The notes under the pieces: generated by a model
The model's input: the letters and a program-made list of their open reading frames with translations, nothing else
What the model was told of the DNA's origin: nothing
Database searches by the model: none
Program-made: the position numbers and the translations under genes
Part shown: positions 1 to 44,111 of the stretch, in pieces
Layout: every line of letters begins with the position of its first letter
Numbering within the stretch: the stretch's first letter is position 1
Source: a bacterium
GTDB lineage: Bacteria; Bacillota; Clostridia; Lachnospirales; Lachnospiraceae
Direction: 5' to 3'
Assembly (NCBI GenBank): GCA_023663725.1
Contig: JAMPGX010000008.1
Span: forward strand, 80,477-124,587
Length of the DNA: 44,111 nucleotides

Positions 1-47
1 GTGTTGTAAACGAATTACAGAAAACAGTAGAAAGGCGGCTCGATTTG

Positions 48-56
48 TGATATAAT
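48..56 (+). promoter_or_regulatory. extended -10 promoter for the chemotaxis receptor
   Basis: TGATATAAT is a perfect TATAAT with a TGn extension, about 95 bases before the receptor start. No good -35 is seen at 17 bp. A flagellar sigma-D type promoter (TAAA / CCGATAT) was looked for and not found. Confidence 0.4.
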
Positions 57-152
57 ACTTTTGTCATAGAATTTCGTGGTCGAAAAAACGCATCAAAACA
101 AATATTCTATAACATTTTATCGCCATATCACTAAAATGAAGGGGGTATTTCC

Positions 153-2180
153 ATGCAACAGGGGAACAGTAACAAATTGTCAGGTATTTCGGGTAAAGAG
201 AAAGAGGGCGGGGGATTTGTCAGCATTGAGAAGAAGATTTCATCCAATTTTGCTAAGACTATTTTAGTGTGCTGCATTGTTTTGGGTGTGATTACTTCTA
301 TATTGAGCTACATCTCATCCGTCAATGCAGTTACAGAGACGATTGACAATACATCTGATTTGGCGGCATACTATGTGGCCGCGTCTCTTCAGCAGTATGT
401 CGCGGTGGCCTATGAGACAGGAAGCATTGCCCGCCTGTCCGATCCGGACCGTTCGGTGGAGGACAAGGTGGCTATTCTGAACCAGAAGGTGGAGGGTCAC
501 GGTTATGAGAGGGGATTTCTGCTGGACAGCAATGGTATTGATCTGGTTTCCGGAATGGATCTCTCTTCCAGTATCTGTTTTAAGGAAGCTATGAAGGGGA
601 ATACCTATATTTCTACTCCCGCGTACAGTGAACTCACCAAGTCGGTGTCCTTCGCGGTTTCAGCACCACTGTGGCAGGACGGTATTCCTGGCACTACACC
701 TGTGGGCGCTGTGATGTATATTCCCGACGGGGAATATCTCAACGATGTCATGCGTTCCATCAAGGTGGGCAAGGGAGGCACGGCGTTTATGCTTGACGCC
801 AATGGAATTACGATTGCGGACGTCGACTCGTCGTTGGTGGGCGTGGAGGACAGTATCGCGCTGGGCGAAACCAATCCGCGACTCAGAAAATACAGCGAAA
901 TATGCAAGAAGATGGTCGCTGGATTATCGGGTACGGGAACCTACAGCTATAACGGCAAGACCAAGGTAGTGGCCTACTCGCCTGTTCCGGATATCAACGG
1001 ATGGAGCATCGGTGTGGCGGCGGTGCGAAGTGAGTTCCTGGGAATGTTCTATCTGTCTCTGGTAATTACGACGATCTTTGTCATCGCTTTTACGATATAC
1101 GGTGTACGGAGCGGCAATAAGCTTGGGAAAAAAGTGGTGCATCCGATTACGGTAGTGGTTAAACGACTTGAACTTCTGGCACAGGGAGATCTTCACTCTG
1201 ATACTCCAATGCCGACGGAGAATGACGAGACAGCGACGCTGATGCGCAGTCTCGCCCAGACGATTCAGGATCTGAAGAATGTGATCAGCGATATTGACGC
1301 CCATCTTGCCGATCTGTCGGAGGGCAATTTTACGATTGCCATAGAGGAAGACTACAAGGGAGATTTTGCGGAGATCAGCCGTTCTTTCCGAGACATTGTG
1401 GCGGCGTTGAGTAACGCGATGAAGGATATCGACAATAACGCTGAGTGTGTGCAGAGAGGTGCGGAGGATCTGGCAGGCGCCGCGCAGCAGTTGGCGGAGG
1501 GCGCTACGGACCAGGCCAGCGCAGTGGAGGAGTTGACTGCGACGATCACGGATATCTCAGAGAAAATACATGTGAACGCGCTGAACGCGGAGAAGGCCAG
1601 AGGCATCGTGGCAGATATGCATGAGCAGATTATCGAGAGCAATGAGCACATGAAGAATAACACGGAGGCGATGGATAAGATCAGGGCGGCTTCCGACAAG
1701 ATTGCCGAGATTATCAGCAGCATAGAGGAGATCGCAGATCAGACGGCTCTGCTGGCTCTGAACGCGTCGATTGAGGCGGCGAGAGCAGGAGAACATGGAA
1801 GAGGCTTTGCCGTCGTAGCCACTCAGGTTGGCGCGCTTGCAGATCAGAGCTCTGAGGCGGCAAGGAATACGAAGGACCTGATACAGAATGCGATCATGGC
1901 GGTGGAGGAGGGAATACGGTTCGCCAATTCCACAGCGGATTCTTTGATCGCAGTGGTTGAGAACGCGAAGACCGTGAATGCATCCATGGAAGAGATTGCT
2001 GTGGCCTCCGATAATCAGGCTCAGGCGGCAGCTCAGATCACGGAGGGCATCAACCAGATTGCCGGCGTGGTGGAGTCCAACTCCGCAACCTCAGAGGAGA
2101 GCGCCGCCGCCTCCGAAGAATTGTCCAGACAGGCGGATATGCTCAAGGAGTTGGTGGGAAGGTTCCAATACATAAAATAA
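153..2180 (+). CDS. methyl-accepting chemotaxis protein
   Basis: Transmembrane chemoreceptor that would relay ligand binding to CheA/CheW. The order is a short cytoplasmic N-terminus, a membrane segment at about residues 35-57, and an extracellular sensor of about 240 residues with dCache-like spacing. A second membrane segment follows near 300-322, then HAMP (about 325-420) and a long signalling coiled coil. The hairpin tip around residues 524-565 has the family signature (IADQTALLALNASIEAARAGE, then GRGFAVVA). There is no C-terminal CheR/CheB tether pentapeptide; the protein ends in RFQYIK. AGGGGG lies about 8 bases before the ATG. It is monocistronic, followed by a good terminator. The ligand cannot be told from sequence. 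Confidence 0.95.
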   Translation: MQQGNSNKLSGISGKEKEGGGFVSIEKKISSNFAKTILVCCIVLGVITSILSYISSVNAVTETIDNTSDLAAYYVAASLQQYVAVAYETGSIARLSDPDRSVEDKVAILNQKVEGHGYERGFLLDSNGIDLVSGMDLSSSICFKEAMKGNTYISTPAYSELTKSVSFAVSAPLWQDGIPGTTPVGAVMYIPDGEYLNDVMRSIKVGKGGTAFMLDANGITIADVDSSLVGVEDSIALGETNPRLRKYSEICKKMVAGLSGTGTYSYNGKTKVVAYSPVPDINGWSIGVAAVRSEFLGMFYLSLVITTIFVIAFTIYGVRSGNKLGKKVVHPITVVVKRLELLAQGDLHSDTPMPTENDETATLMRSLAQTIQDLKNVISDIDAHLADLSEGNFTIAIEEDYKGDFAEISRSFRDIVAALSNAMKDIDNNAECVQRGAEDLAGAAQQLAEGATDQASAVEELTATITDISEKIHVNALNAEKARGIVADMHEQIIESNEHMKNNTEAMDKIRAASDKIAEIISSIEEIADQTALLALNASIEAARAGEHGRGFAVVATQVGALADQSSEAARNTKDLIQNAIMAVEEGIRFANSTADSLIAVVENAKTVNASMEEIAVASDNQAQAAAQITEGINQIAGVVESNSATSEESAAASEELSRQADMLKELVGRFQYIK

Positions 2181-2205
2181 GGCTTCTGAAAATGAAGAGG
2201 AATGG

Positions 2206-2235
2206 AGCAGCAGGGTTAAAATCCTGCTGCTTTTT
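2206..2235 (+). terminator. rho-independent terminator after the chemotaxis receptor
   Basis: AGCAGCAGG (2206-2214) pairs with CCTGCTGCT (2223-2231) around an 8-nt loop and runs into five T. It ends 26 bases after the receptor stop. Confidence 0.85.
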
Positions 2236-2301
2236 GCCGATACAGTATATGATACAGGGAAGTATCGACAATGACCATATGGATATGGGAGGTAGAAGGC
2301 G

Positions 2302-2895
2302 ATGAAGGTTGGAGAGGCATTGACTGCATACCGCGCGGAGCGCAAGGTGATCGTACAGCAGAGGCGGGACCTGTATAAACAGAAGGAAATGCTGGAAAAG
2401 AAGATGAATGCCACCGAGGGCGGCAGGGAGCGCTATGCGGACGAGGCGGCTACCTTGCAGCTGTCCATAGACAGTGTGAACCGACGTTTTGAGGACAATC
2501 TGGAAGTGCTGGACCAACTGACGGAGCAGGAGGTGGCGGTCTGGAACGGGGAGGTCGCCAAGCAGCAGGCGGATGCGATGGAGGAATACGCCATAGATAT
2601 GGCCAAGATCATGGAGGTGGCGCACCGGATCTCCACGGGGGGTATTGTGCCTGCGTCAGATGAAAAAAAGCTGCTGGATTACAGCTTTGAGATGTACCAG
2701 GCCGCCAAGAACATGGGGGCCATGGTACAGATGCAGAAAAAGCGGGAAAAATACGACTCCCTGTGGGACGACGAGGAAGAGGAGCAGCAGGAGTACGACC
2801 CCGCGGGTAAAGCCTACAACGCGGAGACGGACATAGGGATGCCCGCGTCCGCGGCAGAGGGCGGCGAGGTCAGCGTGGACGTTGCCGCCATATAG
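2302..2895 (+). CDS. coiled-coil protein of unknown function
   Basis: A 197-residue soluble protein with no family I can name. Residues about 5-150 are rich in Glu, Lys, Gln and Arg with heptad spacing, so most of it is probably alpha-helical coiled coil. Residues 155-165 are a run of Asp/Glu, and the C-terminal 35 residues look disordered (Pro, Ala, Gly rich). There is no signal peptide or membrane segment. GGAGGT lies 8 bases before the ATG, so the gene is very likely real. Its last 26 bases overlap the end of the convergent permease gene, leaving no room for a terminator between them. Confidence 0.75.
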   Translation: MKVGEALTAYRAERKVIVQQRRDLYKQKEMLEKKMNATEGGRERYADEAATLQLSIDSVNRRFEDNLEVLDQLTEQEVAVWNGEVAKQQADAMEEYAIDMAKIMEVAHRISTGGIVPASDEKKLLDYSFEMYQAAKNMGAMVQMQKKREKYDSLWDDEEEEQQEYDPAGKAYNAETDIGMPASAAEGGEVSVDVAAI

Positions 2896-4102
2896 GAGAA
2901 CGTCTGCGGCCCTGGAATCCTTTCACGGCTCCAAGAGCACAGACAACAGTTAGAATCCCATATACAAGGAATATCATCGTCAGGTAGGGGAGGATCAGTT
3001 CTCCCAAGGGATAATCGTTATAAGCGCTGAGCACATGTCTTAAGTCAAAGCAGTGGAGAGGGAACAGGCGTAGGATTCTGTTCCACAGGCCGCTGCTTTT
3101 TGACGAGGGCAGAAAAACCGTGCCTAAGAACAGTAGGATATCTACAGCTAGCACAACCAGCGGGTTCCTGCTTATAGCTGACAACATCAGGGAAAAGGCT
3201 GTCAGGAACAACATGATCAGCAGGATTACGCCGAAGTTTACGGCGCAGGCCGCAGTCACTGTCCATTCATAGGGGTAGATCGTATCCCAGAGCTGGATCG
3301 GCAGATTCCAGCCATCTGTTCCCAACAGGAGTACATTCATACCTATGCCGATCAGACCACACAAGGTGATATAGAGGATGGCAAAAGTAAGGGAAACCAG
3401 TATTTTTGCTATAAGGGCTCTGTTTTTGCCATATTTTGTCGTCATCAGCAAAACATCCGTGCGATTCTGGCATTCTCCCGCAAACACAGGGGCAATGCAG
3501 ATACTGATCACAAAGAACTGATAGGCCAGCATGCCGATGGCGCGCCATATGATATTCCACACTATGGTATTGCCCCAGGCGAAAGGAGTGCTTACGTTCT
3601 CGGCTTTTTCCAGCCAGTAGGCCTTTTCTATCTCCGAGTAATTGCCGTAGCTGTAGTCCGCGTTCAGAAGTGTTTCTATCTTTTCCATCCGCCTGTCATA
3701 AAAGCCGATCCCGTCGTCCGTGGGAATCGTGCTCAGGGTCTCATAATCCATATATTCGTTCCACTCCGTATAGTTTTTGGCGATCAGAGAAAAAAGATTG
3801 CTTTTAGGCTGTATTAGGGCGAAATCATATCCATACGGATTGCCTGCGATCTGTTCCTGGTATTCCCGCAAAAAGGTGGTAAGAAACGCCTCGTCAAGTG
3901 CTGGGGACAGAGCGCTTTCAATCTCTCCTTGCACGGAAATAGCCGTTGTGCCCTTCAGCTCTTTTCCGTTGTAGCTCAGGTCTTCCTGCTGTATCAGGAC
4001 CAGGTTGCCCACGATTACCAGCATAAACCCCAACAGCAGCGCGATCTGATTGACTTTTCTACCCAGTATTTTTTTCCATTCATAATAAAATAACAGTCTC
4101 AT
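2870..4102 (-). CDS. ABC-2 type transporter permease
   Basis: A 410-residue integral membrane protein and last gene of a leftward four-gene operon. A first membrane segment (about 18-37) is followed by a large extracytoplasmic loop of about 140 residues containing predicted helices. At least five further hydrophobic segments lie between about 185 and 395. This is the usual ABC-2 permease layout. The start has AGGAGGTG 8 bases upstream. It begins 3 bases after the ATPase gene, so the two should form one transporter. The substrate is unknown. The C-terminus ends in a basic tail. Confidence 0.85.
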   Translation of the reverse strand: MRLLFYYEWKKILGRKVNQIALLLGFMLVIVGNLVLIQQEDLSYNGKELKGTTAISVQGEIESALSPALDEAFLTTFLREYQEQIAGNPYGYDFALIQPKSNLFSLIAKNYTEWNEYMDYETLSTIPTDDGIGFYDRRMEKIETLLNADYSYGNYSEIEKAYWLEKAENVSTPFAWGNTIVWNIIWRAIGMLAYQFFVISICIAPVFAGECQNRTDVLLMTTKYGKNRALIAKILVSLTFAILYITLCGLIGIGMNVLLLGTDGWNLPIQLWDTIYPYEWTVTAACAVNFGVILLIMLFLTAFSLMLSAISRNPLVVLAVDILLFLGTVFLPSSKSSGLWNRILRLFPLHCFDLRHVLSAYNDYPLGELILPYLTMIFLVYGILTVVCALGAVKGFQGRRRSPIWRQRPR

Positions 4103-4105
4103 AGA

Positions 4106-4798
4106 TTACACCTCCTCGAATTGTTTCAGATAAAATGTCTCCAGGTTTTCCCTTCCTTCCATATTCCCTTGATAGATGAACTGTCCGTCTTTCATCATCA
4201 GCACAGTGTCCGCGATATGTTCGATGTCCGAGAGGATATGGGTGGACAGCAGCACAATGCTGTCTTTTCCAATATCCGCAATCAGATCCCGAAACCGAAC
4301 TCTCTCTCTGGGGTCTAGTCCTGCAGTAGGTTCGTCCAGAATCAGGAGTTTGGGATCGTTTAGCAGGGCCTGGGCAATGCCTAGACGTTGTTTCATACCG
4401 CCGGAGTATGCTTTGACCTTTTTGTGGGCTTTGTCCTGTAGGCCCACCAGCTCCAGCATTCGGTCGGCTTTTCGTTTCGCACAGGACCTGGGAAGGCCTT
4501 TCAGGGATGCCATGTACATCAGAAAATCCATGCCCGTAAAATCTGGGTAGTAGCCGAAATCCTGGGGGAGATAACCTAATAAGGAACGATAGCCCTCACA
4601 GGATACATCCAGGCCTTCAAAAGAGATGGCCCCGCTGGTGGGCTGTAATATGCCGCAAATCATCCGCATCAAGGTGCTTTTTCCCGCGCCGTTTGCTCCC
4701 AGGAGGCCGTATACCCCCTTTTGCATGCGCAGCGAAACCTGTCCCACCGCGATTTTATTCTGATACTGTTTAGTTACTCTGTCTAAAATAAGTTCCAT
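4106..4798 (-). CDS. ABC transporter ATP-binding protein
   Basis: Nucleotide-binding subunit, 230 residues. Walker A is GANGAGKST (about residues 34-42), the signature is YSGGMKQRLGIAQALL (about 131-146), and Walker B is LLILDEP with the catalytic Glu. The H-loop His is in LLSTHIL. It is the short ABC-2 export/drug-efflux type that pairs with the permease directly downstream. Its start overlaps the previous membrane-protein gene by 16 bp and has GGAGGA 8 bases upstream, so translation is probably coupled. Confidence 0.95.
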   Translation of the reverse strand: MELILDRVTKQYQNKIAVGQVSLRMQKGVYGLLGANGAGKSTLMRMICGILQPTSGAISFEGLDVSCEGYRSLLGYLPQDFGYYPDFTGMDFLMYMASLKGLPRSCAKRKADRMLELVGLQDKAHKKVKAYSGGMKQRLGIAQALLNDPKLLILDEPTAGLDPRERVRFRDLIADIGKDSIVLLSTHILSDIEHIADTVLMMKDGQFIYQGNMEGRENLETFYLKQFEEV

Positions 4799-5499
4799 GA
4801 CAATTCCTCCGTTCTCTGAATAGATTTATTGTATGCCAGCGCTGTGAGCGCCACCAGTACAGCGGCCAGCCCGAGCCAGCAGGGAAAATGTTCCGGCTGG
4901 TAGATTGAATAGAATCTGGTCTGGGAGATAACGCATAGTCCGCTCACCGCCATTGCTATGCCCATACACTGATAAGTGGTATCCCTGCCGTGGAGTTTTC
5001 TGGAAAGAATAAGGCTCAGCCAAGTGGTCAGCAGGTATGGCAGGAGCAGATAGACGCCAGAGCGCATAGTGGAAGATAAGTCACCTAATCCCGCGAGGGG
5101 ACTTATCAGGCACAGCAACAGTAAGTGGGAGGTGCCGATGATTCCCAAGCGGGTCAGAACTACGCTCCTTAGTGAAAACAGGGAGGCTTTTTCCAGCTCT
5201 GCCATCCTGCAGACCATGGATTTCTCGCTCTCCGATACAGCACAGGAGGCCATAAAGGGGATACAGGCAGAAAGGATACCCAGCGTATCCTTTCTCACAT
5301 AATGGGCGCTGAGCAGGGCGATCAGAAGGATAGCAAGGGATATGCCCCACACCCACAGGGGAATATAGCCTATCTGGGACATGATAAAGTCCTGGCTGCT
5401 GCACCTGGGCTGGGGAAGACTTTGCAGAAATGATTCCTTTGACAGAGATCTGGGTGGTTCAAAAGCGTATTTTAGACTTTTTTTAATTTTTCTTTTCAT
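4783..5499 (-). CDS. membrane protein between sigma factor and ABC genes
   Basis: A 238-residue protein with a basic cytoplasmic N-terminus of about 45 residues and roughly five or six membrane segments from residue 48 on. I recognise no domain. Its ATG overlaps the sigma-factor stop by 4 bp (ATGA) and AGAGGAGG lies just upstream, so it is co-translated with the sigma gene. Its position suggests either an anti-sigma/sensor role or a second permease-like subunit. Neither has motif support. The N-terminal segment FEPPRSLSKESFLQSLPQP is cytosolic and could be the contact region for the sigma factor. Confidence 0.75.
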   Translation of the reverse strand: MKRKIKKSLKYAFEPPRSLSKESFLQSLPQPRCSSQDFIMSQIGYIPLWVWGISLAILLIALLSAHYVRKDTLGILSACIPFMASCAVSESEKSMVCRMAELEKASLFSLRSVVLTRLGIIGTSHLLLLCLISPLAGLGDLSSTMRSGVYLLLPYLLTTWLSLILSRKLHGRDTTYQCMGIAMAVSGLCVISQTRFYSIYQPEHFPCWLGLAAVLVALTALAYNKSIQRTEELSWNLF

Positions 5500-5987
5500 A
5501 TGAGTTCCTCCTCTTGTAATCTCTTTTCCAGTTTTTTTAACCCCCCGGAAATCCTGCGATGGACGGCAAATCTTGACAGTCCCAGCATCTGGGCGATCAC
5601 GGTGACAGGCACTTCGTTCGCGTACCGCAAAAGCAGCAGTTCTCTTTCCTCCTGGCTCAGTTTCTCCAGAGCGGATTTCATGGAGATGGAGGTCAGCAGA
5701 GCGTCCTCTGAAAAATTTGTCTCCATCTCAGGGGGCAGGCTTTCCGCCTTGGGCCGGTGGTGTTCGTTGATACACAGATTGCGGGCGATGGAATAAAGAT
5801 AATGCAGGCTCTGACCGGTATCGTGATAGGTTGTATTTTTCAGAAATCGGAAAAAAGTTTCCTGCGTGATATCTTCGGCAGCCTCACGGCTGTGCAGTCT
5901 GTAATAGCAATAGCGGTATATTTTGTCGTATTGTTCCTCTATATAGCTAATCTTGTCCATGGAATACGGTTGAACCTCCTGCATCAT
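5496..5987 (-). CDS. ECF-type RNA polymerase sigma factor
   Basis: A 163-residue protein with region 2 at about residues 12-75 (IYRYCYYRLHSREAAEDITQETFFRFL, typical of region 2.1-2.4) and region 4 at about 100-160. In region 4, LSQEERELLLLRYANEVPVTVIAQMLGLS is followed by a helix-turn-helix. There is no region 1 or 3, as expected for ECF factors. It heads the leftward operon and would direct transcription of the membrane protein and ABC transporter genes. The start is uncertain: an in-frame ATG at 5960 is possible, since AGGAGG lies 14 bases before it, while the ATGATG at 5987 has only a weak AAGAG. Confidence 0.88.
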   Translation of the reverse strand: MMQEVQPYSMDKISYIEEQYDKIYRYCYYRLHSREAAEDITQETFFRFLKNTTYHDTGQSLHYLYSIARNLCINEHHRPKAESLPPEMETNFSEDALLTSISMKSALEKLSQEERELLLLRYANEVPVTVIAQMLGLSRFAVHRRISGGLKKLEKRLQEEELI

Positions 5988-6361
5988 CTCTTAAGTAGCG
6001 CGCTCATTATGATTAACCATTCACGACCACTGTGTGTGCGGTAATTGAGAAAAATATTTAGAAACATTTTACTCATTATACCGTGATTCTGTGAGCTATA
6101 GCGCAAAATGTAGCTGAATGATATTGGAAAGTTAACATAGATGGGGCGTTTGATCTATATGAGGGATGTCTTTACCAGTTGTAAACAAATAAAACTCAAG
6201 TAAATACTAATTGTGATTAGCACGGGAGTATGATACAATAAATATAATAAGCATGCGGATTCCATCATGCAGAGCGGTCAGAGGGATGCGGACGGGCAGA
6301 GAGCAATGCCGCTACAAGAGATACTTGCAAAATACATATTACGAGACAGGAGGATGGGACT
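5988..6361. other. divergent intergenic region
   Basis: 374 bases between the leftward sigma operon and the rightward RNase gene, AT-rich in the middle. A promoter at 6211-6239 serves the rightward gene. No convincing ECF-type promoter for the leftward operon was identified. The purine-rich 100 bases before 6362 form an untranslated leader ending in AGGAGG. Confidence 0.5.
6211..6239 (+). promoter_or_regulatory. sigma-A promoter for the metallo-beta-lactamase RNase gene
   Basis: TTGTGA at 6211-6216 and TACAAT at 6234-6239, spaced by exactly 17 bp, about 120 bases before the start codon. Confidence 0.7.
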
Positions 6362-7966
6362 ATGAAGCTGATGTTTATAGGTGCGGACCATGAGGTGACA
6401 GGAAGTTGCCACTACCTGGAGGCTGGGGGCAAGCACATGCTGGTGGATTACGGCATGGAGCAGGGGGTCAATGTGTTTGAGAATATGCCCCTTCCAGTGG
6501 ATGAGGCCCTGATTGATTATGTGTTTCTGACCCATGCCCACATTGACCACTCCGGTCTGCTGCCCCTGTTGTATGCCAAGGGCTTCAGGGGGCAGATTTT
6601 CATGACGAATGCCACGGCGGACCTGTGCAGCATCATGCTTCGCGACTGTGCTCATATTCAGATGGCTGAGGCGGAGTGGAAGAACCGCAAGGCCAAGAGA
6701 AGCGCCTCCCAGCCTGCCATGGAGCCTCTCTACACCATGGAGGATGCCGAGGGCTGTATCAAGCGCATTGTGCCCTGCAGCTATGACAGTGAGATTGAAG
6801 TTGCGGACAATATCCGCATTCGCTTTACGGATATCGGGCATCTGCTGGGTTCTGCCAGTATAGAGGTGTGGCTGACGGAGGATGGCACTACCCGCAAGCT
6901 GGTATTTTCAGGGGATATCGGCAACAAGGACCTGCCGCTGCTGCGGAATCCCCATCCCACCAAGGATGCGGACTATGTCGTCATGGAATCTACATATGGC
7001 GACAGGTATCATGACAAGAACAGATTGGACTATGTGGCTGCGCTGACCCAGATCCTGCAGGAAACCTTTGACAGAGGAGGCAACGTGGTGATTCCTTCCT
7101 TTGCCGTGGGCCGCACGCAGGAGCTACTGTACTTCCTGCGCAAGGTCAAGGTGGGCCGCCTGGTGAAAGGGCATGAGGATTTCCCTGTCTATGTGGACAG
7201 CCCTCTGGCGGTGGAGGCCACCAATATTTTTCAGGAGAACCGTCTGGAATGCTTTGACGGCGAGGCTCTGGAATATGCGCGGGAGGGCATTAACCCCATA
7301 TCCTTCGCGGGTCTGCGTCTGTCCATTACCAGTGATGAATCCATTGCCATTAATTTCGACACCACGCCCAAGGTGATCATCTCCGCCTCCGGCATGTGCG
7401 AGGCGGGGCGTATACGGCATCACCTGAAGCACAATCTGTGGCGGCCTGAGTCCACGATCCTGTTTGTGGGATACCAGGCGGTGGGCACGCTGGGACGTGC
7501 CATCGTGGAGGGCGCTAAGGAGGTCAAGCTCTTTGGTGAACCGATTGAGGTGCGGGCGTCCATACGGAAGCTGGTCGGTATGAGCGGTCATGCGGACAAG
7601 GACGGATTGCTTGAGTGGGTGAACGGCTTTGAAGAGAAGCCCAAGAAGGTCTTCGTGGTCCACGGTGAGGACAGCGTCTGTATGAGCTTCGTGGAGTGCC
7701 TGAAGATCGAGCATGGCCATCGGGCCTACGCGCCCTACAGCGGTACGGAGTTTGACCTGATCGCCAATAAGTTCACCTACGAGGCGGAGCCTGTGCCCGT
7801 CAAGAAGAAAGCTACGGTTGCCACCGGTGTGTTTGCTCGTCTGGTGGCCGCAGGACAGCGTCTGGTGGCGATGATTACCAAGTGCGATGGCTGGGCCAAC
7901 AAGGATCTGGCCAAGTTCGCGGACCAGGTCAACTCGCTGTGTGACAAGTGGGAGAAAAATATTTGA
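6362..7966 (+). CDS. beta-CASP metallo-beta-lactamase (RNase/CPSF73-like)
   Basis: A 534-residue putative zinc-dependent ribonuclease. The metal-binding motif HAHIDH is at residues 58-63, and further ligands are expected in the GHLLGSAS and FSGDIG segments (about 160-185). The beta-CASP cap follows, with ESTYGDRYH and FAVGRTQELLYFL. The late motifs ASGMCEAGRIRHHL and GMSGHADKDGLLEW match archaeal/bacterial CPSF73-type enzymes rather than RNase J. About 65 residues after the last motif form an extra basic, helical tail. AGGAGG precedes the ATG. It is followed by folA after a 41-base gap, probably as one transcript. Confidence 0.9.
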   Translation: MKLMFIGADHEVTGSCHYLEAGGKHMLVDYGMEQGVNVFENMPLPVDEALIDYVFLTHAHIDHSGLLPLLYAKGFRGQIFMTNATADLCSIMLRDCAHIQMAEAEWKNRKAKRSASQPAMEPLYTMEDAEGCIKRIVPCSYDSEIEVADNIRIRFTDIGHLLGSASIEVWLTEDGTTRKLVFSGDIGNKDLPLLRNPHPTKDADYVVMESTYGDRYHDKNRLDYVAALTQILQETFDRGGNVVIPSFAVGRTQELLYFLRKVKVGRLVKGHEDFPVYVDSPLAVEATNIFQENRLECFDGEALEYAREGINPISFAGLRLSITSDESIAINFDTTPKVIISASGMCEAGRIRHHLKHNLWRPESTILFVGYQAVGTLGRAIVEGAKEVKLFGEPIEVRASIRKLVGMSGHADKDGLLEWVNGFEEKPKKVFVVHGEDSVCMSFVECLKIEHGHRAYAPYSGTEFDLIANKFTYEAEPVPVKKKATVATGVFARLVAAGQRLVAMITKCDGWANKDLAKFADQVNSLCDKWEKNI

Positions 7967-8007
7967 CAGTGGTAAGTCAGACGGCAAGATCTTAAAATAG
8001 GAGCAAA

Positions 8008-8562
8008 ATGATGAATATCATTGTGGCAGTAGACAGGAATTGGGCGATCGGCTGCAAGGGGGACCTGCTGGTCCGCATTCCCAGCGATCACAAGCATTTT
8101 CGGGAGGAAACCACCGGCAAGGTGGTGGTGCTGGGCCGTAAGACGCTGGAGACCTTTCCCCAGGGCATGCCTCTGATGAATCGTACCAATATCATCCTGA
8201 CCCATAACCCGGAATATCAGATCAAGGATGCCATTATCGCGCATTCCGTGCAGGAGTTATTGGAGCTACTGCAGGAGTATGACAGGGACGACGTCTATAT
8301 CGTCGGGGGAGCCAGCGTGTATCGCCAGCTTCTGCCCTATTGTGATGTGGCTCATGTGACTAAGCTTGATCATGCCTATGAAGCGGATGCTTTTTTCCCT
8401 AATCTGGACGAAGACCCAGACTGGGAGATCACTGCGGACAGTGACGAGCAGACTTATTTTGACATTGCCTATCAGTTCCTGAAATATGAGCGCAGGGGCG
8501 GTATAAAGGAGGCTTCTTCATCACCGAGCAGGTCGGAGCTGAGAACGACAGAGAGCTGGTAG
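8008..8562 (+). CDS. folA: dihydrofolate reductase
   Basis: Reduces dihydrofolate to tetrahydrofolate with NADPH in the cytosol. The N-terminus IVAVDRNWAIGCKGDLLVRIPSD, the segment GRKTLETFP, and the NADPH-loop motif VYIVGGASVYRQLLPYCD are all family hallmarks. The native enzyme should end near residue 163 (FLKYERR). Here the frame continues 20 residues into DNA that encodes, in another frame, a methyltransferase remnant, so the tail GGIKEASSSPSRSELRTTESW is acquired. The ATGATG start leaves 8008 or 8011 possible; GGAG is 6 bases upstream. Activity is likely kept, since all core motifs are intact. Confidence 0.93.
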   Translation: MMNIIVAVDRNWAIGCKGDLLVRIPSDHKHFREETTGKVVVLGRKTLETFPQGMPLMNRTNIILTHNPEYQIKDAIIAHSVQELLELLQEYDRDDVYIVGGASVYRQLLPYCDVAHVTKLDHAYEADAFFPNLDEDPDWEITADSDEQTYFDIAYQFLKYERRGGIKEASSSPSRSELRTTESW

Positions 8563-8815
8563 AATTATTGTTGAGAGATGTGCCGGAGTTGCCGTTTCCC
8601 CAGCAGTACTTAAGAATCGCCAGAGCCGCGTTTGAGGAGGCTGGATTCTCTGTGATAAAGGCGGAGGAAGCGTACCGTCCCATCAAGTTCTGGGACGTGG
8701 GAGCGCTGGTCTGGTTTGCGCGGATAATCTCTATCGCTCTCAGGAGATATTGGAGAGATATGGTGTGATAGAGGGAAGGCTTCATCGTTTTCTATTGATT
8801 GTCGAGCGGAGATAG
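8499..8815 (+). pseudogene. C-terminal remnant of a class I SAM-dependent methyltransferase
   Basis: Read in the frame that starts codons at 8502, this encodes YKGGFFITEQVGAENDREL, then a segment ending FWDVGALVWFARII at 8729. After a frame change at 8729 it continues LYRSQEILERYGVIEGRLHR and FLLIVERR to a stop at 8813-8815. The pieces match in order the C-terminus of a common Firmicute SAM methyltransferase family (the (T)FITEQVGxxND...REL, IKFxDVGALVWFAKII and HRFLIV blocks). The SAM-binding N-terminal part is gone, and the stretch normally between ARII and the last helix is shortened. It overlaps the folA stop in a different frame. Confidence 0.75.
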
Positions 8816-8829
8816 TTCATTATTTTGAT

Positions 8830-8858
8830 TTGACAAACAAATCATGGAAATGTATACT
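8830..8858 (+). promoter_or_regulatory. strong sigma-A promoter for ilvE
   Basis: A perfect TTGACA at 8830-8835 and TATACT at 8853-8858 with a 17-bp spacer. The 5' leader is about 115 bases; no T-box features (specifier loop, TGGNACCGCG-like bulge) were seen in it. Confidence 0.85.
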
Positions 8859-8980
8859 GTTTTTAAGTTAAATTATGAAACAGAACATTTCCACCTGACA
8901 GCCAGTGTCTGCTGGATGAAAATGTTTTGAGGACATGCATTTGTCCGAGATACAGATGCAGGAAAGGAAGAGAGTTAGAG

Positions 8981-10006
8981 ATGGAGAAGAAAAACATTGA
9001 CTGGAGCAATTTGGGCTTTGGATATGTACAGACAGACTATCGGTATGTATCCAATTTCACCAAGGGAGCATGGGATGAGGGTGTCCTGACTCAGGATGCC
9101 AATATTGTGCTCAATGAGTGCGCGGGGGTATTGCAGTACGCCCAGACGATCTTTGAGGGCCTCAAGGCGTACACGACGGAGGACGGCCATATCGTGACCT
9201 TCCGGCCTGACCTGAACGCGGAGAGGATGATGGACTCCGCGGCCAGACTGGAGATGCCCGTGTTTCCCAAGGAGAGATTTATCGATGCTGTGAATCAGGT
9301 GGTGGCGGCTAACGAGGCCTATGTTCCTCCCTATGGAAGCGGCGCAACGCTGTATCTGCGCCCCTATATGTTCGGCATGAATTCCGTGATAGGAGTAAAG
9401 CCCGCGGACGACTATCAGTTCCGCATTTTCTGTACTCCTGTAGGCCCCTATTTTAAAGGCGGAGCCAAGCCTCTGACTATCCGCGTCAGCGATTTTGACA
9501 GGGCGGCCCCCAACGGCACAGGTCATATCAAGGCCGGACTTAACTATGCCATGAGCCTGCATGCCATCGTGTCCGCTCATCACGAGGGATTTGATGAAAA
9601 TATGTATTTGGACCCTGGAACCCGCACCAAGGTGGAGGAGACCGGCGGCGCCAATTTCCTGTTTGTGACCAGGGATAACAAGGTGGTTACACCCAAGTCG
9701 AACAGCATCCTTCCCTCCATCACCCGCCGCTCGCTGGTGCAGGTGGCGCAGGAGTATCTGGGACTGGAGGTCCAGGAGAGAGAGGTGCTGCTCGAGGAAG
9801 TGCAGGATTTCGCGGAGTGTGGTCTGTGCGGTACGGCGGCGGTAATTTCTCCGGTGGGAAAGATCGTGGATCACGGCAAGGAGATCTGCATGCCCAGCGG
9901 CATGGACGAGATGGGGCCTGTCACCAAAAAGCTGTACGACACTCTGACCGGCATCCAGATGGGACGCATCCAGGCTCCCGAGGGCTGGATCCATGTGATT
10001 CGGTAA
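8981..10006 (+). CDS. ilvE: branched-chain amino acid aminotransferase
   Basis: A fold-type IV PLP enzyme that interconverts Leu, Ile and Val with their 2-keto acids using 2-oxoglutarate/glutamate. It has 341 residues from the ATG at 8981, the normal length for the BCAT II group. The PLP lysine is K184 in GHIKAGLNYAMS. The family signature appears as EETGGANFLFV followed by the ILPSITRRSL segment, and GTAAVISPVG carries the phosphate-binding region. The frame is open about 18 codons upstream, but that part is atypical and the purine-rich GGAAGAG site fits the ATG at 8981. Transcribed from the promoter at 8830. Confidence 0.95.
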   Translation: MEKKNIDWSNLGFGYVQTDYRYVSNFTKGAWDEGVLTQDANIVLNECAGVLQYAQTIFEGLKAYTTEDGHIVTFRPDLNAERMMDSAARLEMPVFPKERFIDAVNQVVAANEAYVPPYGSGATLYLRPYMFGMNSVIGVKPADDYQFRIFCTPVGPYFKGGAKPLTIRVSDFDRAAPNGTGHIKAGLNYAMSLHAIVSAHHEGFDENMYLDPGTRTKVEETGGANFLFVTRDNKVVTPKSNSILPSITRRSLVQVAQEYLGLEVQEREVLLEEVQDFAECGLCGTAAVISPVGKIVDHGKEICMPSGMDEMGPVTKKLYDTLTGIQMGRIQAPEGWIHVIR

Positions 10007-10106
10007 GGCTCTGCGCAGGGACGGTGGATTGCGAGCTTTGTGCAAAGGCGGATAGAATGGATTAGCGGAGAGTTTGCGGCGAATCCGTGTATAGAATGGT
10101 TAGGAA

Positions 10107-11198
10107 ATGAGGTTAGTGGAACTGGCGGAGATTAGATCGAGGAGAAAAAAAGTATATGCAGGACTTCTGGGGATGCTGCTGGCCATAGCGCTGGCAGCGT
10201 TGGCCCTGGGAGGCTGTGGCCGTGCGGACGGTCATTCCCGCGTGATATTTACCACTGGCTTCAAGGCGGACGAGGTGTTCCGCATCGGCAAAATATCCTG
10301 TACCCTGCCGGAATTCATGGTATATCTGATCAATACCCAGAACCAGTATGAGAATGTGTATGGGGAACAGATATGGACGGTGGAGCTGGAGGGTGTAACT
10401 CTGGAGGAGAATATCAAAGATAATGTGCTGGCCAAGATCGCGCAGATCAAGACCATGTACCTGATGGCCAGAGACAGGAAGCTTGAGCTCGACGAGACGG
10501 AGTGGCAACGGGTGGAGCTATCTGCAGAGACCTATTACAATTCCCTGACAGACAGGGAGATTGAGGCAATGGGTGTGGACAGGGAGCTTATTCAACAGCT
10601 CTACACAGAGTACGCCATGGCTGAGAAGGTGTATAATCAGATCATTGAAGATATCAATCCGGAGATCAGCGATGACGAGGCCCGCACAATCACAGTCGAG
10701 CATATTTTGGTACGCACCTATACCACGGATGGCACCGGAAAGCGGATCGAGTACTCGGACAGCATGAGGCGTGACTGCTATGAGGAGATAGAGAGGCTGC
10801 GGCAGCAGGCGATGGACGGGGAAGCGGATTTCGCGGAGCTGGCGGCAAAATACAGCGATGATGAGAAGCTTGTCTATTCGTTTCGCAAGGGAGAGATAGA
10901 CGCCGCTCTGGAGGAGGAGGCATTTCGTCTGGAGAGCGGGGAGATCAGCGATGTGATAGAGCTGGAGGGCGGCTACCATCTGTTGCGCTGTATCAGTACC
11001 TTTGATCGCAAGGAAACAGATGAAAATAAGAAAAAGATTGTGGAGGAGAGACGCAGACAGGTTTTTGGTCAGGAATATGAGGTCTTTGTGGCGGACCTGG
11101 TGCGCAGCCTGAACGAAGAACTGTGGCAGGAGATCAATCTGGTCCATGATGAACAGGTGCGTACGGATGATTTCTTTTCCGTGTATGAACAGAGTTAA
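10107..11198 (+). CDS. parvulin-type peptidyl-prolyl isomerase lipoprotein (PrsA/SurA-like)
   Basis: An exported folding factor of 363 residues. The N-terminus has an RSRRKK basic patch, a hydrophobic core (residues 16-34) and a lipobox LGGC with the lipidated Cys at 37, so it should be anchored on the outer face of the membrane. A SurA-N-like helical region spans about 60-185. The parvulin domain spans about 190-300 (VEHILVRT, then FAELAAKYSDD, and GEISDVIELEGGYHLLRC). Helical C-terminal region. It lies 100 bases after ilvE; no own promoter was identified and read-through is possible. Confidence 0.88.
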   Translation: MRLVELAEIRSRRKKVYAGLLGMLLAIALAALALGGCGRADGHSRVIFTTGFKADEVFRIGKISCTLPEFMVYLINTQNQYENVYGEQIWTVELEGVTLEENIKDNVLAKIAQIKTMYLMARDRKLELDETEWQRVELSAETYYNSLTDREIEAMGVDRELIQQLYTEYAMAEKVYNQIIEDINPEISDDEARTITVEHILVRTYTTDGTGKRIEYSDSMRRDCYEEIERLRQQAMDGEADFAELAAKYSDDEKLVYSFRKGEIDAALEEEAFRLESGEISDVIELEGGYHLLRCISTFDRKETDENKKKIVEERRRQVFGQEYEVFVADLVRSLNEELWQEINLVHDEQVRTDDFFSVYEQS

Positions 11199-11263
11199 TG
11201 AAAATTTTAGAATTATAAATTATGCCTGAAAATGCCGTAATTCCGGTACTTTCGAGCAAACTG

Positions 11264-11290
11264 TTAGCACTCGTGTGAAATGAGTGCTAA
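11264..11290. promoter_or_regulatory. CIRCE operator (HrcA binding site)
   Basis: A perfect consensus inverted repeat: TTAGCACTC at 11264-11272, 9-bp spacer, GAGTGCTAA at 11282-11290. This is the binding site of the heat-shock repressor HrcA. It lies 7 bp upstream of the -35 of the htpG promoter. Confidence 0.95.
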
Positions 11291-11297
11291 TTTTGTA

Positions 11298-11326
11298 TTG
11301 ACATTTTGGATTGAGGGAGATACACT
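11298..11326 (+). promoter_or_regulatory. sigma-A promoter for htpG
   Basis: TTGACA at 11298-11303, a 17-bp spacer, TACACT at 11321-11326. It gives a leader of about 70 bases to the htpG ATG. Confidence 0.8.
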
Positions 11327-11402
11327 TATCCTTAGTGGCAGCAAACAAACTGCGGGAAAGAATCATCAAGAAAACAAAGAACAAGAAAAGGATGTGGTAT
11401 GT

Positions 11403-13562
11403 ATGGCAGCAAAAAGCGGCAGTTTATCGATCAACAGCGAAAACATTTTCCCGATTATCAAAAAGTGGTTGTACAGCGATCACGACATCTTTTACCGGGA
11501 GCTGATCTCCAATGGGTGTGACGCCATCACTAAGCTCAAGAAGCTGGACATGATGGGAGAGTATTCCCTGCCGGATGATTACAAGCCCAGGATGGACGTG
11601 GTGGTTGACCCGGAGAACAAGACGCTGACCTTTACGGACAACGGCTTGGGCATGACCGCCGATGAGGTGGAGGAGTATATCAATCAGATCGCTTTCTCCG
11701 GCGCGACGGATTTTATCGAGAAGTACAAGGACAAGAGCAACGCGGATCAGATCATCGGACACTTTGGTCTGGGCTTCTACTCTGCGTTCATGGTGGCCGA
11801 CGAGGTGCATATCGACACTTTGTCCTATCAGGAGGGCGCGACACCGGTACACTGGGAGTGCGACGGCGGCACGGAGTTCTCCATGGAAGAAGGGGACAAG
11901 GCGGAGGTTGGCACCAGGATCACCCTGTTTCTGAACGACGAATGCCTTGAATTCTGCAACGAGTACAAGGCGCGCGAGGTGTTGAAGAAGTATTGTTCTT
12001 TTATGCCCACGGAGATCTATCTTTCCAAGGCGAACACGCAGGAGACACAGATCATCAAGTTGGATGAGAAGCAGGCGGATGACGTGGTGATCGAGGAGAT
12101 TCATCCTGAACCCAAGGAGGCCAAGGAGGGGGAGGAACCGGAGGAGCCCGGCGAGGAGAAGCTGAAGATCAGGAAGCGCCCCGAGCTGATCAACGAGACG
12201 GTGCCTCTGTGGACCAAGCATCCTAATGACTGTACCAGGGAGGAATATCTGGCCTTCTACCGCAAGGTGTTCCAGGATTATAAGGAGCCCTTGTTCTGGG
12301 TACACTTGAATATGGATTATCCCTTTAACTTAAAGGGTATCCTGTATTTCCCCAAGATCAATATGGAGTACGAGTCCATCGAGGGCACGATCAAGCTGTA
12401 CAATAATCAGGTGTTCATAGCGGATAACATCAAGGAAGTGATTCCAGAGTTCCTGCTATTGTTAAAGGGCGTGATCGACTGTCCAGATCTTCCTCTGAAT
12501 GTGTCCAGGAGCGCGCTGCAGAATGACGGCTTTGTGAAAAAGATCTCCGAGTTTATCAGCAAAAAGGTGGCGGATAAGCTATCCGGTATGTGCAAAACGG
12601 AAAAGGAGGAGTACGATAAGTACTGGGATGATATCAGTCCCTTCATCAAGTTCGGTTGCCTGAAGGATGACAAATTCTGCGAGAAGATGAACGATTACAT
12701 CCTCTTTAAGAATCTGGAGGGCAAGTATCTGACTTTGCCGGAGTGTCTGGAGGTGAAGCCCACCGACGAGGAAGCGGAGAGCGCTGCAGCGGACAACGCT
12801 GCGGCGGACAGCGGCAATGGCGCAGATGCCGCTTCAACGGATGCAGGCGCTGCCGTAGATGAGAATGGCGAGACCGTGGAGGCGGAGATCGTGACGGAGG
12901 AACCGGCGGAAGCCGCTGAGGAAGAGGAAGAGGCGGAAGAGGAGAAGAAGGAGAAGATCATCTACTATGTGACGGACGAGCAGCAGCAGAGCCAGTATAT
13001 CAATATGTTCAAGGCCGCCAAGATGGACGCTGTAATCCTCACTCACAATATTGATCAGCCCTTCATCTCCCAGCTGGAGTCCAAGAACGAGGGCGTGAAA
13101 TTCATGCGCATTGACGCCGATCTGACCGAGACCTTCAAGGCTAAGACCTCCAAGAAGGCGGAGAAGGAGATGGAGGAGCAGGCTGAGGCCATCAGCGCTA
13201 TCATGAAGAAGGCCCTGAAGAATGACAAGATCACCGTCAAGGTGGAGAAGCTGAAGAACAAGAAGATATCCTCCGTGATCACCCTGTCTGAAGAGAGCAG
13301 GCGGATGCAGGATATGATGAAGATGTATTCGATGAACGGTATGGATATGGGAGGCTTTGGCAGCGAGGGAGAGACGCTGGTGCTCAACGCCAATCATCCG
13401 CTGGTGCAGTATGTTGTGGAGCATCAGGACGGCGCCAACGTGGAGATGATCTGTGAGCAGCTCTACGATCTGGCCAAAATCCAGCATGCGCCTCTGGCGC
13501 CGGAGGCCATGACCAAATTCATAGCCAGAAGCAATGACATCATGCTGCTGTTGGCCAAGTAG
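11403..13562 (+). CDS. htpG: molecular chaperone HtpG (Hsp90 family)
   Basis: ATP-dependent chaperone, 719 residues. The N-terminal GHKL ATPase has RELISNGCDAITKL (Asn in the ATP-lid motif), DNGLGMT and GHFGLGFYSAFMVAD. The middle domain contains PLNVSRSALQ with the conserved Arg. The C-terminal dimerisation part follows. About 65 residues (453-518) form an Ala/Glu/Asp-rich low-complexity insertion, and a shorter acidic stretch lies near 230-255. The protein is therefore longer than typical bacterial HtpG. The frame is open further upstream, but the ATG at 11403 begins the conserved MAAKSGSLSINSENIFPIIKK. A CIRCE site indicates heat-shock control by HrcA. Confidence 0.95.
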   Translation: MAAKSGSLSINSENIFPIIKKWLYSDHDIFYRELISNGCDAITKLKKLDMMGEYSLPDDYKPRMDVVVDPENKTLTFTDNGLGMTADEVEEYINQIAFSGATDFIEKYKDKSNADQIIGHFGLGFYSAFMVADEVHIDTLSYQEGATPVHWECDGGTEFSMEEGDKAEVGTRITLFLNDECLEFCNEYKAREVLKKYCSFMPTEIYLSKANTQETQIIKLDEKQADDVVIEEIHPEPKEAKEGEEPEEPGEEKLKIRKRPELINETVPLWTKHPNDCTREEYLAFYRKVFQDYKEPLFWVHLNMDYPFNLKGILYFPKINMEYESIEGTIKLYNNQVFIADNIKEVIPEFLLLLKGVIDCPDLPLNVSRSALQNDGFVKKISEFISKKVADKLSGMCKTEKEEYDKYWDDISPFIKFGCLKDDKFCEKMNDYILFKNLEGKYLTLPECLEVKPTDEEAESAAADNAAADSGNGADAASTDAGAAVDENGETVEAEIVTEEPAEAAEEEEEAEEEKKEKIIYYVTDEQQQSQYINMFKAAKMDAVILTHNIDQPFISQLESKNEGVKFMRIDADLTETFKAKTSKKAEKEMEEQAEAISAIMKKALKNDKITVKVEKLKNKKISSVITLSEESRRMQDMMKMYSMNGMDMGGFGSEGETLVLNANHPLVQYVVEHQDGANVEMICEQLYDLAKIQHAPLAPEAMTKFIARSNDIMLLLAK

Positions 13563-13602
13563 ACGAACGAAGTCTGTCAGCAAGTAGCTTTGTAGAAATA
13601 TA

Positions 13603-13660
13603 CCGGCACTAAGCCTGAGCCGAAAGATATTTGGCGTCGCAGGCTTAGCGCCGGCTTTTT
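13603..13660 (+). terminator. rho-independent terminator after htpG
   Basis: CCGGC (13603-13607) and TAAGCCTG (13610-13617) pair with CAGGCTTA (13640-13647) and GCCGG (13650-13654), followed by five T. Confidence 0.88.
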
Positions 13661-13711
13661 CGCGAGTTTACCGTAAATCAGTATTCATGGGGAGGCTGCG
13701 GGGGTATAAAC

Positions 13712-14185
13712 ATGATTAAATTAGTTGATGTTAATGAGCAAAATTGGTTGGAGATTGTTCGGCTCAGCGTCAATGAAGAGCAGAAAAAATTCCTGGACAG
13801 ACCTGTTGGCATTTTAGCAAGGGGCTATGTCTATCGCTCCTGTAGGGCCAGAGTTTATGGCATATCAAACAACGAACAAATTGTAGGCGTTGCGCTAGTA
13901 AAAGACATGGATGAAGAGCCTGCCTGTTACGATTTGCAGCAGTTTATGATCGACCAGCGCTTTCAGAATAAAGGTTATGGCACCGAGGCGCTGCGCCTGA
14001 TACTTTCTCTGTTATTTAAAGAAAAGAAATATGATCGGGTAGAGGTCTGTGTGAATAAATACGATGCTGCAGCGCTGTGGGTGTACCAAAAGGTCGGATT
14101 TGAGGATACCGGATATATTGATGAATGTGTTCCAGACTGCTATAACCTTATGTATAACCTTAACCATTTTCAGATAAGGGAGTAA
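13712..14185 (+). CDS. GNAT-family N-acetyltransferase
   Basis: A 157-residue single-domain acetyl-CoA-dependent acetyltransferase. The acetyl-CoA loop motif A is DQRFQNKGYGTEALRL (about residues 76-91). A following beta strand and helix include VCVNKYDAAALWVYQKVGFEDTGY, the typical motif B with the Asn and Tyr. The overall pattern resembles polyamine (BltD/SpeG-like) acetyltransferases, but the substrate cannot be assigned. GGGG lies about 8 bases before the ATG. It is isolated between the htpG terminator and the ABC exporter promoter. Confidence 0.88.
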   Translation: MIKLVDVNEQNWLEIVRLSVNEEQKKFLDRPVGILARGYVYRSCRARVYGISNNEQIVGVALVKDMDEEPACYDLQQFMIDQRFQNKGYGTEALRLILSLLFKEKKYDRVEVCVNKYDAAALWVYQKVGFEDTGYIDECVPDCYNLMYNLNHFQIRE

Positions 14186-14214
14186 AATTTCCAGATGCAA
14201 AACTTTTTACATTC

Positions 14215-14223
14215 TGATATAAT
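14215..14223 (+). promoter_or_regulatory. extended -10 promoter for the ABC exporter pair
   Basis: TGATATAAT, a perfect -10 with TGn extension and a weak -35. It lies 30 bases after the GNAT stop and gives a leader of about 140 bases. Confidence 0.5.
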
Positions 14224-14370
14224 TAACTCATTGCAGAATCTGAGCGGTGGTGAACGGCAGAGATATTTTGGGGCGATCAGATAACGGGGAAACAGTGGGA
14301 TAAGGTCAATAGACAGGCTATATGGCAGCGGTTTGTCACAGAGTGGGTTTGTCATAGAGAGGAACGGGAC

Positions 14371-16320
14371 ATGAAGGAAATACGGTTTATCATGCAGTAT
14401 ATCAGAAGGCATAAATGGCACTATGCGGCGGGCATTGTCACGCTGTTTGTGGTGGATTTTGCCAATCTGTACATACCGAGAATCACAGGCGCGGTCACGG
14501 ATGGATTGACGGATCACACACTGGACTGGAATGGCGTGAAGAGCTGTCTGCTGGCATTGCTTTTGCTGGGGCTGACCCTGGCCATCGGACGCTTCCTCTG
14601 GAGGTATTTTCTGTTTGGCTCCGCCAGAAAGATCGAGAGGGAGCTGCGCAACGATCTGTTTGCCCATCTGGAAGAGATGAGCGTGGACTATTTCAATGAG
14701 AACAAGACCGGCGACCTGATGACCCGCTTTACCAGCGATTTGAATGCCATCCGCATGGCCATCGGGATGGCGGTGATCTCCGCCTTTGACGCCACGGTGA
14801 TGACTGTGATGGTCATCGGACAGATGATGGTGTATGTGAATGTGAAGCTGACGCTGCTGGCGCTGATCCCTATGGTGATCATCTGCGGAGGAACGATTTA
14901 CTATGGCAAGATCATTCATGCCAGATATATGGAACGCCAGGAGGCAGTGTCCGATCTGACGGATTATGTACAGGAGAGCTTCTCGGGCATTCGGGTGATC
15001 AAGGCGTTTGTCAGAGAACAGGCTCAGCTGAAGGCCTTTACAAAGGCAAATGAGAATACCAGGGAGAAGAATCTGAGCCTGGTGCGTCTGCAGGCCGTGG
15101 TCATGCCTCTTCTGGAGGTGTTTATCGGCATCAGCAGCCTGGTGACCCTGATTTACGGCGGCTATCTGGCGATCGTGGGGGAGATTACGCTGGGGCGCTT
15201 TGTGGCTTTTCACCAGTATGTGAATATGCTGGTGTGGCCCATGCTGGCTTGTGGGGACGCGATCAATACCTTTGCCCAGGGCGGCGCGTCCATCAAGCGG
15301 GTGCAGGCCGTCATGGAGGAGGAGCCAGGGGTGAGAGATTTGTTCTCGAATCAGCCTCAGCCCTGTGAACAGCAGGACTCCGGCACGGAAAAGTCTGCTG
15401 CTCGAGCCAAGGAACGTCTGGCGGCGGATACAGGACGGCGCCAGGGGGCTTCGCTGACGGGACAGATCACGTTCTCCCATCTGACCTACACGCACAAGGG
15501 GGCGCTCCAACCGGATCTGCGGGACGTCTGCCTGGAGGTCCCCGCGGGCACTACGCTGGCTGTCATCGGGCGCACCGGCAGCGGCAAATCCACGCTGGTC
15601 AATCTGATGCTGCATCTGTACAACACAGAGCAGGGCATGATATTGCTGGACGGCAGAGATATTAACAGCATTCCGTTGAAGGAGCTACGGCGCCAGATTG
15701 CCTATGTGCCCCAGGATAATTTTCTGTTCTCTGACACGCTGAAGGCCAATATTGCCTTCGGCGTCGAGGGTCAGGACATGGAACAGATTATTGCCGCTAC
15801 GAAAGCGGCATGCATTCATGACAGCATCATGGAATTTCCCGACCAGTATGATACGATGGTGGGGGAGAGGGGCGTGACCCTCTCCGGCGGGCAGAAGCAG
15901 CGCAGCTCCATTGCCAGGGCGTTAATGAAAGACGCCCCTATATTGATACTGGACGATGCGCTCTCCGCCGTGGATACGGACACGGAGGAGCAGCTGCTGC
16001 GGAACTTGCAGGAGAATCGCAGGGGCAAGACCACGATTCTGATCGCTCACCGCATCTCCACGATTCAGCATGCTGATGTGATTCTGGTGCTGGAGGACGG
16101 CAGGGCGGCGGAGGTGGGCGATCACGCTCAGCTCATGGAACAAAAGGGTATCTATTTCGAGATGTTTGAAAAGCAGCAGTTGGAGGCCGCCATGGGCGAG
16201 CAGAGGGCGGCGCTGCACCGAGAGTATCAGGACGAGCCCCATCCGTTCGCGGATGAGACCGCTGTTGATGTGCAACGGCTTCAGGAGGCCGCCAAGACAA
16301 CGGGAAAGGAGGCAATGTAA
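14371..16320 (+). CDS. heterodimeric ABC exporter subunit 1 (degenerate catalytic site)
   Basis: A 649-residue half-transporter with six membrane helices (about 17-300) and a C-terminal ATPase. Walker A is GRTGSGKST (about 399-407), the signature is LSGGQKQ (about 503), and Walker B is ILILDDALSAVD. The catalytic Glu after Walker B is Asp, as in the non-hydrolysing site of asymmetric exporters such as TM287/288, LmrCD and BmrCD. An extra Gln/Ala/Lys-rich linker of about 35 residues separates the membrane and ATPase parts. Co-transcribed with the next gene, whose ATG follows its stop by one base. It probably exports drugs or lipophilic compounds. Confidence 0.92.
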   Translation: MKEIRFIMQYIRRHKWHYAAGIVTLFVVDFANLYIPRITGAVTDGLTDHTLDWNGVKSCLLALLLLGLTLAIGRFLWRYFLFGSARKIERELRNDLFAHLEEMSVDYFNENKTGDLMTRFTSDLNAIRMAIGMAVISAFDATVMTVMVIGQMMVYVNVKLTLLALIPMVIICGGTIYYGKIIHARYMERQEAVSDLTDYVQESFSGIRVIKAFVREQAQLKAFTKANENTREKNLSLVRLQAVVMPLLEVFIGISSLVTLIYGGYLAIVGEITLGRFVAFHQYVNMLVWPMLACGDAINTFAQGGASIKRVQAVMEEEPGVRDLFSNQPQPCEQQDSGTEKSAARAKERLAADTGRRQGASLTGQITFSHLTYTHKGALQPDLRDVCLEVPAGTTLAVIGRTGSGKSTLVNLMLHLYNTEQGMILLDGRDINSIPLKELRRQIAYVPQDNFLFSDTLKANIAFGVEGQDMEQIIAATKAACIHDSIMEFPDQYDTMVGERGVTLSGGQKQRSSIARALMKDAPILILDDALSAVDTDTEEQLLRNLQENRRGKTTILIAHRISTIQHADVILVLEDGRAAEVGDHAQLMEQKGIYFEMFEKQQLEAAMGEQRAALHREYQDEPHPFADETAVDVQRLQEAAKTTGKEAM

Positions 16321-16321
16321 C

Positions 16322-18313
16322 ATGCGCAGACTGTTGACTTATCTCAAGCCTCACAAATGGACGATGGCCATTGCCACAATTCTGGTGCTCTTTATCATCG
16401 TTGTGGAGCTGTATCGCCCCATCATCATCGGCGATGCCATCGACGACTATATCAACGGCTATTACCAGCCCTTTCAGGTGACGGCAGAAGGTGCAAAAGG
16501 GGCCGTGCCCTACGGGGACATCTGGCTGTCCAGAGTGGAGCGGCAGGATGGCCAGCTTCAGGACGGAACGAGCCATTATTATCAGCTTTTTCTCTATGAG
16601 GATCACTATTACATGGCCGAGGAATTGACCGCCGCGGAGAGTCAGGCTCTGGCCGAGGGCAGTGTCAGCCTGGTCAAAACCTATGTGGACGCGGGGGCCC
16701 CCCTCCTGGACAGGGAACAGCTCAAGGCGCTGCGCCACTATGATTTTACAGGGATTCTCTATGCTGCTGGGCTATATCTGCTCATGATGCTGCTGGGCTT
16801 TGGACTGAACGCAGTGGACACCTGGATGCTGCAGAAGATGGGGCAGAACATTATCTTTCGCATGAGGGAGCAGGTCTTTTCCCACATCCACAGCCTGTCC
16901 CTGAGCTTCTTCAACACGACTCCGGTGGGCAAGCTGGTGACTCGGGTCAGCAATGACACCGAGGCGGTGAATGAACTGTTTACTACGATTCTGGTGAGAC
17001 TGTTTAAAAATATTGTAAAAATCCTGGGCTATGCGGTGGTGATGCTGTCTATCAGCGTGCGGATGACGCTGGTATCCTTTGTGCTGCTGCCAGTGGTGGG
17101 CGCGCTCACTTTTGTGTTTCGCTTCTATTCTCGGAAAGCCTACAAGATCACCCGCAACAAGATTACAGAGCTGAATACCTTTCTCTCCGAGCATATCTCC
17201 GGCATGAGACTGATTCAGGTGTTTGTTCGGGAGAAGGAAAAGTACGAGGAGTTTGAAAAGAAGTCTCAGGAGCTGTTTCGAGCCAATTGGCGGGAGGTTA
17301 TGACTTTTGCGATCTTCCGTCCCAGTATTTACTTTTTGTCGATTGTCGCTATGGTGATCGTGATCGGCACTGGCAGCTACTCGGTGCTGGGAGGCAGTCT
17401 GTCTCTGGGAACTCTGTTTATATTTATCACCTATATCAGCTCTTTCTTCGAGCCTATTCAGGAGCTGGCGGAGCAGTTTGGCACGCTGCAATCCTCCCTG
17501 GCTTCCGCGGAGAAGGTCTTCTCGATATTGGACGAGGAGCCGCAGATCGTGAACGCTTCCAAGCCCACAGAGGTGGACATCAAGGGGCGTATTGAGTTCA
17601 GGCATGTATGGTTTGCCTATGAGAAAGAGGACTACATCTTAAAGGATGTGAGCTTTGTGATTCATCCGGGGGAGAAGGTGGCCTTTGTGGGCGCTACCGG
17701 GGCGGGAAAGACCTCCATTCTGAACCTGATCGGCAGATATTTTGATATTCAAAAGGGAGAGATTCTGATAGACGGCGTCAGCATCAAGGAAATCGATAAG
17801 GCGGAGCTGCGCGGGGCTATCGGTCAGGTGCAGCAGGATGTGTTTCTGTTTACCGGCGATATCAAGGGGAATATCTCTCTTGACAACGAGGATATCAGTC
17901 GCGAGGACGTGATTCGCGCAGCGCGGACAGTTCACGCGGACACTTTTATCGAGAAGCTGCCCGGAACCTACGACGCGCCTGTGACGGAGCGGGGTAGCAC
18001 ATTGTCCGCAGGGCAGAGACAGCTGATCTCTTTTGCGCGCACTTTGGCCTACGAGCCTCGGATTTTGGTGTTGGATGAGGCCACGGCCAACATTGACACC
18101 GAGACGGAGAGCCTGATTACGCAGGCTCTGTCTGCGCTGATGAAGGATCGCACCACGATTATGGTGGCTCACCGCCTGTCCACGATTCAGCACGCGGACA
18201 AGATCATCGTCCTGCACCACGGCCGTATCCGAGAGTCGGGCAGCCATCAGGAGCTGCTGGCTCAGGGCGGGCTGTACAAGAAGCTATACGATCTGCAGCT
18301 GGTGCAGGAGTAA
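16322..18313 (+). CDS. heterodimeric ABC exporter subunit 2 (catalytic, with extracellular insertion)
   Basis: A 663-residue partner of the preceding subunit. After the first membrane helix (about 12-32) there is an insertion of about 100 residues (48-145) on the outer face, like the extracellular domain in BmrD-type subunits. Five more helices follow, then an ATPase with Walker A GATGAGKTS (about 457), signature LSAGQRQ (about 560) and Walker B ILVLDEATANID with the canonical catalytic Glu. AGGAGG ends 9 bases before the ATG at 16322. The frame is open 52 codons upstream, but only inside the previous gene. The signature has Ala where the consensus is Gly. Confidence 0.92.
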   Translation: MRRLLTYLKPHKWTMAIATILVLFIIVVELYRPIIIGDAIDDYINGYYQPFQVTAEGAKGAVPYGDIWLSRVERQDGQLQDGTSHYYQLFLYEDHYYMAEELTAAESQALAEGSVSLVKTYVDAGAPLLDREQLKALRHYDFTGILYAAGLYLLMMLLGFGLNAVDTWMLQKMGQNIIFRMREQVFSHIHSLSLSFFNTTPVGKLVTRVSNDTEAVNELFTTILVRLFKNIVKILGYAVVMLSISVRMTLVSFVLLPVVGALTFVFRFYSRKAYKITRNKITELNTFLSEHISGMRLIQVFVREKEKYEEFEKKSQELFRANWREVMTFAIFRPSIYFLSIVAMVIVIGTGSYSVLGGSLSLGTLFIFITYISSFFEPIQELAEQFGTLQSSLASAEKVFSILDEEPQIVNASKPTEVDIKGRIEFRHVWFAYEKEDYILKDVSFVIHPGEKVAFVGATGAGKTSILNLIGRYFDIQKGEILIDGVSIKEIDKAELRGAIGQVQQDVFLFTGDIKGNISLDNEDISREDVIRAARTVHADTFIEKLPGTYDAPVTERGSTLSAGQRQLISFARTLAYEPRILVLDEATANIDTETESLITQALSALMKDRTTIMVAHRLSTIQHADKIIVLHHGRIRESGSHQELLAQGGLYKKLYDLQLVQE

Positions 18314-18405
18314 AGTATTTGACTGGTGCAGTATCGCGAGCAGGCTTGCGATATGCGGGGGATAGAAATGGATAAGTTAAGGCATGAAAAGCCAGGAAGT
18401 ACGAT

Positions 18406-19218
18406 ATGATTGAGTATACAGGGGAACATTTCAATTTAGCTCAGATCTGTCGTTCAGGGCAGTGCTTTCGCATGAGTCCGATCGCGGATAACAGATACAG
18501 TGTGATCGCTGGGGGACGCTATCTGGAAGTGGAACAACAGGGACAAAGCTGTGTCTTTTACTGTGACCAGGCAGAATTTGAGGAATTCTGGGAGGAATAT
18601 TTTGATCTGAAGGCAGATTATGCCGCCTATATGGGAAAGATTGCTGCGGGTGATATCTATCTGAAAAATGCGGCGGAATATGGCGCGGGAATTCGGATAC
18701 TGCGGCAGGATTTGTGGGAGATGATAGTCTCCTTCCTCATCTCTCAGCAAAACAATATCGCGCGGATTCGCAGATGTATAGAAAATATTTGCAGGGCTTA
18801 TGGGGAGAGGCTGGAAAACTTCCGCGGGGAGGAGTATTATGCCTTTCCTACGCCCCAGGCTCTGGCGGGTCTCCCAGAGGATGGGCTGATGGCGTGTAAC
18901 CTGGGCTACCGCAGCAAATATGTGGTGCGCGCTGCCAGAGCTGTGGTGGAGGGAGTCTGCGACCTGCAGGCAATTCGTAAGCTCTCCTATCCGGAGGCCA
19001 GGGAGGAGCTGCTGAGGCTATACGGCGTGGGTGGAAAAGTGGCGGATTGTATCTGTCTGTTTGCGCTGCACCACCTGGAGGCATTTCCGGTGGATACCCA
19101 TATAAGGCAGGCCATAGAGACTCACTATGGGCAGGGCTTTCCCATGAAGCGATATGAGGGCTGCCAGGGGGTACTGCAACAGTACATATTCTATTATGAA
19201 CTGGCTGGAGGAAGATAA
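18406..19218 (+). CDS. 8-oxoguanine DNA glycosylase (OGG1-like)
   Basis: A base-excision repair enzyme of 270 residues that would remove 8-oxoguanine and nick the strand. The N-terminal OGG-type beta domain contains FNLAQICRSGQCFRM. The helical core has the SQQNNIARIRR motif near residue 113. The helix-hairpin-helix is YGVGGKVADC with the catalytic Lys at 211, followed by the essential Asp in FPVDTHI (230). This is the standard HhH-GPD pair. It lies near nth (20545), another HhH glycosylase, but each has its own leader. Confidence 0.92.
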   Translation: MIEYTGEHFNLAQICRSGQCFRMSPIADNRYSVIAGGRYLEVEQQGQSCVFYCDQAEFEEFWEEYFDLKADYAAYMGKIAAGDIYLKNAAEYGAGIRILRQDLWEMIVSFLISQQNNIARIRRCIENICRAYGERLENFRGEEYYAFPTPQALAGLPEDGLMACNLGYRSKYVVRAARAVVEGVCDLQAIRKLSYPEAREELLRLYGVGGKVADCICLFALHHLEAFPVDTHIRQAIETHYGQGFPMKRYEGCQGVLQQYIFYYELAGGR

Positions 19219-19242
19219 CAGGTAAATACAAATAAAAAGGGA

Positions 19243-19271
19243 TTGACAAGCTCTGCGTAATGTTCTATACT
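19243..19271 (+). promoter_or_regulatory. sigma-A promoter ahead of the Rpn-family gene
   Basis: TTGACA (19243-19248), 17 bp, TATACT (19266-19271). The expected start site is near 19279, directly before a terminator hairpin. Confidence 0.85.
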
Positions 19272-19286
19272 GGCGTTACAACGGAT

Positions 19287-19341
19287 AGAGAAAACAGTAG
19301 ATTCGCACCTGTGGGTGTGGAATCTATGTTTTCTCTTTTTT
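19287..19341 (+). terminator. leader terminator/attenuator upstream of the Rpn-family gene
   Basis: AGAGAAAACA and TAGATTC (19287-19304) pair with GAATCTA and TGTTTTCTCT (19320-19336). An inner CACC/GGTG stem lies between, and six T follow. It lies between promoter and coding region, so most transcripts should stop here as an RNA of about 60 nt unless termination is overcome. Confidence 0.8.
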
Positions 19342-19379
19342 GTTTACAAAAAATGTAAGAGCGCAGAGAAAGGAGAAAA

Positions 19380-20513
19380 ATGATGAAAGAACAGACATTG
19401 AGAAACATTTTCAGGCATCTGCCGACAGAACAGGAGTTGCTGGACAGGATCGAGGAGAGAGAAGATTTAGGTGAACTATTTGAATCGTGGAGCGTGGAAC
19501 AACAGCAGGAATATCTGGGGAGATGTACCGGTCAAAAAGGATTCAATGTTCTGTATGACGCATATTTCAAGGAGGTAATGAATCCCGAATATGATCCGTC
19601 ACGGCTGGAATCCTTTTTGGAGGTAGTTATAGGCGAAAAAGTGCGGATTTTAAAGGTTTTGCCCAATGACAGCGTGCGTCTGGAGGATGAGAACTCCTTG
19701 CTGGTGACGGACATCGTGGTGGAGCTTGCGGACGGTTCGATAGCCAATATCGAGGTGCAGAAGATCGGTAACAGATTCACGGGTCCACGCTGTTCCTGCT
19801 ATCTGTCAGATATGATGCTGCGGCAGTACAAGAGGATTCGAGCCAGAAAGAAAAAGGGATTCTCGTATGGAGATATCAAAAAGGTGTACCTGATTGTGCT
19901 TTATGAAAATAGTCCGAAAGCCTTACGGAATATGCCGGATACCTATCTGCATCGGGCCAGGCATGTGTTTGATACGGGACTGGATATGGATTTGTTGCAG
20001 AGATGTGTCCTGGTTTCTCTTGACATTTTCCAGGAAACCATGCAAAATAAACCTATCAGGACACTGCTGGAGGCATGGCTGACGTTTTTGGGTGAGGATG
20101 ATCCGCAGCGCCTGACGGAACTGTTCAGGGCGTTTCCACAGTTTATCGCAATGTATGAGACGCTGTACCGCATGTACAAGGACATGGTGAATGCGATGGG
20201 ATTCTTTTCAGAAGAGTTGCGGATAATGGATCGAAATATGGTCAAGTATATGATCGACGAGATGGATGATGAGATCAAGCGCCTGGAGGGAGTGAAGAGC
20301 CAGCTGGAGGGAGAGAAGAGTCGTCTGGAGGGAGAGAATCTTCAGTTGGAGGAGGTAAAGAGTCGTCTGGAGGGAGAGAATCTTCAGTTGGAGGAAGTAA
20401 AGAGTCAGATGGAAGAAAAGAATCTTCAGATGGAAAAACAGAATATTCAATATCAGGCTGAAATTCAAAGACTATCAGAAGAATTAAACCGGCTCAAGGC
20501 CAGTCAGCAGTGA
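19380..20513 (+). CDS. Rpn-family recombination-promoting nuclease / PD-(D/E)XK putative transposase
   Basis: A 377-residue member of the Rpn (YhgA-like) family of PD-(D/E)XK DNases, which are linked to recombination and degraded-transposon-like dynamics. The nuclease core is at about 55-165: FKEVMNPE, then TDIVVELADGSIANIEVQK, where the Asp and the E-x-Q form the active site. A helical middle part (about 180-300) contains DIFQETMQNKPIRTLLEAWL. From residue 300 the protein is a long Glu/Lys/Leu/Gln coiled coil made of a tandemly repeated 14-residue unit. AGGAG precedes the ATGATG. It is preceded by a promoter and leader terminator, and a decayed relative lies at 23122. Confidence 0.85.
   Translation: MMKEQTLRNIFRHLPTEQELLDRIEEREDLGELFESWSVEQQQEYLGRCTGQKGFNVLYDAYFKEVMNPEYDPSRLESFLEVVIGEKVRILKVLPNDSVRLEDENSLLVTDIVVELADGSIANIEVQKIGNRFTGPRCSCYLSDMMLRQYKRIRARKKKGFSYGDIKKVYLIVLYENSPKALRNMPDTYLHRARHVFDTGLDMDLLQRCVLVSLDIFQETMQNKPIRTLLEAWLTFLGEDDPQRLTELFRAFPQFIAMYETLYRMYKDMVNAMGFFSEELRIMDRNMVKYMIDEMDDEIKRLEGVKSQLEGEKSRLEGENLQLEEVKSRLEGENLQLEEVKSQMEEKNLQMEKQNIQYQAEIQRLSEELNRLKASQQ
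20319..20441 (+). repeat. 42-bp tandem repeat in the Rpn coiled-coil tail
   Basis: Units at 20319-20360 and 20361-20402 are almost identical, and a third diverged unit runs to about 20441. Each encodes SRLEGENLQLEEVK (14 residues, two heptads). The phase keeps the reading frame and the heptad, so copy number can vary without harm. Confidence 0.85.
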
Positions 20514-20544
20514 GCATTGTAAGGAGCCTGAAGGGGAGGTACAT

Positions 20545-21180
20545 ATGACAAAAAAGCAACGGGCGCTGGCGATCATCGAAAGACTCAAAGAGGAATATCC
20601 CCAGGCGCAGTGTTCTCTGGATTACGATCAGGCGTGGAAGCTGCTGGTCAGTGTGCGGCTGGCGGCGCAGTGTACGGACGCCAGAGTCAATGTGGTGGTG
20701 GAAAAGCTATATGAAAAATTCCCTGATGTGGAGGCGCTGGCGCAGGCTCCTGTGGAGGAGATCGAGAAGATCGTACATCCCTGCGGCCTGGGGAACAGCA
20801 AGGCCAGGGATATCAGCGCCTGTATGAAAATGCTGCATGATAAATACGGCGGCATGGTGCCGGATGATTTTGACAAGCTGCTGGCTCTGCCGGGTGTGGG
20901 CAGAAAGAGCGCCAATCTGATCATGGGGGATGTGTTCGGCAAGCCTGCCATCGTCACGGATACCCACTGCATCCGTCTGGTGAACCGTATGGGACTGGTG
21001 GACGGTATCAAAGAGCCCGCCAAGGTGGAAAGGGAGCTGTGGAAGATCATACCGCCCGAGGAGGGCAGCGATTTCTGCCACAGGCTGGTAAACCATGGGC
21101 GGGATATATGCACCGCCCGCACCAAACCCTGTTGTGACAGATGCTGCCTGCAGGATATCTGTAAAAAGGCAGGGGTATAA
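20545..21180 (+). CDS. nth: endonuclease III
   Basis: A bifunctional DNA glycosylase/AP lyase of 211 residues acting on oxidised pyrimidines. The helix-hairpin-helix LPGVGRKSAN carries the catalytic Lys121, and the Asp is in VTDTHC (139). The C-terminal iron-sulfur loop has Cys 189, 197 (or 196), 200 and 206, giving C-x7-C-x2-C-x5-C, a spacing one residue longer than in the E. coli enzyme. It lies 31 bases after the Rpn gene and may share its transcript. The stop is 4 bases from the convergent hemerythrin gene. Confidence 0.95.
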   Translation: MTKKQRALAIIERLKEEYPQAQCSLDYDQAWKLLVSVRLAAQCTDARVNVVVEKLYEKFPDVEALAQAPVEEIEKIVHPCGLGNSKARDISACMKMLHDKYGGMVPDDFDKLLALPGVGRKSANLIMGDVFGKPAIVTDTHCIRLVNRMGLVDGIKEPAKVERELWKIIPPEEGSDFCHRLVNHGRDICTARTKPCCDRCCLQDICKKAGV

Positions 21181-21183
21181 GGT

Positions 21184-22059
21184 TTATTTTACGCAGAATC
21201 CGAAATAGCCCTTTTGCTCTATGTTGAACAACAGACTGTAAGGGGGATACTCCTTATCAAAGCTCCTTACCAACTGCTCAAAGGTGAGCATATCCACCTT
21301 TTGCAGCTGATATTTATTGGTCAGCTCAAAGTGACTGCTGACACAGTCCATAAATTTCTGCGAGATGGATTTGATGGCATAGACCACCGTCTTGTCAATG
21401 CGGATGACCTGCTTGCCAAGCATACTGCTGAGTACCCGAAGGATCATATTCTCCTCATAGAGGAAAAAGACCTGTAGCGGTTTACCGTCCTGATCGCGGT
21501 AACTCAAGCGGTAACAGAGGGCTGTACCGGCGGAGAAGTCTTCTCCGCTATAATGCTGACTTACCAGCTCTGCCCGTACCCGGTAGAGCTGCAGCAGGGC
21601 TTGACAGACAGCTTTTTCCAGAGATTTCAACTCGTCGTCTGACTTGTTATGTATCCATTTATTGGAGGTCTTGCCAGCGATGGCTCGGTCCTCTATCATA
21701 ATATGACCGTTCAGCCAGCCCACGCAGATTCCAAGAAAATGGTGAACCGACTCTCGGGAATAATTTTCCTCTTCCAGTTCTCGCTCCAGAGCGGGCAGAG
21801 TATTGTCCCGCATATTATCGTGCAGACGTTTGTGCATGGCATAGCCTTCGTAGCCGATGGCCTGCATGTAGTCCTCCTCATCCGCGAAATGCTTCAGAGT
21901 ATAGCTCTTCAGATATTTCACGCCCTCCCGACATGCGTGTTGCTGTTTGGATTCATCTTCGTTGAGGTCGAGTAGCTTGTCTATAATGGAAAAAAGTCGG
22001 CGATGCTGTCTGTCAATGTTCTCCACGCCGATATTGAATCGGTCATGCCACTGTACCAT
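21184..22059 (-). CDS. bacteriohemerythrin-domain protein with extra C-terminal domain
   Basis: A di-iron, O2-binding hemerythrin fold in residues 1-130 of a 291-residue protein. It has MVQWHDRFNIGVENIDRQHRRLF, HFADEEDYM, HKRLHDN and WLNGHIMIED, giving the H...H...HxxxE...HxxxH...HxxxxD ligand set. Residues about 150-291 form a second alpha/beta domain with AIKSISQKFMDCVSSHFELT, whose length and pattern recall CheX-like chemotaxis phosphatases, but I cannot confirm this. The chosen start is the ATG at 22059, beginning the conserved MxxW; a TTG 26 codons upstream is also open. A likely role is oxygen sensing in a signalling protein. Confidence 0.82.
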   Translation of the reverse strand: MVQWHDRFNIGVENIDRQHRRLFSIIDKLLDLNEDESKQQHACREGVKYLKSYTLKHFADEEDYMQAIGYEGYAMHKRLHDNMRDNTLPALERELEEENYSRESVHHFLGICVGWLNGHIMIEDRAIAGKTSNKWIHNKSDDELKSLEKAVCQALLQLYRVRAELVSQHYSGEDFSAGTALCYRLSYRDQDGKPLQVFFLYEENMILRVLSSMLGKQVIRIDKTVVYAIKSISQKFMDCVSSHFELTNKYQLQKVDMLTFEQLVRSFDKEYPPYSLLFNIEQKGYFGFCVK

Positions 22060-22181
22060 GCTCAATGTAAGGACTTCCTTTCTGCGCCTGCGGTTTTCTT
22101 CTTTTAATTTATCATATTTTTCTCCAATGCACAACAATAACTATCTTGATAACTCTTGTCACAAAATATTTGAAAAAGGGA

Positions 22182-22210
22182 TTGACTCTCCCCTTAGGTC
22201 AGAATATAAA
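22182..22210 (+). promoter_or_regulatory. promoter/operator of the MerR gene
   Basis: TTGACT (22182-22187), 17 bp, TATAAA (22205-22210). The spacer contains an imperfect dyad, CTCCCCT-T-AGGTCAG, as expected for a MerR-family operator between -35 and -10. This suggests autoregulation. Typical MerR-activated promoters have 19-bp spacers; this one does not. Confidence 0.6.
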
Positions 22211-22255
22211 CTAATTACAGATTCGAATCTATCATCGCGAAGGAGGTATGAAAGG

Positions 22256-23059
22256 ATGCTGCAGATCGGAGAATTTTCAAGGATATGCCAGGTCAGTGTC
22301 AAGACGCTGCATCACTATGACAAGATCGGTTTGTTGGCTCCTGCGCAGGTAGACCAGTTGACGGGCTACCGCTATTATGAGACAGAGCAGATCGACAGGA
22401 TGAACTATATCCAGCGTCTGAAGCGTTACGGTTATTCGTTGGAAGAGATCCAGCGCCTGATTACCGTTTCGGATAAAAAGGAACTCGCGGGCGAGTTGAG
22501 AAGGCAAAAGGAAAAACTGAAGTATGAGCAGCAGGAGATGGCTATCATCCTGAACGAGCTTCAGACACATATTTCTGTATTTGAAAGGACAGGTGACATT
22601 ATGACTTATCAGAAGGGTTATTCCGTTGAAATCAAGAAATCTCCGCAGATCAATGTTTTGGCGGTCAGGGCTCAGATGGGAGTGGATGAATTTGGCAAGT
22701 ATTACGGAACACTGTATGAGCGCGTGCCGAAGGAGCAGGTTACGCCCACCGGAGTCACTGGTGCCAGATATCACGATGAGGAATTCAACCATGAATCTTC
22801 GGACGTAGAGGTATTTATCGGTATCCGTGAAAAAGAAAAGGCGGATGCGGTTATGGAGTCCTGCGAGTGCGCGATGACTGTACATCGCGGCGGATACTCC
22901 ACGCTTTCCGAGGCCTACGGCGCAGTCGTATCGTGGATCATCGAGAACGGCTATGAGCATGTGGGAGCGCCGTTTGAACTGTATATCAAGACGCAGTTTG
23001 ACTCCCTTTCGCCAGAGGACTGGGAGACGGAGGTGTATTTCCCGATTCGAAAGAAATAA
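22256..23059 (+). CDS. MerR-family transcriptional regulator with GyrI-like effector domain
   Basis: A 267-residue regulator of the BmrR/BltR type. The N-terminal MerR winged helix is LQIGEFSRICQVSVKTLHHYDKIGLL followed by GYRYY. A dimerisation coiled coil spans about 80-115. A GyrI-like small-molecule-binding domain spans about 120-267 (VRAQMGVDEFGKYYGTLYER, then EVYFPIRK at the end). It probably senses hydrophobic cations or drugs. AGGAGG is 9 bases before the ATG at 22256; the frame stays open upstream but has no motif there. It is divergent from the hemerythrin gene, and no efflux gene is adjacent. Confidence 0.9.
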   Translation: MLQIGEFSRICQVSVKTLHHYDKIGLLAPAQVDQLTGYRYYETEQIDRMNYIQRLKRYGYSLEEIQRLITVSDKKELAGELRRQKEKLKYEQQEMAIILNELQTHISVFERTGDIMTYQKGYSVEIKKSPQINVLAVRAQMGVDEFGKYYGTLYERVPKEQVTPTGVTGARYHDEEFNHESSDVEVFIGIREKEKADAVMESCECAMTVHRGGYSTLSEAYGAVVSWIIENGYEHVGAPFELYIKTQFDSLSPEDWETEVYFPIRKK

Positions 23060-23083
23060 CAGAATGTATTCTCGCGTAAGATG

Positions 23084-23120
23084 CCCGCTCATCGACCTTT
23101 GCCGATGGGCGGGTGTTCTT
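23084..23120 (+). terminator. probable terminator after the MerR gene
   Basis: CCCGCTCATCG (23084-23094) pairs with CGATGGGCGGG (23103-23113), with one mismatch, followed by a weak T-rich tract. Confidence 0.65.
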
Positions 23121-23121
23121 G

Positions 23122-23181
23122 CTTTGTCTTGACATTTGCAGGCAAACCATGCAAAATAAATCTGTACGGAATGTTACTTAA
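23122..23181 (+). pseudogene. fragment of an Rpn-family gene
   Basis: The codons at 23122-23169 align without gaps to 20013-20060 of the intact Rpn gene. The fragment reads LCLDICRQTMQNKSVR against VSLDIFQETMQNKPIR, then reaches TAA at 23179. Nothing of the nuclease core is present. A following short open stretch to 23255 (EFDQLGADMRFVAMLIASK) may be more of the same remnant but does not match the intact gene. Confidence 0.6.
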
Positions 23182-23479
23182 AGGAATTTGACCAGTTGGG
23201 GGCTGATATGAGATTTGTGGCAATGTTGATTGCGAGTAAAAATATCAGGGAATAGCCACAAGTCCAGAAATAAGATATATGTTTTTTCCCATAGATTTTT
23301 TTCCTGATATATGATTCGTGGGTATATTTTACGACAGGAGTTGTGGCGGTATGTTCGGTAGAAGAGACATATCTTGCAGTAGTGGGCCCGTATTATATAG
23401 TTGCAATGCTTATCAAAATAAAGGAAGCGGATAACTTTGATAAAGGAAAGATATGTGATTATGGTATCATGATTTGAAA
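23182..23479. other. noncoding junction between chromosome and prophage
   Basis: About 300 AT-rich bases with no gene. The left prophage attachment site should lie here or just beyond, before the integrase. No tRNA gene, and no repeat identifiable as attL, could be recognised without the right end. Confidence 0.4.
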
Positions 23480-23518
23480 AAGGCGGGAAATGCTTGATTT
23501 TAGGGCATTTCCCGCCTT
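23480..23518. terminator. bidirectional terminator at the integrase end
   Basis: GGCGGGAAATGC (23482-23493) pairs perfectly with GCATTTCCCGCC (23505-23516). It is flanked by A-run and T-run, so it can stop the leftward integrase transcript and rightward chromosomal transcripts. Confidence 0.85.
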
Positions 23519-23557
23519 TCTTGTTACTAATTTGTTACTTGTTCAGTGCTGAAAACA

Positions 23558-24574
23558 TTATTTTAACAGTTCAATGGTGTCCCGCAACTGTTCAATGGTC
23601 TTGTGGTTATAGACCCGGTTGCCGACATCCTTTGACTTGTGACCCATCAGCATATCAATACACTTTCTGTTGCCCCCGGCATTGTCAAGCATAGTTTCAA
23701 AAGTGTGCCTTGCTTCATGCGGGGTCTTATCTGCTTCAATCTTGGTCATGACTTCTTTCCAAAATGTGTAATATTGGGTTTGTGAAATTTTCCTTCCCTG
23801 ATAGGTGAACAAGTATTTGTTGCCTTGGTCAACCAATGACTGCACCAGTGGTCTGATGCGGGTATGCACCGGGACAATTCTGCCCTTGCCGGATGCTGAC
23901 TTGATACCGCCTTGAAATGACCAGTCTTGGGTGTTCACCTGTTCTGTTTTCATGTTCAGCAGTTCAGTCAAGCGGAATCCTGTATATAAGTAAATCAGTA
24001 CAGTGTTGACCCATTCATCAGACTGTATTTCCCAAAGAGCATCAACCTGTTCAGCGGTGAATGGTTGCCGGGTAGTATCAGGAATGGGCGGGGCGGTTGT
24101 GATGGTTGAATACATCTTGTCAATTATATCCAGTTCAAAGGCAAAGCGGTCAAGATGACCCCACAGGTTTTTTATTGCCCCTTGGGTGGAGTACCCACAC
24201 CCACAGTTGTCAATGCAATCTTGCATCTGATATGCCCTGATTGAACGGTATTTCAGACCATAGTATTTTGAACAATGCCTGAATGCAGACTTCAATGAAC
24301 TTTGCAAGGAAGTCCCAAGTTTTGGCAGCTTCACCTTTGACCATTGCTGATACAGTTCCACAAGGGTCACTTTATCCCGCTTCACATTCCAAGGGTTATT
24401 GTTATATTGTGCCAACAGAATATAAGCCTGTTCTTCTGTTTCAGCATATCCCACAGGGGTCTGCCTTGCATTGGCATCTGCATCATAGATTGTCACCTTG
24501 ACCACATAGGGTCTTGACCTGTTCCCTTTCAGCTTGGTCACACATCCGTAACCGTTGGGGTTGCGTTTTCTCAT
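23558..24574 (-). CDS. int: site-specific tyrosine recombinase (phage integrase)
   Basis: A 338-residue recombinase that would integrate and excise the phage. An AP2-like arm-binding N-terminus (about 8-60) is followed by a SAM-like core-binding domain (about 68-150). The catalytic domain has Arg201 (YTGFRLTELL), Lys225 (GGIKSASGKG), His286 and Arg289 (PHEARHTF), His312 (LMGHKS) and the nucleophile Tyr322. All catalytic residues are present. AGGAAGGA precedes the ATG. The gene is leftmost and leftward, with its terminator just outside, the usual position next to the attachment site. Confidence 0.95.
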   Translation of the reverse strand: MRKRNPNGYGCVTKLKGNRSRPYVVKVTIYDADANARQTPVGYAETEEQAYILLAQYNNNPWNVKRDKVTLVELYQQWSKVKLPKLGTSLQSSLKSAFRHCSKYYGLKYRSIRAYQMQDCIDNCGCGYSTQGAIKNLWGHLDRFAFELDIIDKMYSTITTAPPIPDTTRQPFTAEQVDALWEIQSDEWVNTVLIYLYTGFRLTELLNMKTEQVNTQDWSFQGGIKSASGKGRIVPVHTRIRPLVQSLVDQGNKYLFTYQGRKISQTQYYTFWKEVMTKIEADKTPHEARHTFETMLDNAGGNRKCIDMLMGHKSKDVGNRVYNHKTIEQLRDTIELLK

Positions 24575-24637
24575 AGTCTTTCATTCCTTCCTGATTGAAA
24601 TTTCAAGGAAAGAATGATACAATATACTTGCATAGCA

Positions 24638-24694
24638 CTTATATCATCCTATTCCTTGATATAGTGTTACAGAACCCTGACCGCTGCAACGGTT
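24638..24694. repeat. inverted copy of the early leader element (left copy)
   Basis: On the minus strand this reads AACCGTTGCAGCGGT, then after 19 bases an AAGGAATAGGATG-containing 23-mer. That 23-mer is 22/23 identical to 25828-25850 on the plus strand. It sits in the integrase leader, so the leftward and rightward transcripts begin with the same element. Confidence 0.75.
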
Positions 24695-24715
24695 GGGGTT
24701 CAATTTTATGTTCAG

Positions 24716-25027
24716 TTACAGTTTGGCTATATACTTTTTCCAACAAGGTATATTTGCAATGAAGTCTGCAATAGTTCCTTCAATGGTTTTGGATGACTGC
24801 CCTTTTAATATCTGCATCCAATGTGATCTTCCTTGAAGTTTAATTTTCCCTACTGGATAAGTACCATACTGAACAGACAAAACACCATTAGACATCCTGA
24901 TCAAGTGAATGTGTTTATTTTCCTGTTCAGACAATTCAGCAAACAGTTCATTGAAAAACTGTTCTTCCAATTCATTGATGGCATAATCCTTTGCGGTGGT
25001 GCAATTCTTTGATATGCGGTAGTTCAA
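24716..25027 (-). CDS. phage protein of unknown function
   Basis: 103 residues from a TTG start with AGGTG 8 bases upstream. No recognised domain and no signal or membrane segment. It contains an acidic N-terminal helix (about 18-40) and then a short beta-rich stretch. It lies between integrase and repressor in the leftward lysogeny module, so an accessory role in lysogeny or immunity is possible but not shown. Confidence 0.6.
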   Translation of the reverse strand: MNYRISKNCTTAKDYAINELEEQFFNELFAELSEQENKHIHLIRMSNGVLSVQYGTYPVGKIKLQGRSHWMQILKGQSSKTIEGTIADFIANIPCWKKYIAKL

Positions 25028-25060
25028 TTCTCTTTCACCTGTCCTTTCTGTATTGGTATC

Positions 25061-25232
25061 ACTGGTAGCGGTTGCAGTATCGGTTGAAAATCCTTTGATT
25101 TCCTTGCGGTAACACTTGGTAACGGTAAAATCATCATTCTTTAATATTTGTTGCTTATATGAGCGTTATATAAAAGAATAGAAGTATAAAAATATAAGTA
25201 AAAGAATTATAACCGTTACCCGCTACTGCTGA
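25061..25232. repeat. GTAGCGGTTA-type repeat region A around an AT-rich core
   Basis: GTAGCGGTTG (25065), GTATCGGTTG (25077) and GTAACGGTAA (25119) lie left of an AT-rich stretch (25133-25209). To the right are inverted TAACCGTTAC (25210-25219) and CGCTAC (25221-25226). Region B at 42604 has the same arrangement. Possible replication origin or regulator site. Confidence 0.65.
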
Positions 25233-25263
25233 TACTATGTAAAATCCACCACAATGATATTCC

Positions 25264-25644
25264 CTATGCGTTCAATAATTCTTTTTTCTTTTTCTGATAT
25301 TCAGGTTGTGTTGCAATGTATTCTGCATATTTCAGAATAGCTTTTTGACCATCTGCATTTAGTTTAGTGAATATCTGAACAAGTTCATTCTGTTCATTGG
25401 TCAGCACTGGTTCAGGTTCAGGTGCAACAATGATCTTTGAATCTGAAAACATGAGTTCACAAGGGGAAATCTCAAATAGTTCAGCCATTTTTAGAATGTT
25501 ACTTCTTTTGATGTTTTCCACATTCCCCTTTTCCCATTTCATGACAGCAGCTTTTTTGACAGGACTTGGAAGTTTTGCACCAAGTTCTTCTTGCGTAAGT
25601 CCCAGTTTTTCCCGGTGGTACTTGATTTTGTCACCCATAGTCAT
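25264..25644 (-). CDS. XRE-family phage repressor
   Basis: 126 residues, with a helix-turn-helix in residues 5-65 (IKYHREKLGLTQEELGAKL, then KWEKGN). A short C-terminal helical region (about 82-120) probably serves dimerisation. There is no LexA/S24 peptidase domain, so RecA-triggered self-cleavage is not expected and induction needs another route. The gene is divergent from the early region. Half-sites of the proposed operator overlap its own promoter (25671-25685), consistent with autoregulation. The start is ATG 25644, or the in-frame ATG at 25638. Confidence 0.88.
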   Translation of the reverse strand: MTMGDKIKYHREKLGLTQEELGAKLPSPVKKAAVMKWEKGNVENIKRSNILKMAELFEISPCELMFSDSKIIVAPEPEPVLTNEQNELVQIFTKLNADGQKAILKYAEYIATQPEYQKKKKELLNA

Positions 25645-25670
25645 ATAAGAACCCCATCCTTTCTATAACA

Positions 25671-25685
25671 AGTATCTTGATTTTA
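25671..25685 (-). promoter_or_regulatory. leftward repressor promoter with operator half-site
   Basis: The minus strand has an extended -10 TGGTAAAAT (TAAAAT at 25685-25680). The half-site AGTATCTT (25671-25678) lies immediately downstream. A second half-site is at 25721-25728. Confidence 0.55.
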
Positions 25686-25746
25686 CCACAAAATCGGTAC
25701 AAAATCCAGTTTTTAGAAAAAGTATCTTAAAAATTAAAAAAAGGTG

Positions 25747-25775
25747 TTGACATACGAAAAAAAGTTTGGTATAGT
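25747..25775 (+). promoter_or_regulatory. rightward early promoter
   Basis: TTGACA (25747-25752), 17 bp, TATAGT (25770-25775), with a TGn extension. Together with the operator just downstream, this is the main lytic switch promoter. Confidence 0.9.
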
Positions 25776-25778
25776 AGC

Positions 25779-25797
25779 AGTATCTTCACAAGATACT
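25779..25797. promoter_or_regulatory. phage operator 1 on the early promoter start site
   Basis: A perfect AGTATCTT-CAC-AAGATACT inverted repeat starting 4 bases after the -10, covering the expected transcription start. Related sites are at 27585, 35315 and 39796. Confidence 0.85.
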
Positions 25798-25805
25798 TAC
25801 AAAGA

Positions 25806-25850
25806 AACCGTTGCAGCGGTTGGAAAAATCAAGGAATAGGATGGTATAAG
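25806..25850. repeat. early leader element (right copy)
   Basis: AACCGTTGCAGCGGTT (25806-25821, a nearly perfect palindrome), then 6 bases and the 23-mer with AAGGAATAGGATG at 25828-25850. It supplies the ribosome site of the first early gene. The inverted partner is at 24638-24694. Confidence 0.75.
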
Positions 25851-25853
25851 GAT

Positions 25854-26270
25854 ATGATGAAACAGGAATTTGAACGGTTGGCAAAAATCGAAGTCACAGA
25901 AGAAACCTATACAAAGGTGATTGAACCCATGTATTCAGCAACAGACCTTTCCAAAATGGATTTTATAAAGCTGCTGAACCTGAAAGCACTCCAAGCACCA
26001 AAAGTCGTGGAAAAGACAATCAAGAAGATGGCGGTTCGTGACAGAAGTGGATTCAGGAAAACACCAAACGGATGTTATTACCACATTGAATATGTTGAAC
26101 TGGTGGATGTAGACATCAGGACAGGGAAATTCATTGTGAAGCCTTTGGAAGATGAAGATTTCCGAAAACTCATAGAAGAAGGACATGATCTGAACCTTAG
26201 CACTGATTTTGATTTTGACTATATCCAGTGCTTAGACACAAAGAAAAAGCCTGTTACACTGGCAGCATAA
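25854..26270 (+). CDS. first early phage protein, unknown function
   Basis: A 138-residue soluble acidic protein with no domain I recognise. Residues 1-60 look helical. The middle (RSGFRKTPNGCYYHIEYVELVDVDIRTG) looks like a beta hairpin, and the end is acidic (DLNLSTDFDFDYIQCLD). It is the first gene after the early promoter and operator, so it is repressed in the lysogen and made first on induction. ATGATG start; AGGATGG lies about 9 bases upstream. Confidence 0.7.
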   Translation: MMKQEFERLAKIEVTEETYTKVIEPMYSATDLSKMDFIKLLNLKALQAPKVVEKTIKKMAVRDRSGFRKTPNGCYYHIEYVELVDVDIRTGKFIVKPLEDEDFRKLIEEGHDLNLSTDFDFDYIQCLDTKKKPVTLAA

Positions 26271-26318
26271 GACAGACACCCACCCCGGCGGGTCAAAGCC
26301 GGGGAGAAAGAAGGGATA

Positions 26319-26483
26319 ATGTCAAAAGTTCAGGAAGTAAAGAAAGCTATGGTTGCCCTTGGTTATCCAAAGACAGAACACATTGAACTGGAAAGACTGG
26401 ATGACAGCAGAAGCAAGGTAATATATGACGGTCACTTCATTATTGGCATATATGACTTTAACCGTCACACATTCGTTGATTAG
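26319..26483 (+). CDS. small early phage protein
   Basis: 54 residues, MSKVQEVKKAMVALGYPKTE at the start and FIIGIYDFNRHTFVD at the end. GGAGAAAGAAGGG lies directly upstream of the ATG, and the next gene's ribosome site follows the stop, which supports a real gene. The sequence looks like a small alpha-beta-beta domain. Function unknown. Confidence 0.65.
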   Translation: MSKVQEVKKAMVALGYPKTEHIELERLDDSRSKVIYDGHFIIGIYDFNRHTFVD

Positions 26484-26492
26484 AAAGGTGGT

Positions 26493-26705
26493 ATGAACAT
26501 GACATTGGAAAAGATTTATGAAATGGGACTGATTAAGGATGACACAGAAATATTTGTTCGTCAGGGTGAAAGGTTCAAGGTGCTTGCACATGGCAACTGG
26601 TATCAGGATGATGTACTGAACTATATGCACCATGATGTTGAATCCTTCACATGGGAAGATGACAACAAACTTTATGTTGACATCAAGGAAACACAGGGGG
26701 TATAA
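26493..26705 (+). CDS. small early phage protein
   Basis: A 70-residue protein with AAAGGTGG 8 bases upstream. It is compact, acidic and aromatic-rich (HGNWYQDDVLNYMHHDVESF), with no known domain. A promoter-like TTGACA / TATAAA pair overlaps its 3' end and reads into the following noncoding block. Confidence 0.65.
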   Translation: MNMTLEKIYEMGLIKDDTEIFVRQGERFKVLAHGNWYQDDVLNYMHHDVESFTWEDDNKLYVDIKETQGV

Positions 26706-26706
26706 A
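26677..26706 (+). promoter_or_regulatory. putative promoter for the noncoding block
   Basis: TTGACA (26677-26682), 18 bp, TATAAA (26701-26706), ending at the stop codon of the previous gene. TTGACA can arise by chance here from Val-Asp-Ile codons; the correctly placed -10 makes it more credible. Confidence 0.5.
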
Positions 26707-26711
26707 TCCCC

Positions 26712-26909
26712 CGCTGTAATGCAGCTTCCCAACCATCCAAGGGAACAGGTCACAAGCCCTGATAAATGCAGAGTGGCAGCGAACTGAAACGCTTAATAAT
26801 AAAACACCCACATAATTAACCGGGTTCAGAACAGGGTAGCCGGAAGGTGTGGCACTCCATCCAGTGTCAGGCGGTCATGTGAAGCACCTAACGAATGAAA
26901 CCGCCTTTT
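26712..26909 (+). ncRNA. candidate noncoding RNA 1 (promoter to terminator)
   Basis: About 200 bases without an open frame between a promoter-like sequence and a terminator-like hairpin. Small hairpins are GCTG/CAGC (26713-26725), TTCCC/GGGAA (26726-26745) and AGCG/CGCT near 26778-26793. The 3' stem is GGCGGTCAT (26870-26878) with ATG and ACCGCC (26895-26905), followed by TTTT. A GGTG/CACC pairing would cross this last stem, so a pseudoknot is possible. I do not recognise the family. Confidence 0.45.
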
Positions 26910-26918
26910 AGAAAATAG

Positions 26919-27136
26919 TTGCAGTTCTTTCAAAAGATTGTCTATTGTGTGTTGGTCAACAGGTTTTGTTCATTTTTAAGGTGAAAATGTTCAGCGGTTC
27001 AGGGAAAGCAACGCTTGAAAAATTCCCTTGTCGGTCAACAGGATTGCAGATTTTAATGTGAAATCTGATAAAGGAAAGACACCCCTGACTGCATCAAGGT
27101 GTGCTGACAATAGACAACTTTTTGAAAGAACTGCAA
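26919..27136 (+). ncRNA. candidate structured RNA 2 (30-bp closing stem, twin hairpins)
   Basis: The left arm 26919-26948 and right arm 27107-27136 are complementary at 28 of 30 positions, plus one G-U pair. Inside are two copies of GGTCAACAGG (26954-26963 and 27033-27042). Each is followed by a hairpin with a 7-nt loop TAAGGTG or TAATGTG on different stems (CATTTT/AAAATG and CAGATTT/AAATCTG). Two more stems lie inside: AGGGAA/TTCCCT (27001-27006 and 27023-27028) and ACACC/GGTGT. A shared loop on stems of different, self-compensated sequence argues for RNA. No open frame spans it. Confidence 0.65.
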
Positions 27137-27154
27137 AGAAAGGGAAGGTGACTT

Positions 27155-27379
27155 GTGGCAAAACAGAAAATATTGACAGCGTTCATTGAACAGGTTGTTC
27201 AGCTTGAAAATGAATCAGATTTTCAACAGTATTTGAATTTCCTGAAAGCGGGAAAGACCCTGTACCACATCAGAGATACTAAAAGGGATGCAGCGGGCAA
27301 GGTCTATGTGACCATAAGGAAGCAGTACAACAACAATGTATTCCCGGATGCAGAACAGAAAGAAGGTGAGAATGGATGA
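27155..27379 (+). CDS. small phage protein
   Basis: 74 residues from a GTG start with GGAAGGTG upstream, overlapping the next gene by 4 bp (ATGA). N-terminal amphipathic helix (ILTAFIEQVVQLENESDFQQYLNFL, about residues 6-29), then a beta-rich end with YVTIRKQYNN. No family recognised. The overlap ties it to the Cro-like gene. Confidence 0.65.
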   Translation: MAKQKILTAFIEQVVQLENESDFQQYLNFLKAGKTLYHIRDTKRDAAGKVYVTIRKQYNNNVFPDAEQKEGENG

Positions 27380-27594
27380 ACAAAAACCTGTTAAGAAGCA
27401 TCATGGTATTGCATGGTGACAACGACACAACACTTGCAGAGTTCCTTTTGATTTCAAGATCAAGGTTTTCTGCAAAAATCAATGAAACAGGCGGGGCAGA
27501 ATTTACCAAAAGGGAAATTACAAGAATTAGAGAAAAGTATGAATTGACCGGGGAACAGGTCATTGACATTTTTTTTGCCCCAAAAGTATCTTGA
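27376..27594 (+). CDS. Cro-like DNA-binding protein (DUF739-like)
   Basis: A 72-residue single helix-turn-helix protein. MNKNLLRSIMVLHGDNDTTLAEFLLISRSRFSAKIN then EFTKREITRIREKYELTGEQVIDIFF follows the pattern of small phage Cro/DUF739 proteins. It probably competes with or antagonises the repressor at operators. Its last codons contain the -35 and part of the -10/operator of the next promoter (27563-27603). Confidence 0.75.
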   Translation: MNKNLLRSIMVLHGDNDTTLAEFLLISRSRFSAKINETGGAEFTKREITRIREKYELTGEQVIDIFFAPKVS

Positions 27595-27603
27595 TAAGAT
27601 ACT
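27563..27603 (+). promoter_or_regulatory. internal promoter with phage operator 2
   Basis: TTGACA (27563-27568), 18 bp, TATCTT (27587-27592). The -10 lies inside a perfect AGTATCTT-GAT-AAGATACT repeat (27585-27603), so a repressor bound here would block the promoter of the following genes. Confidence 0.7.
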
Positions 27604-27633
27604 ACAAAATGTTTGAAAGGATAGGTGAACAAA

Positions 27634-28047
27634 ATGAAATTCAGCGAAAAGTTGAAAAGTGCTATGCAGCAGTTGGGAATCAATCAGGCAAAGGTGGTCA
27701 GCCTGACCGGGAAAAGCAAGGGGTCAATCAGTCAGTACCTTTCCGGGAAGCAGACACCATCAGCGGATGTTCAGCGTGACATTGCAGTGTCACTTGGACT
27801 TGCCCCGGACTTCTTTGAACAGGAAGAAAGCAAAGCGGTCATCATGAAACCGTCAGAAACAGGGAAGATTGAAAGGCTTTTGCCGGAAGAAGTTGCACCC
27901 CTTCTTGGGATGGATAAGGGAACGGTCAGGAAAGGATTGCAGCAAGGGGTTTTCCCTTGGGGGTATGGAATCCACACTTCTGAAAATCGTTGGTCATACT
28001 TCATCAACAAGAAGCGGTTTGAGGAAATCGAAGGTGTGACGGTTTAG
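27634..28047 (+). CDS. XRE-family regulator with second C-terminal DNA-binding domain
   Basis: 137 residues from the ATG at 27634; GGATAGGTG lies 6 bases upstream, and an in-frame GTG 3 codons earlier is less likely. The N-terminal XRE domain is FSEKLKSAMQQLGINQAKV, then SKGSISQYLSGKQ (residues 3-60). The C-terminal part (LLPEEVAPLLGMDKGTVRKGLQQGVFPWGYG, then WSYFINKKRFEEIEG) resembles a MerR/excisionase-like winged helix. Two DNA-binding heads in one small protein suggest looping or excisionase-type activity. It is transcribed from an operator-controlled promoter. Confidence 0.78.
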   Translation: MKFSEKLKSAMQQLGINQAKVVSLTGKSKGSISQYLSGKQTPSADVQRDIAVSLGLAPDFFEQEESKAVIMKPSETGKIERLLPEEVAPLLGMDKGTVRKGLQQGVFPWGYGIHTSENRWSYFINKKRFEEIEGVTV

Positions 28048-28062
28048 GAAAGGGGTGAACAT

Positions 28063-28965
28063 ATGCCAAAGATTCAATACAAGGAAATCAACTTTCAGAA
28101 GAAAAGCCTTGACCTGATTGAATTGGTGAATCAGGTTGTGGATGAATATTCTGCACAGGGGTATGAACTGACCCTTAGACAAGCCTACTATCAGTTAGTT
28201 GCAAGGGGTTACATCCCCAACAATGAACGCAGCTATAAGAACATAGGCAACCTTATCAATGACGGCAGACTTGCCGGACTGATTGACTGGAACAGCATCA
28301 CAGACAGAACCCGCAATCTTAGGGGCAACAGCCATTGGCACACCCCGGCAGATGTGATTGCATCCGCAAGGTACTCATACCTTCTTGATAAGTGGATGGG
28401 TCAACCGAATTATGTTGAAGTGTGGGTTGAAAAGGATGCACTGGTTGACATTGTTGGTCAGGTTTGCAGACCGCTTGACACACCACATTTTTCTTGCCGG
28501 GGTTACACTTCACAGTCAGAAATGTGGAGTGCTGCACAGCGTTTCATCCGGCAGAGTGACCGGGAAAAAAGAATCATCATCCACTTGGGCGACCATGACC
28601 CAAGCGGTATTGACATGACAAGGGACATTCAGGAACGGTTGGAAATGTTCGGTGCTGATGTGTATGTGAAGCGGGTGGCACTGACCATGAATCAGATTCA
28701 GACATACAACCCGCCACCCAACCCGGCAAAGATAACGGACAGCAGAGCATCCAAGTATATTGACCAGTTCGGTGATGAATCGTGGGAACTGGATGCCCTT
28801 GAACCGAAGGTCATCACTAACCTGATAAATCAGGAAGTCACAAAGTACCGGGATGATGAAATATATCAGGCAGTGTGTGACAAAGAGAGGAAGGAAAAAG
28901 AAGAACTGAAAATGTTGGAACGCAACTATGACAGGGCGGTTGCCTACTTGGAAAGTGAGGATTGA
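28063..28965 (+). CDS. Spo11/Topo VI subunit A-like Toprim protein
   Basis: 300 residues. The N-terminal winged-helix part contains LTLRQAYYQLVARGYIPNN, resembling the catalytic-tyrosine motif R-x-x-Y-Y of Topo VI-A/Spo11 (Tyr42 or Tyr43). A Toprim domain follows, with Glu123 (VEVWVEKDALV) and the DxD in HLGDHDPSGID (Asp177 and Asp179). The late part LTMNQIQTYNPPPNPAK and YIDQFGDESWELDAL matches the Spo11-like C-terminal region. No Topo VI-B ATPase gene is nearby. This agrees with the short stand-alone Spo11-like proteins ('Mini-A' type) reported from mobile elements. It may nick or bind DNA in replication or recombination; activity is inferred. Confidence 0.7.
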   Translation: MPKIQYKEINFQKKSLDLIELVNQVVDEYSAQGYELTLRQAYYQLVARGYIPNNERSYKNIGNLINDGRLAGLIDWNSITDRTRNLRGNSHWHTPADVIASARYSYLLDKWMGQPNYVEVWVEKDALVDIVGQVCRPLDTPHFSCRGYTSQSEMWSAAQRFIRQSDREKRIIIHLGDHDPSGIDMTRDIQERLEMFGADVYVKRVALTMNQIQTYNPPPNPAKITDSRASKYIDQFGDESWELDALEPKVITNLINQEVTKYRDDEIYQAVCDKERKEKEELKMLERNYDRAVAYLESED

Positions 28966-28969
28966 AGAA

Positions 28970-30025
28970 ATGGGAGAAGTCAAAGGGTACAAGGTTTTCA
29001 ATAAAGACTGGACTTGCAGAGGTTTTCAGTACACTTGCCCCGGAGTTTTTGAAGAAGATGTCAAGCCTATGGTGTGTGACCGGGGATTTCACTTTTGTGA
29101 AAAGCTGTCTGACTGTTTTGAGTATTACAGGTTTAACCCTGAAAACAAGGTTGCAGAAGTCATTGCCCTTGGTGAAGTGGATTCTGATGGCAAAAAGTCC
29201 TGTACCAACAAGATTCAGATTGTGCGGGAAATCACTTGGGATGAAGTCTTGCGGATTGTGAACGAAGGAAAAGATTGCACAGGCATCTGCAACACCGGGA
29301 ACAGGAACACCGGGGACTGGAACACCGGGAACAGGAACACCGGGAACAGGAACACCGGGAACAGGAACACCGGGAACAGGAACACCGGGGACTGCAACAC
29401 CGGGGACTGGAACACCGGGAACAGGAACACCGGGGACTGCAACACCGGGAACAGGAACACCGGGAACAGGAACACCGGGGACTGGAACACCGGGAACAGG
29501 AACACCGGGGACTGCAACACCGGGAACAGGAACACCGGGAACAGGAACACCGGGGACTGGAACACCGGGAACAGGAACACCGGGGACTGCAACACCGGGG
29601 ACTGGAACACCGGGGACTGCAACACCGGGAACAGGAACACCGGGGACTGCAACACCGGGGACTGGAACAAGTCATCTTTCAATAATGGGTGTTTCATGAC
29701 AGAAGAACCTAAAATCAGTATGTTCAACAAACCTTCTGACTGGTCATACAGGGATTGGCTGAACAGTGATGCCCGGTATCTTCTGAACCAGATACCAAAG
29801 AATGTTGTGGAGTGGATATATACAGAGGATATGACGGATGAAGAAAAGGCAGAGCATCCGACACATGAAACAACAGGCGGGTATTTGAAGGTACTGGATG
29901 AATCTGAATGTGGTCAGTTATGGTGGGGCAGCTTGACAGACCGACAAAAGGACATCATCAAGGCATTGCCGAATTTTGACCCTGAAATATTTGAACAGTG
30001 TACTGGTATCAGGGTAGATGAATGA
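28970..30025 (+). CDS. phage protein with 25 NTGxx pentapeptide repeats
   Basis: 351 residues from the ATG at 28970. Residues about 1-105 form an N-terminal domain (VKGYKVFNKDWTCRGFQY, then CDRGFHFCEKLSDCFEYY) resembling the phage DUF7666 family. Residues 108-232 are 25 uninterrupted pentapeptides, NTG followed by NR, DW or DC. The C-terminal 115 residues are an ordinary mixed domain with SDWSYRDWLNSDARYLLNQIP. The repeats resemble the Pentapeptide_2 pattern and should form a right-handed beta-helix. It starts 4 bases after the Spo11-like stop, so it is co-translated, and overlaps the helicase start by 8 bp. Confidence 0.85.
   Translation: MGEVKGYKVFNKDWTCRGFQYTCPGVFEEDVKPMVCDRGFHFCEKLSDCFEYYRFNPENKVAEVIALGEVDSDGKKSCTNKIQIVREITWDEVLRIVNEGKDCTGICNTGNRNTGDWNTGNRNTGNRNTGNRNTGNRNTGDCNTGDWNTGNRNTGDCNTGNRNTGNRNTGDWNTGNRNTGDCNTGNRNTGNRNTGDWNTGNRNTGDCNTGDWNTGDCNTGNRNTGDCNTGDWNKSSFNNGCFMTEEPKISMFNKPSDWSYRDWLNSDARYLLNQIPKNVVEWIYTEDMTDEEKAEHPTHETTGGYLKVLDESECGQLWWGSLTDRQKDIIKALPNFDPEIFEQCTGIRVDE
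29291..29665 (+). repeat. 25 x 15-bp tandem repeat
   Basis: Units of AACACCGGGAACAGG, AACACCGGGGACTGG and AACACCGGGGACTGC occur 13, 6 and 6 times with no other variation. Units 9-13 and 14-18 repeat the same order (NR DC NR NR DW), a 75-bp higher-order unit. Near-identity at third codon positions indicates recent expansion. Confidence 0.97.
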
Positions 30026-31367
30026 ACCTGTATTCATGCCCCATCAGAATCAGGCACTTGACCTGACGGAATCATTCAACAGGTGTGCATATTACCTTGA
30101 TATGGGACTTGGCAAGACCTTTGTGGGTGCAGAAAAGATGTGGCGGTTGAACAATGCAGTGAACCTTGTCATATGCCAAAAATCCAAGATTGATGACTGG
30201 GCTGCACACTTCAAAGAATTTTATCCTGAATACCATGTTTTGAACTTGACCAAGAAAAGTGAAGCGGTCACTTTCAGGAATGAACTGGCAACAATGGAAA
30301 TGTACCATTCATCTGACCTGATAGGCATTGTGAACTATGAAACAGCATTCAGGCGGGATTGGCTGCTGAAACTGCAAAACTTCACCCTTCTACTGGATGA
30401 ATCAAGCCTTATCAGCAACGAAACAGCAAAGCGGTCAAAGTTTGTCCTGAAAATGAACCCTGAAAGTGTGGTGCTGCTGTCCGGGACACCAACAGCCGGG
30501 AAATATGAAAGGTTGTGGTCACAGTTGCGGTTGCTTGGTTGGGACATATCCAAGGAAACCTTTTGGAAGTCCTATGTTGAAACACAGTGGGTTGAAGAAG
30601 GGGATTTCAAGCATGAAGTCATTGTTGGGTATAAACACACTGAACACCTAAAAAAAAGGCTTGCTGAACATGGTGCTATCTTCATGAAAACAAGTGATGT
30701 TGTGGACTTGCCTGAACAGATTGAACAGAAAATTTTTATGAAACCTACCAAGGCATACCAGTATTTCATGAAACACAGTTACATCATGCTTGACACTTTG
30801 AACTGTACCCCTTTCCATGATGATTCTGATTTTTATGGCAAGGATGTCACACCAAGGGTTGAACTGGTTGGTGACAACAGCCTGACCAAGACCCTGTATG
30901 CAAGGCAGCTATGCGGGCAGTACCACAAGGAAAAACTGGAAGCATTCAGGGACTTGCTGCAATCCACTGATGACAGGCTGATTGTTTTCTATAACTTCAC
31001 TGCTGAATACCTTGAACTGGTCAAGATAGCGGATGAACTGGGGAAACCACAGTCAATAGTGAACGGTAAGCAGAAACAGTTATTGAACTATGAGAATTGC
31101 AGCAATTCAGTCACCTTCATCCAGTATCAGGCGGGGGCAATGGGCGGGAACTACCAAAAGGCAAATAAGGTTGTATATTTCACCTTGCCCCTTGGGAAAG
31201 GTTCATGTGACCTTTGGGAACAGTCAAAAAAGCGTGTTCACCGTATCGGTCAGGACAAGACCTGTTTCTATTACTACTTACTGGTGAAGGGAAGCATAGA
31301 AGAAAGAAACCTTGAAGCATTGAAGGTTGGAAAGGATTTGACAGATGAATTATTCAAAGAGTATTAA
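30018..31367 (+). CDS. SNF2-family DNA helicase/translocase
   Basis: 449 residues. Motif I is YYLDMGLGKTFVGAEKM with Lys33, motif II is LLLDESSLI (about 124, a DESS variant of DEAH), and motif III is LLSGTPTAG. In the second RecA-like lobe are FIQYQAGAMGGNYQKANKVVYFTLP and motif VI KKRVHRIGQDKTC (about 403). It lacks accessory domains, as usual for phage-encoded members thought to remodel protein-DNA complexes at replication forks. It overlaps the genes on both sides, so it belongs to one early operon. Confidence 0.93.
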   Translation: MNEPVFMPHQNQALDLTESFNRCAYYLDMGLGKTFVGAEKMWRLNNAVNLVICQKSKIDDWAAHFKEFYPEYHVLNLTKKSEAVTFRNELATMEMYHSSDLIGIVNYETAFRRDWLLKLQNFTLLLDESSLISNETAKRSKFVLKMNPESVVLLSGTPTAGKYERLWSQLRLLGWDISKETFWKSYVETQWVEEGDFKHEVIVGYKHTEHLKKRLAEHGAIFMKTSDVVDLPEQIEQKIFMKPTKAYQYFMKHSYIMLDTLNCTPFHDDSDFYGKDVTPRVELVGDNSLTKTLYARQLCGQYHKEKLEAFRDLLQSTDDRLIVFYNFTAEYLELVKIADELGKPQSIVNGKQKQLLNYENCSNSVTFIQYQAGAMGGNYQKANKVVYFTLPLGKGSCDLWEQSKKRVHRIGQDKTCFYYYLLVKGSIEERNLEALKVGKDLTDELFKEY

Positions 31368-32034
31368 AAGGGCAGACATTGCAAGAAGGGTCATCCTGTC
31401 ATGGTGCGTGGTTGCAGTTGTCTTTCTGCTGATAGGCGGTGTGTCAGGATATGCCCTGAAAACTCATATAACCGCCAAACAGGGCGGTCAAGACGAAAAG
31501 CAGACAAATATACAGGCAGAGGGTAAAACCCTTGTATATGGGGCATATGATGACCGCACATTCACACAGGAAATACCGCTTGACTGGGATGCGGGGGATT
31601 TGGATTTTGTACCGCTGCAATGCAGTATGCCACAGGAAGAACAGGAATTTTTGTTCTACCTATGCAGCGGGTACAACATAGACTTCTGCCTTGTCATGGC
31701 AATGATACAGACGGAATCAAAGTTTGATGCAAGTGCGGTCAGTGCAACGGATGACTATGGACTGATGCAGATAAACCAAAACAACCATGACTGGCTGACA
31801 GAAACCCTTGGTGTGACAGACTACCTTGACCCATACCAAAATATGCGGGCGGGTTGCTACATACTTAGGAAACTGTTTGAACGGTATCAGGACACTGAAC
31901 TTGTCCTTATGTGCTACAACATGGGGGAAAACGGTGCATCCCGGTTATGGGAGAATGGCATATATCACACTGACTACACTGAACAAGTGCTGAACTGTCA
32001 AAGACAGTATCAGGAACAGTTGGAAGGTGATTGA
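31345..32034 (+). CDS. membrane-anchored lytic transglycosylase
   Basis: 229 residues with one N-terminal membrane helix (about 17-37, preceded by Lys/Arg), then an outside linker. An SLT-type domain follows (about 95-225). The catalytic Glu is 124 in AMIQTESKFDASAVSATDDYGLMQIN, with the later AGCYILRKLFERY and LMCYNMGENGA segments. It should cleave peptidoglycan near the membrane. It overlaps the helicase gene by 23 bp and sits among replication genes rather than in a lysis or tail module, which is unusual. Confidence 0.88.
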   Translation: MNYSKSIKRADIARRVILSWCVVAVVFLLIGGVSGYALKTHITAKQGGQDEKQTNIQAEGKTLVYGAYDDRTFTQEIPLDWDAGDLDFVPLQCSMPQEEQEFLFYLCSGYNIDFCLVMAMIQTESKFDASAVSATDDYGLMQINQNNHDWLTETLGVTDYLDPYQNMRAGCYILRKLFERYQDTELVLMCYNMGENGASRLWENGIYHTDYTEQVLNCQRQYQEQLEGD

Positions 32035-32039
32035 ATGGG

Positions 32040-32192
32040 ATGAAAGGGCAAGTGACCTGTAGGAATTGCTATAAATGCAACCACTGCATAGAAAGTTCAA
32101 GGGAATACCCTTGTAAATTCTTCAAAAAGAAAGAAGGTGAAAAGGCATGGCAGCAGAAAAGAACTTTGAAAACAGGGTCAAGACCTTCCTGA
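32040..32192 (+). CDS. small zinc-ribbon-like protein
   Basis: 50 residues, MKGQVTCRNCYKCNHCIESS and EYPCKFFKKK, with Cys at spacing C-x2-C-x2-C-x2-C and one more Cys, suggesting a metal-binding knuckle. GGAAGGTG lies about 10 bases upstream, and a TTG at 32031 is an alternative start. Its 3' third overlaps the start of the nuclease gene in another frame by 46 bp, so only the first 35 codons are free DNA. A real gene is likely but not certain. Confidence 0.5.
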   Translation: MKGQVTCRNCYKCNHCIESSREYPCKFFKKKEGEKAWQQKRTLKTGSRPS

Positions 32193-32506
32193 AGGACAGG
32201 GGTGCATGGGTCTTGAAATACTGGGGCGGTGCAGCTTACACAAAAAGCGGTGTCCCTGACCTGTTGGTGTGTTTCAGCGGTTGGTTCATTGGTATTGAAC
32301 TGAAAGCACCAAGGGGAAAACCGTCAGACTTGCAGCTTTACCAGTTGCGGGAAATCGAAAAGGCGGGTGGTGTTGGAATCCTGTTATATCCAAAGGACTT
32401 TGAGGACTTCAAGAAGTTCATAGGGGATTTGGAAAAGGGTGAACTTCCCATCACACTTCAAGGTGTTTATCCATTCCTGACTGAATGGAATCACATAAAA
32501 AATTAA
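32147..32506 (+). CDS. VRR-NUC domain nuclease
   Basis: A 119-residue stand-alone VRR-NUC domain of the PD-(D/E)XK superfamily. The core is Asp38 in SGVPDLLVC, Glu51-x-Lys53 in IGIELKAPRGKPSDLQ, and Gln63. The first helix Glu lies near the N-terminus. Phage members are proposed to act on branched DNA, like Holliday-junction resolvases. AAGGTG precedes the ATG. It belongs with the replication/recombination module. Confidence 0.93.
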   Translation: MAAEKNFENRVKTFLKDRGAWVLKYWGGAAYTKSGVPDLLVCFSGWFIGIELKAPRGKPSDLQLYQLREIEKAGGVGILLYPKDFEDFKKFIGDLEKGELPITLQGVYPFLTEWNHIKN

Positions 32507-32525
32507 GAGTAAAGGAGATCAAACA

Positions 32526-33194
32526 ATGGCACCAAGAAAAAAAGCAGAGGTTCAGGAAACTGAACAGGCAAAGGAACAGGCAGCAGCAAAGGCACAGAAT
32601 GCCCCGGCAGTGGATTTCAAGAAAATCATCACAGACGCATTGACCAAGACAGGGCGGGAAGGTATTGCAGACTTGCTTGCCTATATGGATGAAGCCGGGT
32701 TTTTCACAGCACCCGCATCAGGTGGCAATCATTCCCATGCAGAAGGTGGTCTTGCAGAGCATTCAGTCAATGTCATGACCGTTGCTGAAAAGATGGGTGT
32801 TGCACTGTTCGGCGGTGCGGGGTACAACGAGATTCAGGACAGTGTTGTTATTGCTGCACTGCTGCACGATTTAGGCAAGTGTGGGGACTATGGCAAGAAG
32901 ATGTATGTTGAGAACATCCTGAAGTCCGGGAAACAGTCAGAAGCAAAGCCTTGGAAGCGTAACCCGGAACTGTTACCGCTTGACCATGCAACCCGGTCAA
33001 TCAAACTGGCAACCCTTTTCATTGACCTGACCGAAGAAGAAGAATTTGCCATCAGATACCATGATGGTCTGTATGAAACCGCAAACTATGGGGTCAAGGG
33101 TCATGAAACAAAGCTGTATATGCTGCTGCACTGGGCTGATATGTGGTCAAGCCGGGTGTTGGAAGGTGACACAGGGGAAAGCGGTGAAGAATGA
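32526..33194 (+). CDS. HD-domain phosphohydrolase
   Basis: 222 residues. After a Lys/Ala/Gln-rich disordered N-terminus (1-30), an HD domain contains NHSHAEGGLAEHSVNV (metal-binding His), ALLHDLGKCGDYG (His114-Asp115), IRYHDGLYE and LLHWADMWSS (final Asp). HD proteins in phage early regions often act on nucleotides, but the substrate is not determinable. Downstream small genes overlap its stop (ATGATGA arrangement). Confidence 0.85.
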   Translation: MAPRKKAEVQETEQAKEQAAAKAQNAPAVDFKKIITDALTKTGREGIADLLAYMDEAGFFTAPASGGNHSHAEGGLAEHSVNVMTVAEKMGVALFGGAGYNEIQDSVVIAALLHDLGKCGDYGKKMYVENILKSGKQSEAKPWKRNPELLPLDHATRSIKLATLFIDLTEEEEFAIRYHDGLYETANYGVKGHETKLYMLLHWADMWSSRVLEGDTGESGEE

Positions 33195-33358
33195 TGCCAA
33201 CCATCATTTATATACCAAAGGACACTTCCTATCTGGCAGAGTTTATCAATGATTTCCTGAAAGTCTATAATACAGTGGGTATTCAGGTTACAAGTGATTG
33301 CTATGTCATGAAGTTGGAACAGCCTTTAGCAGAACCGAAACAGCAGCTTGGAATGTGA
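33191..33358 (+). CDS. small phage protein
   Basis: 55 residues, MMPTIIYIPKDTSYLAEF to KQQLGM, overlapping the HD gene stop by 4 bp and using the first or second of two ATG codons. No known domain; probable small alpha/beta fold. Translational coupling supports it. Confidence 0.6.
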   Translation: MMPTIIYIPKDTSYLAEFINDFLKVYNTVGIQVTSDCYVMKLEQPLAEPKQQLGM

Positions 33359-33369
33359 GGTGAAGAATA

Positions 33370-33540
33370 GTGGAAAGGGACTATTTGGAATGGATAAACC
33401 GGGCATACAGGACACTGGTTGACAATCAGGAAGTTCCCAAGATGGAACTGAAAACCCCTGACGGTGGCAAGATTTCAGTGTATCGTGTGGCTGATGTTAT
33501 CAGGTGTGACATAAAGAGAGAGGAAACCAAAAGAAAGTGA
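33370..33540 (+). CDS. small phage protein
   Basis: 56 residues from a GTG start, with AGGTGAAGA about 6 bases upstream. It has an acidic/aromatic N-terminal helix (ERDYLEWINRAYRTLVDNQE) and a beta stretch (GGKISVYRVADVIRC). No family recognised. It fills the gap between two coding genes in the same orientation, which supports it. Confidence 0.55.
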   Translation: MERDYLEWINRAYRTLVDNQEVPKMELKTPDGGKISVYRVADVIRCDIKREETKRK

Positions 33541-33550
33541 GGTATAAAAC

Positions 33551-34798
33551 ATGGTACAGATGGTCTTAATTATGGGCGAATCCGGGACTGGAAAAAGTAC
33601 CAGTATGCGGAATTGTGACCCGGCAACAACAGCGGTTGTGAACCCGGTGGGGAAACCCTTGCCTTTCAAGGGCAAATATGAAATGCTCAACAGCGTGACG
33701 GAATCCCGCAAAATCACCAAGTTCATGAAGGAACAGGCAGCAGCCGGGAAGAAGCTGCTTGTGGTGGATGACTTCCAGTATATCCTTTCTGTTCCCTACA
33801 TGAACAGGATCAAGGAAGCCGGATGGGACAAGTGGAATGACTTTGGTGCAAACTACTTTGAGATAATCGAAGTATGCAAGGAACTCCCGGATGATGTGGT
33901 TGTGGCTTATATGACCCACACAGAAACCCTTGAAAGCGGTGTGACCACAATCAAGCTGATAGGGAAGTTGTTGCGGGAGAAGATCACCATTGAGGGACTT
34001 TTCACAATCGTTCTCAGGACTGGTGTGAACGAAGGGAAATATTACTTCTACACACAGAACAGTGGGAAGGACACAGTGAAGTCACCTATGGGGATGTTCC
34101 CGGCATATGCCATTGACAATGACCTGAACTATGTGGCTGACAAGGTTCGCAACTTCTATGAAGTGGGTGAGTACAAGACGGATGCTGAAATGGGTCAGGC
34201 AGATGCAGCGGTTGCAAGTGATCTTGAAAAGCCGGACAGCCGGGGCAGAAGGGCAAGGGGTGGAAGAAGTACCGCAAACGCTGAACAGGCAGAACAGCCG
34301 AAGGAAGAAGCACCGAAGTCAGGAAGGGCATCCCGCAAGACACATGATGAAGTGGTGGCTGAAAACAATCAGAAGATTGCTGACCACATGGCAGCGGTTG
34401 ATGAAGCCATTGACAAGGCAACAGGCGGTGCGGAAGAAATACCTTTTGATGAAGCGTGTGCTATTGCTGACACAGTACCAAAGCCTGAACTGGAAACACC
34501 CCCAAGACGGACACGCAAGGAAAGGGTTGCAAAGGCTGAACAGAATGAACAGCCTGAAAATTCCCCGAATGTGCTTGCACAGGATATGTATTTCTACATT
34601 GAAGCAACTGACAACTATGTTATGAAGCACAAAGGGGATGTTGCCCCGGAAGGTGGAAAGGTCATCAGCAAGGAAGAATTTGGCGAGGGTGTGAAAAGGC
34701 TTGCACAGGCAGAAAACCCGGTCAAGGATGCAATGAACCCGCCTGAACAGTACCCGGTTGGTGCTACTGGGAGAAGAACCCGCAGAACAAGACAGTAA
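33551..34798 (+). CDS. phage AAA-type ATPase (recombination/replication)
   Basis: 415 residues. The N-terminal P-loop ATPase has Walker A GESGTGKST (Lys15) and Walker B KLLVVDDFQY (Asp73-Asp74), about 220 residues long, like the AAA_24/Sak4-like proteins next to phage single-strand-binding genes. The rest is a low-complexity, Glu/Arg/Ala-rich tail (about 225-345), then a short ordered piece (DMYFYIEATDNYVMKHKGD), and a basic end GRRTRRTRQ. The tail may contact DNA. The next gene encodes a DUF669 protein, its usual partner. Confidence 0.85.
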   Translation: MVQMVLIMGESGTGKSTSMRNCDPATTAVVNPVGKPLPFKGKYEMLNSVTESRKITKFMKEQAAAGKKLLVVDDFQYILSVPYMNRIKEAGWDKWNDFGANYFEIIEVCKELPDDVVVAYMTHTETLESGVTTIKLIGKLLREKITIEGLFTIVLRTGVNEGKYYFYTQNSGKDTVKSPMGMFPAYAIDNDLNYVADKVRNFYEVGEYKTDAEMGQADAAVASDLEKPDSRGRRARGGRSTANAEQAEQPKEEAPKSGRASRKTHDEVVAENNQKIADHMAAVDEAIDKATGGAEEIPFDEACAIADTVPKPELETPPRRTRKERVAKAEQNEQPENSPNVLAQDMYFYIEATDNYVMKHKGDVAPEGGKVISKEEFGEGVKRLAQAENPVKDAMNPPEQYPVGATGRRTRRTRQ

Positions 34799-34821
34799 AA
34801 GAAAGGGAAAGGTGAATTAAA

Positions 34822-35298
34822 ATGGCTATTGATTACACCAAGTTTGAACAGAATGTTGATTTGACAGCGTTGCAGAAGGATGTGCAGAACGCAAAGGACA
34901 CCGAATTTGAGGATGTGCCGGATGGCACATACATTGTCAGCATTGACAAGATGGAGATCAAGGAAACCAAGGCGGGCGATAAGCTGATGTTTGCGGTCAC
35001 AGCGAAAATCAAGGAAGGTGAGTTCAAGGGCAGACTGCTTTTCTTCAACCGGGTCATTTCCGGCAACACTTCACCGAAGTGGACTGATGCACAGGCAATC
35101 AAGTCTGTCATCACATGGGTGAACAAGCTGCTTGCACCGGGGGAAGCACCTGTTGATTTTGTGAACTATGCGGATTTTGATGCACAGATTCTTGATGTGT
35201 TCCAGTCGGTCAAGGACACCATTGAGATTGAAATGGAGTGGAAAGCAAAGAACTTCAACCCCATGCACTTTGAGGAAGATAATGTATATGAAGTGTAA
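34822..35298 (+). CDS. DUF669 family phage protein (single-strand-binding-like)
   Basis: 158 residues. MAIDYTKFEQNVDL, VPDGTYIVSIDKMEIKETKAGD and EGEFKGRLLFFNRVISG are the usual landmarks of DUF669, whose members are next to Sak4-like or AAA recombinases and are thought to act on single-stranded DNA. The acidic C-terminus (MHFEEDNVYEV) recalls SSB protein tails. It is the last gene before an operator-controlled promoter and a terminator. Confidence 0.85.
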   Translation: MAIDYTKFEQNVDLTALQKDVQNAKDTEFEDVPDGTYIVSIDKMEIKETKAGDKLMFAVTAKIKEGEFKGRLLFFNRVISGNTSPKWTDAQAIKSVITWVNKLLAPGEAPVDFVNYADFDAQILDVFQSVKDTIEIEMEWKAKNFNPMHFEEDNVYEV

Positions 35299-35304
35299 AA
35301 AAAT

Positions 35305-35338
35305 TTGAGTTGAAAGTATCTTGCAAAGATACTAAAAT
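35305..35338 (+). promoter_or_regulatory. internal promoter with phage operator 3
   Basis: TTGAAA (35310-35315), 17 bp, TAAAAT (35333-35338). A perfect AGTATCTT-GCA-AAGATACT operator (35315-35333) fills the whole spacer, so repressor and RNA polymerase cannot bind together. Confidence 0.75.
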
Positions 35339-35347
35339 ATTATCAGG

Positions 35348-35395
35348 GCGGTGGGGTGAGGATGTAAGGCATCCCCCCCCCCCACTGCTTTTTTT
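35348..35395 (+). terminator. terminator/attenuator with a C11 tract before the polymerase gene
   Basis: GCGGTGGGG (35348-35356) and GGATG (35360-35364) pair with CATCC (35370-35374) and CCCCACTGC (35380-35388). Seven T follow. The right arm contains 11 consecutive C (35373-35383), a length-unstable tract. It lies 10 bases after the -10 of the preceding promoter. Confidence 0.8.
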
Positions 35396-35410
35396 GAAAG
35401 GGTGAAGATA

Positions 35411-37375
35411 ATGATATTTTATGACTTTGAGGTTTTCAAATATAACTGGTTGGCAGTTTTCGTTGATGTGACCCGCAGAAAGGAATATGTGATTATTGAT
35501 AACCCTGATGAATTAAAAGCCTTATATGAAGCAAATAGCAAGGATATTTGGGTTGGTTTTAACAACAGGCACTATGATCAGTACATTCTTAAAAGTATTC
35601 TGTTGGGGATGAACCCAAAGGCAGTCAATGACTATATCATTGTTCAGAATGGCGAAGGTTGGCAGTATTCATCAGCGTTCAATAAAGTACCAATGATAAA
35701 CTATGATGTCATGCCTAACCCGCCTATTGGATTGAAAACACTGGAAGGTTTTCTTGGTTCAAACATCAAGGAAACAGAAGTTCCTTTTAACATAGATAGA
35801 CCGCTGACACAGAAAGAGATTGAACAGACGGTTTTTTATTGTAGGCATGATGTGGAAGAAACGGTCAAGGTATTTTTAGAAAAAATAGATGACTTCAACG
35901 CTATGCACGAAATAGTGAAAGCGTTCAATCTGCCTATGTCCTGTATAGGTGACAGTGAAGCAAGAATCACTGCAAAAGTGCTTGGGTGCAGCAAGCGGGA
36001 ATTTAAGGATGAATTTGAATATACCTTCCTTCCTTGCATCCGGCTGAAAAAATATAAATTTGTACTGGACTGGTTTGCAACCGCTGCTGATGACTGCACC
36101 AAGGAAATGAAAGCAAAATATGCTGAATGCGTGGAGAAGCAGCAGAACGCAAAAACAGCCAAAGAGCGTGACAAGTGGATGAAAGAATCATGGAAGTATT
36201 TGGTAGATGATGGCTTTTGTTGGTCAAGGTACTTTTATAGTAGGTCATTGACCGTACCTGTTGCCGGAATACCGCACACTTTCGGTTTTGGGGGTCTGCA
36301 TGGTGCAACCGCTGAACCGATTCACGCAACCGGGGCATTGTACCATGTTGATGTTACCAACTATTACCCTTCTTTCCTGATCGCACATGGTTTTGTGACA
36401 AGGGCAGCAACCAACAACAACTATGAACTGGTGTATAGCACAAGGAAGGAACTGAAAAAGAAACAGGTGGCAGCAGCAAAGACCGGGAACAGGAAGGAAG
36501 CAAAGGACTTCAAGAAAATGCAGTTGCCATATAAGAAAATGCTGAATGCCCTGTCAGGTGCTATGAAGGATAAGACCAACCCCGCATATGACCCAAGGAA
36601 CAACAACATTATGTGCATCAATGGTCAGCTTCTTATGCTTGACCTGATTGAACACCTTGAAGCAATACCGGGGTTTGAACTGATTCAGTCCAACACTGAC
36701 GGTCTGATTGTAAAAGTGCCGGATACGGATGAAGCCTTTGATATGTTGGATGATATTTGTTGGGAATGGGAATCAAGAATCAGCACCGACAAGTGCAGCA
36801 TCCTGTTAGAGCTTGACAGCATAAAAGAAATCTATCAGAAGGATGTGAACAACTACCTTTGGGTGGATGCAGATGGGGGTGTTGAACGCATAGGGGCATA
36901 TGTAAAGGAATTGTCTGTCATTGATAATGATTTACCCATACTGAACAAGGCACTGGTTGAATACATGGTACACAAGACCCCGGTGGAACAGACCATCAAC
37001 CAGTGCAATGACCTGATGCAGTTCCAAAAGATTGTGAAGTTGTCAGACAACTACAAACTGGTGGAACATGAACACTGCACCCCAAGGGTTGTCACCACAG
37101 GGGTCAGGGTCAAAAAGACCCATTATGAGTATGACCAAACAATAAAGTACACATATAAGTCATACCGGGTCTTTGCTTCAAATGATATTCAGGATGGGCG
37201 AATCATGAGAAGTGGCGGGAAGCGTGGGAAGCCTGAAAAATTTGGGAACACACCTGACCACTGTTTCATCTTCAATGATTCAGTGGAAGGGGTTGGAGTA
37301 CCGCAGAACCTTGACAGGCAATGGTATATAGATTTAGCAAACAAAAGGCTGAAACAGTTTGGCATCAGCACATGA
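35411..37375 (+). CDS. family-B DNA polymerase
   Basis: 654 residues from the ATG at 35411 (AAAGGGTG 8 bases upstream; the GTG three codons earlier overlaps that ribosome site). The 3'-5' exonuclease has Exo I MIFYDFEVF (Asp5, Glu7), Exo II VGFNNRHYDQYIL and Exo III YCRHDVEET. The polymerase domain has motif A YHVDVTNYYPSFL (about 313), motif B PYKKMLNALSGAMKDK (about 375) and motif C IQSNTDGLIVKV (about 426). Both active sites look intact. It would be the replicative polymerase of the phage, with the primase-helicase two genes downstream. Confidence 0.9.
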   Translation: MIFYDFEVFKYNWLAVFVDVTRRKEYVIIDNPDELKALYEANSKDIWVGFNNRHYDQYILKSILLGMNPKAVNDYIIVQNGEGWQYSSAFNKVPMINYDVMPNPPIGLKTLEGFLGSNIKETEVPFNIDRPLTQKEIEQTVFYCRHDVEETVKVFLEKIDDFNAMHEIVKAFNLPMSCIGDSEARITAKVLGCSKREFKDEFEYTFLPCIRLKKYKFVLDWFATAADDCTKEMKAKYAECVEKQQNAKTAKERDKWMKESWKYLVDDGFCWSRYFYSRSLTVPVAGIPHTFGFGGLHGATAEPIHATGALYHVDVTNYYPSFLIAHGFVTRAATNNNYELVYSTRKELKKKQVAAAKTGNRKEAKDFKKMQLPYKKMLNALSGAMKDKTNPAYDPRNNNIMCINGQLLMLDLIEHLEAIPGFELIQSNTDGLIVKVPDTDEAFDMLDDICWEWESRISTDKCSILLELDSIKEIYQKDVNNYLWVDADGGVERIGAYVKELSVIDNDLPILNKALVEYMVHKTPVEQTINQCNDLMQFQKIVKLSDNYKLVEHEHCTPRVVTTGVRVKKTHYEYDQTIKYTYKSYRVFASNDIQDGRIMRSGGKRGKPEKFGNTPDHCFIFNDSVEGVGVPQNLDRQWYIDLANKRLKQFGIST

Positions 37376-37399
37376 TGCCGGGAAAGGAAGGTGTAAGAC

Positions 37400-37885
37400 A
37401 TGATTTTTTTACCAGAGTTTGAAAACCGCATAATTATCATCAAGTATGGCAGTGGCAGCAGCACAGGCGAAATGAAAATAGTTGTTCAGCGGTTCATGGA
37501 AGAACAGACTGTTGCAAAAATAAAGAAGCTGCTGAACATTATCAGAACCAGTTACAAGCCGGATGATGAACAGGTCATTGCCGATTTCTGCAAGCAGTGG
37601 TTGTCACAGTATGAAGCTGAACAGAAGGTGCTTGCAAATAGTCATGTGGATGCAAAGGAAAAGGCAAGGCAGATTGAAATTGACATTGTATATAATCAGC
37701 GGGCAAGGGAGAGATACAAAAAGAACACTGAACCTTATAAACAGTACACTGAACTTTTGAAAACCAAAAGGAAAGCACTGTCTGATGTGAACAAAGCTGC
37801 CCGGTCATCCCTGACGGACTTCAACAGGAATCAGAGGGTCAAGGAAAAATATGAGAAGGTGTTAGAAATTATCAGTCAAGGGTAG
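37400..37885 (+). CDS. phage protein of unknown function
   Basis: 161 residues with AAGGAAGGTG before the ATG. A short beta-rich N-terminus (ENRIIIIKYGSGSS) is followed by a long charged helical region (35-160) full of Lys, Glu and Gln, probably coiled coil. No family recognised. Its place between polymerase and primase-helicase suggests a replication accessory factor, without direct evidence. Confidence 0.7.
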   Translation: MIFLPEFENRIIIIKYGSGSSTGEMKIVVQRFMEEQTVAKIKKLLNIIRTSYKPDDEQVIADFCKQWLSQYEAEQKVLANSHVDAKEKARQIEIDIVYNQRARERYKKNTEPYKQYTELLKTKRKALSDVNKAARSSLTDFNRNQRVKEKYEKVLEIISQG

Positions 37886-37895
37886 GTGAACAGGT

Positions 37896-39794
37896 ATGCA
37901 GCAGCTTTATAAAGGTTTTATTGAAACCAAGGGCAAGGCAGCAGTTGAAAAATTTAAGGGCAAGAGCAGCTTCAAGACCTATGAGGAAGTGAAAGACCTT
38001 GACGGTTTTGGGGGTGTGCTTGCTGATGATACTATCCTGATTGACATTGACGATTCTGAACAGTCTGAAATCATGATGAACATTGTAGAAGATCTGCAAC
38101 TTGACTGTAAGGTGTACCAAACATCAAGGGGCAGACACTTCCTGTTCAAGAACACCAAGATAGCAAGGAACAGAACCCATGTGCCACTTGCAATAGGACT
38201 GACAGCAGACATAAAATGCGGTTCACGCACTTCCTATGAAGTCATCAAGATTGACGGTGAAGAAAGGTTTTGTGAATGGGACATTGAACCGGGCGGGGCA
38301 TATCAGCAGCTTCCCAAGTGGATGTTCCCGGTCAAGGCAAATGTTGACTTCCTGAACATGGATGCCGGGGATGGTAGGAATGATGCACTGTTCACCTACA
38401 TCCTGACCCTGACAGCGAATGATTTTGGCATGGAAGAAACAAGGGAAGCAATCAGAATACTGAACAGGTATGTGTTCAAAGAACCCCTTGGGGATGAAGA
38501 ACTGGATGTTATCTTGCGGGATGAAGCCTTTCAAAAACCAGTGTTCTTCATGGGGTCAACTTTCCTTTTTGACAAGTTTGCAGTGTTCATGAAGAATCAG
38601 GCACACATTGTCAAAATCAATGGTCAGTTGCACATCTATCAGGAAGGTATCTATTCAAACGGATATAAACAGATTGAAGCTGAAATGATTCAGCATATAC
38701 CAAACTTGCGGAAAACGCAAAGGAAGGAAGTGATTGAGTACATGGAACTGATTTGTGAAGAAAGGGTTCAGGCAGATGCCCGGTACATTGCATTTCTGAA
38801 TGGCATACTGGATGTTGTCACACTGGAACTGCTGCCCTTTTCTTCTGAAATGGTCGTGACCAATAAAATACCTTGGAACTATAACCCGGATGCCTATAAT
38901 GAACTGGCAGACAAGACCCTGAACAAATTATCATGTGGGGATGCGGTCATCAGGTCATTACTGGAAGAATGTATTGGTTACTGCTTTTACAGAAGGAACG
39001 AACTGGGGAAAGCGTTCATCCTGACAGGTGACAAGTCCAACGGTAAAAGCACATTCCTTGACTGCATCAAGGCGGTTTTGGGGGAACAGAACATTTCTGC
39101 CCTTGACTTGAAAGAACTGGGGGACAGGTTCACAACTTCAATGATGTTTGGGAAACTGGCGAACATTGGTGACGATATAGGGGATGACTTTCTGCAAGGG
39201 TCACAGGTCAGCATCTTCAAGAAGGTGGTCACTGGCAACAGGATAAAAGCAGAAAGAAAGGGTCAAGACCCTTTTGAGTTCAACCCATTCATCAAACTTT
39301 TGTTCAGTGCAAATGACATACCCCGGATGAAGGACAAAACCGGGGCGGTACTTAGGCGGTTGGTCATTATCCCATTCAATGCCACATTCACCAAGGATGA
39401 CCCGGAATATAACCCATACATCAAGTATGATCTGATTCAACAGGAATCCATTGAATACCTGATACAGTTGGGTATTCAGGGATTGAAGCGGATTCTTGAA
39501 AACCAAGGATTCACAAAGTCTGAACAGGTTCAGCAACAGTTGGATGACTATGAAACGGAGAATAACCCTATTGTGGCATTTATTGCGGAAGTAGGTGCAG
39601 AAAGCATTGAAAACCAGTTGACCAGTGATGTGTTCAAGCGTTATCAGATTTTTTGTAATGATAACAACATGAATCCTATGTCAAACATAGTGTTCAGTAA
39701 GCAGATAAACAAGCGGTTAGGGTTCACAGTAGTTCAGCGTAAAATAAACAAGCGAAACTGTAAAATATTTGTAAAGGAAAATTTTTTGATCTAA
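37896..39794 (+). CDS. primase-helicase (AEP-like primase plus SF3/D5 helicase)
   Basis: 632 residues. The N-terminal primase-polymerase-like part has TILIDIDDSE (about 46-55), TSRGRHFLFKN and DIKCGSRTSYEVIK. The C-terminal superfamily 3 helicase has Walker A TGDKSNGKST (about 377), Walker B-like KLANIGDDIGDD (about 424), sensor LLFSAND (about 470) and arginine finger region GAVLRRL. A winged-helix-like end follows. Such proteins start phage or plasmid replication at specific sites, possibly here the GTAGCGGTTA repeat regions. AGGTGAAC precedes the ATG. Confidence 0.9.
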   Translation: MQQLYKGFIETKGKAAVEKFKGKSSFKTYEEVKDLDGFGGVLADDTILIDIDDSEQSEIMMNIVEDLQLDCKVYQTSRGRHFLFKNTKIARNRTHVPLAIGLTADIKCGSRTSYEVIKIDGEERFCEWDIEPGGAYQQLPKWMFPVKANVDFLNMDAGDGRNDALFTYILTLTANDFGMEETREAIRILNRYVFKEPLGDEELDVILRDEAFQKPVFFMGSTFLFDKFAVFMKNQAHIVKINGQLHIYQEGIYSNGYKQIEAEMIQHIPNLRKTQRKEVIEYMELICEERVQADARYIAFLNGILDVVTLELLPFSSEMVVTNKIPWNYNPDAYNELADKTLNKLSCGDAVIRSLLEECIGYCFYRRNELGKAFILTGDKSNGKSTFLDCIKAVLGEQNISALDLKELGDRFTTSMMFGKLANIGDDIGDDFLQGSQVSIFKKVVTGNRIKAERKGQDPFEFNPFIKLLFSANDIPRMKDKTGAVLRRLVIIPFNATFTKDDPEYNPYIKYDLIQQESIEYLIQLGIQGLKRILENQGFTKSEQVQQQLDDYETENNPIVAFIAEVGAESIENQLTSDVFKRYQIFCNDNNMNPMSNIVFSKQINKRLGFTVVQRKINKRNCKIFVKENFLI

Positions 39795-39795
39795 A

Positions 39796-39814
39796 AGTAT
39801 CTTGCAGAGATACA
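39796..39814. promoter_or_regulatory. phage operator 4 (imperfect)
   Basis: AGTATCTT-GCA-GAGATACA matches the operator in the left half and 6 of 8 bases in the right. It starts 2 bases after the primase-helicase stop. A weak TTGATC / GATACA promoter pair overlaps it. Confidence 0.55.
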
Positions 39815-39831
39815 GGAAGGAAGTGGTGGAA

Positions 39832-40491
39832 TTGAAGGTTGATATTTTCAACACAGATAAAAGATACAACATCATTTATGCTGACCCGCCTTGGTCATAT
39901 CAGAACTGGTGTGATAAGAAGAACGGTGCAGCAAAGGCACATTATGAAACCATGACACAGGCTGACATTGAAGCACTGCCTGTTGACAGGATTGCAGACG
40001 AAAACTGCATCCTGTTCATGTGGGCGACATTCCCAAAGATTCAGGAAGCATTGAACACTATGAAAGCATGGGGTTTTGAGTATAAGACCATAGGGTTTTG
40101 TTGGGTCAAGCGGAATAAAAATGGCACTTGGTTCAAAGGCATAGGCTTTTATACAAAGTCAAATTGTGAAGTCTGCCTGATAGGTGTGAAGGGAACACCA
40201 CCAAAAGTAACAGTACACCACAACATTTCACAGATGGTTGAAACAGTCCGGGAAGTACACAGCAAGAAGCCGAATATTGTCAGAGAAAAAATAGTTGAGT
40301 TCAGCGGGGATGTTCCAAGGATTGAACTTTTTGCAAGGCAGCACACAGAAGGTTGGGATGTTTGGGGCAATGAAACCGAAAAATTCAGACCCCGCAGAAA
40401 AAGAAGAATCAGGACTTGGGGGGGGGAATCTGTAAATGAGTATTTATTATATATGTTCCCGGTATCGTGGGAAGGACAAGGCAGAAGTTGA
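39832..40491 (+). CDS. MTA-70 family DNA adenine methyltransferase
   Basis: 219 residues from a TTG at 39832, with GGAAGG about 9 bases upstream; longer starts overlap operator 4. SAM-dependent N6-adenine methyltransferase: catalytic motif DPPW at residues 18-21 (IIYADPPWSYQNW), then FMWATFPKIQEAL, WVKRNKNGTWFKGIGFY and SGDVPRIELFARQHTEGWDVWGNE. A run of 9 G (40418-40426) near the end sets the last 20 residues. With 8 G the protein would stop at TGA 40437-40439, giving an ATGA overlap with the next gene. The current tail (ESVNEYLLYMFP...) is probably not native. Confidence 0.88.
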   Translation: MKVDIFNTDKRYNIIYADPPWSYQNWCDKKNGAAKAHYETMTQADIEALPVDRIADENCILFMWATFPKIQEALNTMKAWGFEYKTIGFCWVKRNKNGTWFKGIGFYTKSNCEVCLIGVKGTPPKVTVHHNISQMVETVREVHSKKPNIVREKIVEFSGDVPRIELFARQHTEGWDVWGNETEKFRPRRKRRIRTWGGESVNEYLLYMFPVSWEGQGRS

Positions 40492-40772
40492 CAAGCATAT
40501 TCAGTATGCAAAGGACTTGACAAGGGAAGCACTTTTATATGGTCATTGTGCAGTGACACCGCACCTTTACATGACCGACTGCCTGAACGATTCAGACCCC
40601 GGATGAACGGATGCTTGGTTTAGAAGCTGCCCTTGAACTACTGGGAAAATGTGATGCAGTGGTGGTTGGTCAAAGGTATGGAATCAGTGAAGGGATGGCA
40701 GCGGAAATTGCACAGGCAAAGAAGCTGAACCTTCCTGTATTATACCGGGATAAGGAAGAAGGTGTCATATGA
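40436..40772 (+). pseudogene. frameshifted DUF4406 (nucleoside deoxyribosyltransferase-like) gene
   Basis: From ATG 40436 it reads MSIYYICSRYRGKDKAEVDK to HLYMTDCLNDSDPG and stops at 40604. Removing one C from CCCC at 40597-40600 restores DPDERMLGLEAALELLGKCD and VGQRYGISEGMAAEIAQAKK to a TGA at 40770-40772. That TGA overlaps the next ATG by 4 bp. The restored protein is a normal DUF4406 domain. Either a real mutation or a sequence error. Confidence 0.75.
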
Positions 40773-42091
40773 ACTATATCAAAGATGCAGACTGCACCAA
40801 AGAAACACCTGTTGTCTTGGGTGTTCCTGATGCCCCTGTTTATGGGAAGGGTGTCAGGATGAAACCAAGGGTTGAAGGAAGGACTGATTCAGAGCATTTC
40901 AAGAAAATATATCTGCCTGAACTTCTGCCCTTGGAAGAATATGATTTGATTGTTGTTTTGATTTCAGGCGGTAAAGATTCAGTTGCCTGTTACCTGAAAC
41001 TTCTTGAACTGGGTGTTCCAAAGGAAAAAATTGAATTGTGGCATCATGATATTGATGGCGGGCATCCGTCAAGAAGAATGGACTGGCGGTGTACTCAAAA
41101 TTATGTGAAAGCACTGGCAGATGCAGAAGGTGTAAAGTTGCGGGTGTCATACCGGGTGAATGGATTCTTTGGGGAACTGTACCGCATAGGTGCATCTGAA
41201 CCTATTGAATGGATTGACCCTGATACTGGAGAAGTGAAGCAATGCAGACTGTCAAGCAATTACCTGAAATGTAGGGAACTGAAAGAACAGGCAACAGAGG
41301 AATTGGAAGGACTGCTGAAACAATATGGGTACAGGATGAAGTTCCCGGCAAAGTCCCCTGACCTGTCAAGAAGATGGTGTTCAGCATATTTGAAAATATG
41401 TGTTGCTGATACCGTTGTCAGTAACCTTGACCGGCTGGGGGAACTGGAAGCCTTGGGCGGTAAAAGGCACAAATTTCCCGCCAAAGGTGGAACGCATCAA
41501 GGGCGGTGGTGTTCAGGGTCATTGAAAGCAGCGGTTCAGGATAGTGTCACCAGTAACCTTGAACAGACAAAGGCTGACAAGAAGATTTTGATTGTGTCAG
41601 GGGAAAGAAGGGGCGAATCAGCGGGGCGGGCAAAGTACAATGAAATGGAGATACACCGCACCAATGCAGCAGTGAAAGCACACAGGATAGTGCATCAATG
41701 GCGGTGCTGCATTGACTATACTGAAAAAGATGTGTGGGAAGTGCTGAAAAGGCATCATGTGACCCCACACCCCTGTTACCGTATCGGATGGAACAGGTGC
41801 AGTTGTGCAATGTGCATATTTTCAACACCCCGCCTGTTTGCCGGATTCAGAGAACTATTCCCGGATGAATTTGCAGAACTGGAACATGATGAACAGGTGC
41901 TTGGGTTCACCTTGGATAACAAGAAGTGTTTGGGTGATTTTGTCGGTGACACACCTTCATGTGTGTCTTGGGATGACAAAGCTGCAATCCATTCCATACT
42001 GACAGGTGAGTTTGGAACAGCAGACATATATACAGAACAATGGGAATACCCGGTTGGTGCTTTTCATGGTGCTGATGGCGGGTCTTGTTAA
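40769..42091 (+). CDS. PP-loop ATPase of the PAPS reductase-like family
   Basis: 440 residues. The PP-loop is LISGGKDSVACYLKLL (65-80), followed by LWHHDIDGG. A 30-residue element is present twice, at 191-220 and 235-264 (KFPAK, RWCS, LK and V-D-V-SNL shared, 17 of 30 identical), matching the RWC-type substrate segment of PAPS reductase/DndC relatives. The central part has LIVSGERRGES and the end a Cys cluster WNRCSCAMCIF (341-351) that could hold metal or an iron-sulfur cluster. Placed after a DNA methyltransferase, it may take part in nucleotide or DNA modification; the reaction is unknown. Confidence 0.82.
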   Translation: MNYIKDADCTKETPVVLGVPDAPVYGKGVRMKPRVEGRTDSEHFKKIYLPELLPLEEYDLIVVLISGGKDSVACYLKLLELGVPKEKIELWHHDIDGGHPSRRMDWRCTQNYVKALADAEGVKLRVSYRVNGFFGELYRIGASEPIEWIDPDTGEVKQCRLSSNYLKCRELKEQATEELEGLLKQYGYRMKFPAKSPDLSRRWCSAYLKICVADTVVSNLDRLGELEALGGKRHKFPAKGGTHQGRWCSGSLKAAVQDSVTSNLEQTKADKKILIVSGERRGESAGRAKYNEMEIHRTNAAVKAHRIVHQWRCCIDYTEKDVWEVLKRHHVTPHPCYRIGWNRCSCAMCIFSTPRLFAGFRELFPDEFAELEHDEQVLGFTLDNKKCLGDFVGDTPSCVSWDDKAAIHSILTGEFGTADIYTEQWEYPVGAFHGADGGSC

Positions 42092-42106
42092 AGGTAGGTG
42101 AACAGA

Positions 42107-42316
42107 ATGAACAATAAACCAAGATATAACAGTGAAGGGTATGCAGACCCCACAGCCTATGAAGGTATGAAAGGCATCATCAGGGAAGAATCAGAAGCGG
42201 AAAAGCGGGTTCATGATCTTGTGAAAGTCCTGAAATACATAATCAATGCAGCGGGGTTTGAACTGTCTGAACGAGTTCAGTTAAAGGACAAGAAAACAGG
42301 AAGGGAGTATAAATAA
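42107..42316 (+). CDS. small phage protein
   Basis: 69 residues from the ATG at 42107, with AGGTAGGTG upstream; the in-frame GTG three codons earlier overlaps that site. The pattern YADPTAYEGMKGI then a charged helix (EEKRVHDLVKVLKYIIN-like) is seen in small phage proteins of unknown function. It is followed after one base by the next gene. Confidence 0.65.
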   Translation: MNNKPRYNSEGYADPTAYEGMKGIIREESEAEKRVHDLVKVLKYIINAAGFELSERVQLKDKKTGREYK

Positions 42317-42317
42317 T

Positions 42318-42602
42318 ATGATAACCAAAGAAATGATTGAGGATGCGACACAGGTATATTTGCATTCATACACTGTTGCCCTGAATGAAACCCACAACCC
42401 AAACCTTGCGGTGCAGTGTGCAACAAGTGTGACAATGGTGCTTGCAAACATAATCAGGCAGAAACCGCAAAATGACCCTATGGGGATGTTGTTCACTGCA
42501 ATAATGTCAGGGATGGCACAGCAGTCAAAAGGAATGAAGAAACCGCAACCAAAGCGGAAAGACCCTGAAAAGGATTCAGGCGGTGAAGAAAATACAAAGT
42601 AG
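42318..42602 (+). CDS. small phage protein
   Basis: 94 residues. Helical N-terminal two thirds (MITKEMIEDATQVYLHSYTVAL, NPNLAVQCATSVTMVLANII) and a disordered, charged tail (KPQPKRKDPEKDSGGEENTK). No family recognised. Coupled to the previous gene by a one-base gap; it ends right before repeat region B. Confidence 0.65.
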   Translation: MITKEMIEDATQVYLHSYTVALNETHNPNLAVQCATSVTMVLANIIRQKPQNDPMGMLFTAIMSGMAQQSKGMKKPQPKRKDPEKDSGGEENTK

Positions 42603-42603
42603 T

Positions 42604-42848
42604 GGTAGCAGTTAGTAGCGGTTACTGGTAGCGGTTGAAATGCTTATTTTATAAGGCGGTAGCGGTTAGTAGCGATTGAAATTAAACCTTTTATATATTA
42701 GAAAAAAATATAATCAGTAAAACAAATAAAAAAATAATATATAGAAAGATGGGGTCATTTAACCGTTACCTGATACCATGAACAGTACAAAGCATATTGA
42801 AATCAAGGGTTTTATCAGGGTAGCGGTTAGCAAAAATGAACCGTTACC
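42604..42848. repeat. GTAGCGGTTA repeat region B around an AT-rich core
   Basis: Direct copies at 42604 (one mismatch), 42615-42624, 42628-42637, 42659-42668 and 42669 (degenerate) precede an AT-rich core (42680-42745). After it come inverted TAACCGTTAC (42760-42769), direct GTAGCGGTTA (42820-42829) and inverted GAACCGTTAC (42838-42847). No gene in 42603-42896. Confidence 0.8.
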
Positions 42849-42896
42849 GCAATAGATACTGAACTGATACCCATAGTGTAGAAAGGTAGGTCAAGT

Positions 42897-43343
42897 ATGA
42901 GCGAAAAGAAAGGATTGTCTGCAAGGAAGTACTTAGAGCAGTTACAGGAAATTGACATCTGCATCAATCAGGAGTTAGAACAGTTAGAGGAAATGAAAAG
43001 CGGTGCGGGCGGGGTAGGTGCAATAGACTATTCAAAGGACAGGGTTCAGACCAGTCCAGTGAATGCCATTGAAAGAAGGGTGTGCAGCTATGTTGACTTT
43101 GAGGAAAGGATAAACGCACACATTGACCAGTTTGTTGATGCAAAGGAACAGATAATTGCTGAAATCAGGGGTCTGCACCATAAGCATTACATCAGCATTC
43201 TGTTCAAGATTTATGTGCAGTACAAGAGCATCAGGGAAGCAGCCGGGGAAATGAAACTTTCATACAGGTATGCGGTAGAAGTCCATAAAAAGGCACTGAA
43301 AGCCTTTGAGGACATTCACAAAAACCTACATTACATCACATAA
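42897..43343 (+). CDS. phage late-transcription regulator-like protein (DUF1492/ArpU-like)
   Basis: 148 residues. The N-terminal coiled coil (about 8-35) and DRVQTSP motif are followed by a helical segment. A C-terminal sigma region 4-like helix-turn-helix (YISILFKIYVQYKSIREAAGEMKLSYRYAVEVHKKALKAFE) completes the DUF1492/ArpU layout. Such proteins lie just before terminase genes and switch on late transcription. That position is kept here, with two hairpins between it and terS. Confidence 0.8.
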   Translation: MSEKKGLSARKYLEQLQEIDICINQELEQLEEMKSGAGGVGAIDYSKDRVQTSPVNAIERRVCSYVDFEERINAHIDQFVDAKEQIIAEIRGLHHKHYISILFKIYVQYKSIREAAGEMKLSYRYAVEVHKKALKAFEDIHKNLHYIT

Positions 43344-43409
43344 AAGCACATAATAGCATATTGACAGAACAGAAGGGGCGGGTTTATGATATGCTTGACG
43401 AAAATGGGG

Positions 43410-43439
43410 TTAGAAAAAAATCTATTGATTTTTTTCTAA
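43410..43439. terminator. 13-bp perfect hairpin with A/T runs
   Basis: TTAGAAAAAAATC (43410-43422) and GATTTTTTTCTAA (43427-43439) pair fully around TATT. It looks like a bidirectional weak terminator or a late regulatory site. Confidence 0.5.
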
Positions 43440-43460
43440 TCCTGTTTTTGCGTGATTCGT

Positions 43461-43495
43461 GCATCCTGAAAATATGGCTTTTCAGGGTGCTTTTT
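43461..43495 (+). terminator. rho-independent terminator before terminase small subunit
   Basis: GCATCCTGAAAA (43461-43472) pairs with TTTTCAGGGTGC (43479-43490, one G-U pair) around a 6-nt loop, followed by five T. It separates early from late genes. Confidence 0.8.
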
Positions 43496-43536
43496 CGTGC
43501 GGTTTTTCAGAAAAAACGGAAAGGAAGTGTTGCAGA

Positions 43537-44034
43537 ATGGCAAAACTGACTGAAAAACAGCAGCGGTTTGTTGATGAATACCTGATTGACCTGAATGCAA
43601 CACAAGCAGCCATAAGAGCCGGATATTCAGCGAAAACAGCAGATGTTCAGGGTTCGAGGATGTTAGGAATTGTTAAGGTTCAACAGGCAATCGCTGAACA
43701 GATGGCAGAACGCAGCAAAAGGACAGGGATAAATCAGGACAGGGTTGTTTTAGAACTGGCAAAGATTGCCCTTGTGAAGATGACGGACATTGTTGACAGC
43801 TATGGGAGAATCAAGGACACAGCAACAGAAGATGACCTTGCCTGTATCGAATCCATAAAATACAAGTCATCTGAAAGTGACACAGGCAGCAGCGAGGAAA
43901 GGGAAGTCAAGGTTGCTTCCAAACTGAAAGCCTTGGAACTGCTTGGGAAGCACTTGGGTATGTGGAATGATAAACTGGATGTGAACATCACAGCACCCAT
44001 TGTCATCACTGGTGAAGATGCCCTTGAAGATTAG
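43537..44034 (+). CDS. terS: terminase small subunit
   Basis: 165 residues from the ATG at 43537, with AAAGGAAG about 9 bases upstream; upstream in-frame codons lie in the terminator. The N-terminal DNA-binding domain LTEKQQRFVDEYLIDLNATQAAIRAGYSAKTA is the Terminase_2 signature. The central helices form the oligomer, and the C-terminal ALELLGKHLGMWNDKLDVNI contacts the large subunit. It recognises the packaging site, which in many phages lies in or near this gene. First late gene of the phage. Confidence 0.95.
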   Translation: MAKLTEKQQRFVDEYLIDLNATQAAIRAGYSAKTADVQGSRMLGIVKVQQAIAEQMAERSKRTGINQDRVVLELAKIALVKMTDIVDSYGRIKDTATEDDLACIESIKYKSSESDTGSSEEREVKVASKLKALELLGKHLGMWNDKLDVNITAPIVITGEDALED

Positions 44035-44048
44035 GCGGGTGACTGCCT

Positions 44049-44111
44049 ATGACAAAGACAAAGCAAAGGATTTCTTCACAACACATATTTGGGTATCAGC
44101 GTTTCATCCTG
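44049..44111 (+). CDS. start of next late gene, probably terminase large subunit (partial)
   Basis: An open frame from ATG 44049 to the window edge, MTKTKQRISSQHIFGYQRFIL. GGCGGGTG lies about 8 bases upstream. Position right after terS makes terminase large subunit likely. An alternative frame from GTG 44038 (VTAYDKDKAKDFFTTHIW) is also open, so neither frame nor identity is secure. Confidence 0.35.
   Translation, partial: MTKTKQRISSQHIFGYQRFIL

Follow-up and report, generated by a model that had tools for sequence, protein, structure and literature searches.

A structured RNA of Lachnospiraceae phages, in twin and single forms, as a possible leader at mRNA 5' ends

Comparison with related sequences indicates that the element at positions 26919 to 27136 of the window (the whole 44,111-nucleotide stretch of DNA analysed here) is a real structured RNA whose fold has been kept by compensatory changes. 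The element belongs to a family with two forms, the twin form found in the window and a commoner single form, and both forms combine two repeating units. In unit A, the loop of a hairpin pairs with the nucleotides immediately 5' of the hairpin (a CAGC/GCU pseudoknot); unit B consists of GGUCAACAGG followed by a hairpin with the loop UAAGGUG. The single form has the order A-B within a short (6-bp) closing stem; the twin form has the order B-A-B, and most of its copies are enclosed by a closing stem of up to ~30 bp. We favour, with slightly less than even confidence, the reading that the RNA is the leader at the mRNA 5' end of a phage early message, which it may protect or prime. An earlier note on this DNA had placed a structured RNA of modular build in the early region of a phage and judged it smaller than GOLLD and ROOL, and the data support that proposal; its function, the single-form relatives, the link to ribozymes, tRNA-like elements and promoters, and the leader position were absent from that note.

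The two arms of the closing stem, at 26919..26948 and 27107..27136 on the plus strand, pair as had been claimed, through 28 Watson-Crick pairs of 30 plus one G-U pair, the remaining position being an A-C mismatch. The sequence GGTCAACAGG, likewise said to occur twice, was found at 26954 and 27033 only when both strands of the 44 kb were scanned. The first of these cores (26954..26963, plus strand, unit B1) is conserved in alignments A2, A3 and A5, and the second (27033..27042, plus strand, unit B2) was located by motif search. Given that the patterns used to collect copies fix core letters, this conservation of the core is partly built in, whereas the flanking pairs and the upstream end makers were not fixed. 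The two hairpins with nearly the same loop were also recovered as described, CATTTT-TAAGGTG-AAAATG (P3a, 26971..26989, loop 26977-26983) and CAGATTT-TAATGTG-AAATCTG (P3b, 27047..27067, loop 27054-27060), both on the plus strand and both supported by pairing and covariation. Unit A comprises hairpin P2 (27001..27028, plus strand), in which AGGGAA at 27001-27006 pairs with TTCCCT at 27023-27028 and which covaries in the single form, and a pseudoknot (26993..27015, plus strand), recognised in the window by eye, between AGCG at 26993-26996 and CGCT at 27012-27015. A further hairpin, P4 (27079..27102, plus strand, ACACC/GGTGT), was likewise assigned by eye, and its place appears to be taken by a different stem in several other twins. 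Directly past the twin RNA, inspection showed a Shine-Dalgarno-like sequence, AAGGGAAGG (27140..27148, plus strand), followed by an open reading frame (ORF) of 74 amino acids with a GTG start (27155..27379, plus strand, from the ORF list), the first past the leader, whose product matched no family. The start codon at 27155, 19 nt past the 3' arm, the 4-bp pseudoknot and an upstream twister-P1 candidate are additions to the earlier note. Its statement that no open frame spans the element was confirmed, with at least two stop codons in each of the six frames over 26919-27136.

The arms of the twin RNA were the only 30-nt inverted repeat (at most two non-Watson-Crick positions, arm starts 40-249 nt apart) in positions 20001-32000 of the window. 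The folding energy of 26900-27160 was -80.9 kcal/mol, compared with -62.95 ± 4.93 kcal/mol for shuffled sequences (z -3.64), and none of 200 shuffles was as stable.

The earlier note had looked to homologues for compensatory changes in the stems, and such changes were found in relatives for the closing stem, both same-loop hairpins and the pseudoknot. The single form is made up of the closing stem P1, the pseudoknotted hairpin P2, the stretch GGUCAACAGGUUUU and hairpin P3 with the loop UAAGGUG. Among 32 single copies, which include near-duplicates, 95.4% of pair cells were paired versus 79.7% in shuffled controls, the covariation score was 0.518 versus 0.196, and 14 of 21 pairs had changed on both sides. 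In P2, 92.2% of cells were paired and all six pairs showed changes on both sides. The pseudoknot, which was absent from the model behind the single-form alignment, was paired in all 32 copies with compensatory changes at two of its three pairs (pair 1, A-U in 27, G-C in 4 and G-U in 1; pair 2, G-C in 32; pair 3, C-G in 29 and U-A in 3), and a twin-form version, GGCG/CGCC, was seen by eye in L024 and L030. For 11 twins the corresponding values were 97.1% paired versus 86.8% in shuffled controls and a score of 0.270 versus 0.134, with 14 of 40 pairs changed on both sides. Over the 22 closing-stem pairs of these twins, 97.0% of cells were paired and eight pairs had changed on both sides, three rows being nearly letterless there; L024 and L030 have gaps over most of the stem in the twin alignment, and in L040 no long closing stem was seen. 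P2 and the pseudoknot were misaligned by MAFFT in some twins and were left out of the twin covariation count, and alignment A3 leaves out L013, the 5' arm of which is cut short. A pseudoknot-like hairpin, P5, was noted by eye before the closing 3' arm in some twins but is lacking in the window copy. In controls with shuffled and shifted alignments, four of five measures beat the shuffles in all three counts; the fifth, further pair types, showed no excess over shuffles in A2 (reached by 221 of 500) or A3 (153 of 500) and an excess in the 32-copy count only.

The possibility that the two arms are the terminal repeats of a mobile element (MITE), which the earlier note had raised against its own reading, was rejected, given that the arm sequences vary among homologues while their complementarity stays and that the genome carries no second copy of the twin RNA. 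A type III antitoxin was set aside because the genes that follow the element look unrelated. The RNA also appears to be undescribed, as had been proposed: no Rfam 15 family matched 26919-27136 at the gathering threshold or at E <= 0.05, nor was there a match with 26600-27300 at E <= 5. In the homologue loci scanned (a subset of those numbered below L075), no Rfam match lay over the module core at E <= 0.1 or 0.01.

A DNA search with 26700-27160 returned nothing in phages or plasmids, and blastn against 200 genomes of the host family matched four, the source genome included, in which the window lies on contig C48. The first homologue found, in G111, is a true homologue, and that of L002 lies on the minus strand. 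In G050 and G056 the match covered ~30 nt; both were discarded, and no Rfam match was found there at E <= 0.1. In searches with core patterns, viral contigs yielded 6, 18 and then 49 overlapping stretches and genome contigs 21. Four loci with core letters but no module (L021, L032, L037 and L049) were dropped; with model R1, L032 and L049 gave E-values of 0.19 and 0.29, and L021 and L037 gave nothing at E <= 1. Model R1 was built from 18 single copies and model R2 from 11 twins, and the E-values of both are rough. R1 matched 18 of 397 host-family genomes at E <= 0.01, in 15 of which the core motif was confirmed, the other three (G081, G162 and G249) being weak matches of 24-28 bits with no core motif. 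Across the phylum, R1 matched one of 398 genomes at E <= 0.001, namely that of the window itself. R2 matched nine of the 397 host-family genomes at E <= 0.001, five as full twins and four as shorter matches.

Among 18 genome contigs bearing the module, nine are from Lachnospiraceae and three from Acetatifactor, Roseburia or Blautia, genera that we take to belong to the same family, so that Lachnospiraceae is presumably the host family. The leader family was thus seen only, in the samples searched, in what appear to be phages of this family. Some copies depart from the two standard forms. In L080, L081 and L083 a B unit lies inside another leader. On the minus strand of L092, unit B and part of unit A occur in tandem 94 nt apart (pattern starts 1299 and 1393), and around position 5098 of L084 (plus strand) a B-B tandem has, by eye, a twister-like motif on each side. 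L013 and L014 carry near-identical twin RNAs in different surroundings, as might be expected of a recombination joint.

The region around the window copy is a prophage by its gene content. Five of the ten proteins given were identified by protein match: an integrase (23558-24574, minus strand), an HTH repressor (25264-25644, minus strand), an HTH protein (27625-28047), a topoisomerase-family protein (28063-28965) and an SNF2-type helicase (30018-31367). A promoter-like site, TTGACA-17-TATAGT (25747..25775, plus strand), matches at 11 of 12 positions, has TG before the -10 and faces the early genes, divergent from the repressor gene; the scan that found it gave six sites overall versus 5.9 in shuffles, that is, no excess. 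Downstream of the stop codon of a 70-amino acid ORF (26493..26705, plus strand, from the ORF list), the window contains in 5' to 3' order a candidate twister-P1 ribozyme, a second candidate structured RNA that we call element X, the twin RNA, the Shine-Dalgarno-like sequence and the ORF at 27155-27379. The product of 26493..26705 resembles, by eye, the protein behind the twin RNA in L014. The twister-P1 candidate (26713..26780, plus strand, RF03160) begins 8 nt past the stop codon and is a full-length Rfam match scoring 57.8 bits, compared with a gathering threshold of 67.2, with an E-value of 2.3e-12 in a short stretch and 1.5e-10 in the whole window. Judged from the ribozyme class, its cleavage site presumably lies at ~26717.

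Element X (26804..26905, plus strand) was delineated by eye and is common only to L016, where the counterpart is at 8270-8400 on the minus strand. Comparison by eye showed CACCC/GGGTAG against CAGGG/CCCTAG, segments swapped yet complementary, and a second pair, AGGTG/CACCT against AGGGG/CCCCT. A pattern search in viral contigs gave L016 as the sole relative, and there was no Rfam match. The stretch 26706-26918, which spans element X, folds no more stably than shuffles (z 0.06). Two further features of the window were noted, an ORF of 365 amino acids (28928-30025, plus strand) in which NTGN[RWC]-type repeats form a long run, and a strong inverted repeat at 13599-13658 with a weak match to a miRNA model on both strands, which is probably only a terminator-like hairpin.

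The chief surprise was the placement of single-form copies, ahead of unrelated genes and, almost throughout, behind an element that would create an RNA 5' end. We examined 54 distinct copies, comprising 29 from the first sets and 25 of 44 new loci; six new loci that repeat others exactly over ~170 nt, 13 twin or other loci, repeats within the first sets, and L025, L036 and L045, with too short an upstream sequence, were left out. The copies are related, so that counts do not represent independent events. A hammerhead pattern was present in 25 of the 54, with the predicted cut at -101 to -109 from the core (median, -107) and with GUC (21 copies) or AUC (4 copies) at the cut site; the script required core and stem I (6 of 6 pairs) and was limited to NUH sites and to cores at -70 to -95. 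An earlier unrestricted scan of 190 nt had found 14 hammerhead cores at -78 to -86. A strict tRNA T-arm was present in 19 of the 54 copies, and the tRNA 3' end, assumed to lie eight nucleotides past the T-arm, is predicted at -107 to -111 in 14 of these (median, -108) and at -71 to -80 in the remaining five. Four copies (L018, L059, L111 and L120) have a promoter-like site matching at 10-12 of 12 positions and ending at -124 to -126. Looser tRNA evidence was obtained for five: ARAGORN tRNAs end ~108-111 nt upstream in L105 and L106 and ~110 nt upstream in L020, L019 has a looser T-loop, and L086 has a tRNA-like stretch recognised by eye. In L112 no end maker was seen. At random places in the same loci, the strict T-arm occurred at 0 of 1146, the hammerhead pattern at 14 of 1146 and promoter-like sites matching at 10 or more positions at 58 of 1146.

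Rfam gave partial agreement with the script. Among 29 single-form loci scanned, a set exclusive of the 11 later script-called hammerheads, a Hammerhead_II match at E < 0.01 abuts the module in 11, with scores of 32.8-37.3 bits; only that of L026 (37.3) exceeds the gathering threshold of 37, and every other ribozyme match next to the module lies below gathering. The script-called hammerheads of L060, L062 and L070 had no Rfam match at E <= 0.1. ARAGORN called a tRNA at the expected place in 8 of 26 sources and in 6 of 12 in the second set, with varied or odd anticodons. Elements of this kind, tRNA-like, at a fixed distance and with varied or unreadable anticodons, were noted upstream of the module in L020, L023, L031, L041, L043 and L056 and also in L103, L105, L106, L109, L122 and L127; they look as if they had been kept as processing signals rather than for decoding. 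The hammerhead and the tRNA-like element, two unrelated devices, are thus predicted from their sequences to set the same leader start within 1-2 nt. Two loci carry additional ribozymes: in L057 a hammerhead, the module and an ORF are followed by a second hammerhead past the ORF stop and before the next Shine-Dalgarno sequence, and in L055 the module follows a tRNA-like element, with a twister-P1 further downstream ahead of another ORF.

The rule that an end maker lies upstream holds strongly among single copies but is unproven among twins. In 500 nt upstream of 22 twins, near-duplicates among them, an end maker was found for 13: two hammerhead patterns with a CCGACGA core (L024 and L030, that of L024 having no Rfam match at E <= 0.1), one twister (the window copy), one T-arm (L088) and nine promoter-like sites matching at 10-12 of 12 positions at -192 to -424 (L013, L014, L040, L089, L117, L097, L115, L118 and L119), with no ORF noted between site and twin in these nine. 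A RAGATH-8-like signature lies between promoter and twin in eight of the nine. Nothing convincing was seen upstream of the other nine twins (L016, L042, L048, L065, L066, L071, L100, L101 and L108), several of which come directly after an ORF; L016 has a RAGATH-8-like signature only, its by-eye promoter failing the rule, and L108 has a perfect promoter from which it is separated, by eye, by an ORF. Random places in the twin scan gave a T-arm in 15, a hammerhead in 12, a promoter-like site matching at 10 or more positions in 185 and a twister motif in 5 of 1100, so that promoter-like sites within 500 nt prove little in twins. The link to end makers is therefore weaker in the twin form, the form found in the window.

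Given that a promoter, a ribozyme and a tRNA-like element would each yield a defined 5' end, the module most simply acts there. The RNA of the early operon would be cut before certain genes by ribozymes or by enzymes of tRNA processing (RNase Z or P), or would be started there, and the leader would thereby be placed at a new RNA 5' end. A stable fold at this end may block 5'-end-dependent decay of the RNase J1 type, and the leader fold may also present a clean ribosome-binding site. In many copies behind hammerheads or tRNA-like elements, a short ORF encoding R-[AEGS]-P-P might let a stalled ribosome act as a further roadblock. In the window, twister cleavage at ~26717 would give an mRNA that starts with the twister remnant, followed by element X, the twin RNA and the ORF at 27155. 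A broader proposal, which we hold more tentatively, is that phages of this gut family use a standard front-end system for their early messages, in which a promoter, hammerhead, twister or tRNA-like element sets the 5' end and the common module serves as an RNA-only cap, with a short ORF bearing an arrest motif behind it in many copies, the ribozymes existing to expose the leader.

The best rival, though an unlikely one, is an antitermination RNA resembling put, which would fold on the nascent chain, bind host RNA polymerase and let it pass terminators, with a copy past each cut re-arming the polymerase after loss of the preceding element by cleavage. Several copies do lie behind an early promoter-like site (L018, L059, L040, L111 and L013), as HK022 putL and putR, each with two stem-loops, lie behind PL and ~270 nt behind PR, respectively (PMC9378689), and the diversity of downstream genes would suit a general role in transcription. 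Polymerase would, however, appear to meet few intrinsic terminators: in 89.7 kb, taken as stretches of up to 3 kb behind 31 chosen elements, terminator-like sites of this kind numbered 2 in the sense and 24 in the antisense orientation, the antisense strand being an imperfect control. Such an RNA could also work without a start codon close by; an ORF preceded by a Shine-Dalgarno-like site was nonetheless found within 260 nt behind 45 of 46 elements (34 single and 12 twin copies; median, 34 nt), an uncontrolled figure based on rough start choices, some of them inside the leader. Nor does antitermination predict the cut position that hammerheads have in common with tRNA-like elements.

More doubtful is a regulated leader, in which unpaired conserved nucleotides would be the binding site for a protein of the phage or its host, or for a small molecule, so that translation of the following gene is switched. 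The long invariant unpaired stretches of A2, GGUCAACAGGUUUU and UAAGGUGAAA, which are partly fixed by the search patterns, are consistent with such a receptor, as are the pseudoknot near the ribosome-binding site and the doubled B unit of twins. The downstream genes look unrelated by eye (HTH proteins, DNA methylases, an ASCH-like protein and small unknown proteins), unlike those of most metabolite riboswitches, and regulation leaves the fixed link of the single form to end makers unexplained. A free non-coding RNA, its closing stem cut by an enzyme such as RNase III, its twin core acting in trans and the ORFs being incidental, we regard as improbable. Such an RNA would account for the closing stem of up to ~30 bp in twins, whose pairing is kept while its sequence changes, and for the nine of 22 twins with no convincing end maker, but the closing stem of the single form is just 6 bp, and an element followed by a Shine-Dalgarno-like site and an ORF in 45 of 46 copies does not look like a unit with its own promoter and terminator. 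That the element is itself a new self-cleaving ribozyme is very improbable, given that single copies already have a known cutter or a processing site on their upstream side, so that a second would be redundant, and that its anatomy suggests no cut site, for all its compact pseudoknotted fold, its many invariant unpaired nucleotides and the known ribozymes adjoining it.

The R-x-P-P ORFs are a lead separate from the window element. The scan took a point 45 nt past the start of the core, considered ORFs within 170 nt of it and required the motif among the first 16 codons; such ORFs were found in 20 of 32 single copies, in none of 12 twins and at 92 of 3840 random places. At x the residue is A, E, G or S, synonymous codons are used for R and P, and R-E-P-P is present in 9 of 14 hammerhead copies. 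Loci with R-[AEGS]-P-P were L020, L022, L023, L025, L026, L033, L034, L036, L041, L044, L050, L052-L058, L060 and L070. In known arrest peptides, RAPP or RGPP causes strong arrest, whereas RSPP is partly permissive (PMC12992588). R-A-P-P, R-G-P-P and R-S-P-P in short ORFs behind many single modules resemble these; here, however, the motif lies within the first 16 codons, is often R-E-P-P, a term with no occurrence in the main text of that paper, and is absent from the 12 twins.

To our knowledge, the purpose of the many phage hammerhead and twister ribozymes is unsolved. Two devices at one predicted RNA end before one module make this question directly testable, and, if the proposal is true, a new class would be added to the phage leader RNAs, one that could serve as an off-the-shelf part for setting 5' ends in bacteria of the Clostridia type. 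No earlier description of the module was present among the titles listed, a coverage exclusive of subscription journals.

Among known systems, GOLLD and ROOL are structured RNAs of phages of related hosts; the twin RNA is far smaller, lies before ORFs and does not match their Rfam models. RAGATH RNAs are families found near twister and hammerhead ribozymes. In L013, RAGATH-8 (RF02687; 152.9 bits) immediately precedes the twin RNA; in L014 it is weakly matched at this place (34.7 bits; gathering threshold, 86.7), and a common 15-letter signature of it is present upstream of 9 of 22 twins. RAGATH-8 or its signature was noted, mostly behind a promoter-like site, in L013, L014, L016, L089, L097 and near-duplicates. 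The twin and single modules themselves match neither RAGATH-8 nor other Rfam families, the comparison being with Rfam rather than with the data of the first RAGATH paper.

Prophage hammerheads have been described that cluster around individual genes whose identity varies, and cleavage of ~2-kb pieces of native polycistronic RNA has been observed in vitro (PMC3088659). The likeness to L057 and L055 is that ribozymes flank varied genes; the sections of PMC3088659 used here describe no conserved downstream RNA module and no tRNA-like or promoter alternative. The put RNAs of HK022 are, like the module, early phage leader RNAs with two hairpins behind an early promoter, but putL and putR are ~70 nt long (PMC9378689), whereas the module is pseudoknotted, has ~120-250 nt and precedes ORFs, and its single form also lies behind ribozymes and tRNA-like elements. 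In Bacillus subtilis, mRNAs such as ermC and aprE are stabilised by 5' roadblocks or by leaders with a strong Shine-Dalgarno sequence, and leaders with an occluded 5' end likewise stabilise long mRNAs (PMC3997798). Those are the ends of cell or plasmid genes, whereas the end of the module is often predicted to arise from a self-cleaving RNA or tRNA processing; common to both would be a structured or ribosome-occupied 5' end that protects the message.
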